From: a virus
Reading direction: 5' to 3' (one strand)
DNA length: 64,000 nucleotides
IMG/VR virus record: IMGVR_UViG_3300029319_000017
Span: 1-64,000 of that record
This document shows, piece after piece, positions 1-64,000 of this stretch; position 1 is the stretch's first letter, and every line of letters begins with the position of its first letter. The notes beneath the pieces were generated by a model. That model was not told where the DNA came from. It saw only the letters and a list, made by a program, of their open reading frames with translations, and searched no databases. The position numbers and the translations under genes are program-made.

Positions 1-1
1 T

Positions 2-91
2 AAATTTTATCCAAGTCATGTAACAGAAGTAGATCATTTGGAAGAGTTTATAGAATTCTTAAAACATTGTAATGGATTTGAAATATGGTAG
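2..91 (+). CDS. C-terminal end of a protein cut by the window edge
   Basis: This frame is open from the first bases and stops at a TAG at 89-91, giving about 29 residues ending in CNGFEIW. No start codon lies inside the window, so it is the tail of a gene that begins upstream. Its stop overlaps the start of the next small gene (ATG at 85), the same compact packing as the genes after it. The acidic, helix-like sequence is too short to assign to a family. Confidence 0.5.
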   Translation, partial: KFYPSHVTEVDHLEEFIEFLKHCNGFEIW

Positions 92-183
92 AAACAGCAA
101 TCGTAAGCCTACTTGCAGGGATAGCAATAGGCTTTTATTTATGTATAATCGTTAATAATTGGATAAATGGAAATAACAAATAG
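85..183 (+). CDS. 32-residue single-pass membrane microprotein
   Basis: A short frame starts at ATG 85 and encodes 32 residues. Roughly residues 5-24 form one hydrophobic helix (IVSLLAGIAIGFYLCIIV), followed by a polar tail rich in Asn (NNWINGNNK). It overlaps the stop of the preceding gene by 7 bases and the start of the following gene by 17 bases, which fits a chain of tiny phage genes. Function is unknown. Small phage membrane peptides often modify the host envelope or block superinfection, but nothing here shows which. Confidence 0.45.
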   Translation: MVETAIVSLLAGIAIGFYLCIIVNNWINGNNK

Positions 184-334
184 AATCAAATGGTGGTTAC
201 TATTAAAAATAAGAGGTAGAAAAGCAGCTACCTCTTTTGCAATAGAAATGCAACTTGAATATCTTAAAAAATATGATCGCAAGAAAGAAAAATCTTGGCA
301 ATATTGGAATGATAGATGCATGAAACCATGGTAA
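167..334 (+). CDS. 55-residue basic, Trp-rich small protein
   Basis: The frame from ATG 167 encodes 55 residues with many Lys/Arg and five Trp (KWWLLLKIRGRK near the start, SWQYWNDR near the end). The early part could be an amphipathic or membrane-associated helix. It overlaps genes on both sides (85-183 and 328-465), which supports a real microgene chain. The family is not recognised. The composition suggests a membrane- or nucleic-acid-binding peptide, as an inference only. Confidence 0.45.
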   Translation: MEITNRIKWWLLLKIRGRKAATSFAIEMQLEYLKKYDRKKEKSWQYWNDRCMKPW

Positions 335-465
335 AACTTAAAATTATGGATGAATATTTATTACTAGACTGTGTTAGTGAGTGTTGCGGAGCACCAGCTA
401 ACTCAGATCAAATGATATGCTCGCAGTGTCATGAACATTGTGATGTATATTACGAAGAAAACTAA
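328..465 (+). CDS. Small zinc-ribbon protein (45 aa)
   Basis: A 45-residue frame has the cysteine layout SECCGAP followed about ten residues later by CSQCHEHC, a typical four-ligand zinc ribbon. Proteins this small with one ribbon are common in phage early regions and often bind nucleic acid or host transcription proteins, but the partner cannot be read from sequence. The ATG overlaps the previous gene by 7 bases. It is too small to be a full enzyme and is probably a structural or regulatory zinc-binding protein. Confidence 0.6.
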   Translation: MVKLKIMDEYLLLDCVSECCGAPANSDQMICSQCHEHCDVYYEEN

Positions 466-488
466 AATTAATTAAAAACCTTACAAAA

Positions 489-779
489 ATGTACACAGTA
501 ATTTATGAATGTGATTTACTAGGAGATCACACAGCGAATATCCTAGATCTATGTCAAATAGAAGAGCTAAAATTTAATAATGCATATGATGCAATATTAT
601 TTATTGAGGATTGTACAAATCCAATAACCAAGGTCGAGGAGATCATACCTTGGATGGCTAAGAATCAACAATACTTTAACGAGATTGAGCAAACAATAAT
701 GCCAATCAGTAAAGTAAAAGATGAAATAGCAAATATACATTTAATTACAAACACAAATGATTTCAAAACATTAATTTAA
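489..779 (+). CDS. Hypothetical acidic protein, 96 aa
   Basis: The 96-residue acidic protein begins MYTVIYECDLLG after an A-rich leader (TTAAAAACCTTACAAAA) without a Shine-Dalgarno site. It has no signal peptide, membrane segment or recognised motif. The alternating beta-like start and helical middle (EEIIPWMAKNQQYFNEIEQ) suggest a small alpha/beta fold. It lies between the zinc-ribbon microgene and the 206-aa protein and is probably transcribed with them. Function unknown. Confidence 0.6.
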   Translation: MYTVIYECDLLGDHTANILDLCQIEELKFNNAYDAILFIEDCTNPITKVEEIIPWMAKNQQYFNEIEQTIMPISKVKDEIANIHLITNTNDFKTLI

Positions 780-798
780 ATATAAAAACAAGAATATT

Positions 799-1419
799 AT
801 GGAAAATAATCTTAATAGCGGCACAATAGAGGCCCTAACGCCAGGAAGCACACTGTTAATAAGTGCAAGACAAGTATCAGAAGGTACCAAAGTTCAATTA
901 GAATTTGCAGAGAAAATTAGTTCAGGTCCAAATAAACCAGTTAGTGCATTAGCATTATTAAATGCTAGTGATTCTAGATTTAGTTCTGGTGCTAGAAGAG
1001 CATGGATGACTGTAGAACCATCAGATGCAGGTAAAGCATTAGGTATTGATTTTACAGATGCAAATGAAAATTGGTATGAAACGGAAAAAGGTTTGATGTT
1101 GGATTTAAATATACTAAATCCAAGTGTAGATCTTAATGGAGTAGAATACTTCTTTAAGATGTATATTACAGAATCAACTGAAGGTACTGAATGGGAATTA
1201 GAAAATATAGAGAAAGCTGCAAAAAGAGCAGGTAAAGATGGTGATTACATCACACATGGAGGTGCATATATTTTCTCAAGAGGTAAAGTTGACCTATTTA
1301 AGAAAGGTCAAGAGGTTACTCACACAATGTTGGAAGCAGATACTGTACAAACGCAAGTTACTGCTAATCAAGGAGTTACAGCCGAGAAGGTTGATAAACT
1401 TGAGGATATAATTGGATAG
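799..1419 (+). CDS. Hypothetical beta-rich protein, 206 aa, end of first transcription unit
   Basis: The 206-residue soluble protein is rich in Ser, Ala and Glu. Residues 15-130 look beta-rich (STLLISARQVSEGTKVQLEFAE as the start of a barrel-like region), and the C-terminus is helical and acidic. An OB-like nucleic-acid-binding fold is possible but no defining motif is visible, and a separate SSB candidate lies at 9069-9836. It is the last gene before the promoter/terminator gap at 1420-1581. Family not recognised. Confidence 0.65.
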   Translation: MENNLNSGTIEALTPGSTLLISARQVSEGTKVQLEFAEKISSGPNKPVSALALLNASDSRFSSGARRAWMTVEPSDAGKALGIDFTDANENWYETEKGLMLDLNILNPSVDLNGVEYFFKMYITESTEGTEWELENIEKAAKRAGKDGDYITHGGAYIFSRGKVDLFKKGQEVTHTMLEADTVQTQVTANQGVTAEKVDKLEDIIG

Positions 1420-1445
1420 TATAAATAATTTGTTTATAACACTTG

Positions 1446-1473
1446 TTTGTTATAATAAATTTATTTATATTTG
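1446..1473 (+). promoter_or_regulatory. Bacteroidota-type promoter (-33 TTTG, -7 TATATTTG)
   Basis: The -7 element TATATTTG at 1466-1473 matches the Bacteroidota primary sigma consensus TAnnTTTG exactly. A TTTG at 1446-1449 sits 16 bases upstream, in the -33 position. Transcription would start near 1480. The -33 box overlaps a 7-bp hairpin (TTATAAC 1434-1440 with GTTATAA 1449-1455), which could be an operator or the end of the upstream transcript. The promoter would drive the DNA polymerase operon with host RNA polymerase. Confidence 0.6.
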
Positions 1474-1479
1474 TATGGT

Positions 1480-1577
1480 ATTACAGATTAGTAGTACTCC
1501 TACAATCTAATTATAAACCAATCAAATGTGTGTAAGTAGGGTGACATTTTAGGAATGAGTGTCACCCTATTATTTTT
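1480..1577 (+). ncRNA. Candidate leader RNA or small RNA upstream of the DNA polymerase operon
   Basis: From the predicted start near 1480 the RNA would begin with a hairpin (AGATT plus GTAG at 1485-1494 pairing with CTAC plus AATCT at 1500-1508, one bulged A). It would end with the strong hairpin at 1537-1569 and a U-rich tail. The gap has no plausible ORF. It could be a free small RNA of about 95 nt or an attenuator limiting read-through into the polymerase operon at 1582. No known riboswitch or ribozyme was recognised. Confidence 0.4.
1537..1577 (+). terminator. Intrinsic terminator or attenuator hairpin
   Basis: TAGGGTGACA at 1537-1546 pairs perfectly over 10 bp with TGTCACCCTA at 1560-1569, with a 13-base loop, and TTATTTTT follows. 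This is a classic Rho-independent terminator shape. It ends only four bases before the ATG at 1582, so it acts either as the end of a leader RNA or as an attenuator in front of the replication operon. Confidence 0.7.
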
Positions 1578-1581
1578 ATAA

Positions 1582-1785
1582 ATGTTTAAGCTTAATGTTA
1601 TGGGACATATGAAAGAACTGTCTCAGATGGTCGAGGATGGATCATTTGAGCAAGAATTTATGCCTTTATATGAACAAGCTATGAGAGAAGGATACTCTTT
1701 TGTAACTTTTTATGGTAAGGCTTATCCAATTGACTATGCAGATGCATTAGTCAGCATATACAGAAAGACAAAAACACAAAAATAA
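1582..1785 (+). CDS. Hypothetical protein, 67 aa, first gene of the polymerase operon
   Basis: The 67-residue protein is mostly helical (MKELSQMVEDGSFEQEFMP), followed by a short beta/helix part (GYSFVTFYGKAYPIDYADAL). It starts four bases after a terminator-like hairpin and ends six bases before the DNA polymerase gene, so the two are probably co-translated. No family is recognised. Position suggests a small partner or regulator of the polymerase, as inference only. Confidence 0.55.
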   Translation: MFKLNVMGHMKELSQMVEDGSFEQEFMPLYEQAMREGYSFVTFYGKAYPIDYADALVSIYRKTKTQK

Positions 1786-1791
1786 AAACAT

Positions 1792-3684
1792 ATGATCTAT
1801 TATATTGGAAATAAAAGAGTCGTTGACGGCAAATGTTTTGAATACACAGACATGGAGTCAGCGGTTAAATACTTACAAGAACAGGCAATCTTGGGTGTAG
1901 ATACAGAAACAGAAGGTATGGACTTTACTTGTAAGAAAATGATAATGTTTCAAATTGGTGATGGTACAAATCAATATGTAATTGATACAAGATCAGAATC
2001 AATTGAGCCTTTACGAGATATATTAGAAAGCAAAAAAATCATAAAAATATTGCATAATGCTAAATTTGACTATAAATTCATCAAGAAATGGGCTAATATA
2101 GAGCTATCTGGTATTTATGATACATTTTTAGTAGAAAGAATAATACATTGTGGTAAAAAAGGTCAAAAATATGGGCTAAAAGACTTAGTTCTTAATTATC
2201 TAGAAGAAGAATTAGATAAAGAACCAAGAAATAAGTTCGTTAATCTACAAGGTGCACCGTATACAGATGTACAAATACAGTATGGTGCTAAAGATGTAGA
2301 ATATCTAATTAAACTAAGAGAGTTTCAGTTACCGCAAATAAAATCAAATAATTTAGAAGAGGTTCAAATACTAGAAAACGAAGCTGTATTGGCATTTGCT
2401 GATATAGAATATAATGGACTAGATTTGGATCAAAATGCATGGTTAAAACTAGACAGGGTAAATGCAGATAAAGCAAAAGAGTATTTTAATGACTTGGATA
2501 ATGCAGTGTTGCAAGATCCCAGACTCCAACCATTTGTACTTAAATATGTACAGGGTAATTTGTTTGAAAGTCAAGATACTTTGAGAAAAGTTGGTGTGAA
2601 TTGGGACTCGCCTATACAAGTATTAAAAGTTTTTAAGAAACTGATACCAGATCTTGAAAATGTTAATGGTAAAGAATTATATAAACATAGAAGATATGGC
2701 TTAGTTAGCAAATATATACGATACAAAGAATATATGAAACTTTGTACATCGTATGGTAAACCATTTTTTAAATACTTAAAAGGTGATGGTAAAATTCACA
2801 CTAACTTTAATCAAATATTAGATACTGGTCGTGTTAGTTCTAGTTATCCTAACATGCAACAAATTCCTGCTGATAACAGCTTTAGAAATTGTTTCATAGC
2901 TCCTGAAGGCTGGTCTTTTGTAAGTTCAGATTACACAAGTCAAGAATTGAATGTTATAGCCTTTGGTTCTAAAGATCCTGTTTGGATACAAGCATTAGAA
3001 GATGGACAAGATCTTCACAGTGTTTGTGCTGAACTAGTTTATAAGCAGAAATGGAGTGAGGCTGCTGAAGATGATTGCGCTTACGTTCGGGGGAAAGTTA
3101 AGTGTGAATGTCCTCAGCACCAAACTCTTAGAAACAATGTAAAAGCTATTAACTTTGGTTTGGCTTATGGTATGGGCCCACATAAACTAGCAGATACATT
3201 GCAAATAAGTAAAGATCAAGCTACAAAATTAATAGAAGAGTATTTTAAGGCTTTTCCTTCTATCAAAGGGTTCTTAGAAAGACTAGGTAACTTTGGTAAA
3301 CAATATGGATATATAAAAACTTTTCCACCTTTTAATAGAAAGAGATGGTTTAGTACATGGTATCCTAAAATTTGGAACAATAAGTCTTCTATGATGGAGA
3401 TTGGTAGTATTGAGCGTGCTTCTAAAAACACACCAATACAAGGTGCAAGTGCAGACATGACTAAACTAGCATTAATATATATTCACGAATACATAAAAGA
3501 GAATAATATTCCTGTTAAGATGGTAATGACTGTGCATGATCAGATTGATACTATATGTAATAATAGTTATACAAAAACATGGAAGAAGAAAATGACTGAA
3601 TTAATGGAAAAAGCTGCAAAAGTAGTAGTAACTAATGGCCTATTGAAAGCGGATACAAATATATCTAAAACATGGTCAAAATAA
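1792..3684 (+). CDS. Family A DNA polymerase with 3'-5' exonuclease
   Basis: This is the replicative phage DNA polymerase, 630 residues, compact for family A. The N-terminal proofreading exonuclease has DTET (D37, E39), NAKFD (89-93) and YGAKD (164-168). The polymerase domain has motif A SSDYTSQELN (D380), motif B RNNVKAINFGLAYG (R447, K451, Y459) and motif C TVHDQID (H582, D583). Motif C has Gln where HDE is usual, but the catalytic Asp is kept. A Cys/His cluster (C429, C438, C440, H443) lies between motifs A and B and may bind zinc. It works with the helicase, primase and SSB downstream. Confidence 0.93.
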   Translation: MIYYIGNKRVVDGKCFEYTDMESAVKYLQEQAILGVDTETEGMDFTCKKMIMFQIGDGTNQYVIDTRSESIEPLRDILESKKIIKILHNAKFDYKFIKKWANIELSGIYDTFLVERIIHCGKKGQKYGLKDLVLNYLEEELDKEPRNKFVNLQGAPYTDVQIQYGAKDVEYLIKLREFQLPQIKSNNLEEVQILENEAVLAFADIEYNGLDLDQNAWLKLDRVNADKAKEYFNDLDNAVLQDPRLQPFVLKYVQGNLFESQDTLRKVGVNWDSPIQVLKVFKKLIPDLENVNGKELYKHRRYGLVSKYIRYKEYMKLCTSYGKPFFKYLKGDGKIHTNFNQILDTGRVSSSYPNMQQIPADNSFRNCFIAPEGWSFVSSDYTSQELNVIAFGSKDPVWIQALEDGQDLHSVCAELVYKQKWSEAAEDDCAYVRGKVKCECPQHQTLRNNVKAINFGLAYGMGPHKLADTLQISKDQATKLIEEYFKAFPSIKGFLERLGNFGKQYGYIKTFPPFNRKRWFSTWYPKIWNNKSSMMEIGSIERASKNTPIQGASADMTKLALIYIHEYIKENNIPVKMVMTVHDQIDTICNNSYTKTWKKKMTELMEKAAKVVVTNGLLKADTNISKTWSK

Positions 3685-3692
3685 TATAAATT

Positions 3693-4142
3693 ATGAAATA
3701 CGAAATAAATAAAGGACATCCAAGATACAAAGAAGCTATGCATATGATAGAAATTATGTGTAGAGCATTAGGAGTTAAAAAGGGTAATTTAATGGATTCA
3801 ACTCGTACAAGACATTTAGTTGATTATAGACGTATTTGTTATGTATTGTTAATGCAAAAGTTACAACTGCCTTTGCTACATATAGCTGGATATTTTGATA
3901 AGGATCATGCTACTGTACGACATGGTATTATGCAGCATGAAGATTTTTATCAATATGATAAAGACTATAGAGTACAGTTTGATTATGTTAAAACTATTGT
4001 AGATAAAAATGAGTATGTAGAAGAAGATGTTTATGATGTAATTAATAACTTATTATTAAGAGTAGAAATATTAGAAAGTAAATTAAAAAAAGTACAGCGT
4101 GGCCGTGCAATAGCATATGAAAAGGTAGCAGCTGGCGATTAA
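3693..4142 (+). CDS. Stand-alone DnaA domain IV-like DNA-binding protein
   Basis: The 149-residue protein resembles only the C-terminal DNA-binding domain of bacterial DnaA. Residues 38-80 read RTRHLVDYRRICYVLL and then GYFDKDHATVRHGIM, where DHATVRHG (71-78) matches the DnaA-box-binding signature DHSTVLHA. There is no Walker ATPase. A coiled-coil-like tail follows (residues 115-140). By analogy it may bind DnaA-box-like sites at a phage origin, or occupy host boxes to block host initiation. It sits nine bases after the polymerase gene. Confidence 0.75.
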   Translation: MKYEINKGHPRYKEAMHMIEIMCRALGVKKGNLMDSTRTRHLVDYRRICYVLLMQKLQLPLLHIAGYFDKDHATVRHGIMQHEDFYQYDKDYRVQFDYVKTIVDKNEYVEEDVYDVINNLLLRVEILESKLKKVQRGRAIAYEKVAAGD

Positions 4143-4152
4143 AAATTAAATT

Positions 4153-4395
4153 ATGAAATCATTTTACACAAAAGAAATAAACGATTGGGTGCTAAATATA
4201 GCATATACATATGTACCAGCAATACCGTATTCTGATATAGGAAGCACTGTAGAGGTAGAAACTGTGAACTTAGAAAACAAAGAAAGCAATAACGCATTAC
4301 AAGTATTTGAAATATCAGATTTTTTGTATGAGTTTTGTCCCAATGAAATGTATGAATTAGAAAAAGAAATAACTGAATACCATGAAGATAATTAA
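4153..4395 (+). CDS. Hypothetical acidic protein, 80 aa
   Basis: The 80-residue, strongly acidic protein ends EKEITEYHEDN. It has no membrane segment or recognisable motif. Its last 14 bases overlap the helicase gene that starts at 4382, implying translational coupling, so it may be a small partner of that helicase. An acidic, possibly DNA-mimicking role is conceivable but unsupported. Confidence 0.55.
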   Translation: MKSFYTKEINDWVLNIAYTYVPAIPYSDIGSTVEVETVNLENKESNNALQVFEISDFLYEFCPNEMYELEKEITEYHEDN

Positions 4396-5581
4396 AACAA
4401 TGAGTAACTGTATAGAAATAAAAGATAAAGAACAGAAAAAAGCACTAAATGCGTGGGCTAAAGCTGGGTTTAAAGGGTCTGTAATTGCAGGTACTGGTTT
4501 TGGTAAGTCTCGTGTTGGTGTACTAGCCGTGGGTGAAACCTTAAGGAGAAACGAAGCGGCTAGAGGTATAGTTTTGGTACCTACAATACAATTGCAAGAA
4601 CAGTTTGAAGAAGAGTTTCACAAATGGAAGTATGATGATGTTCTAGATCGCGTTGATATTGTTTGTTATCAGTCTGCTTATAAATTACAAGAACAGTTTT
4701 ATAATATTGTAGTAGCAGATGAGATACATCTAGGCTTAAGTACAGAGCACTACAAATTCTTTGAGAACAATACATACGACAGATTACTGTGTATGACAGC
4801 AACTCAACCAGAAGAATTAGAATACAAAGCAAAGTTAATAACCCTTGCGCCTGTAGTTTATGAGTTAAGTTTAGATGAATGTGTAGGACTAGGACTAGTA
4901 TCTCCTTATGAGATCTACTGTGTGCCTGTAGAGCTAACAGCTGAAGAAGCTGCAGACTACAAAAAAGCAAATAACATGTTTGTTCACTATAAATATAAGT
5001 TAGGACAATTTGATGCTTTTAATGAGGCCAAAAGAATTATAGCTAGTAGTAGCGCACCTGGACATGAAAAACAATGGGCTGTGCTATTTTACAGAGCTAT
5101 AAGACAGCGTAAAGCTATAGTAGATTTTGCAATTAATAAAATTACTGCTATACAAAAGATAGTTCTTACTAATGTAAACAAAAGAATATTAACATTTTCT
5201 GGTGCTAATGATTTTACAGATCAAATCTGTGATGCATTGTCACCTCTTGCATTATCTTATCATTCTAAGAAAACTAAAAAGCAAAAAGAAGAAGCTTTGA
5301 GTTCATTTAGAAATAAAAAAGTCAATGTTTTGTGCTCTACAAAAGCATTAAACCAAGGCTTTGATGTACCTGATGCAGATTATGGTATTATATCTGGTTT
5401 GACTAGTAAGTCTTTGACTATGATCCAGCGTGTAGGACGTTTACTACGTTTTCAAGAAGAAAAAGTGGGTAAAATTGTTGTATTATATATAAAAGATACA
5501 CAGGAAGAGAAGTGGTTAAAGTCTGCAGTAAAAGGTCTAACTAATGTCAAATGGATTGACAAAATAAATGAAATAAATTAG
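4382..5581 (+). CDS. Superfamily 2 DNA/RNA helicase
   Basis: A 399-residue SF2 helicase of the compact UvsW/Ssl2-like type. Motif I is GTGFGKS (37-43), motif II is DEIH (113-116), motif III is MTAT (138-141), and motif VI is QRVGRLLR near residue 348. The second RecA domain contains SGANDFTDQICDAL and STKALNQGFDVPDAD. It probably remodels recombination or replication intermediates and branched DNA. MSNCIEI, six codons on, is an alternative start that would remove the overlap with the preceding gene. Confidence 0.88.
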   Translation: MKIIKTMSNCIEIKDKEQKKALNAWAKAGFKGSVIAGTGFGKSRVGVLAVGETLRRNEAARGIVLVPTIQLQEQFEEEFHKWKYDDVLDRVDIVCYQSAYKLQEQFYNIVVADEIHLGLSTEHYKFFENNTYDRLLCMTATQPEELEYKAKLITLAPVVYELSLDECVGLGLVSPYEIYCVPVELTAEEAADYKKANNMFVHYKYKLGQFDAFNEAKRIIASSSAPGHEKQWAVLFYRAIRQRKAIVDFAINKITAIQKIVLTNVNKRILTFSGANDFTDQICDALSPLALSYHSKKTKKQKEEALSSFRNKKVNVLCSTKALNQGFDVPDADYGIISGLTSKSLTMIQRVGRLLRFQEEKVGKIVVLYIKDTQEEKWLKSAVKGLTNVKWIDKINEIN

Positions 5582-5582
5582 G

Positions 5583-6122
5583 ATGAAATTAGAAATTGAT
5601 TTATCTTTACTAAAGGATATAGGCTTAAGTCCAAACGAATATATATTTCTCTATTGTGTGCATAGAAAAGCATACAATTATTTTAATAGCGAGTACCATC
5701 CAGTACAATTACAAGATAACGGATGGATTGTTTACGGTGAAGACGTTACTAAACACGTTATACAACAAAAATTTAGAGATCTATTCGTTAGTGACACAGA
5801 TGCTATGTTTGCAGAACTGTGTGCTGCATACCCTTTTAAAGTAGAATCCCCCACTCGTGGTGCACGGGTTCTACATGCAAAGGATCCAAAAGCAGCTAGC
5901 AACAAAAAAGCTAGAAATAAATATAAAAAGATTGTAGGTAACAAACCACATTTGCATAGACATATTATGCAATGTTTACAGTTACAACTTTCGCATGAGA
6001 AAGATAACTTGGGTTACCTACAAAACTTTGAAACTTGGATTAATAATCATACTTGGGAAAAGTATGAAGGTATGAACATAAAAGACATTAACGATGACAG
6101 AAGAATCACAAGACAGCTCTAG
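5583..6122 (+). CDS. Replication initiator or helicase-loader candidate, 179 aa
   Basis: The N-terminal part (LSLLKDIGLSPNEYIFLY) resembles the winged-helix start of phage replication proteins. The C-terminal NLGYLQNFETWINNHTWEKY matches the pattern of helicase-loader and replisome-organiser proteins (a Leu/Asn-rich stretch, then TWINxxxWE). The middle is basic (KKARNKYKKI). Its end overlaps the DnaB-like helicase gene by 29 bases, fitting a loader translated together with its helicase. The assignment rests on pattern and context, not a catalytic motif. Confidence 0.5.
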   Translation: MKLEIDLSLLKDIGLSPNEYIFLYCVHRKAYNYFNSEYHPVQLQDNGWIVYGEDVTKHVIQQKFRDLFVSDTDAMFAELCAAYPFKVESPTRGARVLHAKDPKAASNKKARNKYKKIVGNKPHLHRHIMQCLQLQLSHEKDNLGYLQNFETWINNHTWEKYEGMNIKDINDDRRITRQL

Positions 6123-7053
6123 CTTATTTCAAGAAAGAGGTTTTCAAAGAATAGATAAGGCAGTTAATCAGTCGCTTAGTATTGTAAGAAATGCTATGCA
6201 TGGTAAACGAAGTGTCTATCCTACTAAATGGCCACGGTTAAATAAGAATTTACTTGGTGGTTTACAAGGTGGCAAGATGTATGTCATTGCTGGCCGTCCT
6301 GGCGTAGGTAAGTCTGCATTTAGCAATCAACTAGTGTTTGATTTATTAGATGTAAACTCAAACAAAGATATGATTGTATTGTATTGGAGTTTTGAGATGC
6401 CAGGTTATCAACAAGTTATGCGTAGTGCGTCTAAGAGTGTGAATAAGCAATTAGGCGATCTCTTATCTGTGGAGGCAAGACTAAAAGATGAAGAGTTCAA
6501 AGACTATGCCAACTCTGTGCAAAAGTTTAATAAATATCCTGTTTTCTTTAATAATATTCCACGTACTATGGAGTATATTAAACAAACTAACGAACAAGTA
6601 TTTATGAAATCTCCTAATGCACGAGTAGTCAATGTGTTTGACCACTCTAGGTTGATAAAAGGCCACAATGAACATACAGAACTACAGAAATTAAATGAGA
6701 TATCAAAAGGTTGCATGTGGATGCAGGCTAAAATGGATGTTATTAATATATTATTATCACAACTAAACAGAAACATAGAACAAGAGCATCGTGCTAAAAA
6801 TCAATACCAGCCACTCTTGACAGATCTATTTGGTGGTGACAGCATTGGTCAAGATGCCCATGTTGTAATGATATTAAACAGGCCATATGATATTTATGGT
6901 ATAACAAAAACATATTGTAATGAAGATCCTGTTGGATTACTTGCATGTCATATAGAAAAGAACCGTGATGGTTTACTAGGTATGATACCGTATGAAGCAG
7001 ACATGTCTACATTTACAATACAAGAACGTACAAAAAATGATACAAAAAGTTAG
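6094..7053 (+). CDS. DnaB-like replicative helicase (SF4)
   Basis: The 319-residue protein is a RecA-like SF4 core. Walker A is GRPGVGKS (67-74), followed by VLYWSFEMPG. The Walker B region is VVNVFDHSRLI, and motif H4 is ILLSQLNR followed by LFGGDSIGQDAHVVM. It is shorter than bacterial DnaB and lacks the N-terminal primase-interaction domain, as in several small phage helicases. It should unwind the fork ahead of the family A polymerase. It overlaps the upstream loader candidate and the downstream radical SAM gene (17 bases). Confidence 0.88.
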   Translation: MTEESQDSSSLFQERGFQRIDKAVNQSLSIVRNAMHGKRSVYPTKWPRLNKNLLGGLQGGKMYVIAGRPGVGKSAFSNQLVFDLLDVNSNKDMIVLYWSFEMPGYQQVMRSASKSVNKQLGDLLSVEARLKDEEFKDYANSVQKFNKYPVFFNNIPRTMEYIKQTNEQVFMKSPNARVVNVFDHSRLIKGHNEHTELQKLNEISKGCMWMQAKMDVINILLSQLNRNIEQEHRAKNQYQPLLTDLFGGDSIGQDAHVVMILNRPYDIYGITKTYCNEDPVGLLACHIEKNRDGLLGMIPYEADMSTFTIQERTKNDTKS

Positions 7054-7897
7054 AAGAAAATCCTTTAAAATTAGACCATCAGGTAGATCTACTGACTTTA
7101 TATCTCCTAGCTTTGGCCATGGGTGTCTGTACAATTGTTCTTACTGTTACATGAAGCGTACAAAACCTACAGGGTTAAGTATTGCTACAAACACAGAAGA
7201 TATATTGACAGAGATCAATAGCCATGCATGGTTTGCACAAATGGATACAAGCAAACCAAATCAAACACACAAAACTTATGTTACTTATGATATTAGTTGC
7301 AACGAAGATTTTGCATTGCATGCTAAATATCATGACTGGCGTAAAATATTTGCATTCTTTAGAGATCATGACACAGCTATGGGTAGTTTTGCAACTAAAT
7401 ATGTAAACCCAGACTTGACGTTGTTTGATCCTAAAGGTAAGGTTAGAATTAGGTTTAGTCTCATGCCACAGCACAAAGCTGACATACATGAGCCTAACAC
7501 ATCTAAGATTATAGATCGTATAAAAGCTATAGATGCTTTTATTGATGCTGGTTATGATGTGCATGTTAACTACTCTCCTATTATAGTATATGATGGGTGG
7601 TTAGATGACTACAAAGATTTGTTTAATATGCTAAACGACTACGTAGATTATAAAGACGAGGTGTTAGCAGAGTGTATATTTTTAACACACAATAAAAATA
7701 GACATGAACACAATCTTTTACAAAATCCTAAAGCAGAAGATGATTTATGGAAGTCATCATGGCAAGAACCTAAGCAATCACAATATGGTGGTATGAATCT
7801 TAGATATAGATCAGGTCTAAAAAGACAATTTATTAATCAGTTCCTTGAAATGCACAATAAAGTGGTACCTTGGAACACAATCAGATACATTTTTTAA
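7037..7897 (+). CDS. Radical SAM enzyme, spore photoproduct lyase-like
   Basis: The 4Fe-4S cluster motif is C30-x3-C34-x2-C37 in GHGCLYNCSYCYM, keeping the Tyr-Cys-Tyr context of spore photoproduct lyase. Downstream YDISCNED supplies C88, which aligns with the catalytic Cys of that family. GSFATKYVN, VRIRFSLMPQ and YSPIIVYDGW match the family's later blocks. The enzyme should reverse a UV-induced thymine dimer using SAM. ATG 7037 was chosen because the longer frame (6992) overlaps the helicase gene by 62 bases and adds an unlikely leader. 286 residues. Confidence 0.82.
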   Translation: MIQKVRRKSFKIRPSGRSTDFISPSFGHGCLYNCSYCYMKRTKPTGLSIATNTEDILTEINSHAWFAQMDTSKPNQTHKTYVTYDISCNEDFALHAKYHDWRKIFAFFRDHDTAMGSFATKYVNPDLTLFDPKGKVRIRFSLMPQHKADIHEPNTSKIIDRIKAIDAFIDAGYDVHVNYSPIIVYDGWLDDYKDLFNMLNDYVDYKDEVLAECIFLTHNKNRHEHNLLQNPKAEDDLWKSSWQEPKQSQYGGMNLRYRSGLKRQFINQFLEMHNKVVPWNTIRYIF

Positions 7898-7898
7898 C

Positions 7899-8597
7899 AT
7901 GGAATTACCAAAAACTAAAGTTGGAGCTTTACGTAAGTCTCCTAAAAATATGGTCATTTATGGCCCGCCTAAGATAGGCAAAACAACTGCATTGAGTCAA
8001 TTAGATGACTGTCTAATTATTGACTTAGAAGACGGTTCAGATATGATAGAAGCTTTAAAAGTAAAAGTTACTAATCTAGGTGAACTGGCTGAAGTTGGTA
8101 AAAAGATAATGCAGAGTAAAAAACCATACAAGTATGTAGCTATAGATACAGTTACAAAGCTTGAGGAATGGTGTGAGATAGAAGGCAAGAAGATTTATCA
8201 AAATACTCCTATGGGTAAAAATTTTGATAAGGATCAAAAAGGCGTTTCTGTCTTATCTCTTCCTAACGGTGCAGGTTATCTATATCTTAGAATTGCATTC
8301 AAAAGATGGGTAGATAGGCTGAACAAACTAGCAGATCACGTGATATTAGTTGGTCATCTCAAAGACAAGATGCTTGATAAGAAAGGGAAAGAAGTCTCTT
8401 CTAAAGATCTTGACTTAACGGGCAAGATCAAACAGATAACATGCGCAAACGCAGATGCTATTGGTTATATATACAGAGATAGTGAAAACACTATGATTTC
8501 ATTTAACTCACAAAATGATATAACTGCAGGATCTCGTTGTGATCACTTAAAAGGTCAAGACATGATGCTTGACTGGAAACAAATATTTATTGATTAA
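7899..8597 (+). CDS. Sak4-like RecA-core ATPase
   Basis: A 232-residue P-loop ATPase with Walker A GPPKIGKTT near residues 24-32, an acidic strand LIIDLEDGSD and a Walker B-like strand YVAIDTVTKLEEW. Later blocks ADHVILVGHLKDK and ANADAIGYIYRD match phage nucleotide-binding proteins of the Sak4 type. Those proteins promote single-strand annealing and pair with an SSB encoded nearby, and an SSB-like gene follows at 9069. The start at 7899 (MELPKTK) sits just after the preceding stop; the longer frame from 7845 would overlap that gene. Confidence 0.75.
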   Translation: MELPKTKVGALRKSPKNMVIYGPPKIGKTTALSQLDDCLIIDLEDGSDMIEALKVKVTNLGELAEVGKKIMQSKKPYKYVAIDTVTKLEEWCEIEGKKIYQNTPMGKNFDKDQKGVSVLSLPNGAGYLYLRIAFKRWVDRLNKLADHVILVGHLKDKMLDKKGKEVSSKDLDLTGKIKQITCANADAIGYIYRDSENTMISFNSQNDITAGSRCDHLKGQDMMLDWKQIFID

Positions 8598-8616
8598 TTT
8601 TTAAAACACATTTAAA

Positions 8617-9042
8617 ATGGTAGAAACTAGAATTAACCCTGATACAGGGAACACGGACTCAGCTACGCCTGAGACTATAACAACTTCAATGATCTTAGAA
8701 GATCTAGAAAACGGTATAGATCGTACAGGAATCAAAACTAAGTATAACTTAGAAGCTTGGGAAGTCAAGCAAATGTTTGATCATCCTGTACTAAAAGGCA
8801 AAAAAGCTAAAAGAGTAAAAAAGTTATCTTTCAATTTTGTTGATGACACTGTTCATACTGACCCAGACATATTGCCTGGCCAAACTAACTTAGAAGATCA
8901 AATACAGATAGAACAAGCAGAACGCTTAGAACCTATCAATGATGCTAAGACAGAAGAAGAGGTGTTTTATACAGAAGAAGATAAGTATAATGAATCTTTA
9001 GAGGCTCGTGCTGATGACTGGGCTAATGAACACAGAATATAA
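8617..9042 (+). CDS. Hypothetical protein, 141 aa, HTH-like N-terminus and acidic tail
   Basis: Residues 25-60 (MILEDLENGIDRTGIKTKYN, then LEAWEVKQMFDHPVLKGKK) look like a small helix-turn-helix unit, followed by a basic patch (KKAKRVKK) and a long acidic C-terminal half. It lies between the Sak4-like ATPase and the SSB-like protein and probably shares their transcript. It may bind DNA in the recombination/replication complex. Family not recognised with certainty. Confidence 0.5.
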   Translation: MVETRINPDTGNTDSATPETITTSMILEDLENGIDRTGIKTKYNLEAWEVKQMFDHPVLKGKKAKRVKKLSFNFVDDTVHTDPDILPGQTNLEDQIQIEQAERLEPINDAKTEEEVFYTEEDKYNESLEARADDWANEHRI

Positions 9043-9068
9043 TAATAATAACTAAAAAATTTTATAAA

Positions 9069-9836
9069 ATGGCTATAACAAGCAACAATTCAGATCAAGA
9101 AGTTATGGGTGGCATTAAAAGCTACTCAGGATTATCAAACTTCAACGTAATAGCAGTAAACCCTACAATGCAGGAGTTACATGCTATGGATATTAAAGTA
9201 AGACAAGAACCTAATTATTTCTTAGAACTAAATGGTGAAGATTACTTTAAGCTAACGTTTTGGGTTAAGAATGAAGATCTAACAACTAGAATGGAAATCT
9301 TAATGCAAAACAAAGCTAGAACTAGTAAAACTGGTAAGTTTCAATGGTTAAATGCAGTAGGTCAGTCTACATGGGCAGAAGACAAGCCTGATTACGACTG
9401 GTGGCAAAAGCCAGAAACATCAAGAAAAGCTTTTGGTGGTGAAGAAACTTTAATTAACTTTGTCAAAGCATGGGCTAACGTAGCGCCAGGCGGTGATGTA
9501 TACTTTGAGACTATTGACAAGATAGTACAAGGTGACATTTCAGAGCTTAAACAGTTGATTACAGTTCTAAAAAACAATCAAGTTCGTTTACTAGTGGGTG
9601 TTAAAGATGGCAAATATCAACAAGTGTATACTAAGGTATTTGGTAGAATTAAACCACAAAGAGACGACCTATTTGTTAAGTCACTAAATGATGAGTATGG
9701 ATCATTTAACGCAGAATTTGCTACTGACCTTAAATGGGGTGAGTTTAAACCTGAGTTAGCTGTTGTATCTCCTGACCCTAGTGGTGTAGAAGATCTTCCG
9801 TTCTCTTCTAGTGATGAAGACAAAGATTGGGTATAA
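9069..9836 (+). CDS. Single-stranded DNA-binding protein candidate
   Basis: The 255-residue protein has a beta-rich body (GLSNFNVIAVNPTMQELHAM, YFKLTFWVKNE) and ends in an acidic, Phe-containing tail, EDLPFSSSDEDKDWV. Such tails are typical of single-stranded DNA-binding proteins and recruit other replication proteins. The body includes aromatic residues (FQWLNAVGQSTW) suited to base stacking. Its place after the Sak4-like gene supports an SSB role, since annealing proteins are commonly encoded beside their SSB. Confidence 0.65.
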   Translation: MAITSNNSDQEVMGGIKSYSGLSNFNVIAVNPTMQELHAMDIKVRQEPNYFLELNGEDYFKLTFWVKNEDLTTRMEILMQNKARTSKTGKFQWLNAVGQSTWAEDKPDYDWWQKPETSRKAFGGEETLINFVKAWANVAPGGDVYFETIDKIVQGDISELKQLITVLKNNQVRLLVGVKDGKYQQVYTKVFGRIKPQRDDLFVKSLNDEYGSFNAEFATDLKWGEFKPELAVVSPDPSGVEDLPFSSSDEDKDWV

Positions 9837-9842
9837 ATAACT

Positions 9843-9913
9843 AAGAAAGTGTATAATTATTTTGGTGCTAAGGATTGAATCAGAATAGCCCGCGGGCAGT
9901 TATACACTTTCTT
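9843..9913 (+). repeat. Inverted repeat 1: 14-bp perfect stem with internal GC palindrome
   Basis: AAGAAAGTGTATAA (9843-9856) pairs perfectly with TTATACACTTTCTT (9900-9913) around a 43-base loop. The loop holds GCCCGCGGGC (9888-9897), a GC-only palindrome that stands out in this AT-rich genome. The gap 9837-10020 has no convincing ORF. The element may be a structured RNA, a terminator for the SSB gene (TT and C follow) or part of a replication origin beside the primase. No known ribozyme or riboswitch was recognised. Confidence 0.7.
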
Positions 9914-9920
9914 TTCAATG

Positions 9921-10000
9921 ACTATACAAGTGAGGTTGTAATATTATATTAACATCCTGTTATACTTTGTGAAACTTGTTACGTTCCTCACTTGTATAGT
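9921..10000 (+). repeat. Inverted repeat 2: 15-bp perfect stem before the primase
   Basis: ACTATACAAGTGAGG (9921-9935) pairs perfectly with CCTCACTTGTATAGT (9986-10000) around a 50-base loop. TTTTATTT follows, so it could terminate transcription. It lies seven bases after inverted repeat 1 and 20 bases before the primase start, and its sequence is unrelated to repeat 1. The loop contains TTATACTTTG, only a weak match to a Bacteroidota -7 box. Terminator, structured leader and origin hairpin are all possible. Confidence 0.65.
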
Positions 10001-10020
10001 TTTATTTAACACACATTGAT

Positions 10021-11016
10021 ATGATAACATCGAGACCAAGTAATGATATATTACACACAGAAACAATACTGGAAAAAATAACAGAATTTGATATATTTAA
10101 ATATTATTGTCCTGTATTTACAAAGCTTAGTAAAAAGTTTTGTAGTGAACTTAGACAAGACAAACGCCCTTCAGCATCTATAGTTGCATATAACGGTAAT
10201 TTGTTATATAAAGACTTTGGGTATCCTGATCATACGTTTAATTGTTTTGGATATGTTCAATATAAGTACGGACTTACATTTACTGATGCGTTAATTCAGA
10301 TTAGTAATGACTTTAATTTAAGGCTGGCTACTACTAATGGAATAGTGCGGTCCAAGCCTCCTAAACTGTACGGAAATCAAATAATAGACCAAAAAGTTAC
10401 TATTATTAAGATAAAAAGTAGAGATTGGGACATAAATGATGCTAATTTCTGGAAACCCTTTCATATAAGTAAAAAAATTTTGCGTAACTTTGCAGTTAAG
10501 CCTATCTCATATTATTGGATAAATGAAAATAGATTCAAAGCTAAAACTCCTACTTATGCTTTTAGGTTTAACACTAAAATTAAAATTTACGCTCCTTATG
10601 AAACAGAAAACAAATGGTTTAGTAACACTAATAAAGAAATCGTTCAAGGCTATGATCAACTTCCTAGTGAAGGTAATGTGCTATGTATTACATCTTCCCT
10701 TAAAGATGTTATGTGCCTTTTCGCTATGCGCGTGCACTCCATCGCAATGCAGAGTGAGATGCAGTTGCCAAATGGGATGCTCATGCAAGTACTTAGACAA
10801 AGATTCAAAAAAATAGTGATACTATACGATAACGACAAACCTGGACAAACAATGGCTAATAAAATATGTAATGAATATCAATTAGATAATCTATGTATTC
10901 CAAGAGATTGGGGTGCAAAAGACATATCTGATGCCATTGTTGTTCATGGTTTTAGTAAGGTGAAACAATTTATATATGAGAAGATACAAACGCAAAAAGG
11001 GAAAAATCCAGAGTAA
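10021..11016 (+). CDS. DnaG-type primase with TOPRIM domain
   Basis: The N-terminal half (FDIFKYYCPVF, FCSELRQDKRPSASI, LLYKDFGYPDHTFNCFGY) resembles the DnaG zinc-binding domain but without a clear CHC2 cysteine set. The TOPRIM part has VLCITSSLKDVMCLF and then VILYDNDKPGQ with the D270-x-D272 pair that binds metal. The usual first TOPRIM Glu is replaced by the ITSSLKD block, while an AMQSE block supplies another acidic residue. It should make primers for the polymerase. 331 residues; it follows two strong inverted repeats. Confidence 0.75.
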   Translation: MITSRPSNDILHTETILEKITEFDIFKYYCPVFTKLSKKFCSELRQDKRPSASIVAYNGNLLYKDFGYPDHTFNCFGYVQYKYGLTFTDALIQISNDFNLRLATTNGIVRSKPPKLYGNQIIDQKVTIIKIKSRDWDINDANFWKPFHISKKILRNFAVKPISYYWINENRFKAKTPTYAFRFNTKIKIYAPYETENKWFSNTNKEIVQGYDQLPSEGNVLCITSSLKDVMCLFAMRVHSIAMQSEMQLPNGMLMQVLRQRFKKIVILYDNDKPGQTMANKICNEYQLDNLCIPRDWGAKDISDAIVVHGFSKVKQFIYEKIQTQKGKNPE

Positions 11017-11410
11017 AAAAACCACAGTAGACGGAATAAAATTTAGATCAAAATTAGAAGCATTTACTTATAAAAAACTAAAAGAAGCTGGTATTAAACA
11101 AGAATATGAAAGTGAAAGATACACACTTCTTGAAGGTTTTTATTACACATCAGATGCTTACGAACAATCAACAACAGGTTATAAAAACAGAGGAGAAGAA
11201 AAGGTTAGAGCAATAACATATACGCCTGACTTTCTTTGTCCCGATCGTGCATGGATTATAGAATGCAAAGGTTATGCTAATGATAGATTCCCATTAAAGT
11301 GGAAGATGTTTAAAAAACTTTTGAAAGAAACTAATCCTAATTGTAAACTGTTTGTACCTAAAAATCAAAAACAGGTACTCGAAACTGTAGAAATAATTAA
11401 AAATTTATGA
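10976..11410 (+). CDS. DUF1064-like PD-(D/E)XK phage endonuclease
   Basis: The 144-residue basic protein carries VDGIKFRSKLEAFTYKKL near the start and later ITYTPDFL followed by WIIECKGY. These give the D...ExK core of a PD-(D/E)XK nuclease, in the arrangement of phage DUF1064 proteins, which are thought to cut branched or recombination DNA. FPLKWKMFKKLL after the core is also typical. It overlaps the primase end by 41 bases. Junction-resolving activity is an inference from the family and the neighbours. Confidence 0.7.
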   Translation: MRRYKRKKGKIQSKKTTVDGIKFRSKLEAFTYKKLKEAGIKQEYESERYTLLEGFYYTSDAYEQSTTGYKNRGEEKVRAITYTPDFLCPDRAWIIECKGYANDRFPLKWKMFKKLLKETNPNCKLFVPKNQKQVLETVEIIKNL

Positions 11411-11411
11411 C

Positions 11412-11756
11412 ATGAATCAAATGGAGAATGTAACTCCAGTCCATGAATGGGTTGATGAGTTACGGCCAGGCGATTTAATTAGAGTGTCTTACAATTCAGG
11501 CAGTCATTATATAGGACTGTTTAAATCTCGTAGGATAAAAACTAATGGGGCTGTATTATATTATTATGATATGCCTGGCCCTATGGTTAAAGACTTTAAA
11601 GATTGCTGGTATCAAAAAAGGCTAGAGGAAAAACTTCCTCCAGTCTCGTATATCTATGGATATACATATAAAAATAGGATACATCCTGCACAAGAGTGGA
11701 TGTTGACTAAAGTTCAAAAAGAATATTACAACAAATTAAAAGAATTTATAAAATGA
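11412..11756 (+). CDS. Hypothetical protein, 114 aa
   Basis: The 114-residue soluble protein begins with a beta-rich half (LRPGDLIRVSYNSGSHYIGL, then AVLYYYDMPGP) suggesting an SH3-like or small barrel, followed by a basic helical end. It starts two bases after the nuclease gene and overlaps the rIIA-like gene by ATGA. No known family is recognised. Confidence 0.55.
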   Translation: MNQMENVTPVHEWVDELRPGDLIRVSYNSGSHYIGLFKSRRIKTNGAVLYYYDMPGPMVKDFKDCWYQKRLEEKLPPVSYIYGYTYKNRIHPAQEWMLTKVQKEYYNKLKEFIK

Positions 11757-14587
11757 GTATTAAAACTATTGATCGTGACATCCAAAGTGGACAAGAGGGT
11801 GTCAAAAAGAAAATCAACAAAGGTGCTGAAAAGCTAGTCTTTGATATTCTTCAAGCGTCTCAGTACTCCCAGCCAATTCCATCAACAGTTAGAGAGTTAA
11901 CTACAAATGCATGTGACTCTCAACGTGAAAAGGAAATGGCCCTAGAGATACTAAGAGGTACAAAGAAAGCAGAAGACTACTATATTCAGCGAGAAGGAGA
12001 AGCTTACGCAGACAGTAACTTTGACCCTTCATATTACAGTAAAGATTATTTAAATCTTGATGAACATAAAGTACATCTTACATATAAACAGAATGAAGGT
12101 ACTGGATTTTGTGATAAATTTACTGTACTAGATCGTGGTGTAGGTATTGGTGGTAGAAGGTTAGAAGGAATTCTAGAGCTAGGTTATTCTACGAAAAGAA
12201 ATACTAGCGAGAATTTTGGCGCATTTGGTTTAGGTGCAAAAGTAGCACTTTCAACAGGCGTTGATTTTTATACTATTACAACTGTACACAATGGTAAAAA
12301 GTTTAAATGTAACTGTTATAACTATAAAACAGATTTTATTATACCTAAGTTTAATTTAACAACTGGTAAAGAGAATCCGTTTATAACATTTTCAGATGGG
12401 ACTAAAGTTTATTATGAAGAAACATATGCTCTTAATTATACTGAAATAAGTTTTGGTGTAAAAAGACACAATAGATCTAGATTTAGAGATGCTGTAGAAG
12501 AACAGTTACTTTATATAGATAATGTTGTGTTTGAAATAGAAGACGAAGAGGGTGACATAGAAAACGTAGAGTTTCACGCTGATGTGTTACACAACTCTAA
12601 GAATCTTATTATTTCTAATAGTTATGTATTTAGTAGACCGCATATTCTGATTGTAAAAGATCAGAATGCTACTACAGGTATTAACTATGGCCATATTAAC
12701 TTTAGAGAGCTAGAAATGGAAGGTCTTTATGGTGCTGTTGCATTTAAGTGTCCCATGAGACAAGTAATGAGAGATCCAGATACTGGTGAAGAAATTGTTC
12801 TTCAAGAAGGTGTAGATGTTACTCCGTCTCGTGAGAAAGTTATATGGAACGAGTCTACTAAAAACTATGTGCAGCAACTTATTAAGGAAGCAGCATTAGA
12901 GGCTACAGAATTAGTTCAAAACAAATTAGATGAAGAAGATTTTGTTAAGTGGATTTACAAATGTAAAAATGTAATGCACTATAGCAGACTTGACGATGAC
13001 AATAATAGTGATTTAGTTCTTAAAAAACTAGCTAATATTATTGACAAAGATATGTTGTCTCCTTTCTTTCCTGGTAACAAATCTATAAAGTTTGGTACTC
13101 TTCAAAAAGTGTTTGGTAAAAAGACAGACATTAAGAAGATTACTATAGAACGAGATTGGAATACTAAGAAAGAAACTGTTAAGCGACAAGATCTTGAGTC
13201 TTGGGAACAGTTTGGTTATCACAATAACAAAATTTATATCAAAGGAATAGATACACAATTTGATTGGCGTAAAGATTCTTATGTTATAAAACAATTAGCA
13301 GTTGGTGATACTTTGTATGTTGTTACAGAAACTGATGGCACAGATGTTGAGCGTGTTGCTGCTATTGGTAATATCTCTGATGACAAAGAGCGTGATAGAC
13401 AAATGAAATTTTATCAAAAAGATAAAAAACGTATTCAAGATGCTATGACTGCGCTTAGAACTTCAGAAGGTATGTCGTACTATGAAGATATTGAGGTAGA
13501 CGAAGAATGGTTAGCTGAATATAAAAAAGAAGCTAAACAAAGAGAAGAGGTTGCAGCAATGTCACATTTATCTCCAGAAGAAAGACGTAAGATACAAGAA
13601 CGTATGGTAGCATATACTTTACGTGAGTGTACTAAATATCGTGGGTCTTCTACTGCTAGCCCGACAGGCTATATATGGGATAAGGTAGAGCCTAGAACTT
13701 CTGATCTTATGAATACAGAGACTAGAACATATTATGGTACTAAAGAAGATGAAGAATCATTAATACTAGCAGCTGATATTCTTAATCGTCAAAATCCTAC
13801 ACATAAAGACGTGTGGCCTAATAGAAGTAATAACTATGATGAGCAGAATGATAGACCTGTTTATTTTTGGGAATATCCTCCTACTAGGACTTATTCTGGT
13901 GATGAGCCTTCAGAAGGGTATTTTGATAAACCAAACTTAGAATGGGATAGACCACAGCTTATTAGAGTTAACTCTAAAGTAGCTAAACACATGGCAACTA
14001 ATCCTAATTGTAAGCATATTGATGAGTTCTTTTACACTGCTACGGATACTAATCATTTTAGTGTAGATCCTACTATTGTTAGATGGTATACAGGTTATTG
14101 CATGAGGCTTGAAAATGACAAGTTTATGGGTAACATGGAAGCTGTTAACAAAGAGATGTATGAAAACTATGAACAAATTCAAGAATACATTGCATCTACA
14201 ACAGGATTTCATACTATGGAAAATTATCTAAAGAAACCTCAGATGAAGATGTTTAAGAAAATGATAGATTTTAACGCATTTCTTGACACTCTTAACCAGG
14301 ATGATCCAGATGCTATTACAGCTAAAGCTAGAGAACTCTTTGTATTTACAGACGTAACATGTAATAATGTTGTAGACAAAGATATGATTATAGCTTTTGA
14401 GGATTTATTATTGTATTTAGAACCTATTGCTTTGTTTTTGAACTCTATTGATGGTATACATCATAAAATAAATGATGCAAATACAGGCGATGAGTATTCT
14501 AAACAACTTAATGAATATCTTAGATTTAAACAACGATTAGGTTGGAAACCACCTATCAATTTATTAACTTTAAACAAAAATAATTAA
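11753..14587 (+). CDS. rIIA: rIIA-like GHKL ATPase
   Basis: The 944-residue protein has an N-terminal GHKL ATP-binding fold: N box RELTTNACDS (47-56), G1 box DRGVG (127-131), and G2 box with lid FGAFGLGAK (155-163). This layout, followed directly by an rIIB-like gene, matches the rIIA proteins of T4-like and other large phages, which are tied to membrane effects and exclusion of other phages. It is larger than T4 rIIA. The long C-terminal part is charged, without a recognised domain. The symbol is by homology class only. Confidence 0.75.
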   Translation: MSIKTIDRDIQSGQEGVKKKINKGAEKLVFDILQASQYSQPIPSTVRELTTNACDSQREKEMALEILRGTKKAEDYYIQREGEAYADSNFDPSYYSKDYLNLDEHKVHLTYKQNEGTGFCDKFTVLDRGVGIGGRRLEGILELGYSTKRNTSENFGAFGLGAKVALSTGVDFYTITTVHNGKKFKCNCYNYKTDFIIPKFNLTTGKENPFITFSDGTKVYYEETYALNYTEISFGVKRHNRSRFRDAVEEQLLYIDNVVFEIEDEEGDIENVEFHADVLHNSKNLIISNSYVFSRPHILIVKDQNATTGINYGHINFRELEMEGLYGAVAFKCPMRQVMRDPDTGEEIVLQEGVDVTPSREKVIWNESTKNYVQQLIKEAALEATELVQNKLDEEDFVKWIYKCKNVMHYSRLDDDNNSDLVLKKLANIIDKDMLSPFFPGNKSIKFGTLQKVFGKKTDIKKITIERDWNTKKETVKRQDLESWEQFGYHNNKIYIKGIDTQFDWRKDSYVIKQLAVGDTLYVVTETDGTDVERVAAIGNISDDKERDRQMKFYQKDKKRIQDAMTALRTSEGMSYYEDIEVDEEWLAEYKKEAKQREEVAAMSHLSPEERRKIQERMVAYTLRECTKYRGSSTASPTGYIWDKVEPRTSDLMNTETRTYYGTKEDEESLILAADILNRQNPTHKDVWPNRSNNYDEQNDRPVYFWEYPPTRTYSGDEPSEGYFDKPNLEWDRPQLIRVNSKVAKHMATNPNCKHIDEFFYTATDTNHFSVDPTIVRWYTGYCMRLENDKFMGNMEAVNKEMYENYEQIQEYIASTTGFHTMENYLKKPQMKMFKKMIDFNAFLDTLNQDDPDAITAKARELFVFTDVTCNNVVDKDMIIAFEDLLLYLEPIALFLNSIDGIHHKINDANTGDEYSKQLNEYLRFKQRLGWKPPINLLTLNKNN

Positions 14588-14589
14588 TT

Positions 14590-15768
14590 ATGATTTCAAT
14601 AAATGTTATCGATGACAAGATCTCAGGATCTTATGGTGACAAAACATTTTGTATAGACTTTAATAAAGAAGTCTATACAAAAATGTTAGAATTAGCAGAA
14701 AAAGCTAATACTGCAGTCACAATGGAGGATTATAAAGCTGTTATAGAGCAGTTTGAGCCTCTTACAATTCAAGATTATACTAAAACTGTTCAAGATAAGT
14801 GTGAATTTATCCATGTAAACAAAAGTACAGGTGAATTCTTCTTACAACATAATGGTGTAGTATCATCTATACCTATGCCTGAAGCATTGGTAGAAAGAAT
14901 CTATGAGTCTATGGACAAAGGATTAGATTTTATGCCATTAGTTAAAATGTGGACTAGATGGTTAAGAAACCCTGTTCTTCGTACTAAAATGAAGAAAGGA
15001 TGGGGTAAAGAGTTTTGTGAAAGATTCTTTAACTACATTAATCTTAGATATGTTCATCCACAGCTAAAGAAAGAGCTAATGGAAGAGCACGGTTTAAGTG
15101 AAGAAGTTGCAGAAAGAAGAGCTACTATGTATCAAATGAAAATAACCAAAGAAGGTTTACTAAATGGTTACAAAGTATCTCACGAGATTCTAACTAAATT
15201 TAAAGAAGGTGAAGACGGTGAAGTTCAAGAAGTACCAAGGTACAAAAGAACATTTAACGTTGACACTGGTGAGATAGAATCAGAAGGATTGCCAGAACAT
15301 GTAGAAGACAGATTGTTTCAGCCTGCTATTATGGGCTCAAGCGGTGATGCTTTTTACTGTGAAGGTAGTAATGGTTATGCTAACCCACAACACTTTATAA
15401 AAGTTGGTTGTACTCATAGATTACCTGATTGGAGCTATGTTAACACTAATGATCGTCAATCATGTGTTAAAGGTCTTCACTTTGGTGGTCTAGAATACAT
15501 TAACTGTATAAGTGGTGAGATACATAACATTTTTGTAGACCCAATGCATATTGGTGCAGTACCTGATGACGAAACAGGTGCAGCTAGATGTCTTCAATAT
15601 TTTGTACACTCTTCGCTAGCAGGTGTAAATGGTTCTATATATCATAGTTCTACTTATGCAGCTAAGACTGATGAGCAGTGGGCTGAAATGCGCGCTAAGA
15701 TTGTAGAAGAGTATGACGCTTCTACTACAGAGCGAGGTAAAGAGGTTGGTGAGTTAACTAATCTTTAA
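14590..15768 (+). CDS. rIIB: rIIB-like protein
   Basis: The 392-residue protein starts MISINVIDDKISGSYG, includes FMPLVKMWTRWLRNPVL in the middle and RQSCVKGLHFGGLEYI near the C-terminus. These are typical blocks of phage rIIB proteins. It begins two bases after the rIIA-like stop, the expected order for the rIIA/rIIB pair. Biochemical function of rIIB is poorly understood; the pair affects lysis timing and exclusion in T4. A GC-rich hairpin follows the gene. Confidence 0.72.
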   Translation: MISINVIDDKISGSYGDKTFCIDFNKEVYTKMLELAEKANTAVTMEDYKAVIEQFEPLTIQDYTKTVQDKCEFIHVNKSTGEFFLQHNGVVSSIPMPEALVERIYESMDKGLDFMPLVKMWTRWLRNPVLRTKMKKGWGKEFCERFFNYINLRYVHPQLKKELMEEHGLSEEVAERRATMYQMKITKEGLLNGYKVSHEILTKFKEGEDGEVQEVPRYKRTFNVDTGEIESEGLPEHVEDRLFQPAIMGSSGDAFYCEGSNGYANPQHFIKVGCTHRLPDWSYVNTNDRQSCVKGLHFGGLEYINCISGEIHNIFVDPMHIGAVPDDETGAARCLQYFVHSSLAGVNGSIYHSSTYAAKTDEQWAEMRAKIVEEYDASTTERGKEVGELTNL

Positions 15769-15775
15769 TGTTAAT

Positions 15776-15791
15776 GGGGCCTTCGGGCCCC
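15776..15791 (+). terminator. GGGGCC-TTCG-GGCCCC hairpin after rIIB
   Basis: GGGGCC (15776-15781) and GGCCCC (15786-15791) form a 6-bp GC-only stem closed by a TTCG tetraloop. The element is very stable against the AT-rich background and stops transcription or protects the 3' end of the rIIB message. Only two T follow, so termination may be incomplete, letting transcription continue into the exonuclease gene at 15806. Confidence 0.6.
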
Positions 15792-15805
15792 TTAAATTTA
15801 TAAAT

Positions 15806-16579
15806 ATGGAAGAACTAGATATACTGCAGCTACCAGACAATGGACCAGTTGCACTAATAGATGCAGACAGTTTATTATACTACGAAATGGGTAAGCCAAC
15901 ATTAGAAGAGGCTATCGAGGGTATAAATAATAGATTGTTTCATATGCTAGCAATGTGCGGTACAAGCAGATTTGCAGGTTTTCTAACTTTATCTAGATGT
16001 TTTAGGTATAAGGTTGCAGAAACTAAATCCTATAAACATAATAGAAAAGGCGGGTCTAAACCTCCTATATTCTATGCGCTACGTGAGTATGTGCAACAAG
16101 AATGGGGTTTTACTCATGTGCCTGGGTTAGAAGCAGATGATCTTGTAGCCGTGTATGCAAAGCCTAGTGGTACAGTCATATGCAGCCCTGATAAAGATGT
16201 GTTATATCAAGTCGCAGGTAAACATTTTAATTTTAGAACATCAGAATTTGTTAAAACATCTAAACTAGATGCTAATAGGTTTTTATGGAAGCAGACCTTA
16301 ATGGGTGATCCTACAGATGGAATAGGCGGGATACCAAAGGTTGGTCCTAAGACTGCAGACAAATTATTAAACAAAATTAAAGTTGGATTTGAGAAAGTTG
16401 TTCTAGAAAAATATGTAGAAAAGTTTGGATATTACGAAGGAGTTTGTAAATTTACAGAAACATTCAAACTTGTACATATTCTGAAAACAATTGACCAGGT
16501 CAAGGATGCAACAGGCATTGATTTGGAACCACTGGCTATAACTGATGTTAAACACTTAAATATTACTTATGCCAGTTAA
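15806..16579 (+). CDS. 5'-3' exonuclease / flap endonuclease (FEN, T4 RNase H class)
   Basis: The 257-residue protein has the FEN active-site acids: D19-A-D21 in ALIDADSLLY, E109-A-D111-D112, SPDKD (127-131) and GDPTDGIGG (167-175). IPKVGPKTA (176-184) is the H3TH DNA-binding motif. It should remove RNA primers and flaps during replication, and it may degrade host DNA. It comes after a strong hairpin and ends with an 11-base overlap with the next gene. Confidence 0.9.
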   Translation: MEELDILQLPDNGPVALIDADSLLYYEMGKPTLEEAIEGINNRLFHMLAMCGTSRFAGFLTLSRCFRYKVAETKSYKHNRKGGSKPPIFYALREYVQQEWGFTHVPGLEADDLVAVYAKPSGTVICSPDKDVLYQVAGKHFNFRTSEFVKTSKLDANRFLWKQTLMGDPTDGIGGIPKVGPKTADKLLNKIKVGFEKVVLEKYVEKFGYYEGVCKFTETFKLVHILKTIDQVKDATGIDLEPLAITDVKHLNITYAS

Positions 16580-17309
16580 ATGTAAGACAGTCTTATTTAA
16601 TATCTTGAATGCAAGAACAGTAAGACTAACAGGTGGTACGAAAGCTATAAATCCCCACTCTTTTGATGATGAGATAGTTTCTCTTGAAATGCCTAAAGGT
16701 AAAATTATTTCTTTAGGAGAAACTGTCTCTGTCAAAAGTAAAAAGTATAAGGTTAATTATATTGATAAATCTTATAAAGGGAACGTTTTAGTGTATGATT
16801 TACACATAGCTAAACCCAACAAATCAAACATATTTATATTACCAATGTTAAGTGGAGAAAGGAATTTGTATTTTTATAATACACACCTTGTCAATGTCTT
16901 TGTAGGGACAATAGAAAATGAAGGCTGTATTGCTTTACTATATAGATGGAGTAAAGATCCCTTATTTCTAAAATTCGAGGCTGCTATAAAACAGTTTAGA
17001 AGCTACATAGACATGGAAGACCACGATCAATTTGTATTATATTTGTTTGACGTACCTATGGGACAAACACAGAACTATAAAAGATTTTTAAACGGAAAAT
17101 ACTCAGAGTTAAGCACAAAATATAAGACACAATTACTTAAATTTCACGGAATGGATATAGATAGCCAAATAGGACAAATATTATTTAAAAGTGAAAAACG
17201 AAAACACAGACTAGAAACTATGTTAGGATGTATGCTAGATGACGATGCAGAGTTGTACAGCATTATAGATCCAAAAACAGAATTGTTTAATCCTAAAATT
17301 TATATATAA
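16569..17309 (+). CDS. Hypothetical protein, 246 aa
   Basis: The 246-residue protein has an N-terminal beta-rich half (KGKIISLGETVSVKSKKYKV, NVLVYDLHIAKP) and a helical C-terminal half (RWSKDPLFLKFEAAIKQF, TMLGCMLDDDAELY). It has no membrane segment or catalytic motif that I recognise. It shares its stop with the next start (TAATG at 17309). Its place between exonuclease and MazG-like genes suggests a nucleic-acid or nucleotide-related role, but the family is unknown. Confidence 0.6.
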   Translation: MPVKCKTVLFNILNARTVRLTGGTKAINPHSFDDEIVSLEMPKGKIISLGETVSVKSKKYKVNYIDKSYKGNVLVYDLHIAKPNKSNIFILPMLSGERNLYFYNTHLVNVFVGTIENEGCIALLYRWSKDPLFLKFEAAIKQFRSYIDMEDHDQFVLYLFDVPMGQTQNYKRFLNGKYSELSTKYKTQLLKFHGMDIDSQIGQILFKSEKRKHRLETMLGCMLDDDAELYSIIDPKTELFNPKIYI

Positions 17310-17626
17310 TGAACTTCGATGATAACTTAGACAAACAAGTAAAAGAAATTACTGATTTACTAAAATTTAAAAACCAGTCATATGGTAACAGCGCATTAGA
17401 ACCTGCTAATATCTTTAGCCAAGCTAATGCCATTGACTCGTTGTCTGCTAGAATAGATGACAAGTTAATGCGTATTAAAAACAAAGGAATTTACGATGCA
17501 ACTGAAGATACCCTTAAGGACCTAGTAGGTTATTTGCTGCTGTTACTTATGGCTATTGAAGATAGAGACAAAAAAGAAAAGGTAGAATCTAAAACTTCGT
17601 TTTCTAACTCTACCCTTCAAATTTAA
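17309..17626 (+). CDS. MazG-like / DUF1599-type nucleotide pyrophosphohydrolase candidate
   Basis: The 105-residue helical protein contains KNQSYGNSALEP, then RIDDKLMRIKNKG and EDTLKDLVGYLLLLLMAIE. This spacing is that of DUF1599/all-alpha NTP pyrophosphatases related to MazG, where the acidic helices bind metal and nucleotide. A role in cleaning or altering the nucleotide pool during phage replication fits. It is the last gene of the + strand module and starts within the TAATG of its neighbour. Confidence 0.7.
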   Translation: MNFDDNLDKQVKEITDLLKFKNQSYGNSALEPANIFSQANAIDSLSARIDDKLMRIKNKGIYDATEDTLKDLVGYLLLLLMAIEDRDKKEKVESKTSFSNSTLQI

Positions 17627-17632
17627 TATAGG

Positions 17633-17664
17633 AGGGCCTTTCAATTTTATGGGAGGCCCTTTTA
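17633..17664 (+). terminator. Terminator between converging modules
   Basis: AGGGCCT (17633-17639) pairs with AGGCCCT (17654-17660) over 7 bp with a 14-base loop, followed by TTTTATT. It ends the rightward replication transcript and lies one base short of the stop of the leftward 1,666-aa gene. In the leftward direction no T run follows, so it is a good terminator only for the + strand. Confidence 0.7.
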
Positions 17665-20600
17665 TTATCTTGTTACGTATGGATTTATTTTATCTTGATC
17701 GTAAATCTCAAATACTCTTCTTAATTGTGACCATCCTGGTACAAACTTAAGTGTATGATAGAATAAAGGAGTCTTGTCTCTTGGATTTTCTGCTATTACA
17801 CCTAACATTTCTAATGACTCTGTCCACCCGTTAGTTACAACTTTATAAGAATCTGTTAACAGTCCTGTTAATGGTACAAGACCTCTTGTAAATGCTGCAA
17901 ACTCCATAGGATTTAATGTAAACCCTAATTCCATCCTTGTTCTTGCTAACAGCATGTACGTTTTTCTATTTAGATAGGTTTTATTTTTCCATTTCTCATC
18001 GTCTGGACCAACTCCCATTCCCATAGCCATTGCTGCTAAATACATTCCAATTAATGCTCTAACTTCTGCTAGTGTTCTAGTAACAGATCTTTCTCTCATT
18101 CTTAAGAATTCTTTTAAAGGAATATTTTTTATTCTTGGATCTGTACTATTTCTTTTAAATCTTTCAAATTCAGCCTCTAATCTTTTTACTCTGCTATCAT
18201 ATTTTCTTTGCATAGCATCTGTCCACTTTCCTTCTTTTTCTAACTTTGCTTTTTTTGCAGGATCTGTAATATACTTTCTTAAGAATGTAAGATATGTTAC
18301 ACCGTCTGCACCCCTTAATAATATGTTTTGTAACATTTTTACAAGGCCTGCTTCTTCTTTTAATAACATTTTTCCATGTGCTACAGAATCTGCACCAGTT
18401 GCAGTTTTAAAAAATCCTCTAAATCTACCTTCTTCTAATACTTTTAATACGTCATTATACTGCGTGCTACCAAATCTAGATTCAAGTAATCCAGGCATCC
18501 AGCTTTTAAACTGCATCATTACCTGTCCTGTTAAAGAGGTATTAAATGTATAAATATTCTCATCACTCATTTCCCCTTTTATTTTTCTAGCTACTGCTTT
18601 TACTCTTAACCTAAAATCATTATAAGATTGTTGAGTCATACCATTAATCATTAACGAACCTTCTTTATGGTTTTTTGTAAAACTGTCCCATAAAGATGGT
18701 GTTCCTTGTGGTAGATCTACAAGTCTTTGTAATACCCCTTCTTTATCAATACCATGGTTTTGTGCCATAGCTACTGTTATCATACCATCTATATTTTCAT
18801 CTGGACTTCTTAGTGGAAAATACCAATTATCAAGATCTAAAACTTTATTAGCAGCTTTCATAGATAAATCTTTAGCTTTTCTCCAAGTTAATCCTGCTTG
18901 AAACGGATCTACATAGTTTACAAATGCATGCCACTCTTTATTATTCATTGCATAGTTTTTTCTAGCTACATTTAAGTGTTTGTTAGTGTAATGCACTCCG
19001 TCTATACCATTTAAAAACATGTTTACACCTCCTGTTATTCTTGCTGCCATACCAGGCACAAATGCTAGTCCTAATACTTTCATAGAATATAGAGACTGTA
19101 ATGTTTTTATAGTTTTAATTTTACTTATTCCCCCTATAATAGTATCATCTCCTTGTATTCTTTGTCCATATAAATAAAATTTTATAAACCTATCATAGTT
19201 AGCAAGTAGTTCTGGAGACGCATTTTGTCTTCTAATTTCAGATCCTTGGTATTGTAATACACCATTTTTAGTTACAGCCTCTCCCTTTTCAATAATCATT
19301 TCTTTTAGTCCCATTATATAAGACTCGATTTCTCCCATGTGTTTATGGTTATATATACTAGTAGCTAATAAATATAATGATTTAGATAAATCTATAGATT
19401 TTAATCCTGCATCTACATCTCCTTTTGTATTTATAAGTTCATTTACATAAGGTAATGGTATTTTATCTATAAACCCATCATCAGTAAAAACACCCCCTTC
19501 TTCTTGCTCTGCTTTTAGCATAAAAGATCTAGATATAGAATCCATCATTTCTTCTAGTCCTTTAATACTCATTCCATTATTTAACAATGACTCCATTATG
19601 TCATCTTTTATATTTGCTATAAAGTTAGGAGACATTTTTATATTAGCTTTATCACCTAGTTCTGCATTAATTCTTCTATAAGTATTATAGTAGTCTAGTA
19701 CAGGTTTATTCTTTGCTATAGTTTTATATTTTTCAGAATAATGTTCTGCAGGATTTTTAGGTTCTAAGAACATGCTCCAGTATGGATTTAACCATGCTTT
19801 GTCATATAAAGGGTCAAACACATTAAACTTTTGATCCCAAGCTTTCATGTTTGCTTTTCTAATACCAATTTGATTATCTTCAGGAAATAAATAACTTTCT
19901 CTTTCTACTGCATTTTTTCTCATCAAATTAAACTTTTTTCTAGCTCCTTCTTTTATTTTAAAGTTTTGCTTCATCCATATAATATCATTCTTCTCTTGTT
20001 TAGATTTAATTGTGTCTCTAAACTCTTTAGAAAACATTGGTACAAGATTTCTATAAATAACTTTACCTTCTTTATCTTTAGTATCTTGTATAAGTATGTC
20101 TCTAAATGCTTCTTTTAGAGTCATGCCATTATCTTTTGCCCACTTGTTTAAACCTCCATCTCTTTTACCATTAATTTCTTTACCAAATGTAATATCTTGA
20201 ATCTCATCATTAAGTGCATCTGTAATAACTTTTGTTTTATTAAAAGAATCATTAATTTTTTTGTACGCAGCTCTAAATGCTGGATGCGGGTATACATCCA
20301 TAGTTGTAAAGTTTCTAGTTAAAAATCCTTGTGTTTTAGGAGTTTCTGATAGATCATGACCATCTCTATGTGCTACTTCTGTTACTCTTGATAACCATTC
20401 ATTTCTAACACGCTTTAAATTATTGTCTACAATAGTAGAAGCATCGTTAAAAGCATCTCTGTAAGCTCTTGCTTTTTCTTTGTCTTTTGATTTTTCAATC
20501 ATTTCATCTAAAAACTTTACAGTATTATCTGTAATATTTTGAAACATAGTAAAGTCTTCGTAAATAGCTCTTAAATCTTCGTCTGTTAAATAATCTGCAC

Positions 20601-22665
20601 TGTTTGTATCTTTTATTCCTATACCAGCAGTTACAGTACTAATTCTTTGTGCAACATTATCAATCAAACTTACCACATCTCCTTTCACCACTAACTCTTG
20701 CATAGCATCTTCTAAGACTTCTATCCTAGCTTGAATCTTTGCAAAGTCTCTTCTTTTTGTTCTTACGTTTCTTTGTTGTGTTTTAAGCCTTTTAATTTGA
20801 TTGTCTAATCTATTTACTAATTTATCTAATTCTTTGTGATCTGTTTTTTCTAATGCAACAGCTATAGATCTTAAGTACTCTTTATTTGTATGCGCCATTT
20901 CAAATTTAGTCAAAGTAGTCGTAAGTTCTCCTTTTACATTTTTAGCATACTCTACATGTATTGGTACGATTCTTGTTCTATTAAACTTTTCAACTCCATG
21001 TACTTCTTTTAACATATTTATGTAAGTACCTATTTGTGTGTTGTAACTATCCATTTTAGATCTAAATGGGTTTCTAACAATTTTACCTTTTCTATCTTTA
21101 AAATAAAACCCAGGTGATAGAGTTTTCCAATCAAGTAGGTCCATACTGCCGTCTGAATATACAACAGCTACGTCCATAGTTCCAGCTACGCCTTCTAATC
21201 CCGCTAATATTTTATGTGGATTTACAATTTTTAATTCTGTAATTAAATTAGCTTTTCCTTTTCCTATTTTTTCTTGTTGTATTTCTATCTGTTTAATGTG
21301 GTTTCTTACACCTTTTTTAAATATTTCAAAATGCACTTTGTTTAGTCCTGCATCTTTTCTAATTTGTTCTAACGTTTTTTTACCTCTTCCATCAGGATCT
21401 ACTACATTAATCATATTACTTTTACTTCCATAAAAATCCATTAACTCTTGTGCAGCATTGTGTATTCTAACACCATTTTCTCTTAAATGTTTACTTTTTG
21501 CAGATTTAGTAATTTCTAAAGCTTTTTCTTTACCTTTAGTTCTAATAAAATCTCTAGTACTTTGATCTGTAACACGATTACTAATTATATACTCTTTACC
21601 ATCTTTTGTAAACTTATATCTTTTTAGCTTTTTACCATCGCTAAACTCTTCTATAACTTCTAGACTTTTAGGCAGTTTTCCATCATCTTCTTGTATCCAC
21701 TCTTTCATAACTAAAGCTTCATGGTCATCTAATAAACTTTGTGTTAGTTTTTCTTGTGGATCTTCTGTTTGCTCAGGCTCTGCTTGTAGCATTTCTGCAT
21801 CTGTAATATTATCTACAGCATCCAGATATGCATTTTTACTTTCAGACAGCATGTTTTCTGCAGCTGCTAAAAAGGGACTGTTTTCTCCTCCAAAAAATCT
21901 TTTAATTGCATTTAATACTTTTTGAAACCATCTACCAAATCTAGATACATTTTGTTTAGTTTCTGCAGGTGAGTATACATTTATAACTTCAGCAGCTATT
22001 AGTTTTCCTATTGCTTCATCACGTATTTTATCTTCATTTACAGTACCATCTTCGTTTTGATATAATGGGTTAGAAGAATACTCTTCAGAAACTGTGTTGT
22101 ACATGTCGTATTTATCTACGCTGTTGTACATAGATCTATACAAAGGACTATCTTTTGCTTTTAATAGCTCAACAAATAAATGTGATGCTTCTTCGGGTAA
22201 AGTCATTTTATCTGCTTTACCTCTAACAACTTGTACAGTTTTTAATAAGGTGTCTATTTTAGCTCTACCAGTTATAGGATTGCCAGCACGGTCTGTAAGA
22301 TTATTAACAACATCTATACTAAAACCATAGTTATTTAAAAAGTCAGCCATTCTACTATCTAACTCTTTATTTGCTTCTACAAAGGTAGGATCCTCTAATG
22401 CAGCTTTATATATGTCGATAGCAGGCTTAGGAACACTCTCTATTAAATCTTCTACACTTTCTATGTAGGGTTCCCCGTTGTTATCTAAAACGTCCTTAAA
22501 ATCTTCTTTAAATGATTTTGTTTGTGTTTTTAACCAAATCTTGTGTGCATCTTCTTTACTACCTATTTTATCTACTAAGTCATTAAATAAGTTAGAAGGG
22601 TTTCCATTATCTGCAAACACCTGTGATACAGTACCGTCTATATTTTTTATTACATTACAAGCCAT
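17665..22665 (-). CDS. 1,666-aa crAss-like giant protein with PD-(D/E)XK nuclease motif
   Basis: This very large protein is the last late gene and is coupled to the RNA polymerase gene by a TAATG junction. Residues 498-514 (GTMDVAVV with D498, then LLDWKT with D512, K514) match the catalytic core of RecB/Cas4-type PD-(D/E)XK nucleases. Residues 156-162 read LPEEASH, resembling a degenerate zincin (E-E-x-x-H). Long charged coiled-coil stretches follow, and the C-terminal third has hydrophobic, glycine-rich segments (GMYLAAMAMGMGVG). It is probably packaged with or processed from the virion cargo; the nuclease may act on host DNA or during entry. Confidence 0.65.
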   Translation of the reverse strand: MACNVIKNIDGTVSQVFADNGNPSNLFNDLVDKIGSKEDAHKIWLKTQTKSFKEDFKDVLDNNGEPYIESVEDLIESVPKPAIDIYKAALEDPTFVEANKELDSRMADFLNNYGFSIDVVNNLTDRAGNPITGRAKIDTLLKTVQVVRGKADKMTLPEEASHLFVELLKAKDSPLYRSMYNSVDKYDMYNTVSEEYSSNPLYQNEDGTVNEDKIRDEAIGKLIAAEVINVYSPAETKQNVSRFGRWFQKVLNAIKRFFGGENSPFLAAAENMLSESKNAYLDAVDNITDAEMLQAEPEQTEDPQEKLTQSLLDDHEALVMKEWIQEDDGKLPKSLEVIEEFSDGKKLKRYKFTKDGKEYIISNRVTDQSTRDFIRTKGKEKALEITKSAKSKHLRENGVRIHNAAQELMDFYGSKSNMINVVDPDGRGKKTLEQIRKDAGLNKVHFEIFKKGVRNHIKQIEIQQEKIGKGKANLITELKIVNPHKILAGLEGVAGTMDVAVVYSDGSMDLLDWKTLSPGFYFKDRKGKIVRNPFRSKMDSYNTQIGTYINMLKEVHGVEKFNRTRIVPIHVEYAKNVKGELTTTLTKFEMAHTNKEYLRSIAVALEKTDHKELDKLVNRLDNQIKRLKTQQRNVRTKRRDFAKIQARIEVLEDAMQELVVKGDVVSLIDNVAQRISTVTAGIGIKDTNSADYLTDEDLRAIYEDFTMFQNITDNTVKFLDEMIEKSKDKEKARAYRDAFNDASTIVDNNLKRVRNEWLSRVTEVAHRDGHDLSETPKTQGFLTRNFTTMDVYPHPAFRAAYKKINDSFNKTKVITDALNDEIQDITFGKEINGKRDGGLNKWAKDNGMTLKEAFRDILIQDTKDKEGKVIYRNLVPMFSKEFRDTIKSKQEKNDIIWMKQNFKIKEGARKKFNLMRKNAVERESYLFPEDNQIGIRKANMKAWDQKFNVFDPLYDKAWLNPYWSMFLEPKNPAEHYSEKYKTIAKNKPVLDYYNTYRRINAELGDKANIKMSPNFIANIKDDIMESLLNNGMSIKGLEEMMDSISRSFMLKAEQEEGGVFTDDGFIDKIPLPYVNELINTKGDVDAGLKSIDLSKSLYLLATSIYNHKHMGEIESYIMGLKEMIIEKGEAVTKNGVLQYQGSEIRRQNASPELLANYDRFIKFYLYGQRIQGDDTIIGGISKIKTIKTLQSLYSMKVLGLAFVPGMAARITGGVNMFLNGIDGVHYTNKHLNVARKNYAMNNKEWHAFVNYVDPFQAGLTWRKAKDLSMKAANKVLDLDNWYFPLRSPDENIDGMITVAMAQNHGIDKEGVLQRLVDLPQGTPSLWDSFTKNHKEGSLMINGMTQQSYNDFRLRVKAVARKIKGEMSDENIYTFNTSLTGQVMMQFKSWMPGLLESRFGSTQYNDVLKVLEEGRFRGFFKTATGADSVAHGKMLLKEEAGLVKMLQNILLRGADGVTYLTFLRKYITDPAKKAKLEKEGKWTDAMQRKYDSRVKRLEAEFERFKRNSTDPRIKNIPLKEFLRMRERSVTRTLAEVRALIGMYLAAMAMGMGVGPDDEKWKNKTYLNRKTYMLLARTRMELGFTLNPMEFAAFTRGLVPLTGLLTDSYKVVTNGWTESLEMLGVIAENPRDKTPLFYHTLKFVPGWSQLRRVFEIYDQDKINPYVTR

Positions 22666-25600
22666 TATTTACATGTTGTTTTTTTATCTATTTCTATCTG
22701 CTCAGAAATTTCTTTTGCATTTAGTCTAATATTTGTTTTTGTATCAGCTATTGCTTTAGTTCCTTTTATAGTTACATTTCTTCTTTTTCTTAACTGTCGT
22801 AAGATTATACCGTGTCTCATTCTATCTTCAGGATTCATGTCATTTACAAAGTTTTTGCCTGGCACGCCTATCTCTAAAGACAGATCTTGATTTATTTTGT
22901 CAAGCCTAACTTGCTCTTGCATTAATATTTCTGTAGCTATCCTTCCCGATCCTGGTAAAAGTTTTGTTTTAAATTTTCTTACACCATTCTCAATTTGATT
23001 TTTAATATCTCTTCTTAACTGCTCTTCTACAATTAACTCTCCTTCTTTATCCATATAATACTCTGGGTTCTGTGCTTCTATTGTTACAGCTTTATTGTAA
23101 TCATTTTCAAGCGTGCTGTCATTGCTTTTATCTACACCAACAATTTCATACACACTCATTTTTTGATTTTTGCTTGTATCTAACCAAGAAGATGGTATTT
23201 TGTTTTTACCTGATTTAATTTTAGGTAGCATTTTGTCCCAACTAGTATAGCCTTCATTTCTTGCAAAGTTATCTAATTCTTCTGCAGTATCCAAACCTTT
23301 ATACATTATTTCATCTACTAGCTTTACGTATACTTTTATATTACCAGGCAGTGTGTATATCTTACCGCTTTTTAATTTACCTGTAGGTACAGTCAATGTT
23401 TTTGCATTACCTTTTTTAATTTGCATTTCTTCAAATTTATTAAGAGTTATATCCAAAGGTGTTATTATTTGTTTGCTGAATACATCTTTTGCTTGATCGT
23501 ATTTTAAATTGTTTTTATCCAGTATAGATTTTTGATTAGGATCTGTAGGATACTCTTTTAAATTTAATCCGTTACCTAATCTATCAACAGGTTCGTATTG
23601 AGTATATGCACTTTCTACACTTTGACTTAGAGATTTTTTAAATAATAATAATGTTTTAGGAACAGGCAGCCCTTTCTTTTTTAGTTCGTCTGCTTCTTTA
23701 CTTTCTACAGCATCCATAGATATACCTACGTAAGGAAACTTACTTGTAGGATCTGAGTTTTTAATACTAGGATATACTGCGTTATCTTTAATTTTATATT
23801 TGCTTCTAGGTAATCTTGGTACAATTTTAGAATTATGCCAATTGTTTCTAAAGAAATTATCAAAAAAGTTTACAACATCTGTATTACTAGGATCTAATTT
23901 AGATACGATTCTAACAGCTCTTTCTGTAAACTTCTCTGTAGGTAATATGTGTAAGTAACTCATGTTGTTTAAAGACATACCCGATTGTAGTATTGCATGG
24001 TCTATTAACATGTTTTGATCAGTTTCTGGTAACTCTAAGAATGCGTCTCTTAAACTATTAGCTTCATAGTTATTAAGAATTCTAGAGTATAGTTTTATAT
24101 TGTCTGTTCCTCTTAGTGGTCCTGTACGTACTTTTTCTACAGATGGTAACAACGACTGTAAGAAAGGATTATTAGGATATAATTTTTGTAGTTCTGTTAC
24201 TCTTTTTGCTGCTGATCTTTCTCCTAAGAATAATTGTTCTGCTTTGTTACCCAGTTTTACACCATCAAAATTTTCTGCTAGCAATGCTGCAACTATCAGT
24301 TCATTTTCTGCTTCATTTAGTACAGTCAATCTAGCAGCTTCGCTTAGAGGTAATCTAGGATCGGAAAATATATCAAAGATTGCATCTAATTGTCCTACAG
24401 CTCTTGGTCCCGCACGCTCTGTTAAGAACATACTATTAAATTGTTTAGATGCTGCTTCGTGTGTAAGATAGAATTCATTTAAATGTGTACGTTGTATTAG
24501 GTTATCTATATTTCCAAATACATTTCTATGTTTTATGTCATCAAATTTATTTAGTAGAAGTTTTGCATGATTTCTACTTTTTGGTATTGCTGTATCAAAA
24601 GATGTTGCTAGTGTTAATCCTGTTAGCTCTCCACCTACTGCATCATACAATACAAAATCTTCTAATACTTGTAGCTGATCTTCTCCTAACCCTTGTTCTA
24701 TTATTTCTGTTCTAGTTTTAGTAGACATTTCTTTTAAATTTTCAGCACTAAATAACTTAGGTGTTCTTCTTGATCCTTTTTTAGTAGGGGCATAATATCC
24801 TAATACAGCGTTAAATATTGTAGCTTTAGATTGTGGATTATTTTTAACCATGTTTATCTTACTACTGTTTGCATTTAAACGACTAATGTATTCTTTTATA
24901 ATAGGCTGGTTAATAAAAAAGACTGCCTCTCTAACAGGAACGCCTGATCTTAATAAGAACATTAATGCATTCCCAACTTCAGGAACAAGGTTTAAGTCAG
25001 CTACAATAGGGTCCTCTGATGCATCTGCAAAAACATTTAAAAGTTCAGATGCAATTTCAGTTATTCTGTGCTCTCCTTTTATATCATATATTCTGTCTAA
25101 TCTTATTGCACTTCCTGTTAACCCACTAAAACCTTCTATGTTTATTCCTATATTAGAAAATTCTTTTACACCTTCAATTGTAACGTTTGGTCTTAGGTAT
25201 AGCCCTGCTTGCTGCGATTTTACTATGTGTGTTGCATTTGTAGCTGCTATACCTAAACCATTTTTTCCTGATTGGAAATCTTTTGTGATATTAAAAATAT
25301 GTGGATAAGAGATTAGTTCTGCATCGCTAACCTGTCTTTCTGCTATTCCTAGTTCAGATCTTATATCTAGTATAACTCTTGTACCAATAGGATTAAGTAA
25401 TTGTGTATAAGATCTAGGAGTAGATAATATTTTTGTTTTTAAATCTATCATCCTGTTTTGCACTGCACCCATATGGTTTAGTTCTACAGGATTTTTACCT
25501 TTGTTTTCTATAAAGAATTCATCTAAAGAAGGTATTTTATTTGCTTTCTTTTCTAATTTTTTAAATTCTGCTACAACATCTTCTACACGATCTGCACGAT

Positions 25601-28600
25601 CTTTATCTGGATTGTTTGCAAGTTTTTTAAACCTACTAAATAATACTTCTATTTCTGCATCAGAGTAGTCGTATAGTTGATCGCCTGCTACATTAGGATT
25701 GTCTCTAAATATAGCTAACAATAAATTTTCTACTGCAGCCTCTGTACTTCCCATTTCTTGTGCTCTAGCATTAACTAGATCTTTACTAAACTTGTCCCAA
25801 AATCTATTAAACGGTCCATACAATGCATCATAGTATTGTTTTATACCTTCTTTGGTATTTGTATCCGCATTTATAAATTCTCTTTTAGTTATTTTACCAT
25901 CTTTTACTGTGTAAGAAGGCATGTATAATGTTAATTTATCAATATCAAAGTCAGACCCTGCTTTAACTACTAACTCAGAAGGGACCATAACTTGTGCACC
26001 AGACTGTGGTGGTAAGAATCCTTTTATAGTCATAAAGTCAATAGAGTGTAAACCGTCCGTTGGGATACGAAATCCTATTAGTTGTAATAAATTAGAGTCT
26101 CCTACTTTTTGTCCCCTTTGATTGTATACACCATCTGGTCTAACCTGTAATCCTTCTCCTAAAAACTCTTTAAAATAATGTGGTAGGTATACTTCCATAC
26201 CAAGTGTTTCTGAGTTTGGATTATTAGGATCTTTCTTACGATAAAACTTTAATCCGTTTCTTCCTGAAGATTCTACTTTGCCTTGTCTTACAATTCTAAC
26301 AGTGTTTTCTGATCCTAAAGAAGATACTTGTACTGCATTTTCACCTTTTACTTTTTGTGTAATAGAGTTGTTTCCTACCAGTGAAAACAATAGGTTTTCT
26401 AATCTACCTTTGTTTACTATAATATCAAACACTTTCTTGTCCCCGTCAGGCTGATTTAGTAGAGACTCTATACCTGCTGCTACGTTTTCTGGATAGTTTC
26501 GTTTAGCTATTTCATCACGAATCATATCTGCAAACTTTTGGATATTACCTCCTGTTAATTTGTAACTAACTTCGCCTTTACTATCAACTACTTTTTCTAA
26601 ATTAAATCTTTTAAGTAAATTTTCTCTACTTCTTCGTGTAATCTCATTAACTGCATCTAAATAGTCTGATGCATCTTTGTGTACAGAAGAAGCTTTTTTC
26701 TTCTGTTCTGGTGTCATCTTTTCCCAAGAAGCAATGTCTCCTGTATAGTCTGCAGGCATACCCCCTTCGTATAAATTTGCAAGTATGTGAGTTCTAGACT
26801 GCGTACCTAATGTAACTTTACCTTTAAACTCTTTATTAATATCTACTTGTATCCCAAAATAAGATAAGTCTATTACCGTGTGTAAGTCTGAGTCTATAGG
26901 ATTTATAGTACCGTCTTCATTATAAAACTGTGGTGCGTTACCTGTAACAAGATCTACTCTACTACCTATCTTAGCAGCTGTAGGATGCATAACCATGTCT
27001 GTACCAGACTCATACATATCTTTTAATAATCCTTTTAGCGCAGTGTCTTGACCATTTATTCTAGTCATCTGTGGAAATATAGGAGTTAAAGATAGCTTTA
27101 ACCCTACCATTTGTTTTAACTCAGATATTGCAGGTCCAAAACCTTGTGGCTTTAATGTTGGAAATGCTGTTAGTTCTTCTTTTGTAAGCTCTTTTCCTAA
27201 CATTGACTTTCTAAACAAATTTTCTTGTTGTTCTGTCCAGTCTCCAATTCTCATCATAAGCTCTCTATAAAAATGTATATTAGCAAATGCATTTGCATCA
27301 GCTTCTTCTATGTTTCTATACAAATTAGATATATCTTCTCCTAAATACTCTGCATATTCTCTCCAATAAACACTTTCTGATACAGGATCTGCATAGATCA
27401 TTATATTAGCTTGCCCGTTATAACTCTTATTATGCTCTCCATAGTTTTCTTTTACTTCTTCACTAACTTCAGGCTCATTATTGTTTAACCAAGAATTCAT
27501 ACGATCATCTACTCTAGGAAACTTTTTTGTACCAGATGCTAGTTTAGTTCTTTTGTATAAATCTTTGTATTGTGCTACATCACCAAAGAAAAGTTTTAAT
27601 TGTTCTACATTACCTATAAAGTTTTGTAATGCAAATGCACTAGCTATTGCATCTACCTGATTAGCAGTTAGTTGCTTACCCACTTTGTCTCCTGTAATAT
27701 TACTAACAGTTTGTGTATCAAGCCCATTATTTAAGAACGTATTGCCTTTACCTTTAGTAAGTATTCTTGTTTGCAGCATTAATTTTTTATTTTTACTTGC
27801 CTCTTCGTTTAAGTAATTAATTATTGCTGATTGTATTACAGATTTATTTTTACCCATAAACTCATTAATAGGCATGTGGCCTTGTAATACATTAGTTAAG
27901 TCTATCATTTCACTTGGCTGCAGTCTAGACTCTACTATTTGTTTAAATACACGTAATCCTCCTCCTTTTCTATTATAGTCTTTTATATCTTTTCCTAATC
28001 CTTTTGTATTAAAGTTTACTGCCGTGGTAAGTTCATCTACAAAATACCCTAATAACTGTTCTCTTACATCTACAGGATCAGTAAACTGTTCTATAGGAAA
28101 TCTAACACCATATTCTGTTTTAGCATCAGCTGTTCTTAGTATTGGTATTACACCATTAAGTACAGAGTTTATGTACATAGCAGCTCTATCTTCATATGTC
28201 AAATGTGATGTGTGTAAACCTTGATCTCCAGCTCTATCTATTCTTAATCCTTCTATAACATGCATTTCTATTTTTGCATTAGGATCTGCACTTATAGCTT
28301 TTAATACTAAAGAGTTTGCTACATATGGATTGTTTTTAAAGTGTTCTGGTAATATGCCTGAGTTTAGTTTGTTAGATATTAAACTCATATATGTATTTAA
28401 TGTAATACCATACACAGGTTTACCTTCAGCATTAAAGTGTTTAAGCTCTACAGCCTTGTCGTTAAACAGCATTTCTACTTTTAATAAATTACCAAGTCTT
28501 GTTTGTGCATCTATTGTTTCTCTAGAAAATAGATCTGCGCCTAAAGTATTATCTGGTTTATTTAATTCTGACAATACCCAGCTTGCAGAGTCTCTTAATA

Positions 28601-31600
28601 TTTGTTTTATAGTTTTACCATCTATAGTTTTATCAAGATTATTTAGTATTGCAGCTCTGTCTGCAAACTCAAATCCAAAGTTTTCAAATAATTCTAATAC
28701 TGTATTAGGATCATCTAATACAAGAGATCTTAAAACTCCAGTTTGATTTATTTGTTTTAAACTTTTATTACGTATTTTACCTATTTTAGGTTTGTAATCT
28801 AAATTAATTTTTAACTCACCGTCTTGTACACTAACAAGTAATCTACCATCAACATCTTTTACATTAGAGTTCTTTAAATTATTTCTCCAAGGAGTTATAA
28901 TAATATTTTTTAATTGATTTGCATTAGGGTCTACAGAATAAAAGTTTCCTTCAGTATCTAATACAAAAGAATCAAATGTATTTTTAGTTTTATTCATTTG
29001 CTGTGCAAACATATTACTAAGTTTCATTTGATCAAATGAGCTGTTGTCATCTAGTTCTCCTAATCTTTTTACTAATGGTTTAATCCAAACATGCTTATCA
29101 GATAATTGTTTTAATTTTTCAATTTGTTTATTAGGATCTGTAATACCTGATAACCTATCTTGTATAAAGTTCATAGCATAGTTAGAGTCTACAATACCAG
29201 TTGTCCCAGTAATATTTATTGTAGTTTCATTAGCTAATGTTCCTAATAACAATTTTATATAAGGATGTGAGTTGCCTGTTGCAGAAAACTGCATAGACTC
29301 TAATATATTAAATGGGTCACTTTGTCCATTCTTTAAGTTTTCTTCTTTTTCTACCTTTAACGATGTGTCTATACCTATGGACAATAAAAATTGTCTGTGT
29401 ACTTCTTGAAAAGATTTTATGTTACCGTCTCTTGTAGTTTTAACTCTACCTCCATTTAAGAATAATCTTGCTTTAGCAGCTCTTTGTGCAAGCAAGTTGT
29501 ATTTATCTTTTAAAGCTGTATCATTTGTATTAGAAGCCAGATCTGTATAAATTTTTATTTTGCTTCCTAGCTCATCATACATTCTACTAAATGCAGTTTT
29601 GTATATTTTAACTAGTTTATTGTTGTACTCATCGTATCTATTAGGATTAGACAACATTTCTAATTCACTTAGTGTTAGTTTTAGATTAGGATCATCAAAC
29701 ATAGTTTTACCAAAGTGCTTAGTAAATGTGCTCATCATGTCCATAGAAAATCTAGCGCTTGTAACATTACCATCATTTTCTAATAATGCCATGTTAACTT
29801 CTTCTACATTTCTTGTTTCAGTAGGAGCTTTTATATCAGCAAACTCTCCAGCTTTTATCTTATTAAATATTGTTGCAACAGTCTGCATGTTAGGATCTAC
29901 TTGTAGTTGTGCATCTAATCCAAACATTGCTCTAAAAAAGTTTCTAAGTCTGTCAAACAATCTAGCAAAGAATCCTTTTGGCTTACTGTACACGTCTTTT
30001 TTATAAGTTTCGTTACTTAGTATCCACTTTCTAAACTCTTCTGCTAAATACTCTTCTGCTTGCTTATCTGTTGCATTAGAAAACTTAACCATCTTTCCCT
30101 TGTAGTCTTTAAAAGATCCTTTGTTATTTCTAACTTCATCGTACATTTGTTTTCTTGTTTTGTCATTTAACAAGAAATAAGAAACCTGGTGAAAGCCTTC
30201 ATGATATGTAGTACCACCTACAGCTAATTCAGATACTACAGTTCTACCAAATCCTTTAACTTGACCTATAACATTAGGTGTTTTACTTTTTATAAACCCT
30301 GCAACAAACTCTACTTTATTCCAAGGTAACATTTTATTTATTGTATCTATTTCTTCTTGTGTAACGCCTTTAGACTCTTCTACGGCAAGATCAAGAATTT
30401 GTTCTCCAGAGTATACTTGCTCTACAACTAGGTTTATTTCTTCGTCATCAAACAACTCATCTTTTTTCTCTTCATTTGCTTTATCTATTTCATCTTGTAT
30501 ACTATTATCTTCTGCAGGACTGCCTAAAACATCTGAAACCTCTTTATCTTCTTGGACAGGTATATCACTAAAATCTTGTACAGGAGGTCCTGTTATAGCT
30601 TCTTCTGCTTTTTTAATGTTCTTTTCATTTTGCTCTATTCTTTTTTCTACTTCGTTTTCTACTTCAGTTTGATTTTCTTTTACTTCTTGTTCTGTAGTTC
30701 CTTGTACAATAGCAGCATTATTTTCTTCAGTTCTACCTTTAAATTTATTAAATGCAAAGTCTCTAAAAGAGTTTGCTCTAGAAGTATTTTTATATTCTTC
30801 TAAATACTCTAACAACTGGTCTATGTACTCTTGATCAGATATATTTTTTGGGTCTCCATTATAAAGCATAAAACCTTCAGCATTATCAAGGTTAGCAGCA
30901 TACTTAGAATCTACAGCCTGTTTAAATCCTTCCATTATTTCTACTTCTATAGGTCTACCTGCTTTAGCATCGTTGAGCATTTTTTCATATCTTTTTATCT
31001 CTTGCTTTTGTATATCTGTATAGACTACATTTTCAGGTGCTTGTGGGTCAGCTTCTCCTTGATATACTCTACCAGATCTTGAATCTCTACCAGGTATATC
31101 AAACTTTAAATATCTAAATTTATACTGTGGTGTAATATAACTTAGGTTATTCATTAAAGGTAAGTTTGTTTGTAATGGAGGTGCAAACGCAGCATCCTCT
31201 CTAGCTTCTAGCAAGTATTGCTCGTAATTATCCCATTTAAATCTTACACTGTCATCTAATTCAAATGTATTAACTCCTGTTTCTTTATAGAACGGCATGT
31301 AGAAAGGAGTCGTAGATGAAGGCTTACCGTTTTTATTTCTTAGACTTTTTATATTAACGTTTACTAATTTGTTTAATAAAAAGTCATTTAGTTTAGATGT
31401 GTTATTATCTAGTATATCTTGATAACTTATAAACTGATCACCCATTTGATATCCTTTACCTGTATCAAAAAAGTCTACTCTTGTTACCCCGTCTTCTGCT
31501 AGCTGGCCTTCAGTTCCAGATCCATAGTAAAGCATGTCTTTTAACTTTTGAAATACAAATACTTTTTTACCATCTACATCTAATAGAGCAGCTTCTTGTC

Positions 31601-34600
31601 TAAGTTTTTTGTCGTCTTTTTTAGCATTAGCAGGATCTTCTTTAAGAGCTTCATATCTAGTTTGTACTATACGCAATAAGTTTATAACGTTTTGTGCTTC
31701 TTTTGGATTTAATGTTCTAAGATGTAAAGGCGCTAAATTACCTGCAGAAGTTACAGTAAATGCCATACCTGCAAATGGTACTCTATATGTTATACCTGAA
31801 GGTGTTGTTATCTCAGAGTATACTTTACCTCTGTCTTCTAAGTTTTTAGTAGTAAGTTGTATAACAACATCCTTTGTACCCTTTTTACCTCTAGAACCTA
31901 TTACTCTGCCCTTAATTGGGGACAATACTTTTTGACCATTAACTGTATTTATTACATTAGGAAGACCTGCACTCATACCTTTAATGTCTAAGAGTATAGG
32001 AGTTTTAGATTTTAATATTACATCTCTATCTGACTTATATTCATTTAATGCATTTTCTACATTTATACCAGCGCTGTTAGTAAATCTATTAACGTTATTT
32101 TTATCTTTTAAGGTAGCACCCATCATAGATGTATACACTATATAAGATTTTTCTCCTTGCTTAGGAGTATTACCCTTTGCATTTACTCTAACAGGTTTAC
32201 CTGTATTGTCTACTAAAACTAATTTAATGTCTGTAGTATTAGGATCTACATGGCTATAATCCATGAACTTACCTTGGTCGTTATTAAAAAATACACCTTT
32301 TAAATCTTTTTCTAGATCTTGGGGTATGTTGTTACTATGCACAGCCATTAGTTTGTTTTTCTTCATATTAACAAACTTAGATGTAGCTTGGAACCATATT
32401 AACTGATCTCTATATGCTCTAAATTGATTTTGTTCACCAAGAGTAAGATCTTCTCGCATTGTAGGCTCTTGGTTTTCATCTAAAATTATATTACCCTTAC
32501 CATCTACTATAGATAATTTTTTTAATGTATCCATAGCTGTTTTTTGATCCCCAGCTGTTTTATAAAATCCAGGTCCTGCAATGTCAGGTTTAAATAAAAA
32601 TGGATTATTTTTTGCCATGTCATCTGCTTGCATGTCGTAGTTTCTACCTGAAGGCGGAGGATTGTTAGGTTTGTTAGGAGATGTACTACTTGTGCTTGTA
32701 GGAGCTATTACTCTAGCTTCAATCTGAGCTAGTTTAGCAAGTATTTCATCTACAGCATTCATATACTCTATTGCATTAAGCATCATATCTAAGTTTATAA
32801 ATTGCTGATCTATATCACCGTCCTCCCTTTGTATTTTATACTCGCTTATAATACCGTTTAACTCATCTATCTCTTCGTTAGTGGCTTTTAAATGTTTTTC
32901 TAATAATCTAGATTCTGTAAATGTTTTTTCAACTTTATCTAGTTTTTCAAAAAACTGTTCTATATCTTGGAATATATCTGGATTATTTTTTCTAAATTGT
33001 TTAAACTGTCTATAAGTAGGTAAACCTTCTACACCTTCCATTTCCATGTCAAGCATATCTTGGTCCATACCTCTAAGCCTAGTTCCTTGTAGGTTATAGT
33101 TTTTAGCAGCAGTGCCTGTTATATAAGTAAGTTGCTGTCTTAGTTTATCTCCTTTAAACTCATAATTATCAGGTATTTGACCTGTTTCTTTCATTAGTGC
33201 TTCTCGTTGCTCTACCTGTTGTACATAGGCCTCTATTTCTCTAATAACTTCTTGGTATAAATCATCAAAGTTTTGTGCATTAGATTGATCTAAACCGCTG
33301 TTTTTAAGCTCTCTAATACGATCAAATATCATTTTTTCTAAAACATCTTTATGACCTTTTAGCTCATCTAATTTTAGATTTATAAGTTCAATATTTTTGT
33401 TTGTAGTTCCTGCCCATTCATTTATAGAAGTCTTAAGATCATTTGCTATTTCTGCAACAGCATCTCTATCTTCTCTAGTAGTAATAATTGGAGCATTTCT
33501 AATTTTTTGAGCTTCTTCTCTTAGTAATTCTTGCTCAAGTTGTAAAGCTTCTAAATTACTATTTCTAATATCACTGTCTTCTTCTCTATTAAGAACATCT
33601 ATTTGTTCTTGTAATCTAAATAATTCATTGTCTATTTCTCCAAGCCTTTCAAATCTATCTATTTGGTCTATAGGTATTCCCTGCTCTATTGCTCCAAGTA
33701 TAAGCGCTTCGTTTTCAGCTGCATATCTTTCAGTAAATTGACCTTGTTTATTTACATTAAACGATTTATTTAAATCTACACTAAACTCTCTTGTTTTAGG
33801 ATTGTAGTGTAATGATACAAGTTCTTCTAGATAATCTATTTGATCTAGTATCATTTTTTGTTCTTTCCTTAGTTCTTCTATAAGGGCTTCTCCAGTATTT
33901 ATCTGATCTTCAAGTTTTGCAAGAGCTTCTGTTACCTTTTTAACATTTATAAACTTGCCTTTGTTTCTACCAGTTTTAACTTGATTCTCTAAACCCGACT
34001 CTTCTATTTCTATCATTAAATCTAGAATTTCTTTTTCTAGTTCTCCAATGTCTTTAGCAAGTTTTTCTACCCTAGTTCCCTTTTCTCTTTTTAATTCATC
34101 AATAGCATCTAATAATTTTTTAGCTCTAGCCTGTTTATCAGTGACTATATTTTCATCTCTACCTCCTAAGTTTTTAAGTATAGAAGAATCTACTACATTA
34201 GTTGTACCTTCTTCTAATAAATTACCGCTAGAGTCAAACCTATACCATTTATCACCTACTCTAAATTTAGCTTTAGTTCCAAATTCTTCAAACAGTTTTT
34301 GTGCTTCAGGATCATCTATATTATTTTTTGCAGTTTCACTTTCTACATCATCAACATATTTTTCTATTTCTTGTACAATCCTTAAACTTGTTTTATCTGG
34401 ATTAGATCTTGCCATGTTATAGTCAGCAATAAATTGCTGTCTTCTAGCTCTTACATGCTTTAAATCTTTAAATAATTGTACAATTTGTTCTATTTTATCT
34501 GCAGCTTTAGGATCTGTATTTATTAAATCTTTAAGTTGTGCTTCTAAAAATGCACGTAATGCTTGATCTTCTTTCATATCTAAAAATAGAGTAGCATCTC

Positions 34601-37025
34601 TATTTGTGCCTGCACTTAACCCTAAAAATTGTTTTGTAGATTCTAATTGATTTTCTAAAAACGATCTGTACTCTTGTACATCTTTAACTACATTTTTTAA
34701 CTGCTCAGGCACAACTAATTCAGAATCTTTTTTATCTAATAATTTTTGTACTTCTTCTAAATATTTTTTTGCACGTTCTTTACTAAATGCTCCTACAGTA
34801 AAACTTTGTTCATTTCCTTCTGAGTCAACATAAGTAATTGTTCTTGCTGCGCCTCTATTTTTAGAATCACCTTCAGTAACTTTACCTCCAGTTAACTTAG
34901 CTAAAAGCTCTGTCATAGACTTTTCTCTTTCAGATAATAGATCAATAGATGCTAATCTATGGGCCATTCTTTCTCTTAGACCCATTATTTTATCATTTGT
35001 CCACTTTTGATTGTCAGTTAGTTTTAAAACTGCATCTACATCTTTAAAAGCTTGTTGTATTTTATTTGCCCTTCTTATAGCAGAGTCTGCCATTTTATTT
35101 TTTCTAGCTTGTATTTCTTCAGGACTGTTAAAATCACTTTCTTGGTATCCAAAATACTCTATAAATTCTGCATCTGACATTTCTCTAATAGCATCTGCTT
35201 CAGATTTTATATCAGCAAATTGACCTGTCATTACTTTAGCTTTTACATAAGCAAAGAATTTGTCATTTTGTAAATTTTTATATTCAGCGATATTACCATC
35301 TGCTAAATGTTTATCCATTAAAGCTTGCAACTCTTGTTGCTCTGTATAAAAATCTGCATATGATTTTATACTAGTTAAAATATCTCTTCCATGTTTATTA
35401 TAATAATCTGCAGCTACATCTTGAAAAGCCTCATTCATTCTTACCTCATTTAACCTTGCACCTGCTGCAGTCCAAGAACCATTATTAAATGTTCCCCCTG
35501 GTAATCCTAACATACCTAACATAAATCCTAACATAACTTCTGTTTGTCCATTAGGATCTTTAAATGTTTTTATGTAACCTCTATTAAAAGAGTCTATTAA
35601 ACTAGCAGTACCTTCTTTACCCATTATGCCGTGTTTAGCTAATGTATATTCGTAAGCAGCTTCAGATAAAACAGACTGTCCACCTTCTTCTATATAACCT
35701 TCGTATAAAGCTGGTGCTCCCACGGCTTTAATTCTGCTTGCTGCCTTATTAATACGTATTGCATTTTTTTCACTAATCCCTAATAGTTTACTAGCTCTGT
35801 TAGCTGTATAGGCAGCTTTTGCAGTTCCATCTGCAGCCATTACTGTAGGTCTAGATGCAAGTCCAAGTTTACCCATTGCATTTTGATATCCTTGTTTTAA
35901 AGCTGCTCCTGGACCATATAAAGAGCCTAACATTATCATATTACTTACACCTACTAAAGCAACATTACCTGCAAATACAACATTTGCTTGGGCTCTAGCT
36001 TTATTTTCTATATCTAATTTTTCTTCTAGTGTTAACTCTCTAGCCTTACCTTCCTTTTTTTCTATCTGTCTTAAGTAATTAGTAGTTAACGTTTCTTTCA
36101 TGTGCTCATAAGCCTGTCTAGATTCAACACCAGCCTCAAATCCTGCACCTGTAATTAACTGTCTTCCCATTGTAGTAGCTTCCCAGAATTTGTCAGACTT
36201 TATACCATTTTTAATTGCTTTTGTTATTTTAGTTGCATCTGCTGCCCTGTCTAAATATCTAGCTCCTCTACCAGCTGTTTTTAAAAGACGAGCAGCTCTA
36301 CTAGCTAAAGCTGCAGTATACGCAGCTTGGACTGGACCTGTAGCACCAAATGTATATGCAGTTGCAGCACTTAATGCCATTTCTGTTAATGCAGCTCCTG
36401 CAACAAAACTTAAACCGTTTGTAAATTGATCTGACCAAAAGTTTGCTGTTCCTAATCTTTGCCATACACTCATTTCTCTTTCATAATTAGTGTAGTAATT
36501 AGGAAGCTTTCCATCCATATACTCATTAGCATCGTCTAAAGCATGCATAATAGAGTTATCCCATATTTTAGATACTGACCCATTTAGAATAGCAGATCCT
36601 GCACCGTATACTGTACCAATTGCACCACCAAGCACATTCGTACCAACTTTACCTACAGCTTTTGTAAGACCGTTTGCCCATTTATCAATAGTTCTTTGTC
36701 TTTGACCCCTAACTTCATTCATATCGTAGGTGTCTTCTAATCTTAATGGTGCATAAGAATCTTCTTTTTTCTCAAAAACTCCTGTATTTCCTATAAATTG
36801 TACATTAGGTGTTTTTTGAAAAGGAGCAAGTAGTATACCCTGATTTGTAGGAGTGTATTTTTCTTGATTTTCAAGTTCTGGAATTTCTTCAATAGAAGTT
36901 TGCTCAGGTTTTTCTGTTTGATCTTTTGTCTGATTCTCAGTTTGATTTTCAATGTTTTGATCTTCTTCAATAATAGGAAGATTATCTATCTTTTCTTTTT
37001 CTAAATTTTTTAAGTCTTCTAACAT
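22665..37025 (-). CDS. Giant crAss-like virion RNA polymerase fused to cargo and metallopeptidase domains
   Basis: At 4,786 residues this is the largest gene here. Residues 3692-3696 are DFDID within GSDFDIDKL, the DxDxD metal-binding signature of crAss-like double-barrel RNA polymerases. It is preceded by the family block IGFRIPTDGLHSIDF and followed by REAVFFINQPIIKEYI. Residues 2275-2279 are HEGFH with EEYLAEEF at 2324-2331, a zincin layout. The N-terminal 560 residues have Gly/Ala-rich, membrane-like segments and EGYIEEGGQSVLSEAAYEY; coiled coils fill about 600-1440, then a Ser/Pro linker and an acidic linker near 2175. It is likely ejected to transcribe early genes, possibly after proteolytic processing. 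Confidence 0.88.
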   Translation of the reverse strand: MLEDLKNLEKEKIDNLPIIEEDQNIENQTENQTKDQTEKPEQTSIEEIPELENQEKYTPTNQGILLAPFQKTPNVQFIGNTGVFEKKEDSYAPLRLEDTYDMNEVRGQRQRTIDKWANGLTKAVGKVGTNVLGGAIGTVYGAGSAILNGSVSKIWDNSIMHALDDANEYMDGKLPNYYTNYEREMSVWQRLGTANFWSDQFTNGLSFVAGAALTEMALSAATAYTFGATGPVQAAYTAALASRAARLLKTAGRGARYLDRAADATKITKAIKNGIKSDKFWEATTMGRQLITGAGFEAGVESRQAYEHMKETLTTNYLRQIEKKEGKARELTLEEKLDIENKARAQANVVFAGNVALVGVSNMIMLGSLYGPGAALKQGYQNAMGKLGLASRPTVMAADGTAKAAYTANRASKLLGISEKNAIRINKAASRIKAVGAPALYEGYIEEGGQSVLSEAAYEYTLAKHGIMGKEGTASLIDSFNRGYIKTFKDPNGQTEVMLGFMLGMLGLPGGTFNNGSWTAAGARLNEVRMNEAFQDVAADYYNKHGRDILTSIKSYADFYTEQQELQALMDKHLADGNIAEYKNLQNDKFFAYVKAKVMTGQFADIKSEADAIREMSDAEFIEYFGYQESDFNSPEEIQARKNKMADSAIRRANKIQQAFKDVDAVLKLTDNQKWTNDKIMGLRERMAHRLASIDLLSEREKSMTELLAKLTGGKVTEGDSKNRGAARTITYVDSEGNEQSFTVGAFSKERAKKYLEEVQKLLDKKDSELVVPEQLKNVVKDVQEYRSFLENQLESTKQFLGLSAGTNRDATLFLDMKEDQALRAFLEAQLKDLINTDPKAADKIEQIVQLFKDLKHVRARRQQFIADYNMARSNPDKTSLRIVQEIEKYVDDVESETAKNNIDDPEAQKLFEEFGTKAKFRVGDKWYRFDSSGNLLEEGTTNVVDSSILKNLGGRDENIVTDKQARAKKLLDAIDELKREKGTRVEKLAKDIGELEKEILDLMIEIEESGLENQVKTGRNKGKFINVKKVTEALAKLEDQINTGEALIEELRKEQKMILDQIDYLEELVSLHYNPKTREFSVDLNKSFNVNKQGQFTERYAAENEALILGAIEQGIPIDQIDRFERLGEIDNELFRLQEQIDVLNREEDSDIRNSNLEALQLEQELLREEAQKIRNAPIITTREDRDAVAEIANDLKTSINEWAGTTNKNIELINLKLDELKGHKDVLEKMIFDRIRELKNSGLDQSNAQNFDDLYQEVIREIEAYVQQVEQREALMKETGQIPDNYEFKGDKLRQQLTYITGTAAKNYNLQGTRLRGMDQDMLDMEMEGVEGLPTYRQFKQFRKNNPDIFQDIEQFFEKLDKVEKTFTESRLLEKHLKATNEEIDELNGIISEYKIQREDGDIDQQFINLDMMLNAIEYMNAVDEILAKLAQIEARVIAPTSTSSTSPNKPNNPPPSGRNYDMQADDMAKNNPFLFKPDIAGPGFYKTAGDQKTAMDTLKKLSIVDGKGNIILDENQEPTMREDLTLGEQNQFRAYRDQLIWFQATSKFVNMKKNKLMAVHSNNIPQDLEKDLKGVFFNNDQGKFMDYSHVDPNTTDIKLVLVDNTGKPVRVNAKGNTPKQGEKSYIVYTSMMGATLKDKNNVNRFTNSAGINVENALNEYKSDRDVILKSKTPILLDIKGMSAGLPNVINTVNGQKVLSPIKGRVIGSRGKKGTKDVVIQLTTKNLEDRGKVYSEITTPSGITYRVPFAGMAFTVTSAGNLAPLHLRTLNPKEAQNVINLLRIVQTRYEALKEDPANAKKDDKKLRQEAALLDVDGKKVFVFQKLKDMLYYGSGTEGQLAEDGVTRVDFFDTGKGYQMGDQFISYQDILDNNTSKLNDFLLNKLVNVNIKSLRNKNGKPSSTTPFYMPFYKETGVNTFELDDSVRFKWDNYEQYLLEAREDAAFAPPLQTNLPLMNNLSYITPQYKFRYLKFDIPGRDSRSGRVYQGEADPQAPENVVYTDIQKQEIKRYEKMLNDAKAGRPIEVEIMEGFKQAVDSKYAANLDNAEGFMLYNGDPKNISDQEYIDQLLEYLEEYKNTSRANSFRDFAFNKFKGRTEENNAAIVQGTTEQEVKENQTEVENEVEKRIEQNEKNIKKAEEAITGPPVQDFSDIPVQEDKEVSDVLGSPAEDNSIQDEIDKANEEKKDELFDDEEINLVVEQVYSGEQILDLAVEESKGVTQEEIDTINKMLPWNKVEFVAGFIKSKTPNVIGQVKGFGRTVVSELAVGGTTYHEGFHQVSYFLLNDKTRKQMYDEVRNNKGSFKDYKGKMVKFSNATDKQAEEYLAEEFRKWILSNETYKKDVYSKPKGFFARLFDRLRNFFRAMFGLDAQLQVDPNMQTVATIFNKIKAGEFADIKAPTETRNVEEVNMALLENDGNVTSARFSMDMMSTFTKHFGKTMFDDPNLKLTLSELEMLSNPNRYDEYNNKLVKIYKTAFSRMYDELGSKIKIYTDLASNTNDTALKDKYNLLAQRAAKARLFLNGGRVKTTRDGNIKSFQEVHRQFLLSIGIDTSLKVEKEENLKNGQSDPFNILESMQFSATGNSHPYIKLLLGTLANETTINITGTTGIVDSNYAMNFIQDRLSGITDPNKQIEKLKQLSDKHVWIKPLVKRLGELDDNSSFDQMKLSNMFAQQMNKTKNTFDSFVLDTEGNFYSVDPNANQLKNIIITPWRNNLKNSNVKDVDGRLLVSVQDGELKINLDYKPKIGKIRNKSLKQINQTGVLRSLVLDDPNTVLELFENFGFEFADRAAILNNLDKTIDGKTIKQILRDSASWVLSELNKPDNTLGADLFSRETIDAQTRLGNLLKVEMLFNDKAVELKHFNAEGKPVYGITLNTYMSLISNKLNSGILPEHFKNNPYVANSLVLKAISADPNAKIEMHVIEGLRIDRAGDQGLHTSHLTYEDRAAMYINSVLNGVIPILRTADAKTEYGVRFPIEQFTDPVDVREQLLGYFVDELTTAVNFNTKGLGKDIKDYNRKGGGLRVFKQIVESRLQPSEMIDLTNVLQGHMPINEFMGKNKSVIQSAIINYLNEEASKNKKLMLQTRILTKGKGNTFLNNGLDTQTVSNITGDKVGKQLTANQVDAIASAFALQNFIGNVEQLKLFFGDVAQYKDLYKRTKLASGTKKFPRVDDRMNSWLNNNEPEVSEEVKENYGEHNKSYNGQANIMIYADPVSESVYWREYAEYLGEDISNLYRNIEEADANAFANIHFYRELMMRIGDWTEQQENLFRKSMLGKELTKEELTAFPTLKPQGFGPAISELKQMVGLKLSLTPIFPQMTRINGQDTALKGLLKDMYESGTDMVMHPTAAKIGSRVDLVTGNAPQFYNEDGTINPIDSDLHTVIDLSYFGIQVDINKEFKGKVTLGTQSRTHILANLYEGGMPADYTGDIASWEKMTPEQKKKASSVHKDASDYLDAVNEITRRSRENLLKRFNLEKVVDSKGEVSYKLTGGNIQKFADMIRDEIAKRNYPENVAAGIESLLNQPDGDKKVFDIIVNKGRLENLLFSLVGNNSITQKVKGENAVQVSSLGSENTVRIVRQGKVESSGRNGLKFYRKKDPNNPNSETLGMEVYLPHYFKEFLGEGLQVRPDGVYNQRGQKVGDSNLLQLIGFRIPTDGLHSIDFMTIKGFLPPQSGAQVMVPSELVVKAGSDFDIDKLTLYMPSYTVKDGKITKREFINADTNTKEGIKQYYDALYGPFNRFWDKFSKDLVNARAQEMGSTEAAVENLLLAIFRDNPNVAGDQLYDYSDAEIEVLFSRFKKLANNPDKDRADRVEDVVAEFKKLEKKANKIPSLDEFFIENKGKNPVELNHMGAVQNRMIDLKTKILSTPRSYTQLLNPIGTRVILDIRSELGIAERQVSDAELISYPHIFNITKDFQSGKNGLGIAATNATHIVKSQQAGLYLRPNVTIEGVKEFSNIGINIEGFSGLTGSAIRLDRIYDIKGEHRITEIASELLNVFADASEDPIVADLNLVPEVGNALMFLLRSGVPVREAVFFINQPIIKEYISRLNANSSKINMVKNNPQSKATIFNAVLGYYAPTKKGSRRTPKLFSAENLKEMSTKTRTEIIEQGLGEDQLQVLEDFVLYDAVGGELTGLTLATSFDTAIPKSRNHAKLLLNKFDDIKHRNVFGNIDNLIQRTHLNEFYLTHEAASKQFNSMFLTERAGPRAVGQLDAIFDIFSDPRLPLSEAARLTVLNEAENELIVAALLAENFDGVKLGNKAEQLFLGERSAAKRVTELQKLYPNNPFLQSLLPSVEKVRTGPLRGTDNIKLYSRILNNYEANSLRDAFLELPETDQNMLIDHAILQSGMSLNNMSYLHILPTEKFTERAVRIVSKLDPSNTDVVNFFDNFFRNNWHNSKIVPRLPRSKYKIKDNAVYPSIKNSDPTSKFPYVGISMDAVESKEADELKKKGLPVPKTLLLFKKSLSQSVESAYTQYEPVDRLGNGLNLKEYPTDPNQKSILDKNNLKYDQAKDVFSKQIITPLDITLNKFEEMQIKKGNAKTLTVPTGKLKSGKIYTLPGNIKVYVKLVDEIMYKGLDTAEELDNFARNEGYTSWDKMLPKIKSGKNKIPSSWLDTSKNQKMSVYEIVGVDKSNDSTLENDYNKAVTIEAQNPEYYMDKEGELIVEEQLRRDIKNQIENGVRKFKTKLLPGSGRIATEILMQEQVRLDKINQDLSLEIGVPGKNFVNDMNPEDRMRHGIILRQLRKRRNVTIKGTKAIADTKTNIRLNAKEISEQIEIDKKTTCK

Positions 37026-37039
37026 ATGTTTTTAGTTTA

Positions 37040-39130
37040 TTATCCTCCTGTTGGAACAGAATCAAAGCCAAGTAATCTTGAGCCTTGATATGCAGAATCA
37101 TATAATTCATCTAATTTATTAGGTTCTTGTTGAACTTTTTTACCAATTGCCTTGTTGTCTTTATCATAAAATACGTAAGTAACTACAGGATAAAATCCTT
37201 TTTGGTTTGTGTTGTTTCCGTTTGCATCTTTTAAAAAATCATACTCATATTCAATAGAAGCAACCGTTACTCCTCCATATTCATTTTGATAAGATTCTAC
37301 ATATTGTACAGGCTGGCCATTAGGACTGTTATATCCATTTGTAACATGTGTATATAAAGCATTTGCAACTTCAAATGCTTGTTTTACTTCATTTTGTGCT
37401 CCAATTTCTACTTGTACAGAACCATTTTCTGTATTAATTTGTACTACTCCTGATCCTGCTTGATGCCCTTGAGCCATCATACCAGCATAATAATAATCTC
37501 CATCTTTAATAGCCTTATATATATCTTGTTCACTTATACCTTTATGAACTTCAGCTAATCTTTCTACAGCATCTTTTAAACTATTAGTATAACTACCGTC
37601 TTGTTTTCTAACATGCACACTTCTGTTTGTAAGTAAAGAAGGTTTTACTTTAGGATCATTCATATTTTTTAAATGCTCGTTATCTCCTGTATATATTTTA
37701 GAAACTTGAGCTTGTGTATTTTCCATTTCTTTAGTTATATGCTCTAAAAATGCTTTATCACTATCAAAAGACTGTCTTACATCTGCATTTTCTATTAATA
37801 ATTTTGCTATATATTCATCTCTACCTGCAAATAATTGTGCTTCAGACATTAATTGAATATTACCTCCTGACTCTTGTACAAGATTATCATATCTCTCTAA
37901 CATATCTTCACCAGCTTGTTCTATACATTTTGGATCTCCATTACATTGATTTATAGCAAGTTCAAATTTACTATCTTTAAAATTATAATTACCATCTTCA
38001 TCAAAAATTCTTTTACCTGGTACTAACCAATCTACAAAACTTCCTAGACCAACACCAGCTAGTGTACCTAAAGGACCAAAAAACGAACCAATATTACCTC
38101 CTATTAAAGCACCTTCTAATATGCCATCATCTTCATAGTCTTTAAAGCTTCCATCGTCATTTTTTGCAAATAAACTACCAGGAGTTAAAAGTTTATTATT
38201 TTGTTGAACATTAGTAGTTGTAGTACCAACTAAACCTGGATTTTGTTGTTGTACATAATATGGATTTTTTTGATAGCTAAATGAACTTTTTCCAGCCTGT
38301 TTAGATGCAATAGCAAGCATTTGACTTTTAATTACTTCTTGAGCTTTTTCTGGAGTATATGTTTCACCTGTTTCAGGATCTATTTCTAACTGTGTTAACT
38401 TTCTCATTTGTTGTATACCCTCATCAGTTGATAAGTAAGTACCCATTAATCCATCAACAACACGTTGTACCTTACTATTACTAAGGTATGCACCTGTTCT
38501 TATTAGTGCTCCTATTTGTTTAATGCCTGTATCACTCATAGATATGTTAGCTACAAGATCAGCCATTTTTTCATCATAGCCAAGCATTTGTTCAAACTTA
38601 GGTTCGTATACACTTGTAACCATTTCTCCTGTTTCAGGATCTTGATAATGAGATCTATGCATGCTAGCAATTTCTTTAAGTATAGGCTGTCCATTTTCAT
38701 CTCTAACTAAATTACCTTCATTATCTCTTACAAATTCTTTGTCAAATAAAATTTGTGCTCCTTGAGCTCTTAACTGTGCTTTAGCTTTCTTTTCTAAATC
38801 ATAGTTAGCATAAGATTGTCTAGCAGCTATTAAACCTTCATTAGTCATAAAGTCTGTTGTAGCCTTAGATACTGTATTACCTGCAATTTCAAATGCTCCA
38901 CTAGCAGCAATATCAGAAAATTGACCGTTAATATTATTAATCATATCATCTTTTAAACCCTCATCACCTTCTAATACTTGCATAGAACCTACTGTTCTAT
39001 TAAGCATATCATAATTAAGTTTATTATCATCATATCTTTTCTTTAATATAGTTGCTACCTGCACTTTACCAGGATCAACATACATTGATTGATATGGTTT
39101 TAATTCGTATCTACTGTATCTATTTGCCAT
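37040..39130 (-). CDS. Cargo/internal virion protein, 696 aa
   Basis: The 696-residue protein starts MANRYSRYELKPYQSMYVDP and has helical, charged segments. A glycine-zipper-like hydrophobic stretch lies in the middle (ALIGGNIGSFFGPLGTLAGV). Such segments are typical of ejected inner proteins that form membrane channels. It sits between the larger cargo protein and the giant RNA polymerase, the position of cargo genes in crAss-like phages. No enzyme motif is visible. Confidence 0.65.
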   Translation of the reverse strand: MANRYSRYELKPYQSMYVDPGKVQVATILKKRYDDNKLNYDMLNRTVGSMQVLEGDEGLKDDMINNINGQFSDIAASGAFEIAGNTVSKATTDFMTNEGLIAARQSYANYDLEKKAKAQLRAQGAQILFDKEFVRDNEGNLVRDENGQPILKEIASMHRSHYQDPETGEMVTSVYEPKFEQMLGYDEKMADLVANISMSDTGIKQIGALIRTGAYLSNSKVQRVVDGLMGTYLSTDEGIQQMRKLTQLEIDPETGETYTPEKAQEVIKSQMLAIASKQAGKSSFSYQKNPYYVQQQNPGLVGTTTTNVQQNNKLLTPGSLFAKNDDGSFKDYEDDGILEGALIGGNIGSFFGPLGTLAGVGLGSFVDWLVPGKRIFDEDGNYNFKDSKFELAINQCNGDPKCIEQAGEDMLERYDNLVQESGGNIQLMSEAQLFAGRDEYIAKLLIENADVRQSFDSDKAFLEHITKEMENTQAQVSKIYTGDNEHLKNMNDPKVKPSLLTNRSVHVRKQDGSYTNSLKDAVERLAEVHKGISEQDIYKAIKDGDYYYAGMMAQGHQAGSGVVQINTENGSVQVEIGAQNEVKQAFEVANALYTHVTNGYNSPNGQPVQYVESYQNEYGGVTVASIEYEYDFLKDANGNNTNQKGFYPVVTYVFYDKDNKAIGKKVQQEPNKLDELYDSAYQGSRLLGFDSVPTGG

Positions 39131-39131
39131 A

Positions 39132-42100
39132 TTAACACTTTTTTAACATTTTTCTACCCCCTCTTCCATATAAAGATCTATAACCTCCTTCTCTTTGATT
39201 GGTATTGTTGCTTAGTTTTTTAAGATAACCTGCAAATGCATTTGAATACTCGGGAGTACCTTTTTTATCTTCCATACCTGGATTCAGTCTTTGAAAGTCT
39301 AGCTCATGTGTATAAAAATTATCTAATACATTTGTTTGACCTGCAATAGCTCTTGATAAATCATCTTGTGCTTTATATTGTAGGTAATCAGCTCCCATAC
39401 CTGCTATACTTTGTACTGCATTTTGTACAGCCATTAACTTACGATCTTTAGTAGCAGCATCCGCAGCTCTATTAAACTCATCTACAGTTATACGATTTGC
39501 AATATTTTGTCTTGTGTTTTGACTGTTTATTGCAGCTTCTTGTTGTTGTATCTGAGCATTAGCTCTTGCTTCTGCACTACCTATTTGTACATCCTGCGCT
39601 TGTTTTTTACCCCATGATGCCATCTTAGCAGCAATACCTCCAGGGCCTGCTCCACTCTGCTCTATAAATCTACTCATTCCTCTATAGTTGCCTTCATTTT
39701 GTTCTCTTTCTGCATTAAATCTTACTCTATCTAAATGTGTTTCAGGAATTCTACCTGGCTCTGCCATATAGTCTGGTTTTTCTTTAAAAGCCATATATGC
39801 AGGAAGTAATTGTAATCCTGCTCCAAGTAATGGTATTCCTGCTTGTCCTAACCCTCTTAAAAATCCACTTCTCTTTTTAGTATTTTCTTCTTCCGCTGTA
39901 GGAGATTCTTCTTCTATTTCAGGTTCACCAGTCCATTGATATTCATCATCAGGATCTTCATCTATTACAATGTCTAAATAAGGATTAAATTGATATATAT
40001 TAGGATCATATGACCCTGGCTCTACTTCATAAATATCTACTTCTTGCAATTCACTAAATTCTTTTAAAGCATTTAATGTATCTATACCAAATTTACCATC
40101 TACACCTTGTTTATTTTTTCCTAAATCACCTTCTAATATATCTGTTTCTCTTCCACTAAAAAATGTTGGATTAGAATTTTTCAATTCTTCTGAAGGATTC
40201 ATTAAATTACTTTGCAGTAATTTTACATGCTCTGGATTTCTAGGATCAAATGTATCTAATCCTGTAATAGCAGCTGCTTCATCTAAATACTCTGCTATAT
40301 CTTCATCCGTTACTTTATTATATAATCCTGTAAATTCAGTTTTCTTTTTACTATCATTTTTTTTCTTATCATCATTTTTCTTATCATCATTGTTATTAGT
40401 TACAGGGTCATCATTTTTATTGTCAATCTTGTCAACAATTTCAAACGCCCCAAGTTCAGAATTATATCTAATTTCTTTACCTTCAGGAATCTCTATACTT
40501 GATAATGGTTGATATCCTTCTTGATCTAAAACACCACCACCATTTGCATACTTTTTTCTTTCGCCTCCAAGATCATACTTATCTCTACCAGCTGCTTTTT
40601 CTTGTATAGCTGCTAATCGTTCTATATCTTGTTGACTACCACCTTTTTTTAATATATCTTTATGTCTTTGCGCAAAAGATTTTCCTCCTAGTTTTAAATA
40701 ACTAGAGAAAAAATAATCGCTTCCTTGTACTTTATCCATAGTTTCTCCACCCTCAACTTCTGTCATAGGGTCTAATTTAATTCCACCTTGTTCATGTTTT
40801 TTACCAACAAATTCTGTTGCTCCTCCTGGTAATGGTTTTGCTACACCTCCATCTAATTGTTTAGTTCCTCCATGTCTATATCCTAACATCATAGTATTAG
40901 TAGGATCCATTATTGGCCCTGATTGAGATGGTCCAGATGCTGGTGGAACAACTAAAGGCATATTTTTGTTTGCAGCCATATGTTTATCTGTTTTAAGAGT
41001 ACTTTTTGCTGCAGTTTTACCTCCACTTGTTGCAACTTTAAGACTACTCCCAGTATTTACTAATGGTTTTATAGGAGTTTTAGCTAATTTACTTACACCT
41101 TTTATTCCTGCTTTAGCAAAAGATCCTCCCCAAGGAATAAATCCTAAACCAGCCATTCCTGCAGATTTTAGCGCATTCATATAATCACCTTCTTGAAGGT
41201 ACTTACGAGCATCATTTGCATCTAATACTCCAGCAGCAAATCCAGCTAGAGGATTAAACATTCCTGCTACATCAAGAGCTAATCTTGCTTTGTTAGGGTC
41301 TACAGGCCCTCCTACTTCTACCTTTTTTCCATCAGGTGTTCTACTAAAATCATACCCCCCTCCAACAAATTTTCTAGGACTATTTTCTTGACTTGCGTAG
41401 TTTAGGAGCCCGCCCTCCATATAAAAATTTCTGTATCCACCATCTTTATTCATCCTATCATTGTATATCATTTTTTTTAATTTGTTTGCGCGAGTTGCAT
41501 TGTAGTACCTGTTAAGAACAAATGGCTGAGCAAATTTTTCAGCCTCTTCTAAAGCTTCCTTTGTACCTTTTGGTTGACCTTGTTTTGCTAGATTTTCCAT
41601 CCTTTTTCTATCTCCTTCTCTGTATCCACCATCTTGATTTTGACTTCGCTTTAAAGCTGCATCTGTAGGAGCACCTTTACTGCCTGGCTTTCTCATTTTT
41701 TCACCTGATCCTGCTTTTATTCTTTTTCTTTTAGCGTGTATATTAGCCCAAAGACCTGGACGACCTCCTGTTCTTAAAGTTCCCATGTCAGATCCTGTAT
41801 ATTCTTTACCAGTTAAATTACCTGCAAATATAGCTTGATTAGCTTGTGCTTTTCTTGCTTCTTCTTCTGCCTCCATTTCTCTTGCTTCATCTCTAGCCTT
41901 TTTTCCTTTAAGACCGCTACTAATACCTCCTACTACTGCACCAACTCCTGCTCCAATTGCAGTACCAACTCCTGGTATAATACTACCTATTGTAGCTCCT
42001 GTTGCCGCACCTTTACCCATACCGCTTAATACAGTACCTGATGTTTCTCCTACATTCATCGTTGTAGCGTCATCATCATCAGAAACAGCAGTTATACCCT

Positions 42101-42605
42101 GTCCTACTAAATTAGCAGCTTGACCATATAAGTTAGCTTGACCTGCTGTCATACCTTCACCTGCTGCATAATTTTTTGCTGATTGCTCACCAAATATTTT
42201 AGCGTGCATGCCTCCAGGCGCATCAGCTGTACCATATTGACTTTTTAACAATTCCTCTTGATTCATACCAAACATATTTTTATCTTCTTTAAATCTTTCT
42301 GTAGCAAGACTTTGCAATTGAGATGCACCTTGGGTTAAAGATTGATTTAGCATTTGATTAGTTTGATTTCTTTGTGTTTGCTGTTGTTGAAATTGTTGTT
42401 GCCAAGGATTAGCCTGTATTTGAGCTAATTGATTTTCACCAGCATTTATTTGAGCTTGATTAACTTGTTCATACGAAGCTTGAGGTCCTGGATTTATCAT
42501 AGAAGTAGGTACAGTATTATTACCATACATACCTCCCATATTATAATAAGTTATTCTTCCTCCACGTTTGTAGAGTTTTCTTTTTTTAATTTTGTCTTTT
42601 TTCAT
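39132..42605 (-). CDS. Large cargo protein with glycine zipper and peptidoglycan-binding motif
   Basis: The protein is about 1,157 residues from the ATG at 42605 (a longer frame to 42626 adds MLVNSTD but overlaps the upstream gene further). The basic start is KRGGRITYYNMGG. A glycine zipper follows (GSIIPGVGTAIGAGVGAVVG), then KPGSKGAPTDAALKRS, and the repeated GGYR motif occurs three times, last near the C-terminus. VDGKFGIDTLNALKEF near residue 836 matches a PG_binding_1 peptidoglycan-binding domain. It likely helps the cargo cross the cell envelope during ejection. Confidence 0.68.
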   Translation of the reverse strand: MKKDKIKKRKLYKRGGRITYYNMGGMYGNNTVPTSMINPGPQASYEQVNQAQINAGENQLAQIQANPWQQQFQQQQTQRNQTNQMLNQSLTQGASQLQSLATERFKEDKNMFGMNQEELLKSQYGTADAPGGMHAKIFGEQSAKNYAAGEGMTAGQANLYGQAANLVGQGITAVSDDDDATTMNVGETSGTVLSGMGKGAATGATIGSIIPGVGTAIGAGVGAVVGGISSGLKGKKARDEAREMEAEEEARKAQANQAIFAGNLTGKEYTGSDMGTLRTGGRPGLWANIHAKRKRIKAGSGEKMRKPGSKGAPTDAALKRSQNQDGGYREGDRKRMENLAKQGQPKGTKEALEEAEKFAQPFVLNRYYNATRANKLKKMIYNDRMNKDGGYRNFYMEGGLLNYASQENSPRKFVGGGYDFSRTPDGKKVEVGGPVDPNKARLALDVAGMFNPLAGFAAGVLDANDARKYLQEGDYMNALKSAGMAGLGFIPWGGSFAKAGIKGVSKLAKTPIKPLVNTGSSLKVATSGGKTAAKSTLKTDKHMAANKNMPLVVPPASGPSQSGPIMDPTNTMMLGYRHGGTKQLDGGVAKPLPGGATEFVGKKHEQGGIKLDPMTEVEGGETMDKVQGSDYFFSSYLKLGGKSFAQRHKDILKKGGSQQDIERLAAIQEKAAGRDKYDLGGERKKYANGGGVLDQEGYQPLSSIEIPEGKEIRYNSELGAFEIVDKIDNKNDDPVTNNNDDKKNDDKKKNDSKKKTEFTGLYNKVTDEDIAEYLDEAAAITGLDTFDPRNPEHVKLLQSNLMNPSEELKNSNPTFFSGRETDILEGDLGKNKQGVDGKFGIDTLNALKEFSELQEVDIYEVEPGSYDPNIYQFNPYLDIVIDEDPDDEYQWTGEPEIEEESPTAEEENTKKRSGFLRGLGQAGIPLLGAGLQLLPAYMAFKEKPDYMAEPGRIPETHLDRVRFNAEREQNEGNYRGMSRFIEQSGAGPGGIAAKMASWGKKQAQDVQIGSAEARANAQIQQQEAAINSQNTRQNIANRITVDEFNRAADAATKDRKLMAVQNAVQSIAGMGADYLQYKAQDDLSRAIAGQTNVLDNFYTHELDFQRLNPGMEDKKGTPEYSNAFAGYLKKLSNNTNQREGGYRSLYGRGGRKMLKKC

Positions 42606-45600
42606 GTCTGTGGAATTTACGAGCACCCACTTCCGTGGAGTACAAATTTACTAAAAAACTATTAATATTACTAGTGATTAGTCTTATTGCTAGCCATTTA
42701 TCTATCATTTTTCTAGGTCTAAATCTACCATCTGTTACTTTACTGGCTAGTGAACTGCCATTAAATGTTTCATGCATATCAGAAACTATAAATAAAGGTA
42801 ACTGATTTGGAGGTATAGAAGTAAGAGATTGTTGCCCATTTATCATAACTGCATTAATTTCAGTTTCTACTTCAACTCCATCTGTATTTACAGCAACTTC
42901 ACCTACTTGTGAACTATTTGGTATAGGCAAGAAAGATAGCATATATAAGTTATCTAGATCTGGAATAGTTAAATTATTTACTGCACTATGATTTGTAAAA
43001 TCTCTAAATTTATTTATGCACCATTCACATCCATTCTTTCTTGCATTTAACATTTCTGTTATATTTTGTAATCCAGAACTTTGATGAGAATTGTATACAA
43101 CAAATCTGTCAAATCCTGGACCGTGTGTTTTTGTTAATAATAAATTATCTTGTTGGTCCATATCTGGAATACGGTTATCACTACCTCCCATTACACCGCA
43201 TAACGGACATCCACCATAATCAATTTCAGAATCTATAGCTTGGCTAATTCTGTCAGATATCCAACAGAAGTTATAAAATAATTTATTAGTAAATTTATTT
43301 TGATTATGTATTATTTCTAATTCTGATGTGTATCTTCTACCATAATACCATCCTTTTTGTCCTACATAATTATGTTTATAAATTCTATCTCCTATATTTA
43401 ATCTAGAAGTAAAATGTGAAAAATTATTAAACGAGTATAAAGCATTAGATGTGTATGTATATTGATATGGTACATAGTCATGAAATGATATCCACGCTGA
43501 TAATTTTGGAGAATATGAAGCAGTCCATCCATCTCTTTGGAAATAAGTCTCTTTGTTTCCTGGAGATAGTTTTGTTCCCATATAAGGATCATCACTTACA
43601 GGTAAAATTTGCCAAGGCACTTCTTCAATTTCATCTGTAGTAAGAAGATTACCGTTATCATCAGTAGTTACATCAGGAAGTTTTATAAGAAATTGATCTT
43701 CTGCATTTTCTACACCGTATAGATTGGAATTAGAAGGAGAATATGTTATCATACCTACAGGATCTGCAACATTTTGATCTATAAAGTTTTGCCAAGCTTG
43801 TAAAAATAGACTGTTTGGAACAAGTTCTCTTTTAGTTAATAGTATTCTTTGATATACTTCATCGTATGCACTTGTAAATCCAAAAGTTATTGGATTATCT
43901 GGGTAATTAACTTTACCAAATACTTTTAATTTATATGGTAAATTAGTTTGAAACCATTTTTCTAAACCCATAGATGATATGTCATATAACTGATCTGAAA
44001 ATAAATGTACAGATGCATTTCTTTGATCTACATAAAAATAACCAAAGTCTCCTACAAGTGTAGCAAATTGAGATTGTGTTCCACCATACCCTGCTTCTGT
44101 CTGTCTTATTTCTTCTGGCGGCTGTGCAAATAAATCACCGCTGCCTATAAATGCTTGTGATGCATCTCCTAACTCCATAGTCTGCTTACCCTTAGTTCTT
44201 AATATACTATCTTCCATATGGAAATATAGTAAGTTATTAAATGTAGCAATCTTCCATAACTCTCCTCTATTCTTTGGTAGATCTTTAAATTGTAAAGCTA
44301 AGAAAAGTCTGTAGTTATCAATTAAACTGCTATCATCTGATGTAGCGCTTCTAATAACTCTTGTTGGGAAAGAAGACGGTTGAGATATTTGTCTAGGTAA
44401 AGGTACTGTAGATCCAATACTATTAACAACAGAGTAGTCTTCATTATATTTCATGTTATCTACATCAGTACCATCTACAGTATTTTTTAATATTAATAGA
44501 TCACGTGCAGGAGTTCCTGGAAAATAAGAGTCTTTTTTACTATTTACATGTCTAAAGTTAATATTATCTGTAGATTCAACAATAGTATTATATATTACTC
44601 TACAATCTTTTCTTCTTGTAGAATCAAATCTGCCTGGATCTGCAGGAAATTCATCTATATGAAAATTACTTCTAAGTGTTTTTCTATATCCATGTCTACA
44701 TATAAATGTATCCCCTCCAAATATATGTCCTGTTCTAAAATTATCTAGTGCTGGTTGTGCAGCTACTTTTATGTAGTCGTCAATACTCATAGCATTATAA
44801 TTAGGCCATCCATCTGGGTAAACTCCGTCTATTATTGGTGGATTTGTTTGTCTGTTTAATACTACTGGATTAGGACCTTGAACTGCAAATGTAGGATGCA
44901 ACCCATTATCTATTGCGGCTTGAAAACTCATTGTAGATAAATTATCTGTTTCAACAGTAATTCTTGGATTACCTACTCTATCAACTTTAAAAAAGTCATA
45001 GTCTTTTCCTGTTACTTCATACCCTGTCCATACAAGATCTTGTTGATCAAACGGACTGTACATGTCTAGCCTAAATGCATGCATATTAGCTTGGTACATA
45101 AATGGTTGAAATCCAGATTTACCTATCTGCGCTTCAAACATAGCGTCTGCTGGAGGATCTGTTTTTATCCATGGTAATGTACCAGGTAAATCAAATGCAG
45201 GTAATGTACCATATTTTTCATTTAATAATAATGATATATGACTTTCTCCATAATTATTCCAAGTCCTACGTCCAAATCCTAATTGTTTACCGTTAAATAT
45301 ACTATCTCCGTTAAGGTATGTTTTACTTCTTTCTTTAATAGGCCTATTTAAATCTACATGAGTTCCTTGTGATGATAACCATTGATATAAATTTTCTGTG
45401 CCTGTACCACCATTAAATATTCCTAAAGCAGGATCTTGTGCCTCTGAAGGACTGTAAAAATTAAAAGCTGTATGAAGTCCTGTTATTACCTGGTTACTAC
45501 TTGAATAACAAGTTTCAGATCCAGACTCTTGTCTTATAGAAGGTCCGCTAAATGCAATCATTTCTACAATATAATCTAGTTTTAAATGTGTAGCTGCTGT

Positions 45601-48600
45601 AATACTTCTTCTAGCTCCTCCACTATCACCCTGCCCATGACCACGCATTAAATAAAAATCATGAAAACTAATACCTTGATATCCAAATTCCATACCTGCA
45701 TCTGTAGGGTTTGGTAATGGATATCCTTCTTTTTCTACTTGATGTGGATAGTTTAACCAATAAAAGTTTTTATTATTTTCAAAAACAGAATCTAATGAAT
45801 AAGAACTATCAGATATTGTTTCAGTAACATCACCACCACCACTATTTTCACATGAAGGGCGCATAGCCTCATCTACTGTTGCATAAGGATTTACAATGTT
45901 TTGCCCTAGAATTCTTCTTTCATGATGATCTCTATCTGCATAATAAATTCTAAATCCTTGTGTTCTTTCATGTATATGTAAAGGTACTTTTAAATCTTCA
46001 AATTGTATACCTAATGCTCTTACATAATGTCCTATAGATCCTCCATCTACTGCAGAAGTATCTTGAGATTTCCAGTGTACCCACCCACGGCAATCAGCAG
46101 CACGAAATGGAAAAAGTCCACTAGCGTTAATTGCAGTAGAACCCTCTGCTCCTTTTTTATTTGCTTTAGCTATAATAACTCCTTTTGCTTTATCTACAAA
46201 TACAACTGTTAGCTTACTTGAACTAATTGCATTTTGAAAATCAGCAGTACCCCAACCACCATCTTGTTCAATATTATCATCATCTACACTATCTCCCATA
46301 GCACCACTATGAGTATCCCATGTCCAAACACCTTTTCCTTTCTTTTCTATACACCCTGTAGATAAATGCACTGTACCTCCTTTATCTCTACAATCTCCTG
46401 GATTTGCAATTCCATCGTTACTACTTGGTCTAGAACTTTTAAAAAGATATTCATCTGTACCATATGTATTTAACGTATTACCCTCAAGACCTGCAGACCC
46501 ATCCATTAAAAATCCATTGCTAGCATATGGGCTATCACCTGAATCTGTACTATTTTGACTAGCATAAGATCCAATTTTTCCACCATCACGAGCCCCATGA
46601 TTTTGCCAAGCCATAGATATTTTATCTCCCATTTGTGGAAACTCATAACTATTATCATTTAATTCGTAGAACATAAATAATTGATTTTTATTATCTACAT
46701 TACCCATAACATTATGTATTTTAGCATCCTCACCATCAGGGTTAGTAGAATCACTATAAAGACCAGTTTGTAATCCAAGTATTGTAGCAACCTCTACAAG
46801 ATTATCATTGTTCATGTCATTATTACTAGGGTCATCATTACCTTGATATATTCCTAATAATTTTCCAAATATAGTTTCATTATTATCTAAAGCAGTTGTT
46901 CCAAATCCTATTGCTGGCCTTGCTACTCTGTCTGAGCACCATCTAAAGTCAATAGCATATACTTCTTTAACTTCTAAGACAACATCTATTGTAGACGTAT
47001 TATCTACAATAGTTTGATATGTAGGATTTTCATTAGATGGAAAATGATGATGTCTTACACGTCTACCTGCAATACTACCTTCTCGTCTATCAGGATTACT
47101 TGCATCTAGTATTTCCCAGTTAGATGCATTTAATTCATCACTAGGATAAAACTCATTTGTGTTTTGCCAATAGTTCATATTTCTAGAACCTAGTAACATG
47201 CTTGTTTCGAAAAAATGAAATATTCTACCTTTTTGATTAGTTATTTGGTTTAATGCATTTTCAGGATTACTAGGATAAATATCATCAGATTCAAAAGTAA
47301 AATTTATATCAAATATGTCAGTATTATACTGATAAGTAGGAACTCTATTATATTGAAAATCACCGCCTACTGATTCATCTAATCTTAGTGGTGCTCTTCC
47401 TGGTATATGATATGCATAAGACTCTGTACCATCTTCAAGTATAAATGCAATGTAAAATGCATATACTTCATCTCTAGTAAAACCTTTATATTTGTATATA
47501 TTTTTATTATGCCTATATCCTTGAGATCTACTTTCTATATCTCCAGCCTGTAAATTATTAGGAAAAGTATCTATGTACCCATGTTCTAAAACATCAAGAG
47601 TTGCCTCATGCGGATCAAAATATGGAAATGGATGTAAAGCAGGTCTAGATTTAATAAAATTCGCATAGGGTTGATATCCTACATCCTTAGTCCCTTTTAC
47701 GTTTCCTAAGTATAAACTACCATCTAATTGATTTATTGTCTTAGCGGTCTCGTATGAGGCTGTATCAACAATTACATCTTCTACACTGTCAAATCCAGCA
47801 AAACCTTCTAAACCTGTAAATGTAACTGTTTGTAGCTCTACAGTTCCTGCTGTATTTTTTATAGGAAGATCATTTAATTTAAATGTAGTACGTTTACCAT
47901 CTGCTCTTCTTATAACAACAGGTCTTAAATATTCATAGTCTGTATTTAAATTACTAACTGCCCATGAAATAGATTTACCTGATGGTACACCTGCAGGGGC
48001 TCCGTCATACCTTTCTATAGGTAATACACCCTCTACATCTTCTACAATAGATACAGGATTAGCAAGCGTTACATAATTAGTTGAAACAAGATCTCTATCT
48101 ACATATGCAAGAGCTAAAAAATATACACCTGTTTGCAAATTACCTCCTGGATTTATACTGTCAAATTCTACATGGGGTACAGGACCAGACGATGGGAATA
48201 AATCTAACATTCTAATATGATGTGGATTACTAGTTGTTTCAGGATCTAAACCATACAATCTTTCAAAAGGAGCTGATGCACCTTCTGGATTATCTATCCA
48301 TTCTTTTTGCCTAGTAACATTCATTGCTCTAGGCGGATTTAAATTATCTACCCAATATATAAAAAGTTCACCTTCAGGATTTATTTTATAAGTTCCTTCT
48401 ATAAAATTATCTCTACTAAAATTTAAATTAAAGTTTGTCCCTGTTATTGCTACTGAAACATTAACTGTGCTTATATTAGGTCTAAATAATGTAGTATAAG
48501 AATCATTTTCTAACAACCCTATTTCAGAATTGTAATCAGTTGCAAATGTATTAAAAGCTACACTTTGATCAGCATTAAGTATACCTTGTTCATTTCTACG

Positions 48601-48849
48601 AAAAGCTAAAAATAAAATAATTCTATCATCAGTAATTTCTATTGTACCAATAACAACTGCACCTACAGGTAATACACTTTCTGCATCTTCTCCAGGTTTA
48701 ACTGGTACAGTTAATGCTTTAAATGCATGCTCATTAGACAATGCTCCATCTACAGGATGTATTTGTATATTACGGGCATATCTCCACGTTCCTTCTGGCT
48801 GGTCAATATGTGCTGTATCTTTAGAAAGTCCTTTTATATACTTACCCAT
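42586..48849 (-). CDS. Very large tail protein of crAss-like phages (muzzle/stabilisation type)
   Basis: The 2,087-residue protein begins MGKYIKGLSKDTAHIDQPEG and continues TWRYARNIQIHP, the N-terminal pattern of crAss-like tail stabilisation proteins (gp44-type muzzle in crAss001 by my memory of its order). It is rich in beta and Asn/Asp/Tyr. A C-terminal part has two CxxC pairs (GGCPLCGVMGG and GCEWCINKF), possible zinc or disulphide sites. It follows a ring protein and precedes the cargo genes, in the expected order. It shares TAATG with the upstream gene. Confidence 0.78.
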   Translation of the reverse strand: MGKYIKGLSKDTAHIDQPEGTWRYARNIQIHPVDGALSNEHAFKALTVPVKPGEDAESVLPVGAVVIGTIEITDDRIILFLAFRRNEQGILNADQSVAFNTFATDYNSEIGLLENDSYTTLFRPNISTVNVSVAITGTNFNLNFSRDNFIEGTYKINPEGELFIYWVDNLNPPRAMNVTRQKEWIDNPEGASAPFERLYGLDPETTSNPHHIRMLDLFPSSGPVPHVEFDSINPGGNLQTGVYFLALAYVDRDLVSTNYVTLANPVSIVEDVEGVLPIERYDGAPAGVPSGKSISWAVSNLNTDYEYLRPVVIRRADGKRTTFKLNDLPIKNTAGTVELQTVTFTGLEGFAGFDSVEDVIVDTASYETAKTINQLDGSLYLGNVKGTKDVGYQPYANFIKSRPALHPFPYFDPHEATLDVLEHGYIDTFPNNLQAGDIESRSQGYRHNKNIYKYKGFTRDEVYAFYIAFILEDGTESYAYHIPGRAPLRLDESVGGDFQYNRVPTYQYNTDIFDINFTFESDDIYPSNPENALNQITNQKGRIFHFFETSMLLGSRNMNYWQNTNEFYPSDELNASNWEILDASNPDRREGSIAGRRVRHHHFPSNENPTYQTIVDNTSTIDVVLEVKEVYAIDFRWCSDRVARPAIGFGTTALDNNETIFGKLLGIYQGNDDPSNNDMNNDNLVEVATILGLQTGLYSDSTNPDGEDAKIHNVMGNVDNKNQLFMFYELNDNSYEFPQMGDKISMAWQNHGARDGGKIGSYASQNSTDSGDSPYASNGFLMDGSAGLEGNTLNTYGTDEYLFKSSRPSSNDGIANPGDCRDKGGTVHLSTGCIEKKGKGVWTWDTHSGAMGDSVDDDNIEQDGGWGTADFQNAISSSKLTVVFVDKAKGVIIAKANKKGAEGSTAINASGLFPFRAADCRGWVHWKSQDTSAVDGGSIGHYVRALGIQFEDLKVPLHIHERTQGFRIYYADRDHHERRILGQNIVNPYATVDEAMRPSCENSGGGDVTETISDSSYSLDSVFENNKNFYWLNYPHQVEKEGYPLPNPTDAGMEFGYQGISFHDFYLMRGHGQGDSGGARRSITAATHLKLDYIVEMIAFSGPSIRQESGSETCYSSSNQVITGLHTAFNFYSPSEAQDPALGIFNGGTGTENLYQWLSSQGTHVDLNRPIKERSKTYLNGDSIFNGKQLGFGRRTWNNYGESHISLLLNEKYGTLPAFDLPGTLPWIKTDPPADAMFEAQIGKSGFQPFMYQANMHAFRLDMYSPFDQQDLVWTGYEVTGKDYDFFKVDRVGNPRITVETDNLSTMSFQAAIDNGLHPTFAVQGPNPVVLNRQTNPPIIDGVYPDGWPNYNAMSIDDYIKVAAQPALDNFRTGHIFGGDTFICRHGYRKTLRSNFHIDEFPADPGRFDSTRRKDCRVIYNTIVESTDNINFRHVNSKKDSYFPGTPARDLLILKNTVDGTDVDNMKYNEDYSVVNSIGSTVPLPRQISQPSSFPTRVIRSATSDDSSLIDNYRLFLALQFKDLPKNRGELWKIATFNNLLYFHMEDSILRTKGKQTMELGDASQAFIGSGDLFAQPPEEIRQTEAGYGGTQSQFATLVGDFGYFYVDQRNASVHLFSDQLYDISSMGLEKWFQTNLPYKLKVFGKVNYPDNPITFGFTSAYDEVYQRILLTKRELVPNSLFLQAWQNFIDQNVADPVGMITYSPSNSNLYGVENAEDQFLIKLPDVTTDDNGNLLTTDEIEEVPWQILPVSDDPYMGTKLSPGNKETYFQRDGWTASYSPKLSAWISFHDYVPYQYTYTSNALYSFNNFSHFTSRLNIGDRIYKHNYVGQKGWYYGRRYTSELEIIHNQNKFTNKLFYNFCWISDRISQAIDSEIDYGGCPLCGVMGGSDNRIPDMDQQDNLLLTKTHGPGFDRFVVYNSHQSSGLQNITEMLNARKNGCEWCINKFRDFTNHSAVNNLTIPDLDNLYMLSFLPIPNSSQVGEVAVNTDGVEVETEINAVMINGQQSLTSIPPNQLPLFIVSDMHETFNGSSLASKVTDGRFRPRKMIDKWLAIRLITSNINSFLVNLYSTEVGARKFHRHEKRQN

Positions 48850-49808
48850 TACATTGATCTATTTAAATTTTCTTTAGTATTCATTTCTTCAAAAAATAAA
48901 CTATGCGCATTAACATCAGGAACCATTCTTACCCATTGATCCATAAAGCTTTGCATTTTATCAATATCTGGGAAGTTAGCATTTGCTCTAGCCTGTGAAC
49001 AATACTTCATCCATTTTTGATCTGCATAGTTATAGTCTATTTTATTATTAGGTTTGTCATATCCTCCTAATAATAATTGTTTAAATATGTACCAAAACAT
49101 AGCTTCTTTATAACTAATGTCATCTGGTACAAGAGGAAAGCAATCCTCATCTACAGGAAAAGCTGTATATGATAAACATACCTGTCCTGATGCAAAAGAT
49201 GTTTTTATATAATTGTAATCTATTATATAAGAATCTTTTGCATTTGATACTTCATTAACACAGTCTACACAATGTATAGACTCTGGAAAAGTACTAGCCC
49301 CATAACATAATGGTACTAAACTAGCACTTGTTCCATCGATCTTGTTGTTAAAAAACATCCCCTCTAAAACAATAATCCTACTGTTAATTTCATTTAACTC
49401 TAGCACATTGCTTTTATATTGTGTATCATATGTCGTTAGATCTGCATTAGTTACATTAGATGCGTTGTCTAATAGATCTGATTCTAGTGTTTGGTTATAT
49501 TCTTGTACAACTGATTTTAGCTCATTTACTTTTGTAGTAAGCGTTTCTAACTCAGCAGCAATAGATGGCTTTACTAAGTTATTTACTGCAACTTGATTAA
49601 TATAATATAGATCGCTAGGTAGCAATGCTTTATTATCTTTAATGTGTAATACAGTCTTTTTTGTAACTAGTTGAGCAGCAGAGCCTATATGCTCTAATGC
49701 TTCACCTATCCACTCTATTGCGTCATCTACCCAATTATCATCATTAGGTTTTAAATCACGCATTACTTTTCTAATAATACCTTTACTTGATGTGTGTCTG
49801 TAAATCAT
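48849..49808 (-). CDS. Ring/neck protein R1-like
   Basis: The 319-residue protein starts MIYRHTSSKGIIRKVMRDL and DDAIEWIGEALEHIG, a pattern of crAss-like ring proteins that join portal and tail. It has several cysteines (HCVDCVNEV). The C-terminus contains WYIFKQLLLGGYD and QWVRMVPDVNAHSLF. Its place directly before the 2,087-aa tail protein fits a neck component. Function is by comparison and synteny; no catalytic motif is seen. Confidence 0.65.
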   Translation of the reverse strand: MIYRHTSSKGIIRKVMRDLKPNDDNWVDDAIEWIGEALEHIGSAAQLVTKKTVLHIKDNKALLPSDLYYINQVAVNNLVKPSIAAELETLTTKVNELKSVVQEYNQTLESDLLDNASNVTNADLTTYDTQYKSNVLELNEINSRIIVLEGMFFNNKIDGTSASLVPLCYGASTFPESIHCVDCVNEVSNAKDSYIIDYNYIKTSFASGQVCLSYTAFPVDEDCFPLVPDDISYKEAMFWYIFKQLLLGGYDKPNNKIDYNYADQKWMKYCSQARANANFPDIDKMQSFMDQWVRMVPDVNAHSLFFEEMNTKENLNRSM

Positions 49809-49812
49809 AGTC

Positions 49813-50253
49813 TTAACATTTCCACTTTCTCAGTGATTTATTTATTCTTGAATTAGGATCGTTTGCTGTTTTCTTGCTTGTAAGTTTTCTTTTCATACCT
49901 CTCATTCTAGCACAAAAAGATCTTTTTCTTGGTCCTCCCTCTGGTTGTGGTGGTTTTATATCTTGTCCTTGAGCTTTTAAAGATGCACGTCCTTTTGCAT
50001 TTAATCCCCCACTAGGACTTTTACCTTCTTTTCTTTGCCATGCAGGACTCTTCATTCCTCCAGATCTCATACAGTCTGCACATCCTCCATATCTTTTTTT
50101 CTTTGCAGTTTTTGCAGATCTTTTTAATGCTTCGTCTGTAACAGACCCTTTACCTGGTTTAGATGTACCTCTTTTTTTAGCTCTGTTCATATAATAATAC
50201 AAACCTTTTCTAGCTTTACGACCGTCTTTTGTTATGTGATATTTGCTTGCCAT
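49813..50253 (-). CDS. Small basic DUF6321-like protein, 146 aa
   Basis: A lysine- and arginine-rich protein. The C-terminal half contains PAWQRKEGKSPSGGLNAKGR, then RKRSFCARMRGMKRKLTSKK and NDPNSRINKSLRKWKC, blocks shared by a small protein family widespread in phages and giant viruses (DUF6321 by memory). The N-terminal half carries KPGKGSVTDEALKRS and a CxxC pair (GGCADCM). Charge suggests DNA contact in the capsid or packing. It lies in the middle of connector genes. Confidence 0.7.
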   Translation of the reverse strand: MASKYHITKDGRKARKGLYYYMNRAKKRGTSKPGKGSVTDEALKRSAKTAKKKRYGGCADCMRSGGMKSPAWQRKEGKSPSGGLNAKGRASLKAQGQDIKPPQPEGGPRKRSFCARMRGMKRKLTSKKTANDPNSRINKSLRKWKC

Positions 50254-50723
50254 TATTTTTTAAATTTTAAATATGCTAAGTCATCTGTTTTTAATAGATT
50301 AATTAGCTTTTCTTTATTTCCTTTCAAACCTCTAGTAGGAGTAAATCTATAAGCAGACTTATTTGGTATGCGGCATTTACCTTTGTTCCAATAATATCTG
50401 CAGTAAAATTTATCAGTATAGTATATATACCATTTTACTCCTTTTTCTGTGTGTTTACTATATAATGTTTTACCATTTTCTAGTAACTCTTTTTTATATT
50501 TATTGCTTTCTCCCCAGTCTATTCTAGGAGATCTAGGATCTCTTTCTGTCCTTCTTATAGATAACGTAGATAAATTGTTACCCATGTTAAATGTTCCTCC
50601 TTCTAATATATCTTCTACAGTTTTTATATTAAAATCTGAACATATAGCTTTAAATATAGTTTTATCTATATTTTCATTTGTATTGCAGTAATCATTATAT
50701 ATATCTTCTAATGTATAACTCAT
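50253..50723 (-). CDS. Conserved late protein, 156 aa
   Basis: The 156-residue protein contains TFNMGNNLSTLSIRRTERDP, then WGESNKYKKELL, YYTDKFYCRYYWNKG and YRFTPTRGLKGNKEKL. I recall closely similar sequences in crAss-like structural clusters, where they are hypothetical. It is basic in the second half, with no signal peptide or enzyme motif. It is joined to both neighbours by TAATG junctions, so all three are coupled in translation. A head-tail assembly role is inferred. Confidence 0.6.
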   Translation of the reverse strand: MSYTLEDIYNDYCNTNENIDKTIFKAICSDFNIKTVEDILEGGTFNMGNNLSTLSIRRTERDPRSPRIDWGESNKYKKELLENGKTLYSKHTEKGVKWYIYYTDKFYCRYYWNKGKCRIPNKSAYRFTPTRGLKGNKEKLINLLKTDDLAYLKFKK

Positions 50724-51418
50724 TACTCTTTTTTACCAGGAGATGGTAAACCTCCTTTTATATCTTGTTCTTGATCAGCTAATGTATCACTCATTGTTCC
50801 TAACAACAATTGCAATTCTCCACTTGCCATACCTGCTGTAATAGCTTGTAACATATCTGCAGGTATTGGAAAAGGTTTGCTGTCATCCCAACATGTACCG
50901 TTTTCACATTGGTAATGTTTAAGATCTTCAGGGTTTTCAAACACCCCCCTTACATTTACAAACTTTAATCCATTTGCATTGTATACATATAAATGATCTT
51001 CTATCATATATGCTTTATATTTAGAAGATGTATACTTATCATAAGGTAACCATTTTACCATATGATTATCTACTACAGGTATTGTTTCTATCCCTGTTAT
51101 ATCTCCTACATATGTTAATGCTTCTTTAAAATTAAATCGCACAGTTCTAGGTACTTTCTTTTTAGTTCTAGATACAGAACATGTAGTAGGTAAATCACAG
51201 CATTTAGATGGATTTACTTCTTCTAGTTCTAAACATCCTAGATCTTGTTCTAAATGTCGTGTAACTACACCATTTCTAGCAAAGTCTCTACGAATCATCA
51301 TAGCTCTATAATGCTTAATATTAAATTTAATTTGATCCAAGGAGATATGCTCACTTTGATTAGGCCTACCTCCCCTGACCAAATTTAAGATATTATATGC
51401 GATTTCGTTTAATGTCAT
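50723..51418 (-). CDS. Ring/adaptor protein of the head-tail connector
   Basis: The 231-residue protein opens MTLNEIAYNILNLVRGGRPN, a hallmark of Bacteroidota podovirus adaptor/ring proteins (T7 gp11/P22 gp4 class). KWLPYDKYTSSKYKAYMIED is followed by PIPADMLQAITAGMASGELQ, the helical end seen in that family. It has cysteine pairs (SKCCDLPTTC, CENGTCWDD). It lies with another ring protein and the large tail protein, supporting a connector role. Confidence 0.65.
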   Translation of the reverse strand: MTLNEIAYNILNLVRGGRPNQSEHISLDQIKFNIKHYRAMMIRRDFARNGVVTRHLEQDLGCLELEEVNPSKCCDLPTTCSVSRTKKKVPRTVRFNFKEALTYVGDITGIETIPVVDNHMVKWLPYDKYTSSKYKAYMIEDHLYVYNANGLKFVNVRGVFENPEDLKHYQCENGTCWDDSKPFPIPADMLQAITAGMASGELQLLLGTMSDTLADQEQDIKGGLPSPGKKE

Positions 51419-51419
51419 T

Positions 51420-52547
51420 TTATATTACGTTTGTTTGTAAGTAACCTTCATAGCCTCGTTCCTTACTCCAGATATGTGCTTGTGCTGTTCTTTTAGCTTC
51501 ATAACCCATACCTTTGTGCCAACTGTCGTTAGAGCATATAGAAGGTAAAAATCTTACTTTTATTCCTCTATATTCATTTACCATTTCTTTATGTAAATGA
51601 CCACAGTGTGCCTCTCTAAAATTACACCTAGCAAACATAAGAGGTTGCTCAGTTGCCATTATAAGTGGCATTTCAGCAGGTTTCTCTTTGTCTCCGTGGG
51701 TAAACATTATCATATTATTTCCATACTCAAAATACTTTCTTTGCTCTAGACTATTATCTACTGTTACATTTTTATCATTTTTGTACCAGCCTGATATTAC
51801 ATCTCCTGCATAAAACATTCTTTCAAAGTCATGGTTACCAGATACTACAATTACATGTACGGGCGCTATTTCTTTTAAATGATCTATAGCTCTTACCATT
51901 AGTTGCCAGTAACCTCTAAAAGTATCTTTCCAGTCAGCTGCATCATCTTGTGGAGTACCTTTTGTAGTTGTTCTCCTCATGCCTTCAGAGTTCATACCGT
52001 CATTACCTATTGGTAATAAGAATTGTTCTATATCAAGGCCTGATGCTTTTTCAACTAGATCTTCTATACAAGACATAAAATTAGTTTCTAGATCTTGTAA
52101 AGTTTCTTCAGTTCGTTTACCATAATGTATATCTGGTAAAGATATCTCGTATACGCAAGGGTCTGTAAGTTTCTTAGTTTTAATCTTAGATACTTTAGGA
52201 CTGTATTGAGCTGCAAAATCTTCTATTTCTTTTTTAAGCTCATGTTTACTAGCCTCATCTCCTTTTGTTACTACAGAAAATCTTTGATCACCAGACATTG
52301 TCTGCCAAAATTTAACAGACTTTACATCTTCAGGTGCAATTTCATTTTTGTCAAGGAACGTTTGAAATTCAGTGATAACACTTTCATTCTCATTTGTATT
52401 GTTTTCTCTTGCCTCTATTCTTGCTTCTTTTAAAGCATGTCTGCAAGTTTCAACACTACAGTTTAGTTTTTCTGATAAACGTTCGGCACCTTCTTTAAGG
52501 TAACCAGGCTTCTCAGAAAGGAAAGCCTTAATTTGGTCTTTGGTCAT
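51420..52547 (-). CDS. Calcineurin-like metallophosphoesterase with HTH-like N-terminus
   Basis: The 375-residue protein has the full two-metal signature: PDIHYG (D139, H141), GNDGMN (181-186), GNHDF (237-241), THGD (283-286) and HCGHLH (314-319). Residues 1-45 (AERLSEKLNCSVETCRHALK) resemble a helix-turn-helix. It may be a DNA repair or end-processing phosphodiesterase or nuclease, or act on nucleotides or RNA. Its place between a basic protein and connector genes is unusual for a replication enzyme and suggests late or packaged use. Confidence 0.82.
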   Translation of the reverse strand: MTKDQIKAFLSEKPGYLKEGAERLSEKLNCSVETCRHALKEARIEARENNTNENESVITEFQTFLDKNEIAPEDVKSVKFWQTMSGDQRFSVVTKGDEASKHELKKEIEDFAAQYSPKVSKIKTKKLTDPCVYEISLPDIHYGKRTEETLQDLETNFMSCIEDLVEKASGLDIEQFLLPIGNDGMNSEGMRRTTTKGTPQDDAADWKDTFRGYWQLMVRAIDHLKEIAPVHVIVVSGNHDFERMFYAGDVISGWYKNDKNVTVDNSLEQRKYFEYGNNMIMFTHGDKEKPAEMPLIMATEQPLMFARCNFREAHCGHLHKEMVNEYRGIKVRFLPSICSNDSWHKGMGYEAKRTAQAHIWSKERGYEGYLQTNVI

Positions 52548-52568
52548 TTTATATAAATTGGTTAATAT

Positions 52569-52826
52569 TTATCTTGGTTTTTTTGCTTTTTTAGCTCTAT
52601 CTGCAATAGCAGCAAAGTTTTTTGCACTACCTTCTAACTTACCTCCTTTCATCATCATTTTCTTTTTGCCCATTCCTCCATACATCATTTTCTTTTTTCC
52701 TTTAGTAGCACCTGCAATTCTATCAGCTTGAGTAGGATTTGGATTATTATCAATTCCTGCTTTAACACTAAGCATACCAAAATTTGATTTTCCTCCTTTT
52801 TTCATCATTTTCTTTTTACCGTACAT
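52569..52826 (-). CDS. Small basic repeat protein, 85 aa
   Basis: The 85-residue protein is very rich in Lys and Met. KKKMM occurs three times (MYGKKKMMKKGGK, GKKKMMYGG, GKKKMMMKGGK). The C-terminus is helical and basic (SAKNFAAIADRAKKAKKPR). No enzymatic motif is visible. High charge suggests a DNA-associated or virion protein. It lies between the holin and the phosphoesterase; similar GKKK-GG patterns occur in the basic proteins at 57193-57866. Confidence 0.6.
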   Translation of the reverse strand: MYGKKKMMKKGGKSNFGMLSVKAGIDNNPNPTQADRIAGATKGKKKMMYGGMGKKKMMMKGGKLEGSAKNFAAIADRAKKAKKPR

Positions 52827-52830
52827 ATAA

Positions 52831-53205
52831 TTATTTTTTAATTTTTTCTACTGATCTTCCTCCAAAATAAGCACCTATTACAGTGATCAGTGTTAACTGT
52901 AATAAGTCTGTCCATTTTTCTTCTACCGTAAAAGATAGAAAACCTGCGTCTACAAAGATAAGCAACATTGTGCAGACAATCAAGAATAAAAGCACTACAG
53001 GTCTAACATTCTTAGATAACCAAGAATCTGACGCCATATCTGCTTTCCATCTATCTGTTACATTCTTTTGCAAATCTGCTTCAGAATCTAACAACATTTT
53101 TTTCATAGCATTTTTAAGTGCTATCTTTTCTTCTTTAGATGTAACCACTTCGTCTATTATATTACCAGCGTCACCTACTAAAGATTTTAATAATCCTTTT
53201 AACAT
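52831..53205 (-). CDS. Holin, GTA 3TM-type
   Basis: The 124-residue protein contains RWKADMASDSWLSKNVRPVV immediately before the first membrane helix, the signature of the holin family PF11351 (three-membrane-segment holin for gene transfer agent release). Hydrophobic segments cover about 69-90 and 97-116 (LLFLIVCTMLLIFVDAGFL and TLITVIGAYFGG). It should permeabilise the inner membrane to release the lysin encoded next to it (53208-53816). Confidence 0.8.
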   Translation of the reverse strand: MLKGLLKSLVGDAGNIIDEVVTSKEEKIALKNAMKKMLLDSEADLQKNVTDRWKADMASDSWLSKNVRPVVLLFLIVCTMLLIFVDAGFLSFTVEEKWTDLLQLTLITVIGAYFGGRSVEKIKK

Positions 53206-53207
53206 AT

Positions 53208-53816
53208 CTATATATTTAAGTCCTTACTTTCTAATAACGTATAGGTAAAACTATTACCCCAAGTATCTCTAGCTACTCTACATATATCCATAAACTCGTG
53301 CCAATCATCATTAGCTGCAATTACTTGACAGCCTGCTGACCATTTATCTACTTGTTTAGATTTTTTTCCTCCCCATTTAGTAGCTCTATGTATATTAATA
53401 CCAAACAAACCTGTTTGTGTATTATCATCACTTAGATCATACTTGTCGTCTTTATTAGCATCTCTATATACTGTTACAGGTCTACATTGACCTAATGCTT
53501 CATATCTACCTTGATGTAATCTTATTTTATGAGAACCTCTGTACTGCCCTTCTTTTAAAACAGCAACACCTTCTTTTCTCATAATGTTTTCAACCCAGTA
53601 TCGTCCTGGATCTGTTGTACAATCGTAAACATAAAACTCCCATTGGCCATCACATTTAAATGATAATGTAATTTTATCATCAAATTTATTTGTAATTTCT
53701 GTACCTGTATTAGAGTTTCTAATTCCTACAATGTTAAGGTTGTAGTCTCCTTTTTCAAACCAGTTATAGCTCTTCGCCTTAACTGCTTTTTCTATTATCT
53801 CTCTAGTTAAATCCAT
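53208..53816 (-). CDS. L,D-transpeptidase-like cell wall enzyme, candidate endolysin
   Basis: The 202-residue protein has NIHRA (H143) and VDKWSAGCQVIA (C163), the His and Cys catalytic block of YkuD-type L,D-transpeptidases in the S-A-G-C form seen in many Bacteroidota phage proteins. No signal peptide is present, so export would need the neighbouring holin. It is probably the peptidoglycan-degrading lysin, although the family also includes cross-linking enzymes. It lies directly before the holin gene. Confidence 0.7.
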   Translation of the reverse strand: MDLTREIIEKAVKAKSYNWFEKGDYNLNIVGIRNSNTGTEITNKFDDKITLSFKCDGQWEFYVYDCTTDPGRYWVENIMRKEGVAVLKEGQYRGSHKIRLHQGRYEALGQCRPVTVYRDANKDDKYDLSDDNTQTGLFGINIHRATKWGGKKSKQVDKWSAGCQVIAANDDWHEFMDICRVARDTWGNSFTYTLLESKDLNI

Positions 53817-53818
53817 AA

Positions 53819-54211
53819 TTATACTTCAGTAAAATATGCATATTCTGCTACAATTGTACCAGATACTGCTTCTAACTGCACTGCTACAGAACCACTGTTT
53901 TGTCCTATAGGAACAAATAAAAATTCTCCTGGTCCTAATTCTGCAAAAGATTTATTATTTTCTATTTCTACTGCTAAGTTATGAGCTGTAGCTGCATCAC
54001 TTGCATCTAGCCCAGTATGCTTTAAATATAAATATCTAATACTACTATGAGATGCTAATATTATATTGTCTCCTCCAGTGCCACTTGCAGAAACTTTACT
54101 AACTCCTACAATAGGATCTGTTACAGAAAGGGCTTTTGTTACTGTTAAATTTATCTCATTACTTGTAGCATTTTTACTACTAAGAGTTAAAGTTGCGTTT
54201 AATGTTGCCAT
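53819..54211 (-). CDS. Small beta-rich structural protein, 130 aa
   Basis: The 130-residue protein is Ser/Thr/Ala-rich and beta-patterned (TLTLSSKNATSNEINLTVTK, EFLFVPIGQNSGSVAVQLEA). Such sequences are typical of minor tail or capsid-decoration proteins of marine phages. It sits between the lysin and the thioredoxin-like gene. No specific family can be named. Confidence 0.5.
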   Translation of the reverse strand: MATLNATLTLSSKNATSNEINLTVTKALSVTDPIVGVSKVSASGTGGDNIILASHSSIRYLYLKHTGLDASDAATAHNLAVEIENNKSFAELGPGEFLFVPIGQNSGSVAVQLEAVSGTIVAEYAYFTEV

Positions 54212-54224
54212 ATCTTTTTATTTT

Positions 54225-54605
54225 TTAATTAAATTGTTTTAATATTATTTCGTCCACCTTTGCCTGGACGTCTTTTTTATCTGCCTCTAATTGAAACATA
54301 ATGTTTGCATTAAAAGTTTCTTCTACATTACCATTATTAAATATAATAACTGTAGGTATAGAAGTAATTTCAAACTCCTGTTGTAGGTCCATATGTGTTC
54401 CTATATCAACTCTATAAACTTCACATTCTTTTAAATTTGGTAACCATTTTACAGAATTTGCATCATTCCAACTTGCCCAAAACTCTACAACAATTATTCC
54501 TCTGCTTACTTCTTTATCAAAATTGTCTGGTCCTAAATAAGATTGTCCTTGTGCAAATCCAAAAGAGGTTAATAAAAAAACTATATAGGTTATAAATTTT
54601 TTCAT
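54225..54605 (-). CDS. Exported thioredoxin-fold protein without CxxC
   Basis: A signal peptide (MKKFITYIVFLLTSFGFAQ) is followed by a thioredoxin fold: IIVVEFWASWNDANSVKW and later EITSIPTVIIFNNG with the cis-Pro kept. The redox motif is lost: the two cysteine positions are N47 and N50 in WNDANS, so the protein cannot do thiol exchange. It probably acts as a binding or chaperone module in the periplasm. Its ATGA start overlaps the upstream membrane protein. Confidence 0.75.
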   Translation of the reverse strand: MKKFITYIVFLLTSFGFAQGQSYLGPDNFDKEVSRGIIVVEFWASWNDANSVKWLPNLKECEVYRVDIGTHMDLQQEFEITSIPTVIIFNNGNVEETFNANIMFQLEADKKDVQAKVDEIILKQFN

Positions 54606-54952
54606 TTTTTAAGGGTTTTAATTTCTTCTTTTAATTCTTCTAAATCTTTGATCACACGATCAATTTTTTGACGCGCCATCTCATCTTTCATATTAAACTC
54701 CATACGAGTTGGTGGCCATGTTTGTGTAGCTGCAGGATCTCCCATATCTATCATGTATGTTCCTGTTCCTGGTTTGGGTAATTCTAAGGCTTGTTCAACC
54801 TTACCTTCAAGTTCTACAAATTTAGAATTTATAGTACTCATTAACCCAAAATATGCAGAGATTATAGTAGCTACACCGACTACAATCCCTATTAATGTTT
54901 TTATACTTATTTGAAATTTACTGTCTTCTGATATTTCTTTGTTCATTTTCAT
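54602..54952 (-). CDS. Membrane-anchored coiled-coil protein (spanin-like)
   Basis: The 116-residue protein has one strong membrane segment (about 17-39, TLIGIVVGVATIISAYFGLM) after a short cytosolic start, and a C-terminal coiled coil (KIDRVIKDLEELKEEIKTLK). This shape fits an inner-membrane spanin subunit or holin partner in lysis, consistent with the holin and lysin nearby. A Pro/Gly-rich middle (PKPGTGTYMIDMGDPAA) is unusual. An alternative start two codons on (MNKEISEDS) exists. No second spanin subunit with a lipobox was recognised. Confidence 0.5.
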   Translation of the reverse strand: MKMNKEISEDSKFQISIKTLIGIVVGVATIISAYFGLMSTINSKFVELEGKVEQALELPKPGTGTYMIDMGDPAATQTWPPTRMEFNMKDEMARQKIDRVIKDLEELKEEIKTLKK

Positions 54953-55373
54953 TATAATTTTTAACGCAAAATATTGCTGTTACATCTGCTGTATGACCAG
55001 CATCTCCTAAATTTAATTTTAAATTATTAACAGTATCTAAGTCAAAAGGTATACCATCATTAAAATCTAAAGTTGTTCCTTGTTTAATTGTTAAACCTTT
55101 TAATAGATAATATTCATTTGTTTCATCGTCTAACCACAAATTAACTGTTATATCAGTACTATCTGTGTTGCATATAAACAATCTTTTTAGTTGTATAAAA
55201 GGACGTTGATATAAAAAATGATCAGAATCACTGCCTCTTTGAAATCTTTCTCCGTCATCGCTTGCTTTACCATAAAACAAAATTTTTTCAGCTGTACCAG
55301 AACTAGTTATACTAATAAATTCACTATATAAATAATCATTAGGACCATTTTCTGTTACTGTAATATAATTCAT
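54918..55373 (-). CDS. Small structural protein, 151 aa
   Basis: The 151-residue protein is beta-rich (LKRLFICNTDSTDITVNLWL, then LDTVNNLKLNLGDAG) with no signal peptide or enzyme motif. It looks like minor virion proteins that sit next to tail fibres. It overlaps the following membrane protein by 35 bases. Function unknown beyond a likely structural role. Confidence 0.5.
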   Translation of the reverse strand: MNYITVTENGPNDYLYSEFISITSSGTAEKILFYGKASDDGERFQRGSDSDHFLYQRPFIQLKRLFICNTDSTDITVNLWLDDETNEYYLLKGLTIKQGTTLDFNDGIPFDLDTVNNLKLNLGDAGHTADVTAIFCVKNYNENEQRNIRRQ

Positions 55374-55374
55374 A

Positions 55375-55749
55375 TTATGACAATGTTAATCTTATTGATT
55401 TAGTTTGGCTTCCAACTTTTCCTCCAAAATTTCTAGTCGCTATCATGTCAATAGTATATCTTGTTACTCCTTTAACTGTTGTTGCTGTTAAATCACCAAA
55501 TGATAAAGTAGTGTTAGATCCAATAACTGTTTTATTATCTTTATTAGATTCTATCTCTGTTCTAAGATAATCTAACTCATCCTGCATTAATCCTATTTGA
55601 TGAATTAAAGATGTAATAAATGGGTTTGCTCCTTCAGGATCATTAATATTTATATCTAAAAATCCTTGATCATGAACAGTCTTTAATTTAGCTTTATCAG
55701 AACCTGTCTTATTATGTATCCTCTCGTATGCTTTATTTGTCAATCCCAT
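55375..55749 (-). CDS. Hypothetical late protein, 124 aa
   Basis: The N-terminal half is helical (INDPEGANPFITSLIHQIGL, MQDELDYLRTEIESN), possibly a coiled coil. The C-terminal half is beta-rich (NTTLSFGDLTATTVKGVTRY). This fold mix is common in small tail-fibre chaperone-like or attachment proteins. It follows the 292-aa tail-fibre-like protein closely and may be its partner. No family is recognised. Confidence 0.5.
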   Translation of the reverse strand: MGLTNKAYERIHNKTGSDKAKLKTVHDQGFLDININDPEGANPFITSLIHQIGLMQDELDYLRTEIESNKDNKTVIGSNTTLSFGDLTATTVKGVTRYTIDMIATRNFGGKVGSQTKSIRLTLS

Positions 55750-55759
55750 ATTATTTATT

Positions 55760-56638
55760 TTAAGATGTTATTTCAATTTCTGCATTAGCCCAACCATATA
55801 ATGTAGAAGAACTACCACTTGTTCTTCTAACACATAAAGTTAAACCTTGACCTGCTGTTAACGTATTACCACCAGTTACCGTAAAAATTTTCATATAGTT
55901 TGTATTAGCTGTATAACTACCATCACAATCTGTTGCTGTCATAGTTGCTAAAGTTACGTTAGCAGTTGAATCATGTACTATAGGAACTTTTACTACTTCC
56001 CACTCTAAATCTGCAGTTACAGTTTGATACCAAGCTACACTAATTTTATGTACAGTGCAATTTTGCGTTGCTATAAACGAGCACATTCTTATAGCAGTAG
56101 AATCTGCTATAGACAAACCATCTAAAGAAGAAGTACTTATACTTTGACCATACATTGCAACATGATACCATCTGTTTACACTTGAGACTAATGCCAAATA
56201 AAAATCATCTCCTTTTAATTTAACAAGAGATCTTGCTGTATTAGTTAAAGCAAATGTGCCAGTAGAATCAGGTAATGTTAATGTGCTACCAGTAATAGAT
56301 GATGGAGCTACTATTCTTATTGAATCTGTCCCATTATCTGTATCTTCATAAAAATATAATTGTGCTGCACTAGAACTTGTACCACCTATATCTAATCTTC
56401 CATTTGATATATTTACTTTTGGAGTACCAAATAAATCTAAAGCACCAGCAGATGCTATACCCAGATCTGATACAACATTTACCATACTAGATACATTGTT
56501 AATAGTATTAGAAGTAATAGTTACAGTTTCAACATCTATTTGATTTGCACCTCCATATGTTAAAATACCATTAGCTGTAGACCCGTTAACTGTTAACGAT
56601 TCTTCTTCTGGCCCTATAACTCTTCCTGGTTTACTCAT
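55760..56638 (-). CDS. Tail-fibre-like structural protein, 292 aa
   Basis: The protein is repetitive and beta-rich (VNGSTANGILTYGGANQID, STGTFALTNTARSLVKL, SSITGSTLTLPDSTGTF) with a long Ser/Thr/Gly-rich N-terminal half, like tail fibres and appendages. The C-terminus (SIADSTAIRMCSFIATQNC, AQLYFYEDTDN) looks like a globular tip that could bind the receptor. It shares TAATG with the holin-like 70-aa gene. Confidence 0.55.
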   Translation of the reverse strand: MSKPGRVIGPEEESLTVNGSTANGILTYGGANQIDVETVTITSNTINNVSSMVNVVSDLGIASAGALDLFGTPKVNISNGRLDIGGTSSSAAQLYFYEDTDNGTDSIRIVAPSSITGSTLTLPDSTGTFALTNTARSLVKLKGDDFYLALVSSVNRWYHVAMYGQSISTSSLDGLSIADSTAIRMCSFIATQNCTVHKISVAWYQTVTADLEWEVVKVPIVHDSTANVTLATMTATDCDGSYTANTNYMKIFTVTGGNTLTAGQGLTLCVRRTSGSSSTLYGWANAEIEITS

Positions 56639-56850
56639 TATTTTTTTGCAAATTTTTCTACTCCACTAATACCAAAACATCCTAATACAACCCATACAAA
56701 TGAGTCGTATACAAATTTATTAATAACTAAATCAGCTCCTACTGCTCCAGTTACTAAATCTATAATCATAACTACAACCATTATAAGAAATGCTACAAAT
56801 CCAATTATAGATTTTTCATTCCAATCATTATTATCTTTAAATATCTTCAT
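56638..56850 (-). CDS. Small two-helix membrane protein, holin-like
   Basis: The 70-residue protein has two hydrophobic segments (about 15-36, IIGFVAFLIMVVVMIIDLVT, and 47-63, FVYDSFVWVVLGCFGI) and a basic end. Its size and topology match small holins or antiholins, and a separate 3TM holin lies at 52831. Two membrane proteins near the lysin suggest a regulated pair. It starts with an ATGA overlap with the preceding gene. Confidence 0.5.
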   Translation of the reverse strand: MKIFKDNNDWNEKSIIGFVAFLIMVVVMIIDLVTGAVGADLVINKFVYDSFVWVVLGCFGISGVEKFAKK

Positions 56851-57191
56851 ATGTTTATTGTAATTGTTAATCCACCTTCCATATTTTTAAAACTCCATTT
56901 AGCTTTTATACACATGCCTTCAACACAAAAACCCATGCTAGGCGGATGAGTGCATCTACAGCTTCCAAAGTTTTTTCTATCTTCTTCACCGTTTACTAAA
57001 TATTCAGCTTTATCTAAAATATTTTTTAGTTCTTTAGCTAAAGTCCCATTACTTTTACTACTACCCTTATGCCTTCTAATAAGTGTTCCAAGTTTCTTTG
57101 ATACTGCAACTAAATTATCTGCAGTAACTTCAAAAGTTTGCAAAGTCTTAGAAGGCAAAGGGTTTGTAGTTATAGTAATAGGTCTAGGCAT
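56847..57191 (-). CDS. Hypothetical protein, 114 aa, with Cys cluster
   Basis: The 114-residue protein has a basic middle (KLGTLIRRHKGSSKSNG) and a cysteine group GSCRCTHPPSMGFCVEGMC (four Cys in 17 residues) that could bind zinc or form disulphides. It ends in a beta strand (EGGLTITINI). No known family is recognised. It lies between the basic tail-tagged protein at 57193 and the holin-like gene. Confidence 0.5.
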   Translation of the reverse strand: MPRPITITTNPLPSKTLQTFEVTADNLVAVSKKLGTLIRRHKGSSKSNGTLAKELKNILDKAEYLVNGEEDRKNFGSCRCTHPPSMGFCVEGMCIKAKWSFKNMEGGLTITINI

Positions 57192-57192
57192 A

Positions 57193-57540
57193 TTATAAGT
57201 CTAAAAAGTCTTGATAAGAATATGATGCATTATTAGACCCACCATTTTTATACATTTTCTTTTTACCTCCCATTTTAAATCCAGGTCCCATTTTTTTCTT
57301 ATTTATTGGGCTATTTTTAACCCTTGTTGTTTTCTTTCTTCCTTCAGCGGGCACATTCGCAACAGTTCCACTATCTTTCGATTGCATTTTTTTCTTTAAG
57401 TCATCTGCTGTAACTGTTGAATAAGTTTTTCTTTTTTCAGTTAAATCAAGTGCTTTTTTTCTAAACTTAAATGTTTCTTTTCCTTTAGCCCTAGCTTTTT
57501 TAAATTTTTTTTCAAACCTAGATAATTTTCGTTTTGTCAT
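57193..57540 (-). CDS. Basic protein with shared C-terminal peptide tag (115 aa)
   Basis: The protein is strongly basic (RFEKKFKKARAKGKETFKFR, GPGFKMGGKKKMYKNGG) and probably unfolded without DNA or partner. It ends in GGSNNASYSYQDFLDL, exactly the end of the next basic protein upstream (57570-57866), though the two genes differ in 8 of those 16 codons, all silently. That points to selection on a tag recognised by a shared partner. It probably packs with DNA or is loaded into the virion. Confidence 0.7.
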   Translation of the reverse strand: MTKRKLSRFEKKFKKARAKGKETFKFRKKALDLTEKRKTYSTVTADDLKKKMQSKDSGTVANVPAEGRKKTTRVKNSPINKKKMGPGFKMGGKKKMYKNGGSNNASYSYQDFLDL

Positions 57541-57569
57541 GATTATTTTATTTTAAATTATATTTATAT

Positions 57570-57866
57570 TTACAAATCTAAAAAATCTTGGTAACTATAA
57601 GAAGCATTATTAGATCCACCTTCTCTATATTTGCTATAGCTTATATTTCTTTCTTTTCTGTCTTTTTTTGTTGTCTTTATATTACCACCTTTAGGCAATA
57701 CTGTTTTCTTTCCAGTTTTTCGTTTACCCATACCTGCTAATTTTCCACTAGCATCTCTTCTTACTGTTTTCTTTATTGTTCCGTCTTTGTTATATTTTAC
57801 TTTTATTTGACCACCGTCACTAGTTTTTGCCTTTTTAACTCTTTTTCGAGTACTAATATCTTTCAT
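57570..57866 (-). CDS. Basic protein with shared C-terminal peptide tag (98 aa)
   Basis: The protein is rich in Lys/Arg/Gly/Thr (KRVKKAKTSDGGQIKVKYNK, GKKTVLPKGGNIKTTKK). It ends in GGSNNASYSYQDFLDL, identical at protein level to the next gene (57193-57540). The bodies are only loosely similar, so the two are distant duplicates or independent proteins that share a targeting tail. Position in the late operon suggests a packaged or assembly role. No enzyme motif. Confidence 0.7.
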   Translation of the reverse strand: MKDISTRKRVKKAKTSDGGQIKVKYNKDGTIKKTVRRDASGKLAGMGKRKTGKKTVLPKGGNIKTTKKDRKERNISYSKYREGGSNNASYSYQDFLDL

Positions 57867-57876
57867 AATTTTAATT

Positions 57877-58587
57877 TTAATTTAATTTATATTTAATTTT
57901 ACCATCTTCTATATACAAACCTTCACGCTCTTTTATAGCCTGTCCGTTTAAATTATATAGTATATTGTTGGTTTTAGATTTATTTATTAATTCATTTATA
58001 GACGAGTTACAAGGTTGTCCTGTATCACAATCTATGTATTCTGTAACATATTCTATAAACTCTACATATTCTATTTCTACAATTGTATCGTAAACAAATA
58101 CGTCAACATATTCAATAACATCTACAAAAAGAGTATCTAAAACGTCTTCGTAAATGGTTACTGTATCTGTTATATAAATGTATTCTGGAACAAACACTTC
58201 TACTTCTACAGTGTCTATTACAATGTTGTATACATATTCTGTATTAACTATAGTATCAAATATTGTTTCATATATAGTCTCATATTCTATTTCATATATT
58301 GTATCACACTCTTCCCCAATAGGAGGTAAACAATCTAATGGTGATGTTGGTTCTGCGTTATCTTCATCAGAAGCATCTACACAATCTTCCCACCCATCAT
58401 TAAGATAAAATAAATCAGGACCATTAGGTACGCATCCATTAGGAGAATACTGTGTCCAATTTGCTGGATCATCACCGCAATAAAATCCATTTTGTTGTGC
58501 GCATTCTAAACATAGTTGTTGAAAGTCAAATTGCGAGTAAGCAAACGAGCTTACAAACGCAAATAATATTATAAATAATTTTTTCAT
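57877..58587 (-). CDS. Secreted protein with LDL-A-like domain and type IX sorting-like end
   Basis: A signal peptide (MKKLFIILFAFVSSFAYSQ) leads to a cysteine region. NDGWEDCVDASDE at residues 63-75 matches the calcium-binding end of an LDL receptor class A repeat, with further Cys at 26, 29, 37, 52, 86 and 94. Residues 95-190 are a long alternating beta stretch of Asp/Thr/Tyr/Val blocks (DTIYEIEYETIYETIF). The end (NNILYNLNGQAIKEREGLYI then KIKYKLN) resembles Bacteroidota type IX sorting domains. It is likely exported to the cell surface. Confidence 0.7.
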   Translation of the reverse strand: MKKLFIILFAFVSSFAYSQFDFQQLCLECAQQNGFYCGDDPANWTQYSPNGCVPNGPDLFYLNDGWEDCVDASDEDNAEPTSPLDCLPPIGEECDTIYEIEYETIYETIFDTIVNTEYVYNIVIDTVEVEVFVPEYIYITDTVTIYEDVLDTLFVDVIEYVDVFVYDTIVEIEYVEFIEYVTEYIDCDTGQPCNSSINELINKSKTNNILYNLNGQAIKEREGLYIEDGKIKYKLN

Positions 58588-58589
58588 AA

Positions 58590-59642
58590 TTAAAAGAATA
58601 AATAGTTAAATCCAAATTTTACTTCATATACTGGTTTTTCCCAGTATTTTATATGTGTTCCCTCTATAAATAATCCTAGGTTTTTTGTTATTCTTTGTCC
58701 AAATACCATTCCTGCATCCCATTCTAACCAATCTAGATCTGATTTACCGTAATCAAATGAATAATCATCTAAGCCGTAATGATACGGTAAGCAATTAACC
58801 CAAGCATGTAACCAAAACTTAGGTGTATATTTATAATATGCAATTCCTACTACTGCACTTAATTCTTTTTGTATTCCTAATTTTTCTAATTCTCTTTCAT
58901 TAAATCTTGCAACTGCATCCCCAAAGTGGTGGTTAAAGAACTCATCATTACTAGTTGCTACAAGAATAGAATCACCTCCTGATACATCATACCAGTTATT
59001 ATTAACATAGAAGCCTTGGATCCATTGTTCAGGGGCATATCCAAAATCTTCAGCTAATTGTTGGAAGGTTGATTCGCCTGGTACCCAAAAATCCCTGATT
59101 GGTACAAAGCCATAAGCAGGATGAGCTCTAACCACTGCTCCTACTGTAAAGTCCCAGTTTCCTGAGTTTATTCTATATCTTGTGTCAAAAGATGTATATT
59201 GCAAGTTTACTCTTTGATTATCTTTGTATTGGACTTTAGTGACGCATTTTTCACCCAAGTATCTAATCCAAAAATTTTGATCAGTAAACTTTTCACCACG
59301 ATTACGTATAAAAGAATAATTAAACAAATACTCCCAACCATTAGAATTACCAATAGTAACGTTGTCTGCCACAGCTCTTTCAGTACCATAATACCATGTT
59401 TTAACTTTGTATTCATAATCAAATCTGGCTATCTTACGAATACCTATTGTTAAATTGTAATCGTAAGGATTAATTTCTGTTATATCTACATATCCTTTAT
59501 CTATTGCTCTGTAATCTTCTCTTTCAGAAAAAGAAGTATTTGTACTTACAGATGTATAAAATGTAGAGTATTTAAAAAAGTTTTTTATTTGTGCATTTCC
59601 TACTGCACACATTAATATAAGTAAAATTATTATATTTTTCAT
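58590..59642 (-). CDS. Outer-membrane beta-barrel-like protein, 350 aa
   Basis: A signal peptide (MKNIIILLILMCAVGNAQ) is followed by alternating aromatic strands (NLTIGIRKIARFDYEYKVKT, KNLGLFIEGTHIKYWEKP) and an end in FGFNYLFF, with the terminal Phe preferred by the outer-membrane insertion machinery. It resembles host outer-membrane barrels. Phages rarely encode one; it could block superinfection, change permeability or help release. It sits beside the secreted LDL-A-like gene. Confidence 0.65.
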   Translation of the reverse strand: MKNIIILLILMCAVGNAQIKNFFKYSTFYTSVSTNTSFSEREDYRAIDKGYVDITEINPYDYNLTIGIRKIARFDYEYKVKTWYYGTERAVADNVTIGNSNGWEYLFNYSFIRNRGEKFTDQNFWIRYLGEKCVTKVQYKDNQRVNLQYTSFDTRYRINSGNWDFTVGAVVRAHPAYGFVPIRDFWVPGESTFQQLAEDFGYAPEQWIQGFYVNNNWYDVSGGDSILVATSNDEFFNHHFGDAVARFNERELEKLGIQKELSAVVGIAYYKYTPKFWLHAWVNCLPYHYGLDDYSFDYGKSDLDWLEWDAGMVFGQRITKNLGLFIEGTHIKYWEKPVYEVKFGFNYLFF

Positions 59643-60493
59643 TATAAATTATATTTTTGTTTTAATTGTCTTTCTACTTCTAGCATTTCTTTATCAGGTA
59701 AAACCTCATTAAAAACTAGTATTTCATACATACGTAGCCCATTTGCATGACCTTGAATCTGTAGTAAATGATTAGAGTTAACATCAAAAGCATAAGTATG
59801 ATCTTTAGATAATCCATTACCTATACTAGGCCCACCATTTTTACGCATAACACTAGCTCCACCTGTTTGAAGTCTAACTGTCCAAAGTTGAAGTGCATTT
59901 GATACTATTGTTGAGTTACTGTCTAATAAAACAGTTCCACTTTTATCACTTTGATCTCCTATAAACATTTTAACTTTTTGATCAGTAGGTATTTGAAATG
60001 TTAATGGATCTTGCCCGCCATCACTAGCTCCTGCTTTCATAGTAAATATATCGCATGTTCCTGAAGAATTTATTAAATTAAATACTACAAATAAAGTTAA
60101 AGCATCTCCCTCTAATCTACTTTGTGATAATAAATTACTTCCTACATTGCCTACTGTTTCAGTAGCACTCAGCTTATCAGTTGCATCTGCAAATAAAGCA
60201 TAAGGTATACCTGCGCTTGATCTATATATAGGTCTATCATTTGCAGTAGCTTGTTTTAAAGCTGTACCTAAAGCAGCATTATTAGCTCTACCAAATCGTT
60301 TATCAAAAGCTTTATTTGAAACTGCATATATACTGTCATTATGATTTGCATTAGTAGACATATCATCACTATACACAGCTCTTCTATCTGTAAAGTCAAT
60401 CCATAATACAGGTCCATTTTTTATTCTAGACATTTTTTTCTTCCTAAATTTAGGACCTGTACTTGAATTATTATTTGATAAACTTAATCCCAT
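59642..60493 (-). CDS. LamG/ConA-like lectin-fold tail protein
   Basis: The 283-residue protein has a basic start (GPKFRKKKMSRIKNGPVLW), then a beta-sandwich pattern (VLWIDFTDRRAVYSDD, LTLFVVFNLINSSGTC). The end reads RMYEILVFNEVLPDKEMLEV, the usual last strand and helix of LamG/concanavalin-like domains. Such domains bind glycans and are common on tail appendages of marine phages. It starts and ends in TAATG junctions. Confidence 0.65.
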   Translation of the reverse strand: MGLSLSNNNSSTGPKFRKKKMSRIKNGPVLWIDFTDRRAVYSDDMSTNANHNDSIYAVSNKAFDKRFGRANNAALGTALKQATANDRPIYRSSAGIPYALFADATDKLSATETVGNVGSNLLSQSRLEGDALTLFVVFNLINSSGTCDIFTMKAGASDGGQDPLTFQIPTDQKVKMFIGDQSDKSGTVLLDSNSTIVSNALQLWTVRLQTGGASVMRKNGGPSIGNGLSKDHTYAFDVNSNHLLQIQGHANGLRMYEILVFNEVLPDKEMLEVERQLKQKYNL

Positions 60494-60828
60494 TATGTAG
60501 TAGTTACAGTATTATCAGCTGTTTTAAAATATGCAATACATGCACCACTAGTAAGTTTTAATGTTGAAAAATCTCCAAAGATAGTTAAACCTTCAGGAAA
60601 TGTTTCACCTATTATTGTGTCTCCACTCCAATTACTTGTAGCAGTGTTTGTAGCAAATACTGTATTTTCTATAAATGTGATTGCACTCCAATTACCTGCT
60701 GCAGCATGCTCATCAGTATCACTTATAAAATACGCACCAAACTCTCCATTACCTACATTTGCTGTTTTTGCAGTTGATTGGCTTATATTTACTAGTGTTT
60801 GGTCTATTACGCCTAATTGTCTTCCCAT
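60493..60828 (-). CDS. Small structural protein, 111 aa
   Basis: The 111-residue protein is beta-rich and Ala/Thr/Asn-rich (GNWSAITFIENTVFATNTAT, TIIGETFPEGLTIFGDFSTL) with no signal peptide or enzyme motif. It looks like a minor appendage or decoration protein and is translationally coupled to the genes on both sides by TAATG. The family is not recognised. Confidence 0.5.
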   Translation of the reverse strand: MGRQLGVIDQTLVNISQSTAKTANVGNGEFGAYFISDTDEHAAAGNWSAITFIENTVFATNTATSNWSGDTIIGETFPEGLTIFGDFSTLKLTSGACIAYFKTADNTVTTT

Positions 60829-61241
60829 TATATAATTATTTTTTCTAAGTTATTAATTTGTCTTGCTGTTACTTCGTTTGGAATTAAATCCTTTGGTAAA
60901 GAGTTTAGTTTAATAGGTTTAGCGCTTTCTTTTAATAATTTTTGCACATCTTCAATTTGATTTTTTCTTTCTGCTATTAAACTTGCATTTCTAGTTTCCA
61001 TTTCTTTTACAGCTTCTGTATCATTTGCATCTTGTGCTGCTCTTATTTCTGCAGCAAACTTTACAAACTCTTCAGAAGGTTGTCCTAACTTTTCTACATT
61101 CTTTAAATGATCTTGTAGTTTGTTAATATTTTTAGATACTATAAAAGCAAAGTCTTTACCTTTTATATCTTGAGTTGCAAATAAACCATTCATTAGATCT
61201 ACTAACTCACCATTTGTTGTTTTTAATTCTATTGTTGCCAT
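60828..61241 (-). CDS. Hypothetical helical protein, 137 aa
   Basis: The 137-residue acidic and basic helical protein (EEFVKFAAEIRAAQDANDTE, NASLIAERKNQIEDVQKLLK) is likely coiled-coil. It resembles small tail-assembly or chaperone proteins of siphophages (DUF1617-like by impression, not verified). It lies between tail-fibre genes and is coupled to the next by TAATG. A chaperone for the fibre is a plausible role. Confidence 0.5.
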   Translation of the reverse strand: MATIELKTTNGELVDLMNGLFATQDIKGKDFAFIVSKNINKLQDHLKNVEKLGQPSEEFVKFAAEIRAAQDANDTEAVKEMETRNASLIAERKNQIEDVQKLLKESAKPIKLNSLPKDLIPNEVTARQINNLEKIII

Positions 61242-61271
61242 ATATATATTGATTTAAATTAATTTTAGTTA

Positions 61272-62690
61272 TTAAGAAATTGCACCACCAACAGTAGATA
61301 GTAATACCCACTTTCTAGTAGCATCTGCATACATAAATGTAGCAGTATCTCCTGCGTCCGCGCACGTAACGCTTGTACCTCCTGTATATGTTCCTGGGGT
61401 TATTACTAAATCTCCCCCATCAACAATAAATACAAAAGTTTTTATTTGTCCTGGTGTTCCATCTGCTAATGTAACAGTAAACGATCCTGACGTTGTATCA
61501 CAAAGAGTTACTGCAGTGTTTACACTTGCAGCACCTGCGCTTGTTACAGTATCAAAACTATTTAATGTTAAAAATCCTGCACTACCACTACCAATACTTA
61601 CATTTTGATTTGTGTCAATTGATATTGCATTAGTTGCTGTTCCTCCAGAATTATTTGTTTTTAAATAAATATTTCCAGCTGCTCCTGATGCTGCATCTCC
61701 TGCAGTTAAAGTTATATCACCTCCAGTTCCTGATCCTGATCCGTCTCCAGCTCCAATACTAATATCTCCTCCATTTCCATTTCCACCTCCACAGTCTGCA
61801 CCATCAATTACAAAGTCCATCCCATTTACACCACTACTAGAATTAGCTATATCAATTGTACCGCCTTTACCATAGTTATTTGTATTACCCATACTAATAC
61901 CTACTGTAGAATTACCTACTAAGTTTACTTGTCCTAAAGTACTAGGTAAAGTTGGAGTACTATCACCAATAAATACTCTACCATTTGCATCTACGTGAAC
62001 ACCTTCTGATGATCCATCCCCACTTAAAAAACTATTTCCTGCAGCATCATCTAAATTAATATTATGAGTATTACAATCTAAAACTGCACTTAAACTATTT
62101 GTAGAAGCTACTTCTAAGTTTATATTACCTGGTGTAGTAGCTGCATCTACAGTTATTGTTCCACCTGTACTTGTAATTGCACCTACACTAGGATATCCGT
62201 TAGTAGTATTACCAACTAATATATTACCATTTGCAGTTAAAGCTGCTTCTGAAATTGTGTTAGCTGCACTACCATATAATACAGATCCTGTTGTTATACC
62301 TGATATACCAGTACCTCCTCTTAATACAGATAAAGTTCCTGTTACTGTACCATCTAAAGATACAGAAGATAAAAATCCAGATGTTGTATTATCACAATTA
62401 TTAAGATCTATTCCTGACTCAACCAATGTCAAAACTAAATTATTGCTTGAAGTTGTAACAGTTAATTTTGTATCATCAGCAGATTTAAGACCTTTTAAAT
62501 TTATTTGATTACTGTTTGTAACACTTACATATAATCCTTCACTTCCTGTTCCTAAAGTTGATAAAGAAGGAAATAAAGATTGAGCTTGTAATTTTTTAGC
62601 TTTTTTTGTGCTGCTATTTGCTACTAATAAAAAATCTGTTGATGCTACAGATGCTTTTGATAAAGTGGTTAATGATGTTATTTCTGCCAT
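61272..62690 (-). CDS. Repetitive tail-fibre protein, 472 aa
   Basis: The 472-residue protein has Thr/Ser/Asn/Gly-rich strands (TGSEGLYVSVTNSNQINLKG, GVLRGGTGISGITTGSVLYG-like blocks) and a glycine-rich stretch (GGNGNGGDISIGAGDGSGSG). The N-terminus (MAEITSLTTLSKASVASTDF) resembles fibres that attach through a helical base. The C-terminus (LVITPGTYTGGTSVTCADAG) is probably the tip. A receptor-binding or appendage role is likely. Confidence 0.65.
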   Translation of the reverse strand: MAEITSLTTLSKASVASTDFLLVANSSTKKAKKLQAQSLFPSLSTLGTGSEGLYVSVTNSNQINLKGLKSADDTKLTVTTSSNNLVLTLVESGIDLNNCDNTTSGFLSSVSLDGTVTGTLSVLRGGTGISGITTGSVLYGSAANTISEAALTANGNILVGNTTNGYPSVGAITSTGGTITVDAATTPGNINLEVASTNSLSAVLDCNTHNINLDDAAGNSFLSGDGSSEGVHVDANGRVFIGDSTPTLPSTLGQVNLVGNSTVGISMGNTNNYGKGGTIDIANSSSGVNGMDFVIDGADCGGGNGNGGDISIGAGDGSGSGTGGDITLTAGDAASGAAGNIYLKTNNSGGTATNAISIDTNQNVSIGSGSAGFLTLNSFDTVTSAGAASVNTAVTLCDTTSGSFTVTLADGTPGQIKTFVFIVDGGDLVITPGTYTGGTSVTCADAGDTATFMYADATRKWVLLSTVGGAIS

Positions 62691-62705
62691 GTTTTTTTTA
62701 TTTTA

Positions 62706-64000
62706 TTAAATGCTATCGTCTGTTGTTATATCATCTCCGTCTACTTCTATATTAATTCCCCCAACTTGAATGCCATTATCTACTATATTATAAGTATATG
62801 GCTCTATTGGTTCTACATTACTTCCGATAACTGTATTATTATTACCTACTATGTATGAGCAAGGATTACATGATTTACAGTATTCACTTGCAAATTTATA
62901 AAATTTATCTAAATAATTTGTTGTTTCTGTTATAATTTTTGGATCTACACATATATCCCAATTTCTAGCCCCATTTCCATAAGGGTTTCCACATTGTGTT
63001 CCACAATCATTATTTGCTATATGAAATGTACCTGGAGAAACATCTCCTAACCAAGGTAATGTTACATTGTATTTAACATATGTATTAGGACCATAAGATC
63101 CATTTCCTTGTCCTGTTGTAGGATCAACTGTAAATTCTATACTACCTCCTTCTTTCCAAATATCTTCACATGTTTTCTTTTCAGGATAATCTGGTGTTCC
63201 TGAGTCTGCACAATTGTGTATACAATCTAATCCGTTTTTGTCTGTTAAATATTTTATAAAAGACATAATTGCTAAATTTCTATCTTCACAATTATCTTTT
63301 GATCCACCTAATAATCTTGTATACCAATTACCTACACCATTATACATACAATCTGTTATGTATTTTTGTTTTTGCACTCTATTTCTAGGCAAACATTCTG
63401 GTTGATCTAATTCAAATTCACATACACCTTGATCTGTAGCACTGCCTGTACTTAATATAAACCAGTTATTTTCATCAGGCATAACAGTGCTATCTTGTAT
63501 TAAATTATAAACAATATTTTTACTTCCAGATCCGTAACCTGTATAATTATTAGCATAAATATTAAAACATCCAACATTAGCATGATGCTGTGATACTCCT
63601 GATACATTTACTAATGGAGGAGTAGTATTAACATTTTCACCTGTATCTTGACTTGGACTGTTATAATCTATACTTCCTACTTGTCTTACTTCATAGTTAT
63701 AACATATTTTACCCCCTTCTTGTGGAATAGCTAATTCTAAAATATAATTACCATATCCAATATTTTCATTTACAGTGTCTAAAGGTTGAGATAAACTAAC
63801 CCATAAACCTGGAGGACTTAATGTATTTGGATTTAATCCTCCATTACTATCCCATGTACCAAAAGATGTATTATTATAGTTTTGAGCATCTAACCCTGTA
63901 ACCTTTGTTTCTGCTATTGGAGTTAAATCCATTGTTTCTGATATAGGAAAAGTATATTGATCTGGACTATATCCTTGAACTGTACCTCCTCCAGAAGGTT
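62706..64000 (-). CDS. Cysteine-rich structural protein, cut by the right edge
   Basis: The frame stays open to position 64000, continuing through PSGGGTVQGYSPDQYTFPIS upstream of the first ATG (63932), so the true start is outside the window. At least 430 residues are visible. The protein has cysteine pairs (CIHNCADSG, CGTQCGNP, CKSCNPC), probably disulphides or metal sites. It is beta-rich at the start and end (PLDTVNENIGYGNYILELAI, YNIVDNGIQVGGINIEVDGD). A tail or fibre component is likely. Confidence 0.65.
   Translation of the reverse strand, partial: PSGGGTVQGYSPDQYTFPISETMDLTPIAETKVTGLDAQNYNNTSFGTWDSNGGLNPNTLSPPGLWVSLSQPLDTVNENIGYGNYILELAIPQEGGKICYNYEVRQVGSIDYNSPSQDTGENVNTTPPLVNVSGVSQHHANVGCFNIYANNYTGYGSGSKNIVYNLIQDSTVMPDENNWFILSTGSATDQGVCEFELDQPECLPRNRVQKQKYITDCMYNGVGNWYTRLLGGSKDNCEDRNLAIMSFIKYLTDKNGLDCIHNCADSGTPDYPEKKTCEDIWKEGGSIEFTVDPTTGQGNGSYGPNTYVKYNVTLPWLGDVSPGTFHIANNDCGTQCGNPYGNGARNWDICVDPKIITETTNYLDKFYKFASEYCKSCNPCSYIVGNNNTVIGSNVEPIEPYTYNIVDNGIQVGGINIEVDGDDITTDDSI

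Follow-up and report, generated by a model that had tools for sequence, protein, structure and literature searches.

A conserved hairpin motif, a candidate structured RNA, between replication genes of crAss-like and other phages

The window, the 64-kb stretch of DNA analyzed here, comes from a virus record of 87,892 bases. Plus-strand genes run through the record end to 17.6 kb, and minus-strand genes occupy 17.6 to 82.4 kb. The site of interest lies among genes for PolA, helicases, a Sak4-like protein, an SSB-like ORF, a primase, a resolvase, RIIA/RIIB, and an exonuclease. It is the gap between an upstream ORF (9069–9836, 255 aa) and a downstream ORF (10021–11016), which a sequence-only reading had called an SSB-like gene and a primase gene. 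The second of these calls stands: the downstream gene encodes a DnaG-like primase (phrog_12622, E 1.7e-39). The 255-aa protein has no PHROG match, and we infer its SSB-like label from its position and its acidic EDLPF tail.

Homologues of the primase occur in 97 records, mostly Crassvirales. The window also encodes a 4786-aa protein (22665–37025, minus strand) with DFDID near residue 3692. This protein has no Pfam match; its DFDID region matches gp66 of phi14:2, the catalytic RNA-polymerase subunit (E 2.2e-13), and the sequence match is confined to the catalytic region. Because the primase matches Crassvirales and the polymerase region matches phi14:2, the window is, judged by its sequence, derived from a crAss-like phage. 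ARAGORN found no tRNA or tmRNA in the window or in the rest of the 88-kb record. Elsewhere in the window, the gap before the PolA cluster (1420–1581) contains TATATTTG, which resembles a Bacteroidetes −7 box; in the same gap, a strong hairpin that looks like a terminator, GTAGGGTGACA...TGTCACCC, immediately precedes the ORF at 1582. Locus L174 (7290–7459, reoriented) has a similar layout.

Two long perfect stems occupy the gap before the primase. The first (9843–9856 paired with 9900–9913) has 14 bp and a 43-nt loop, the second (9921–9935 paired with 9986–10000) has 15 bp and a 50-nt loop, and the spacer between the two hairpins is seven bases (9914–9920). The sequence-only reading had described both stems and a palindrome in the first loop; the stems are borne out, and the palindrome is present as GCCCGCGGGC at 9888–9897. 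These two are among just three perfect stems of ≥12 bp with loops ≤100 nt in the 64-kb window. Stems of ≥14 bp number three in the window, compared with a mean of 0.06 per shuffle and never three in 100 dinucleotide shuffles. The 241-nt region has a folding energy of −63.6 kcal/mol; shuffles average −45.0 (z = −4.3), and all 200 of them fold less well. The two stems are separate modules, A (the first) and B (the second), with the following features:

9837–10020, plus strand: intergenic gap with two structured modules, bounded by the SSB-like and primase ORFs
9843–9856, plus strand: module A outer stem, 5′ arm, 14 bp, perfect
9868–9880, plus strand: module A inner hairpin loop CTAAGGATTGAAT, an exact match to the inner part of element C in L085
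9888–9897, plus strand: GCCCGCGGGC palindrome, predicted to fold as a small hairpin; positional counterpart of ACCTGCRGGT in element C
9900–9913, plus strand: module A outer stem, 3′ arm
9921–9935, plus strand: motif B P1 (variable outer stem), 5′ arm; model R1 match at 9925–9997
9938–9943, plus strand: motif B P2, 5′ strand, GTAATA
9950–9953, plus strand: motif B P3, 5′ strand, TAAC
9959–9971, plus strand: motif B P3, 3′ strand, and conserved GTTATACTTTGTG; TATACTTTG invariant in 55 sequences
9977–9982, plus strand: motif B P2, 3′ strand, TGTTAC
9986–10000, plus strand: motif B P1, 3′ arm
10000–10007, plus strand: T-rich run TTTTTATT after P1, terminator-like by sequence

We retrieved 80 related loci via the primase (L numbers are our locus handles). 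Outside the closest clade, most relatives have a gap of −1 to 12 bp before the primase, and some carry plain terminators; within that clade the gap is 79–298 bp and contains large hairpins. The closest lineage (L001 and L002) shares the gap of the window except for two changes; through one of them, an A-T pair of the second stem becomes G-T. Persistence in close relatives, a check proposed with the sequence-only reading, came out differently for the two stems: L003, a 79% identical relative, keeps the second hairpin at 92.6% identity and lacks the first. Third codon positions of the SSB gene differ by 28% between the window and L003, against 92.6% identity in the element. The "twin" arrangement is therefore not conserved, and elsewhere the second hairpin occurs alone or with other partners. 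L010 has the same B core within a different outer stem; the core precedes a large element, C, in L085 and L162 and follows it in L010, L081, and L104.

Apart from the window, module A is known from just two near-identical contigs. A scan for it returned L001/L002 and the inner part of element C but no further member whose outer stem is long. The 13 bases CTAAGGATTGAAT are common to module A and the inner part of element C in L085, followed in both by AGC and a GC-rich small hairpin. Module A is lineage-specific and weakly tied to element C; it may be related, in reduced form, to the inner part of that element, thin as the likeness is. We also considered mimicry of a CRISPR repeat by module A, since GGATTGAAT looks like repeat ends, and gave the idea up for want of evidence. 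In a hairpin of element C, GTC/GAC is exchanged for GAC/GTC between phages.

The second hairpin (9921–10000) represents a motif, B, that is conserved in both sequence and structure. An outer stem of arbitrary sequence (P1) surrounds a fixed core made up of P2 (GTAAT/ATTAC), a 5-bp P3, and the invariant TATACTTTG on the 3′ side, with a UU(A)/NNUU internal loop and an apical loop of 4–8 nt. Some members have an additional hairpin between P2 and P3. In a 42-member alignment, 94% of cells are paired, and there are 90 double changes compared with 27.5 in shuffles. All eight modeled pairs of P1 covary. P2 has few double changes in this alignment, and since P2 and most of P3 hardly vary beyond the P3 closing pair, the pairing of both rests on few changes. 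The closing pair of P3, a position left free by our second search, is CG in 40 sequences, UG in 13, UA in two, and CA in none; such a series, from which C-A is missing, favors folding of the coding (sense) strand of the neighboring genes. In P1 alone the wobble bias is weak (GT 12, AC 5), and the bias is partly phylogenetic. We identified no function-specific feature in the core. A MITE-like mobile element with terminal repeats was also considered for motif B and rejected: the "repeat," P1, differs wholly between members, and the core is conserved.

We find motif B in about 100 IMG/VR stretches. The core pattern TAACN{3,8}GTTATACTTTGTGN{2,9}TTAC matches 70 stretches, nearly all with the full architecture, and a second pattern with P3 unconstrained matches 76, giving 34 new loci. 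An exact 18-mer scan gave 21 matches, most of them chance matches in coding sequence, and few carry the hairpin. Run against 257 Gb of bacterial and archaeal genomes, the first core pattern has six coding or chance matches, none with the architecture. Model R1 has a sole match in the window (9925–9997, 57.7 bits, E 2.4e-11), which is not independent, as a near-identical copy is in the training alignment. The model found no credible copy in phi14:2 and five other named crAss-like genomes, and a cultured-phage search with the motif B consensus also gave no credible match. Rfam 15 has no matches at the family gathering cut-off in the window and none in 19 related loci; at E ≤ 5 the 281-bp region gives only chance snoRNA matches. 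The motif is apparently undescribed: the literature searched, which takes in only a minority of subscription papers, contains no description of it.

Strong R1 copies number zero or one per record, never two, among 75 virus records, most of them incomplete, which weakens the single-copy count. R1 matches missed by the first pattern (L015/16/18, G006, G019, and G027) are likewise single-copy. The junctions that hold motif B are SSB/primase, resolvase/small ORF, RIIB/exonuclease, the position after PolA, and sites beside Erf-like, SSB, and NinG genes. Both neighbors are co-directional, with motif B on the sense strand, in 20 out of 20 assessable new cases and in nearly all earlier ones. The next start codon usually lies 30–55 nt downstream, at a fairly constant distance.

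Among the records that carry motif B, many of which are fragments picked for containing it, 20 of the 25 tested have no crAss primase match, and a match to the polymerase region is absent in 16, including records of 61–66 kb. In B-carrying contigs of 35–66 kb we found homologues of neither the crAss primase nor the polymerase catalytic region, so the motif crosses phage groups and has spread between them. From these records, fragmentary as many are, motif B seems independent of the virion polymerase.

This bears on the three candidates offered by the sequence-only reading: a single-strand initiation origin, a structured regulatory RNA, and a phage polymerase promoter element. Under the last, the hairpins would be promoters for the virion RNA polymerase, as in phage N4, or a host promoter with TATACTTTG as its −7 box would be nested in a terminator loop. 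The Bacteroidetes −7 promoter consensus is TAnnTTTG; TATACTTTG is invariant and near this consensus, and the window phage has the 4786-aa DFDID protein with its match to phi14:2 gp66. However, the spacing in TATACTTTG is one base off the consensus, no −33 box is kept, the optional inserted hairpin alters the spacing, there is one motif B copy per genome, and a duplex promoter would not be expected to show covariation along an outer stem of 8 bp. The single-stranded promoters used by the N4 virion RNA polymerase and those of M13 and the F plasmid are likewise hairpins beside replication genes, and the window phage has a virion RNA polymerase. In contrast, motif B is larger and multi-part and lies on the sense strand, and its long outer stem, internal loop, and 4- to 8-nt apical loop are unlike the known N4 promoter hairpins. 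Because this architecture differs from N4 and because the motif occurs in 35–66 kb contigs, possibly incomplete, with no polymerase homologue found, the virion-polymerase promoter is disfavored. We regard a promoter of either kind as very improbable.

Another possibility is that motif B would fold as single-stranded DNA on a displaced strand, acting as a single-strand initiation site or as a recognition site in replication or recombination. Its single copy, its neighbors (SSB-like, primase, resolvase, Erf, exonuclease, and PolA genes), and its absence from the bacterial genomes searched are consistent with this, although the early gene cluster consists mostly of replication genes anyway. Against it, motif B always lies on the coding strand beside co-directional genes, and it often ends like a terminator. 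Nor does the position fit: the GC skew, which had been proposed as a check, shows no switch at 9.9 kb, the switch being near 82.4–82.9 kb of the 87.9-kb record. At the GC-skew minimum lies a 493-bp divergent intergenic region (record 82416–82908, L173), which is more likely the replication origin than the 9.9-kb site. A single-stranded DNA site seems to us an improbable explanation of the motif.

Two long-loop stems had also been judged more than a single terminator needs, and rightly: the core of the second hairpin is conserved and covarying and is found once per genome in many phages. A scan with an intrinsic-terminator consensus (loop of 3–8, GC-rich stem, and direct T-run) has no match at 9700–10200; a long-loop terminator is possible because T-rich sequence follows P1. 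Motif B might then be a cis-acting, factor-controlled terminator or 3′-end element, in which P1 and the T-run would end upstream transcription and the core would dock a factor deciding between stop and read-through. Many members have a purine-rich 5′ arm, a pyrimidine-rich 3′ arm, and a T-run, the next start codon is near and at a fairly constant distance, and plain intrinsic terminators take the same junctions in relatives (SSB/primase in L023, L025, L030, and L073; after RIIB in the window itself, at 15769–15805). On the other hand, there is no T-run in L098, L085/L162, L107/L124, L105/L115/L163, and L180; each genome has one motif B copy although several terminators exist; and both the upstream and the downstream genes change. 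We consider a terminator of this kind rather unlikely.

The same junctions also hold other structured domains. Depending on the phage, the nearly constant flanks of the resolvase/small-ORF junction enclose either motif B or structured domains wholly different from it. The SSB/primase junction contains A+B, B, C+B, B+C+D, D+E, D+F, a small three-way structure, or plain terminators; scans for elements D and I found just a few members each. In full-length loci, the post-resolvase gap (about locus 5560–5770) holds many unrelated structured domains between the flanks ATAGGTTAGAGGGG...CCCCTCTTTCCTTTTTT, as seen in L017, L028, L033, L034, L040/L049/L051/L059, L052/L068, L066, and L070. It is as if these terminator loops were slots for exchangeable RNA domains. 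Three structured elements, B, C, and D, stand in a row in L085 (10780–11179) and L162 (about 2600–3000, reverse strand). Element D contains AGTAAG, and a hairpin loop downstream has its complement, CTTACT, so that a pseudoknot is possible.

There is a precedent for RNA genes at this site: the gut crAss phage cr131_1 has a tRNA-Leu gene in its SSB/primase gap. The same gap in L236 (1757–1973, cr273_1) and L237 (1698–1946, cr1_1) has tRNA-like T-arm and acceptor sequences (GGGTTCGATTCCC...GAGCCACA; GGCGGTTCGAGTCCGCC), without an ARAGORN tRNA call. In L232 (4031–4500, phi14:2), ARAGORN predicts a tmRNA, which may be false, where the original gene calls were removed. The tRNA and tRNA-like genes of cr131_1 and other gut crAss-like phages resemble motif B in junction, sense strand, and embedding in a replication operon; neither module, however, has tRNA features. 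Intrinsic terminators of the same phages share with many motif B members a GC-rich stem and T-run at the same junctions, whereas motif B has a conserved domain of ∼50 nt in its loop, sometimes lacks the T-run, and is single-copy. The closest described parallel is STAXI, a structured motif near genes for SSB and other DNA-handling proteins for which RNA and single-stranded DNA were both left open (Weinberg et al. 2010, PMC2864571). Motif B also adjoins SSB and DNA-handling genes, but STAXI forms a pseudoknot, repeated in tandem and often with UUCG loops (PMC2864571), and motif B forms one hairpin, made up of a variable outer stem, P2/P3, and TATACTTTG, in one copy per record.

Among the three original candidates, a structured RNA is thus the best supported, by the sense strand, the sense-compatible wobbles, and the frequent terminator-like ending. 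With moderate confidence, we read motif B as a stand-alone structured phage RNA, non-coding and trans-acting; each functional step that follows we infer from comparison of sequences. The motif would ride in the polycistronic replication transcript, frequently within the stem of a terminator, as a small structured RNA, cut out of the transcript or ended within it, and P1, often followed by a T-run, would give it a stable, closed 3′ end. Single copy, changing neighbors, sense orientation, and occurrence in unrelated phages suggest that the core itself is what is kept. The core would be the functional part, probably bound by a host or phage protein or by another RNA. Since the neighbors change while the copy number stays at one, motif B would act in trans rather than regulate one particular gene; a role in cis is possible, with the next start codon usually so close. 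Module A would be a second, lineage-specific RNA module stacked beside B in the same intergenic site.

We tentatively put forward, as a possibility, a broader view in which phage lineages share exchangeable structured RNA modules, motif B and at least several others, in terminator-like stem loops between replication genes. Motif B would then be a trans-acting, single-copy accessory, moved horizontally and serving, for example, against host defense or to take over a host RNA-binding machine. To our knowledge, descriptions of non-coding RNAs from crAss-like phages are few. That unrelated phage groups share a single-copy, covarying motif points to a specific molecular task, and junctions with interchanging structured domains offer a defined place to seek further phage RNAs.
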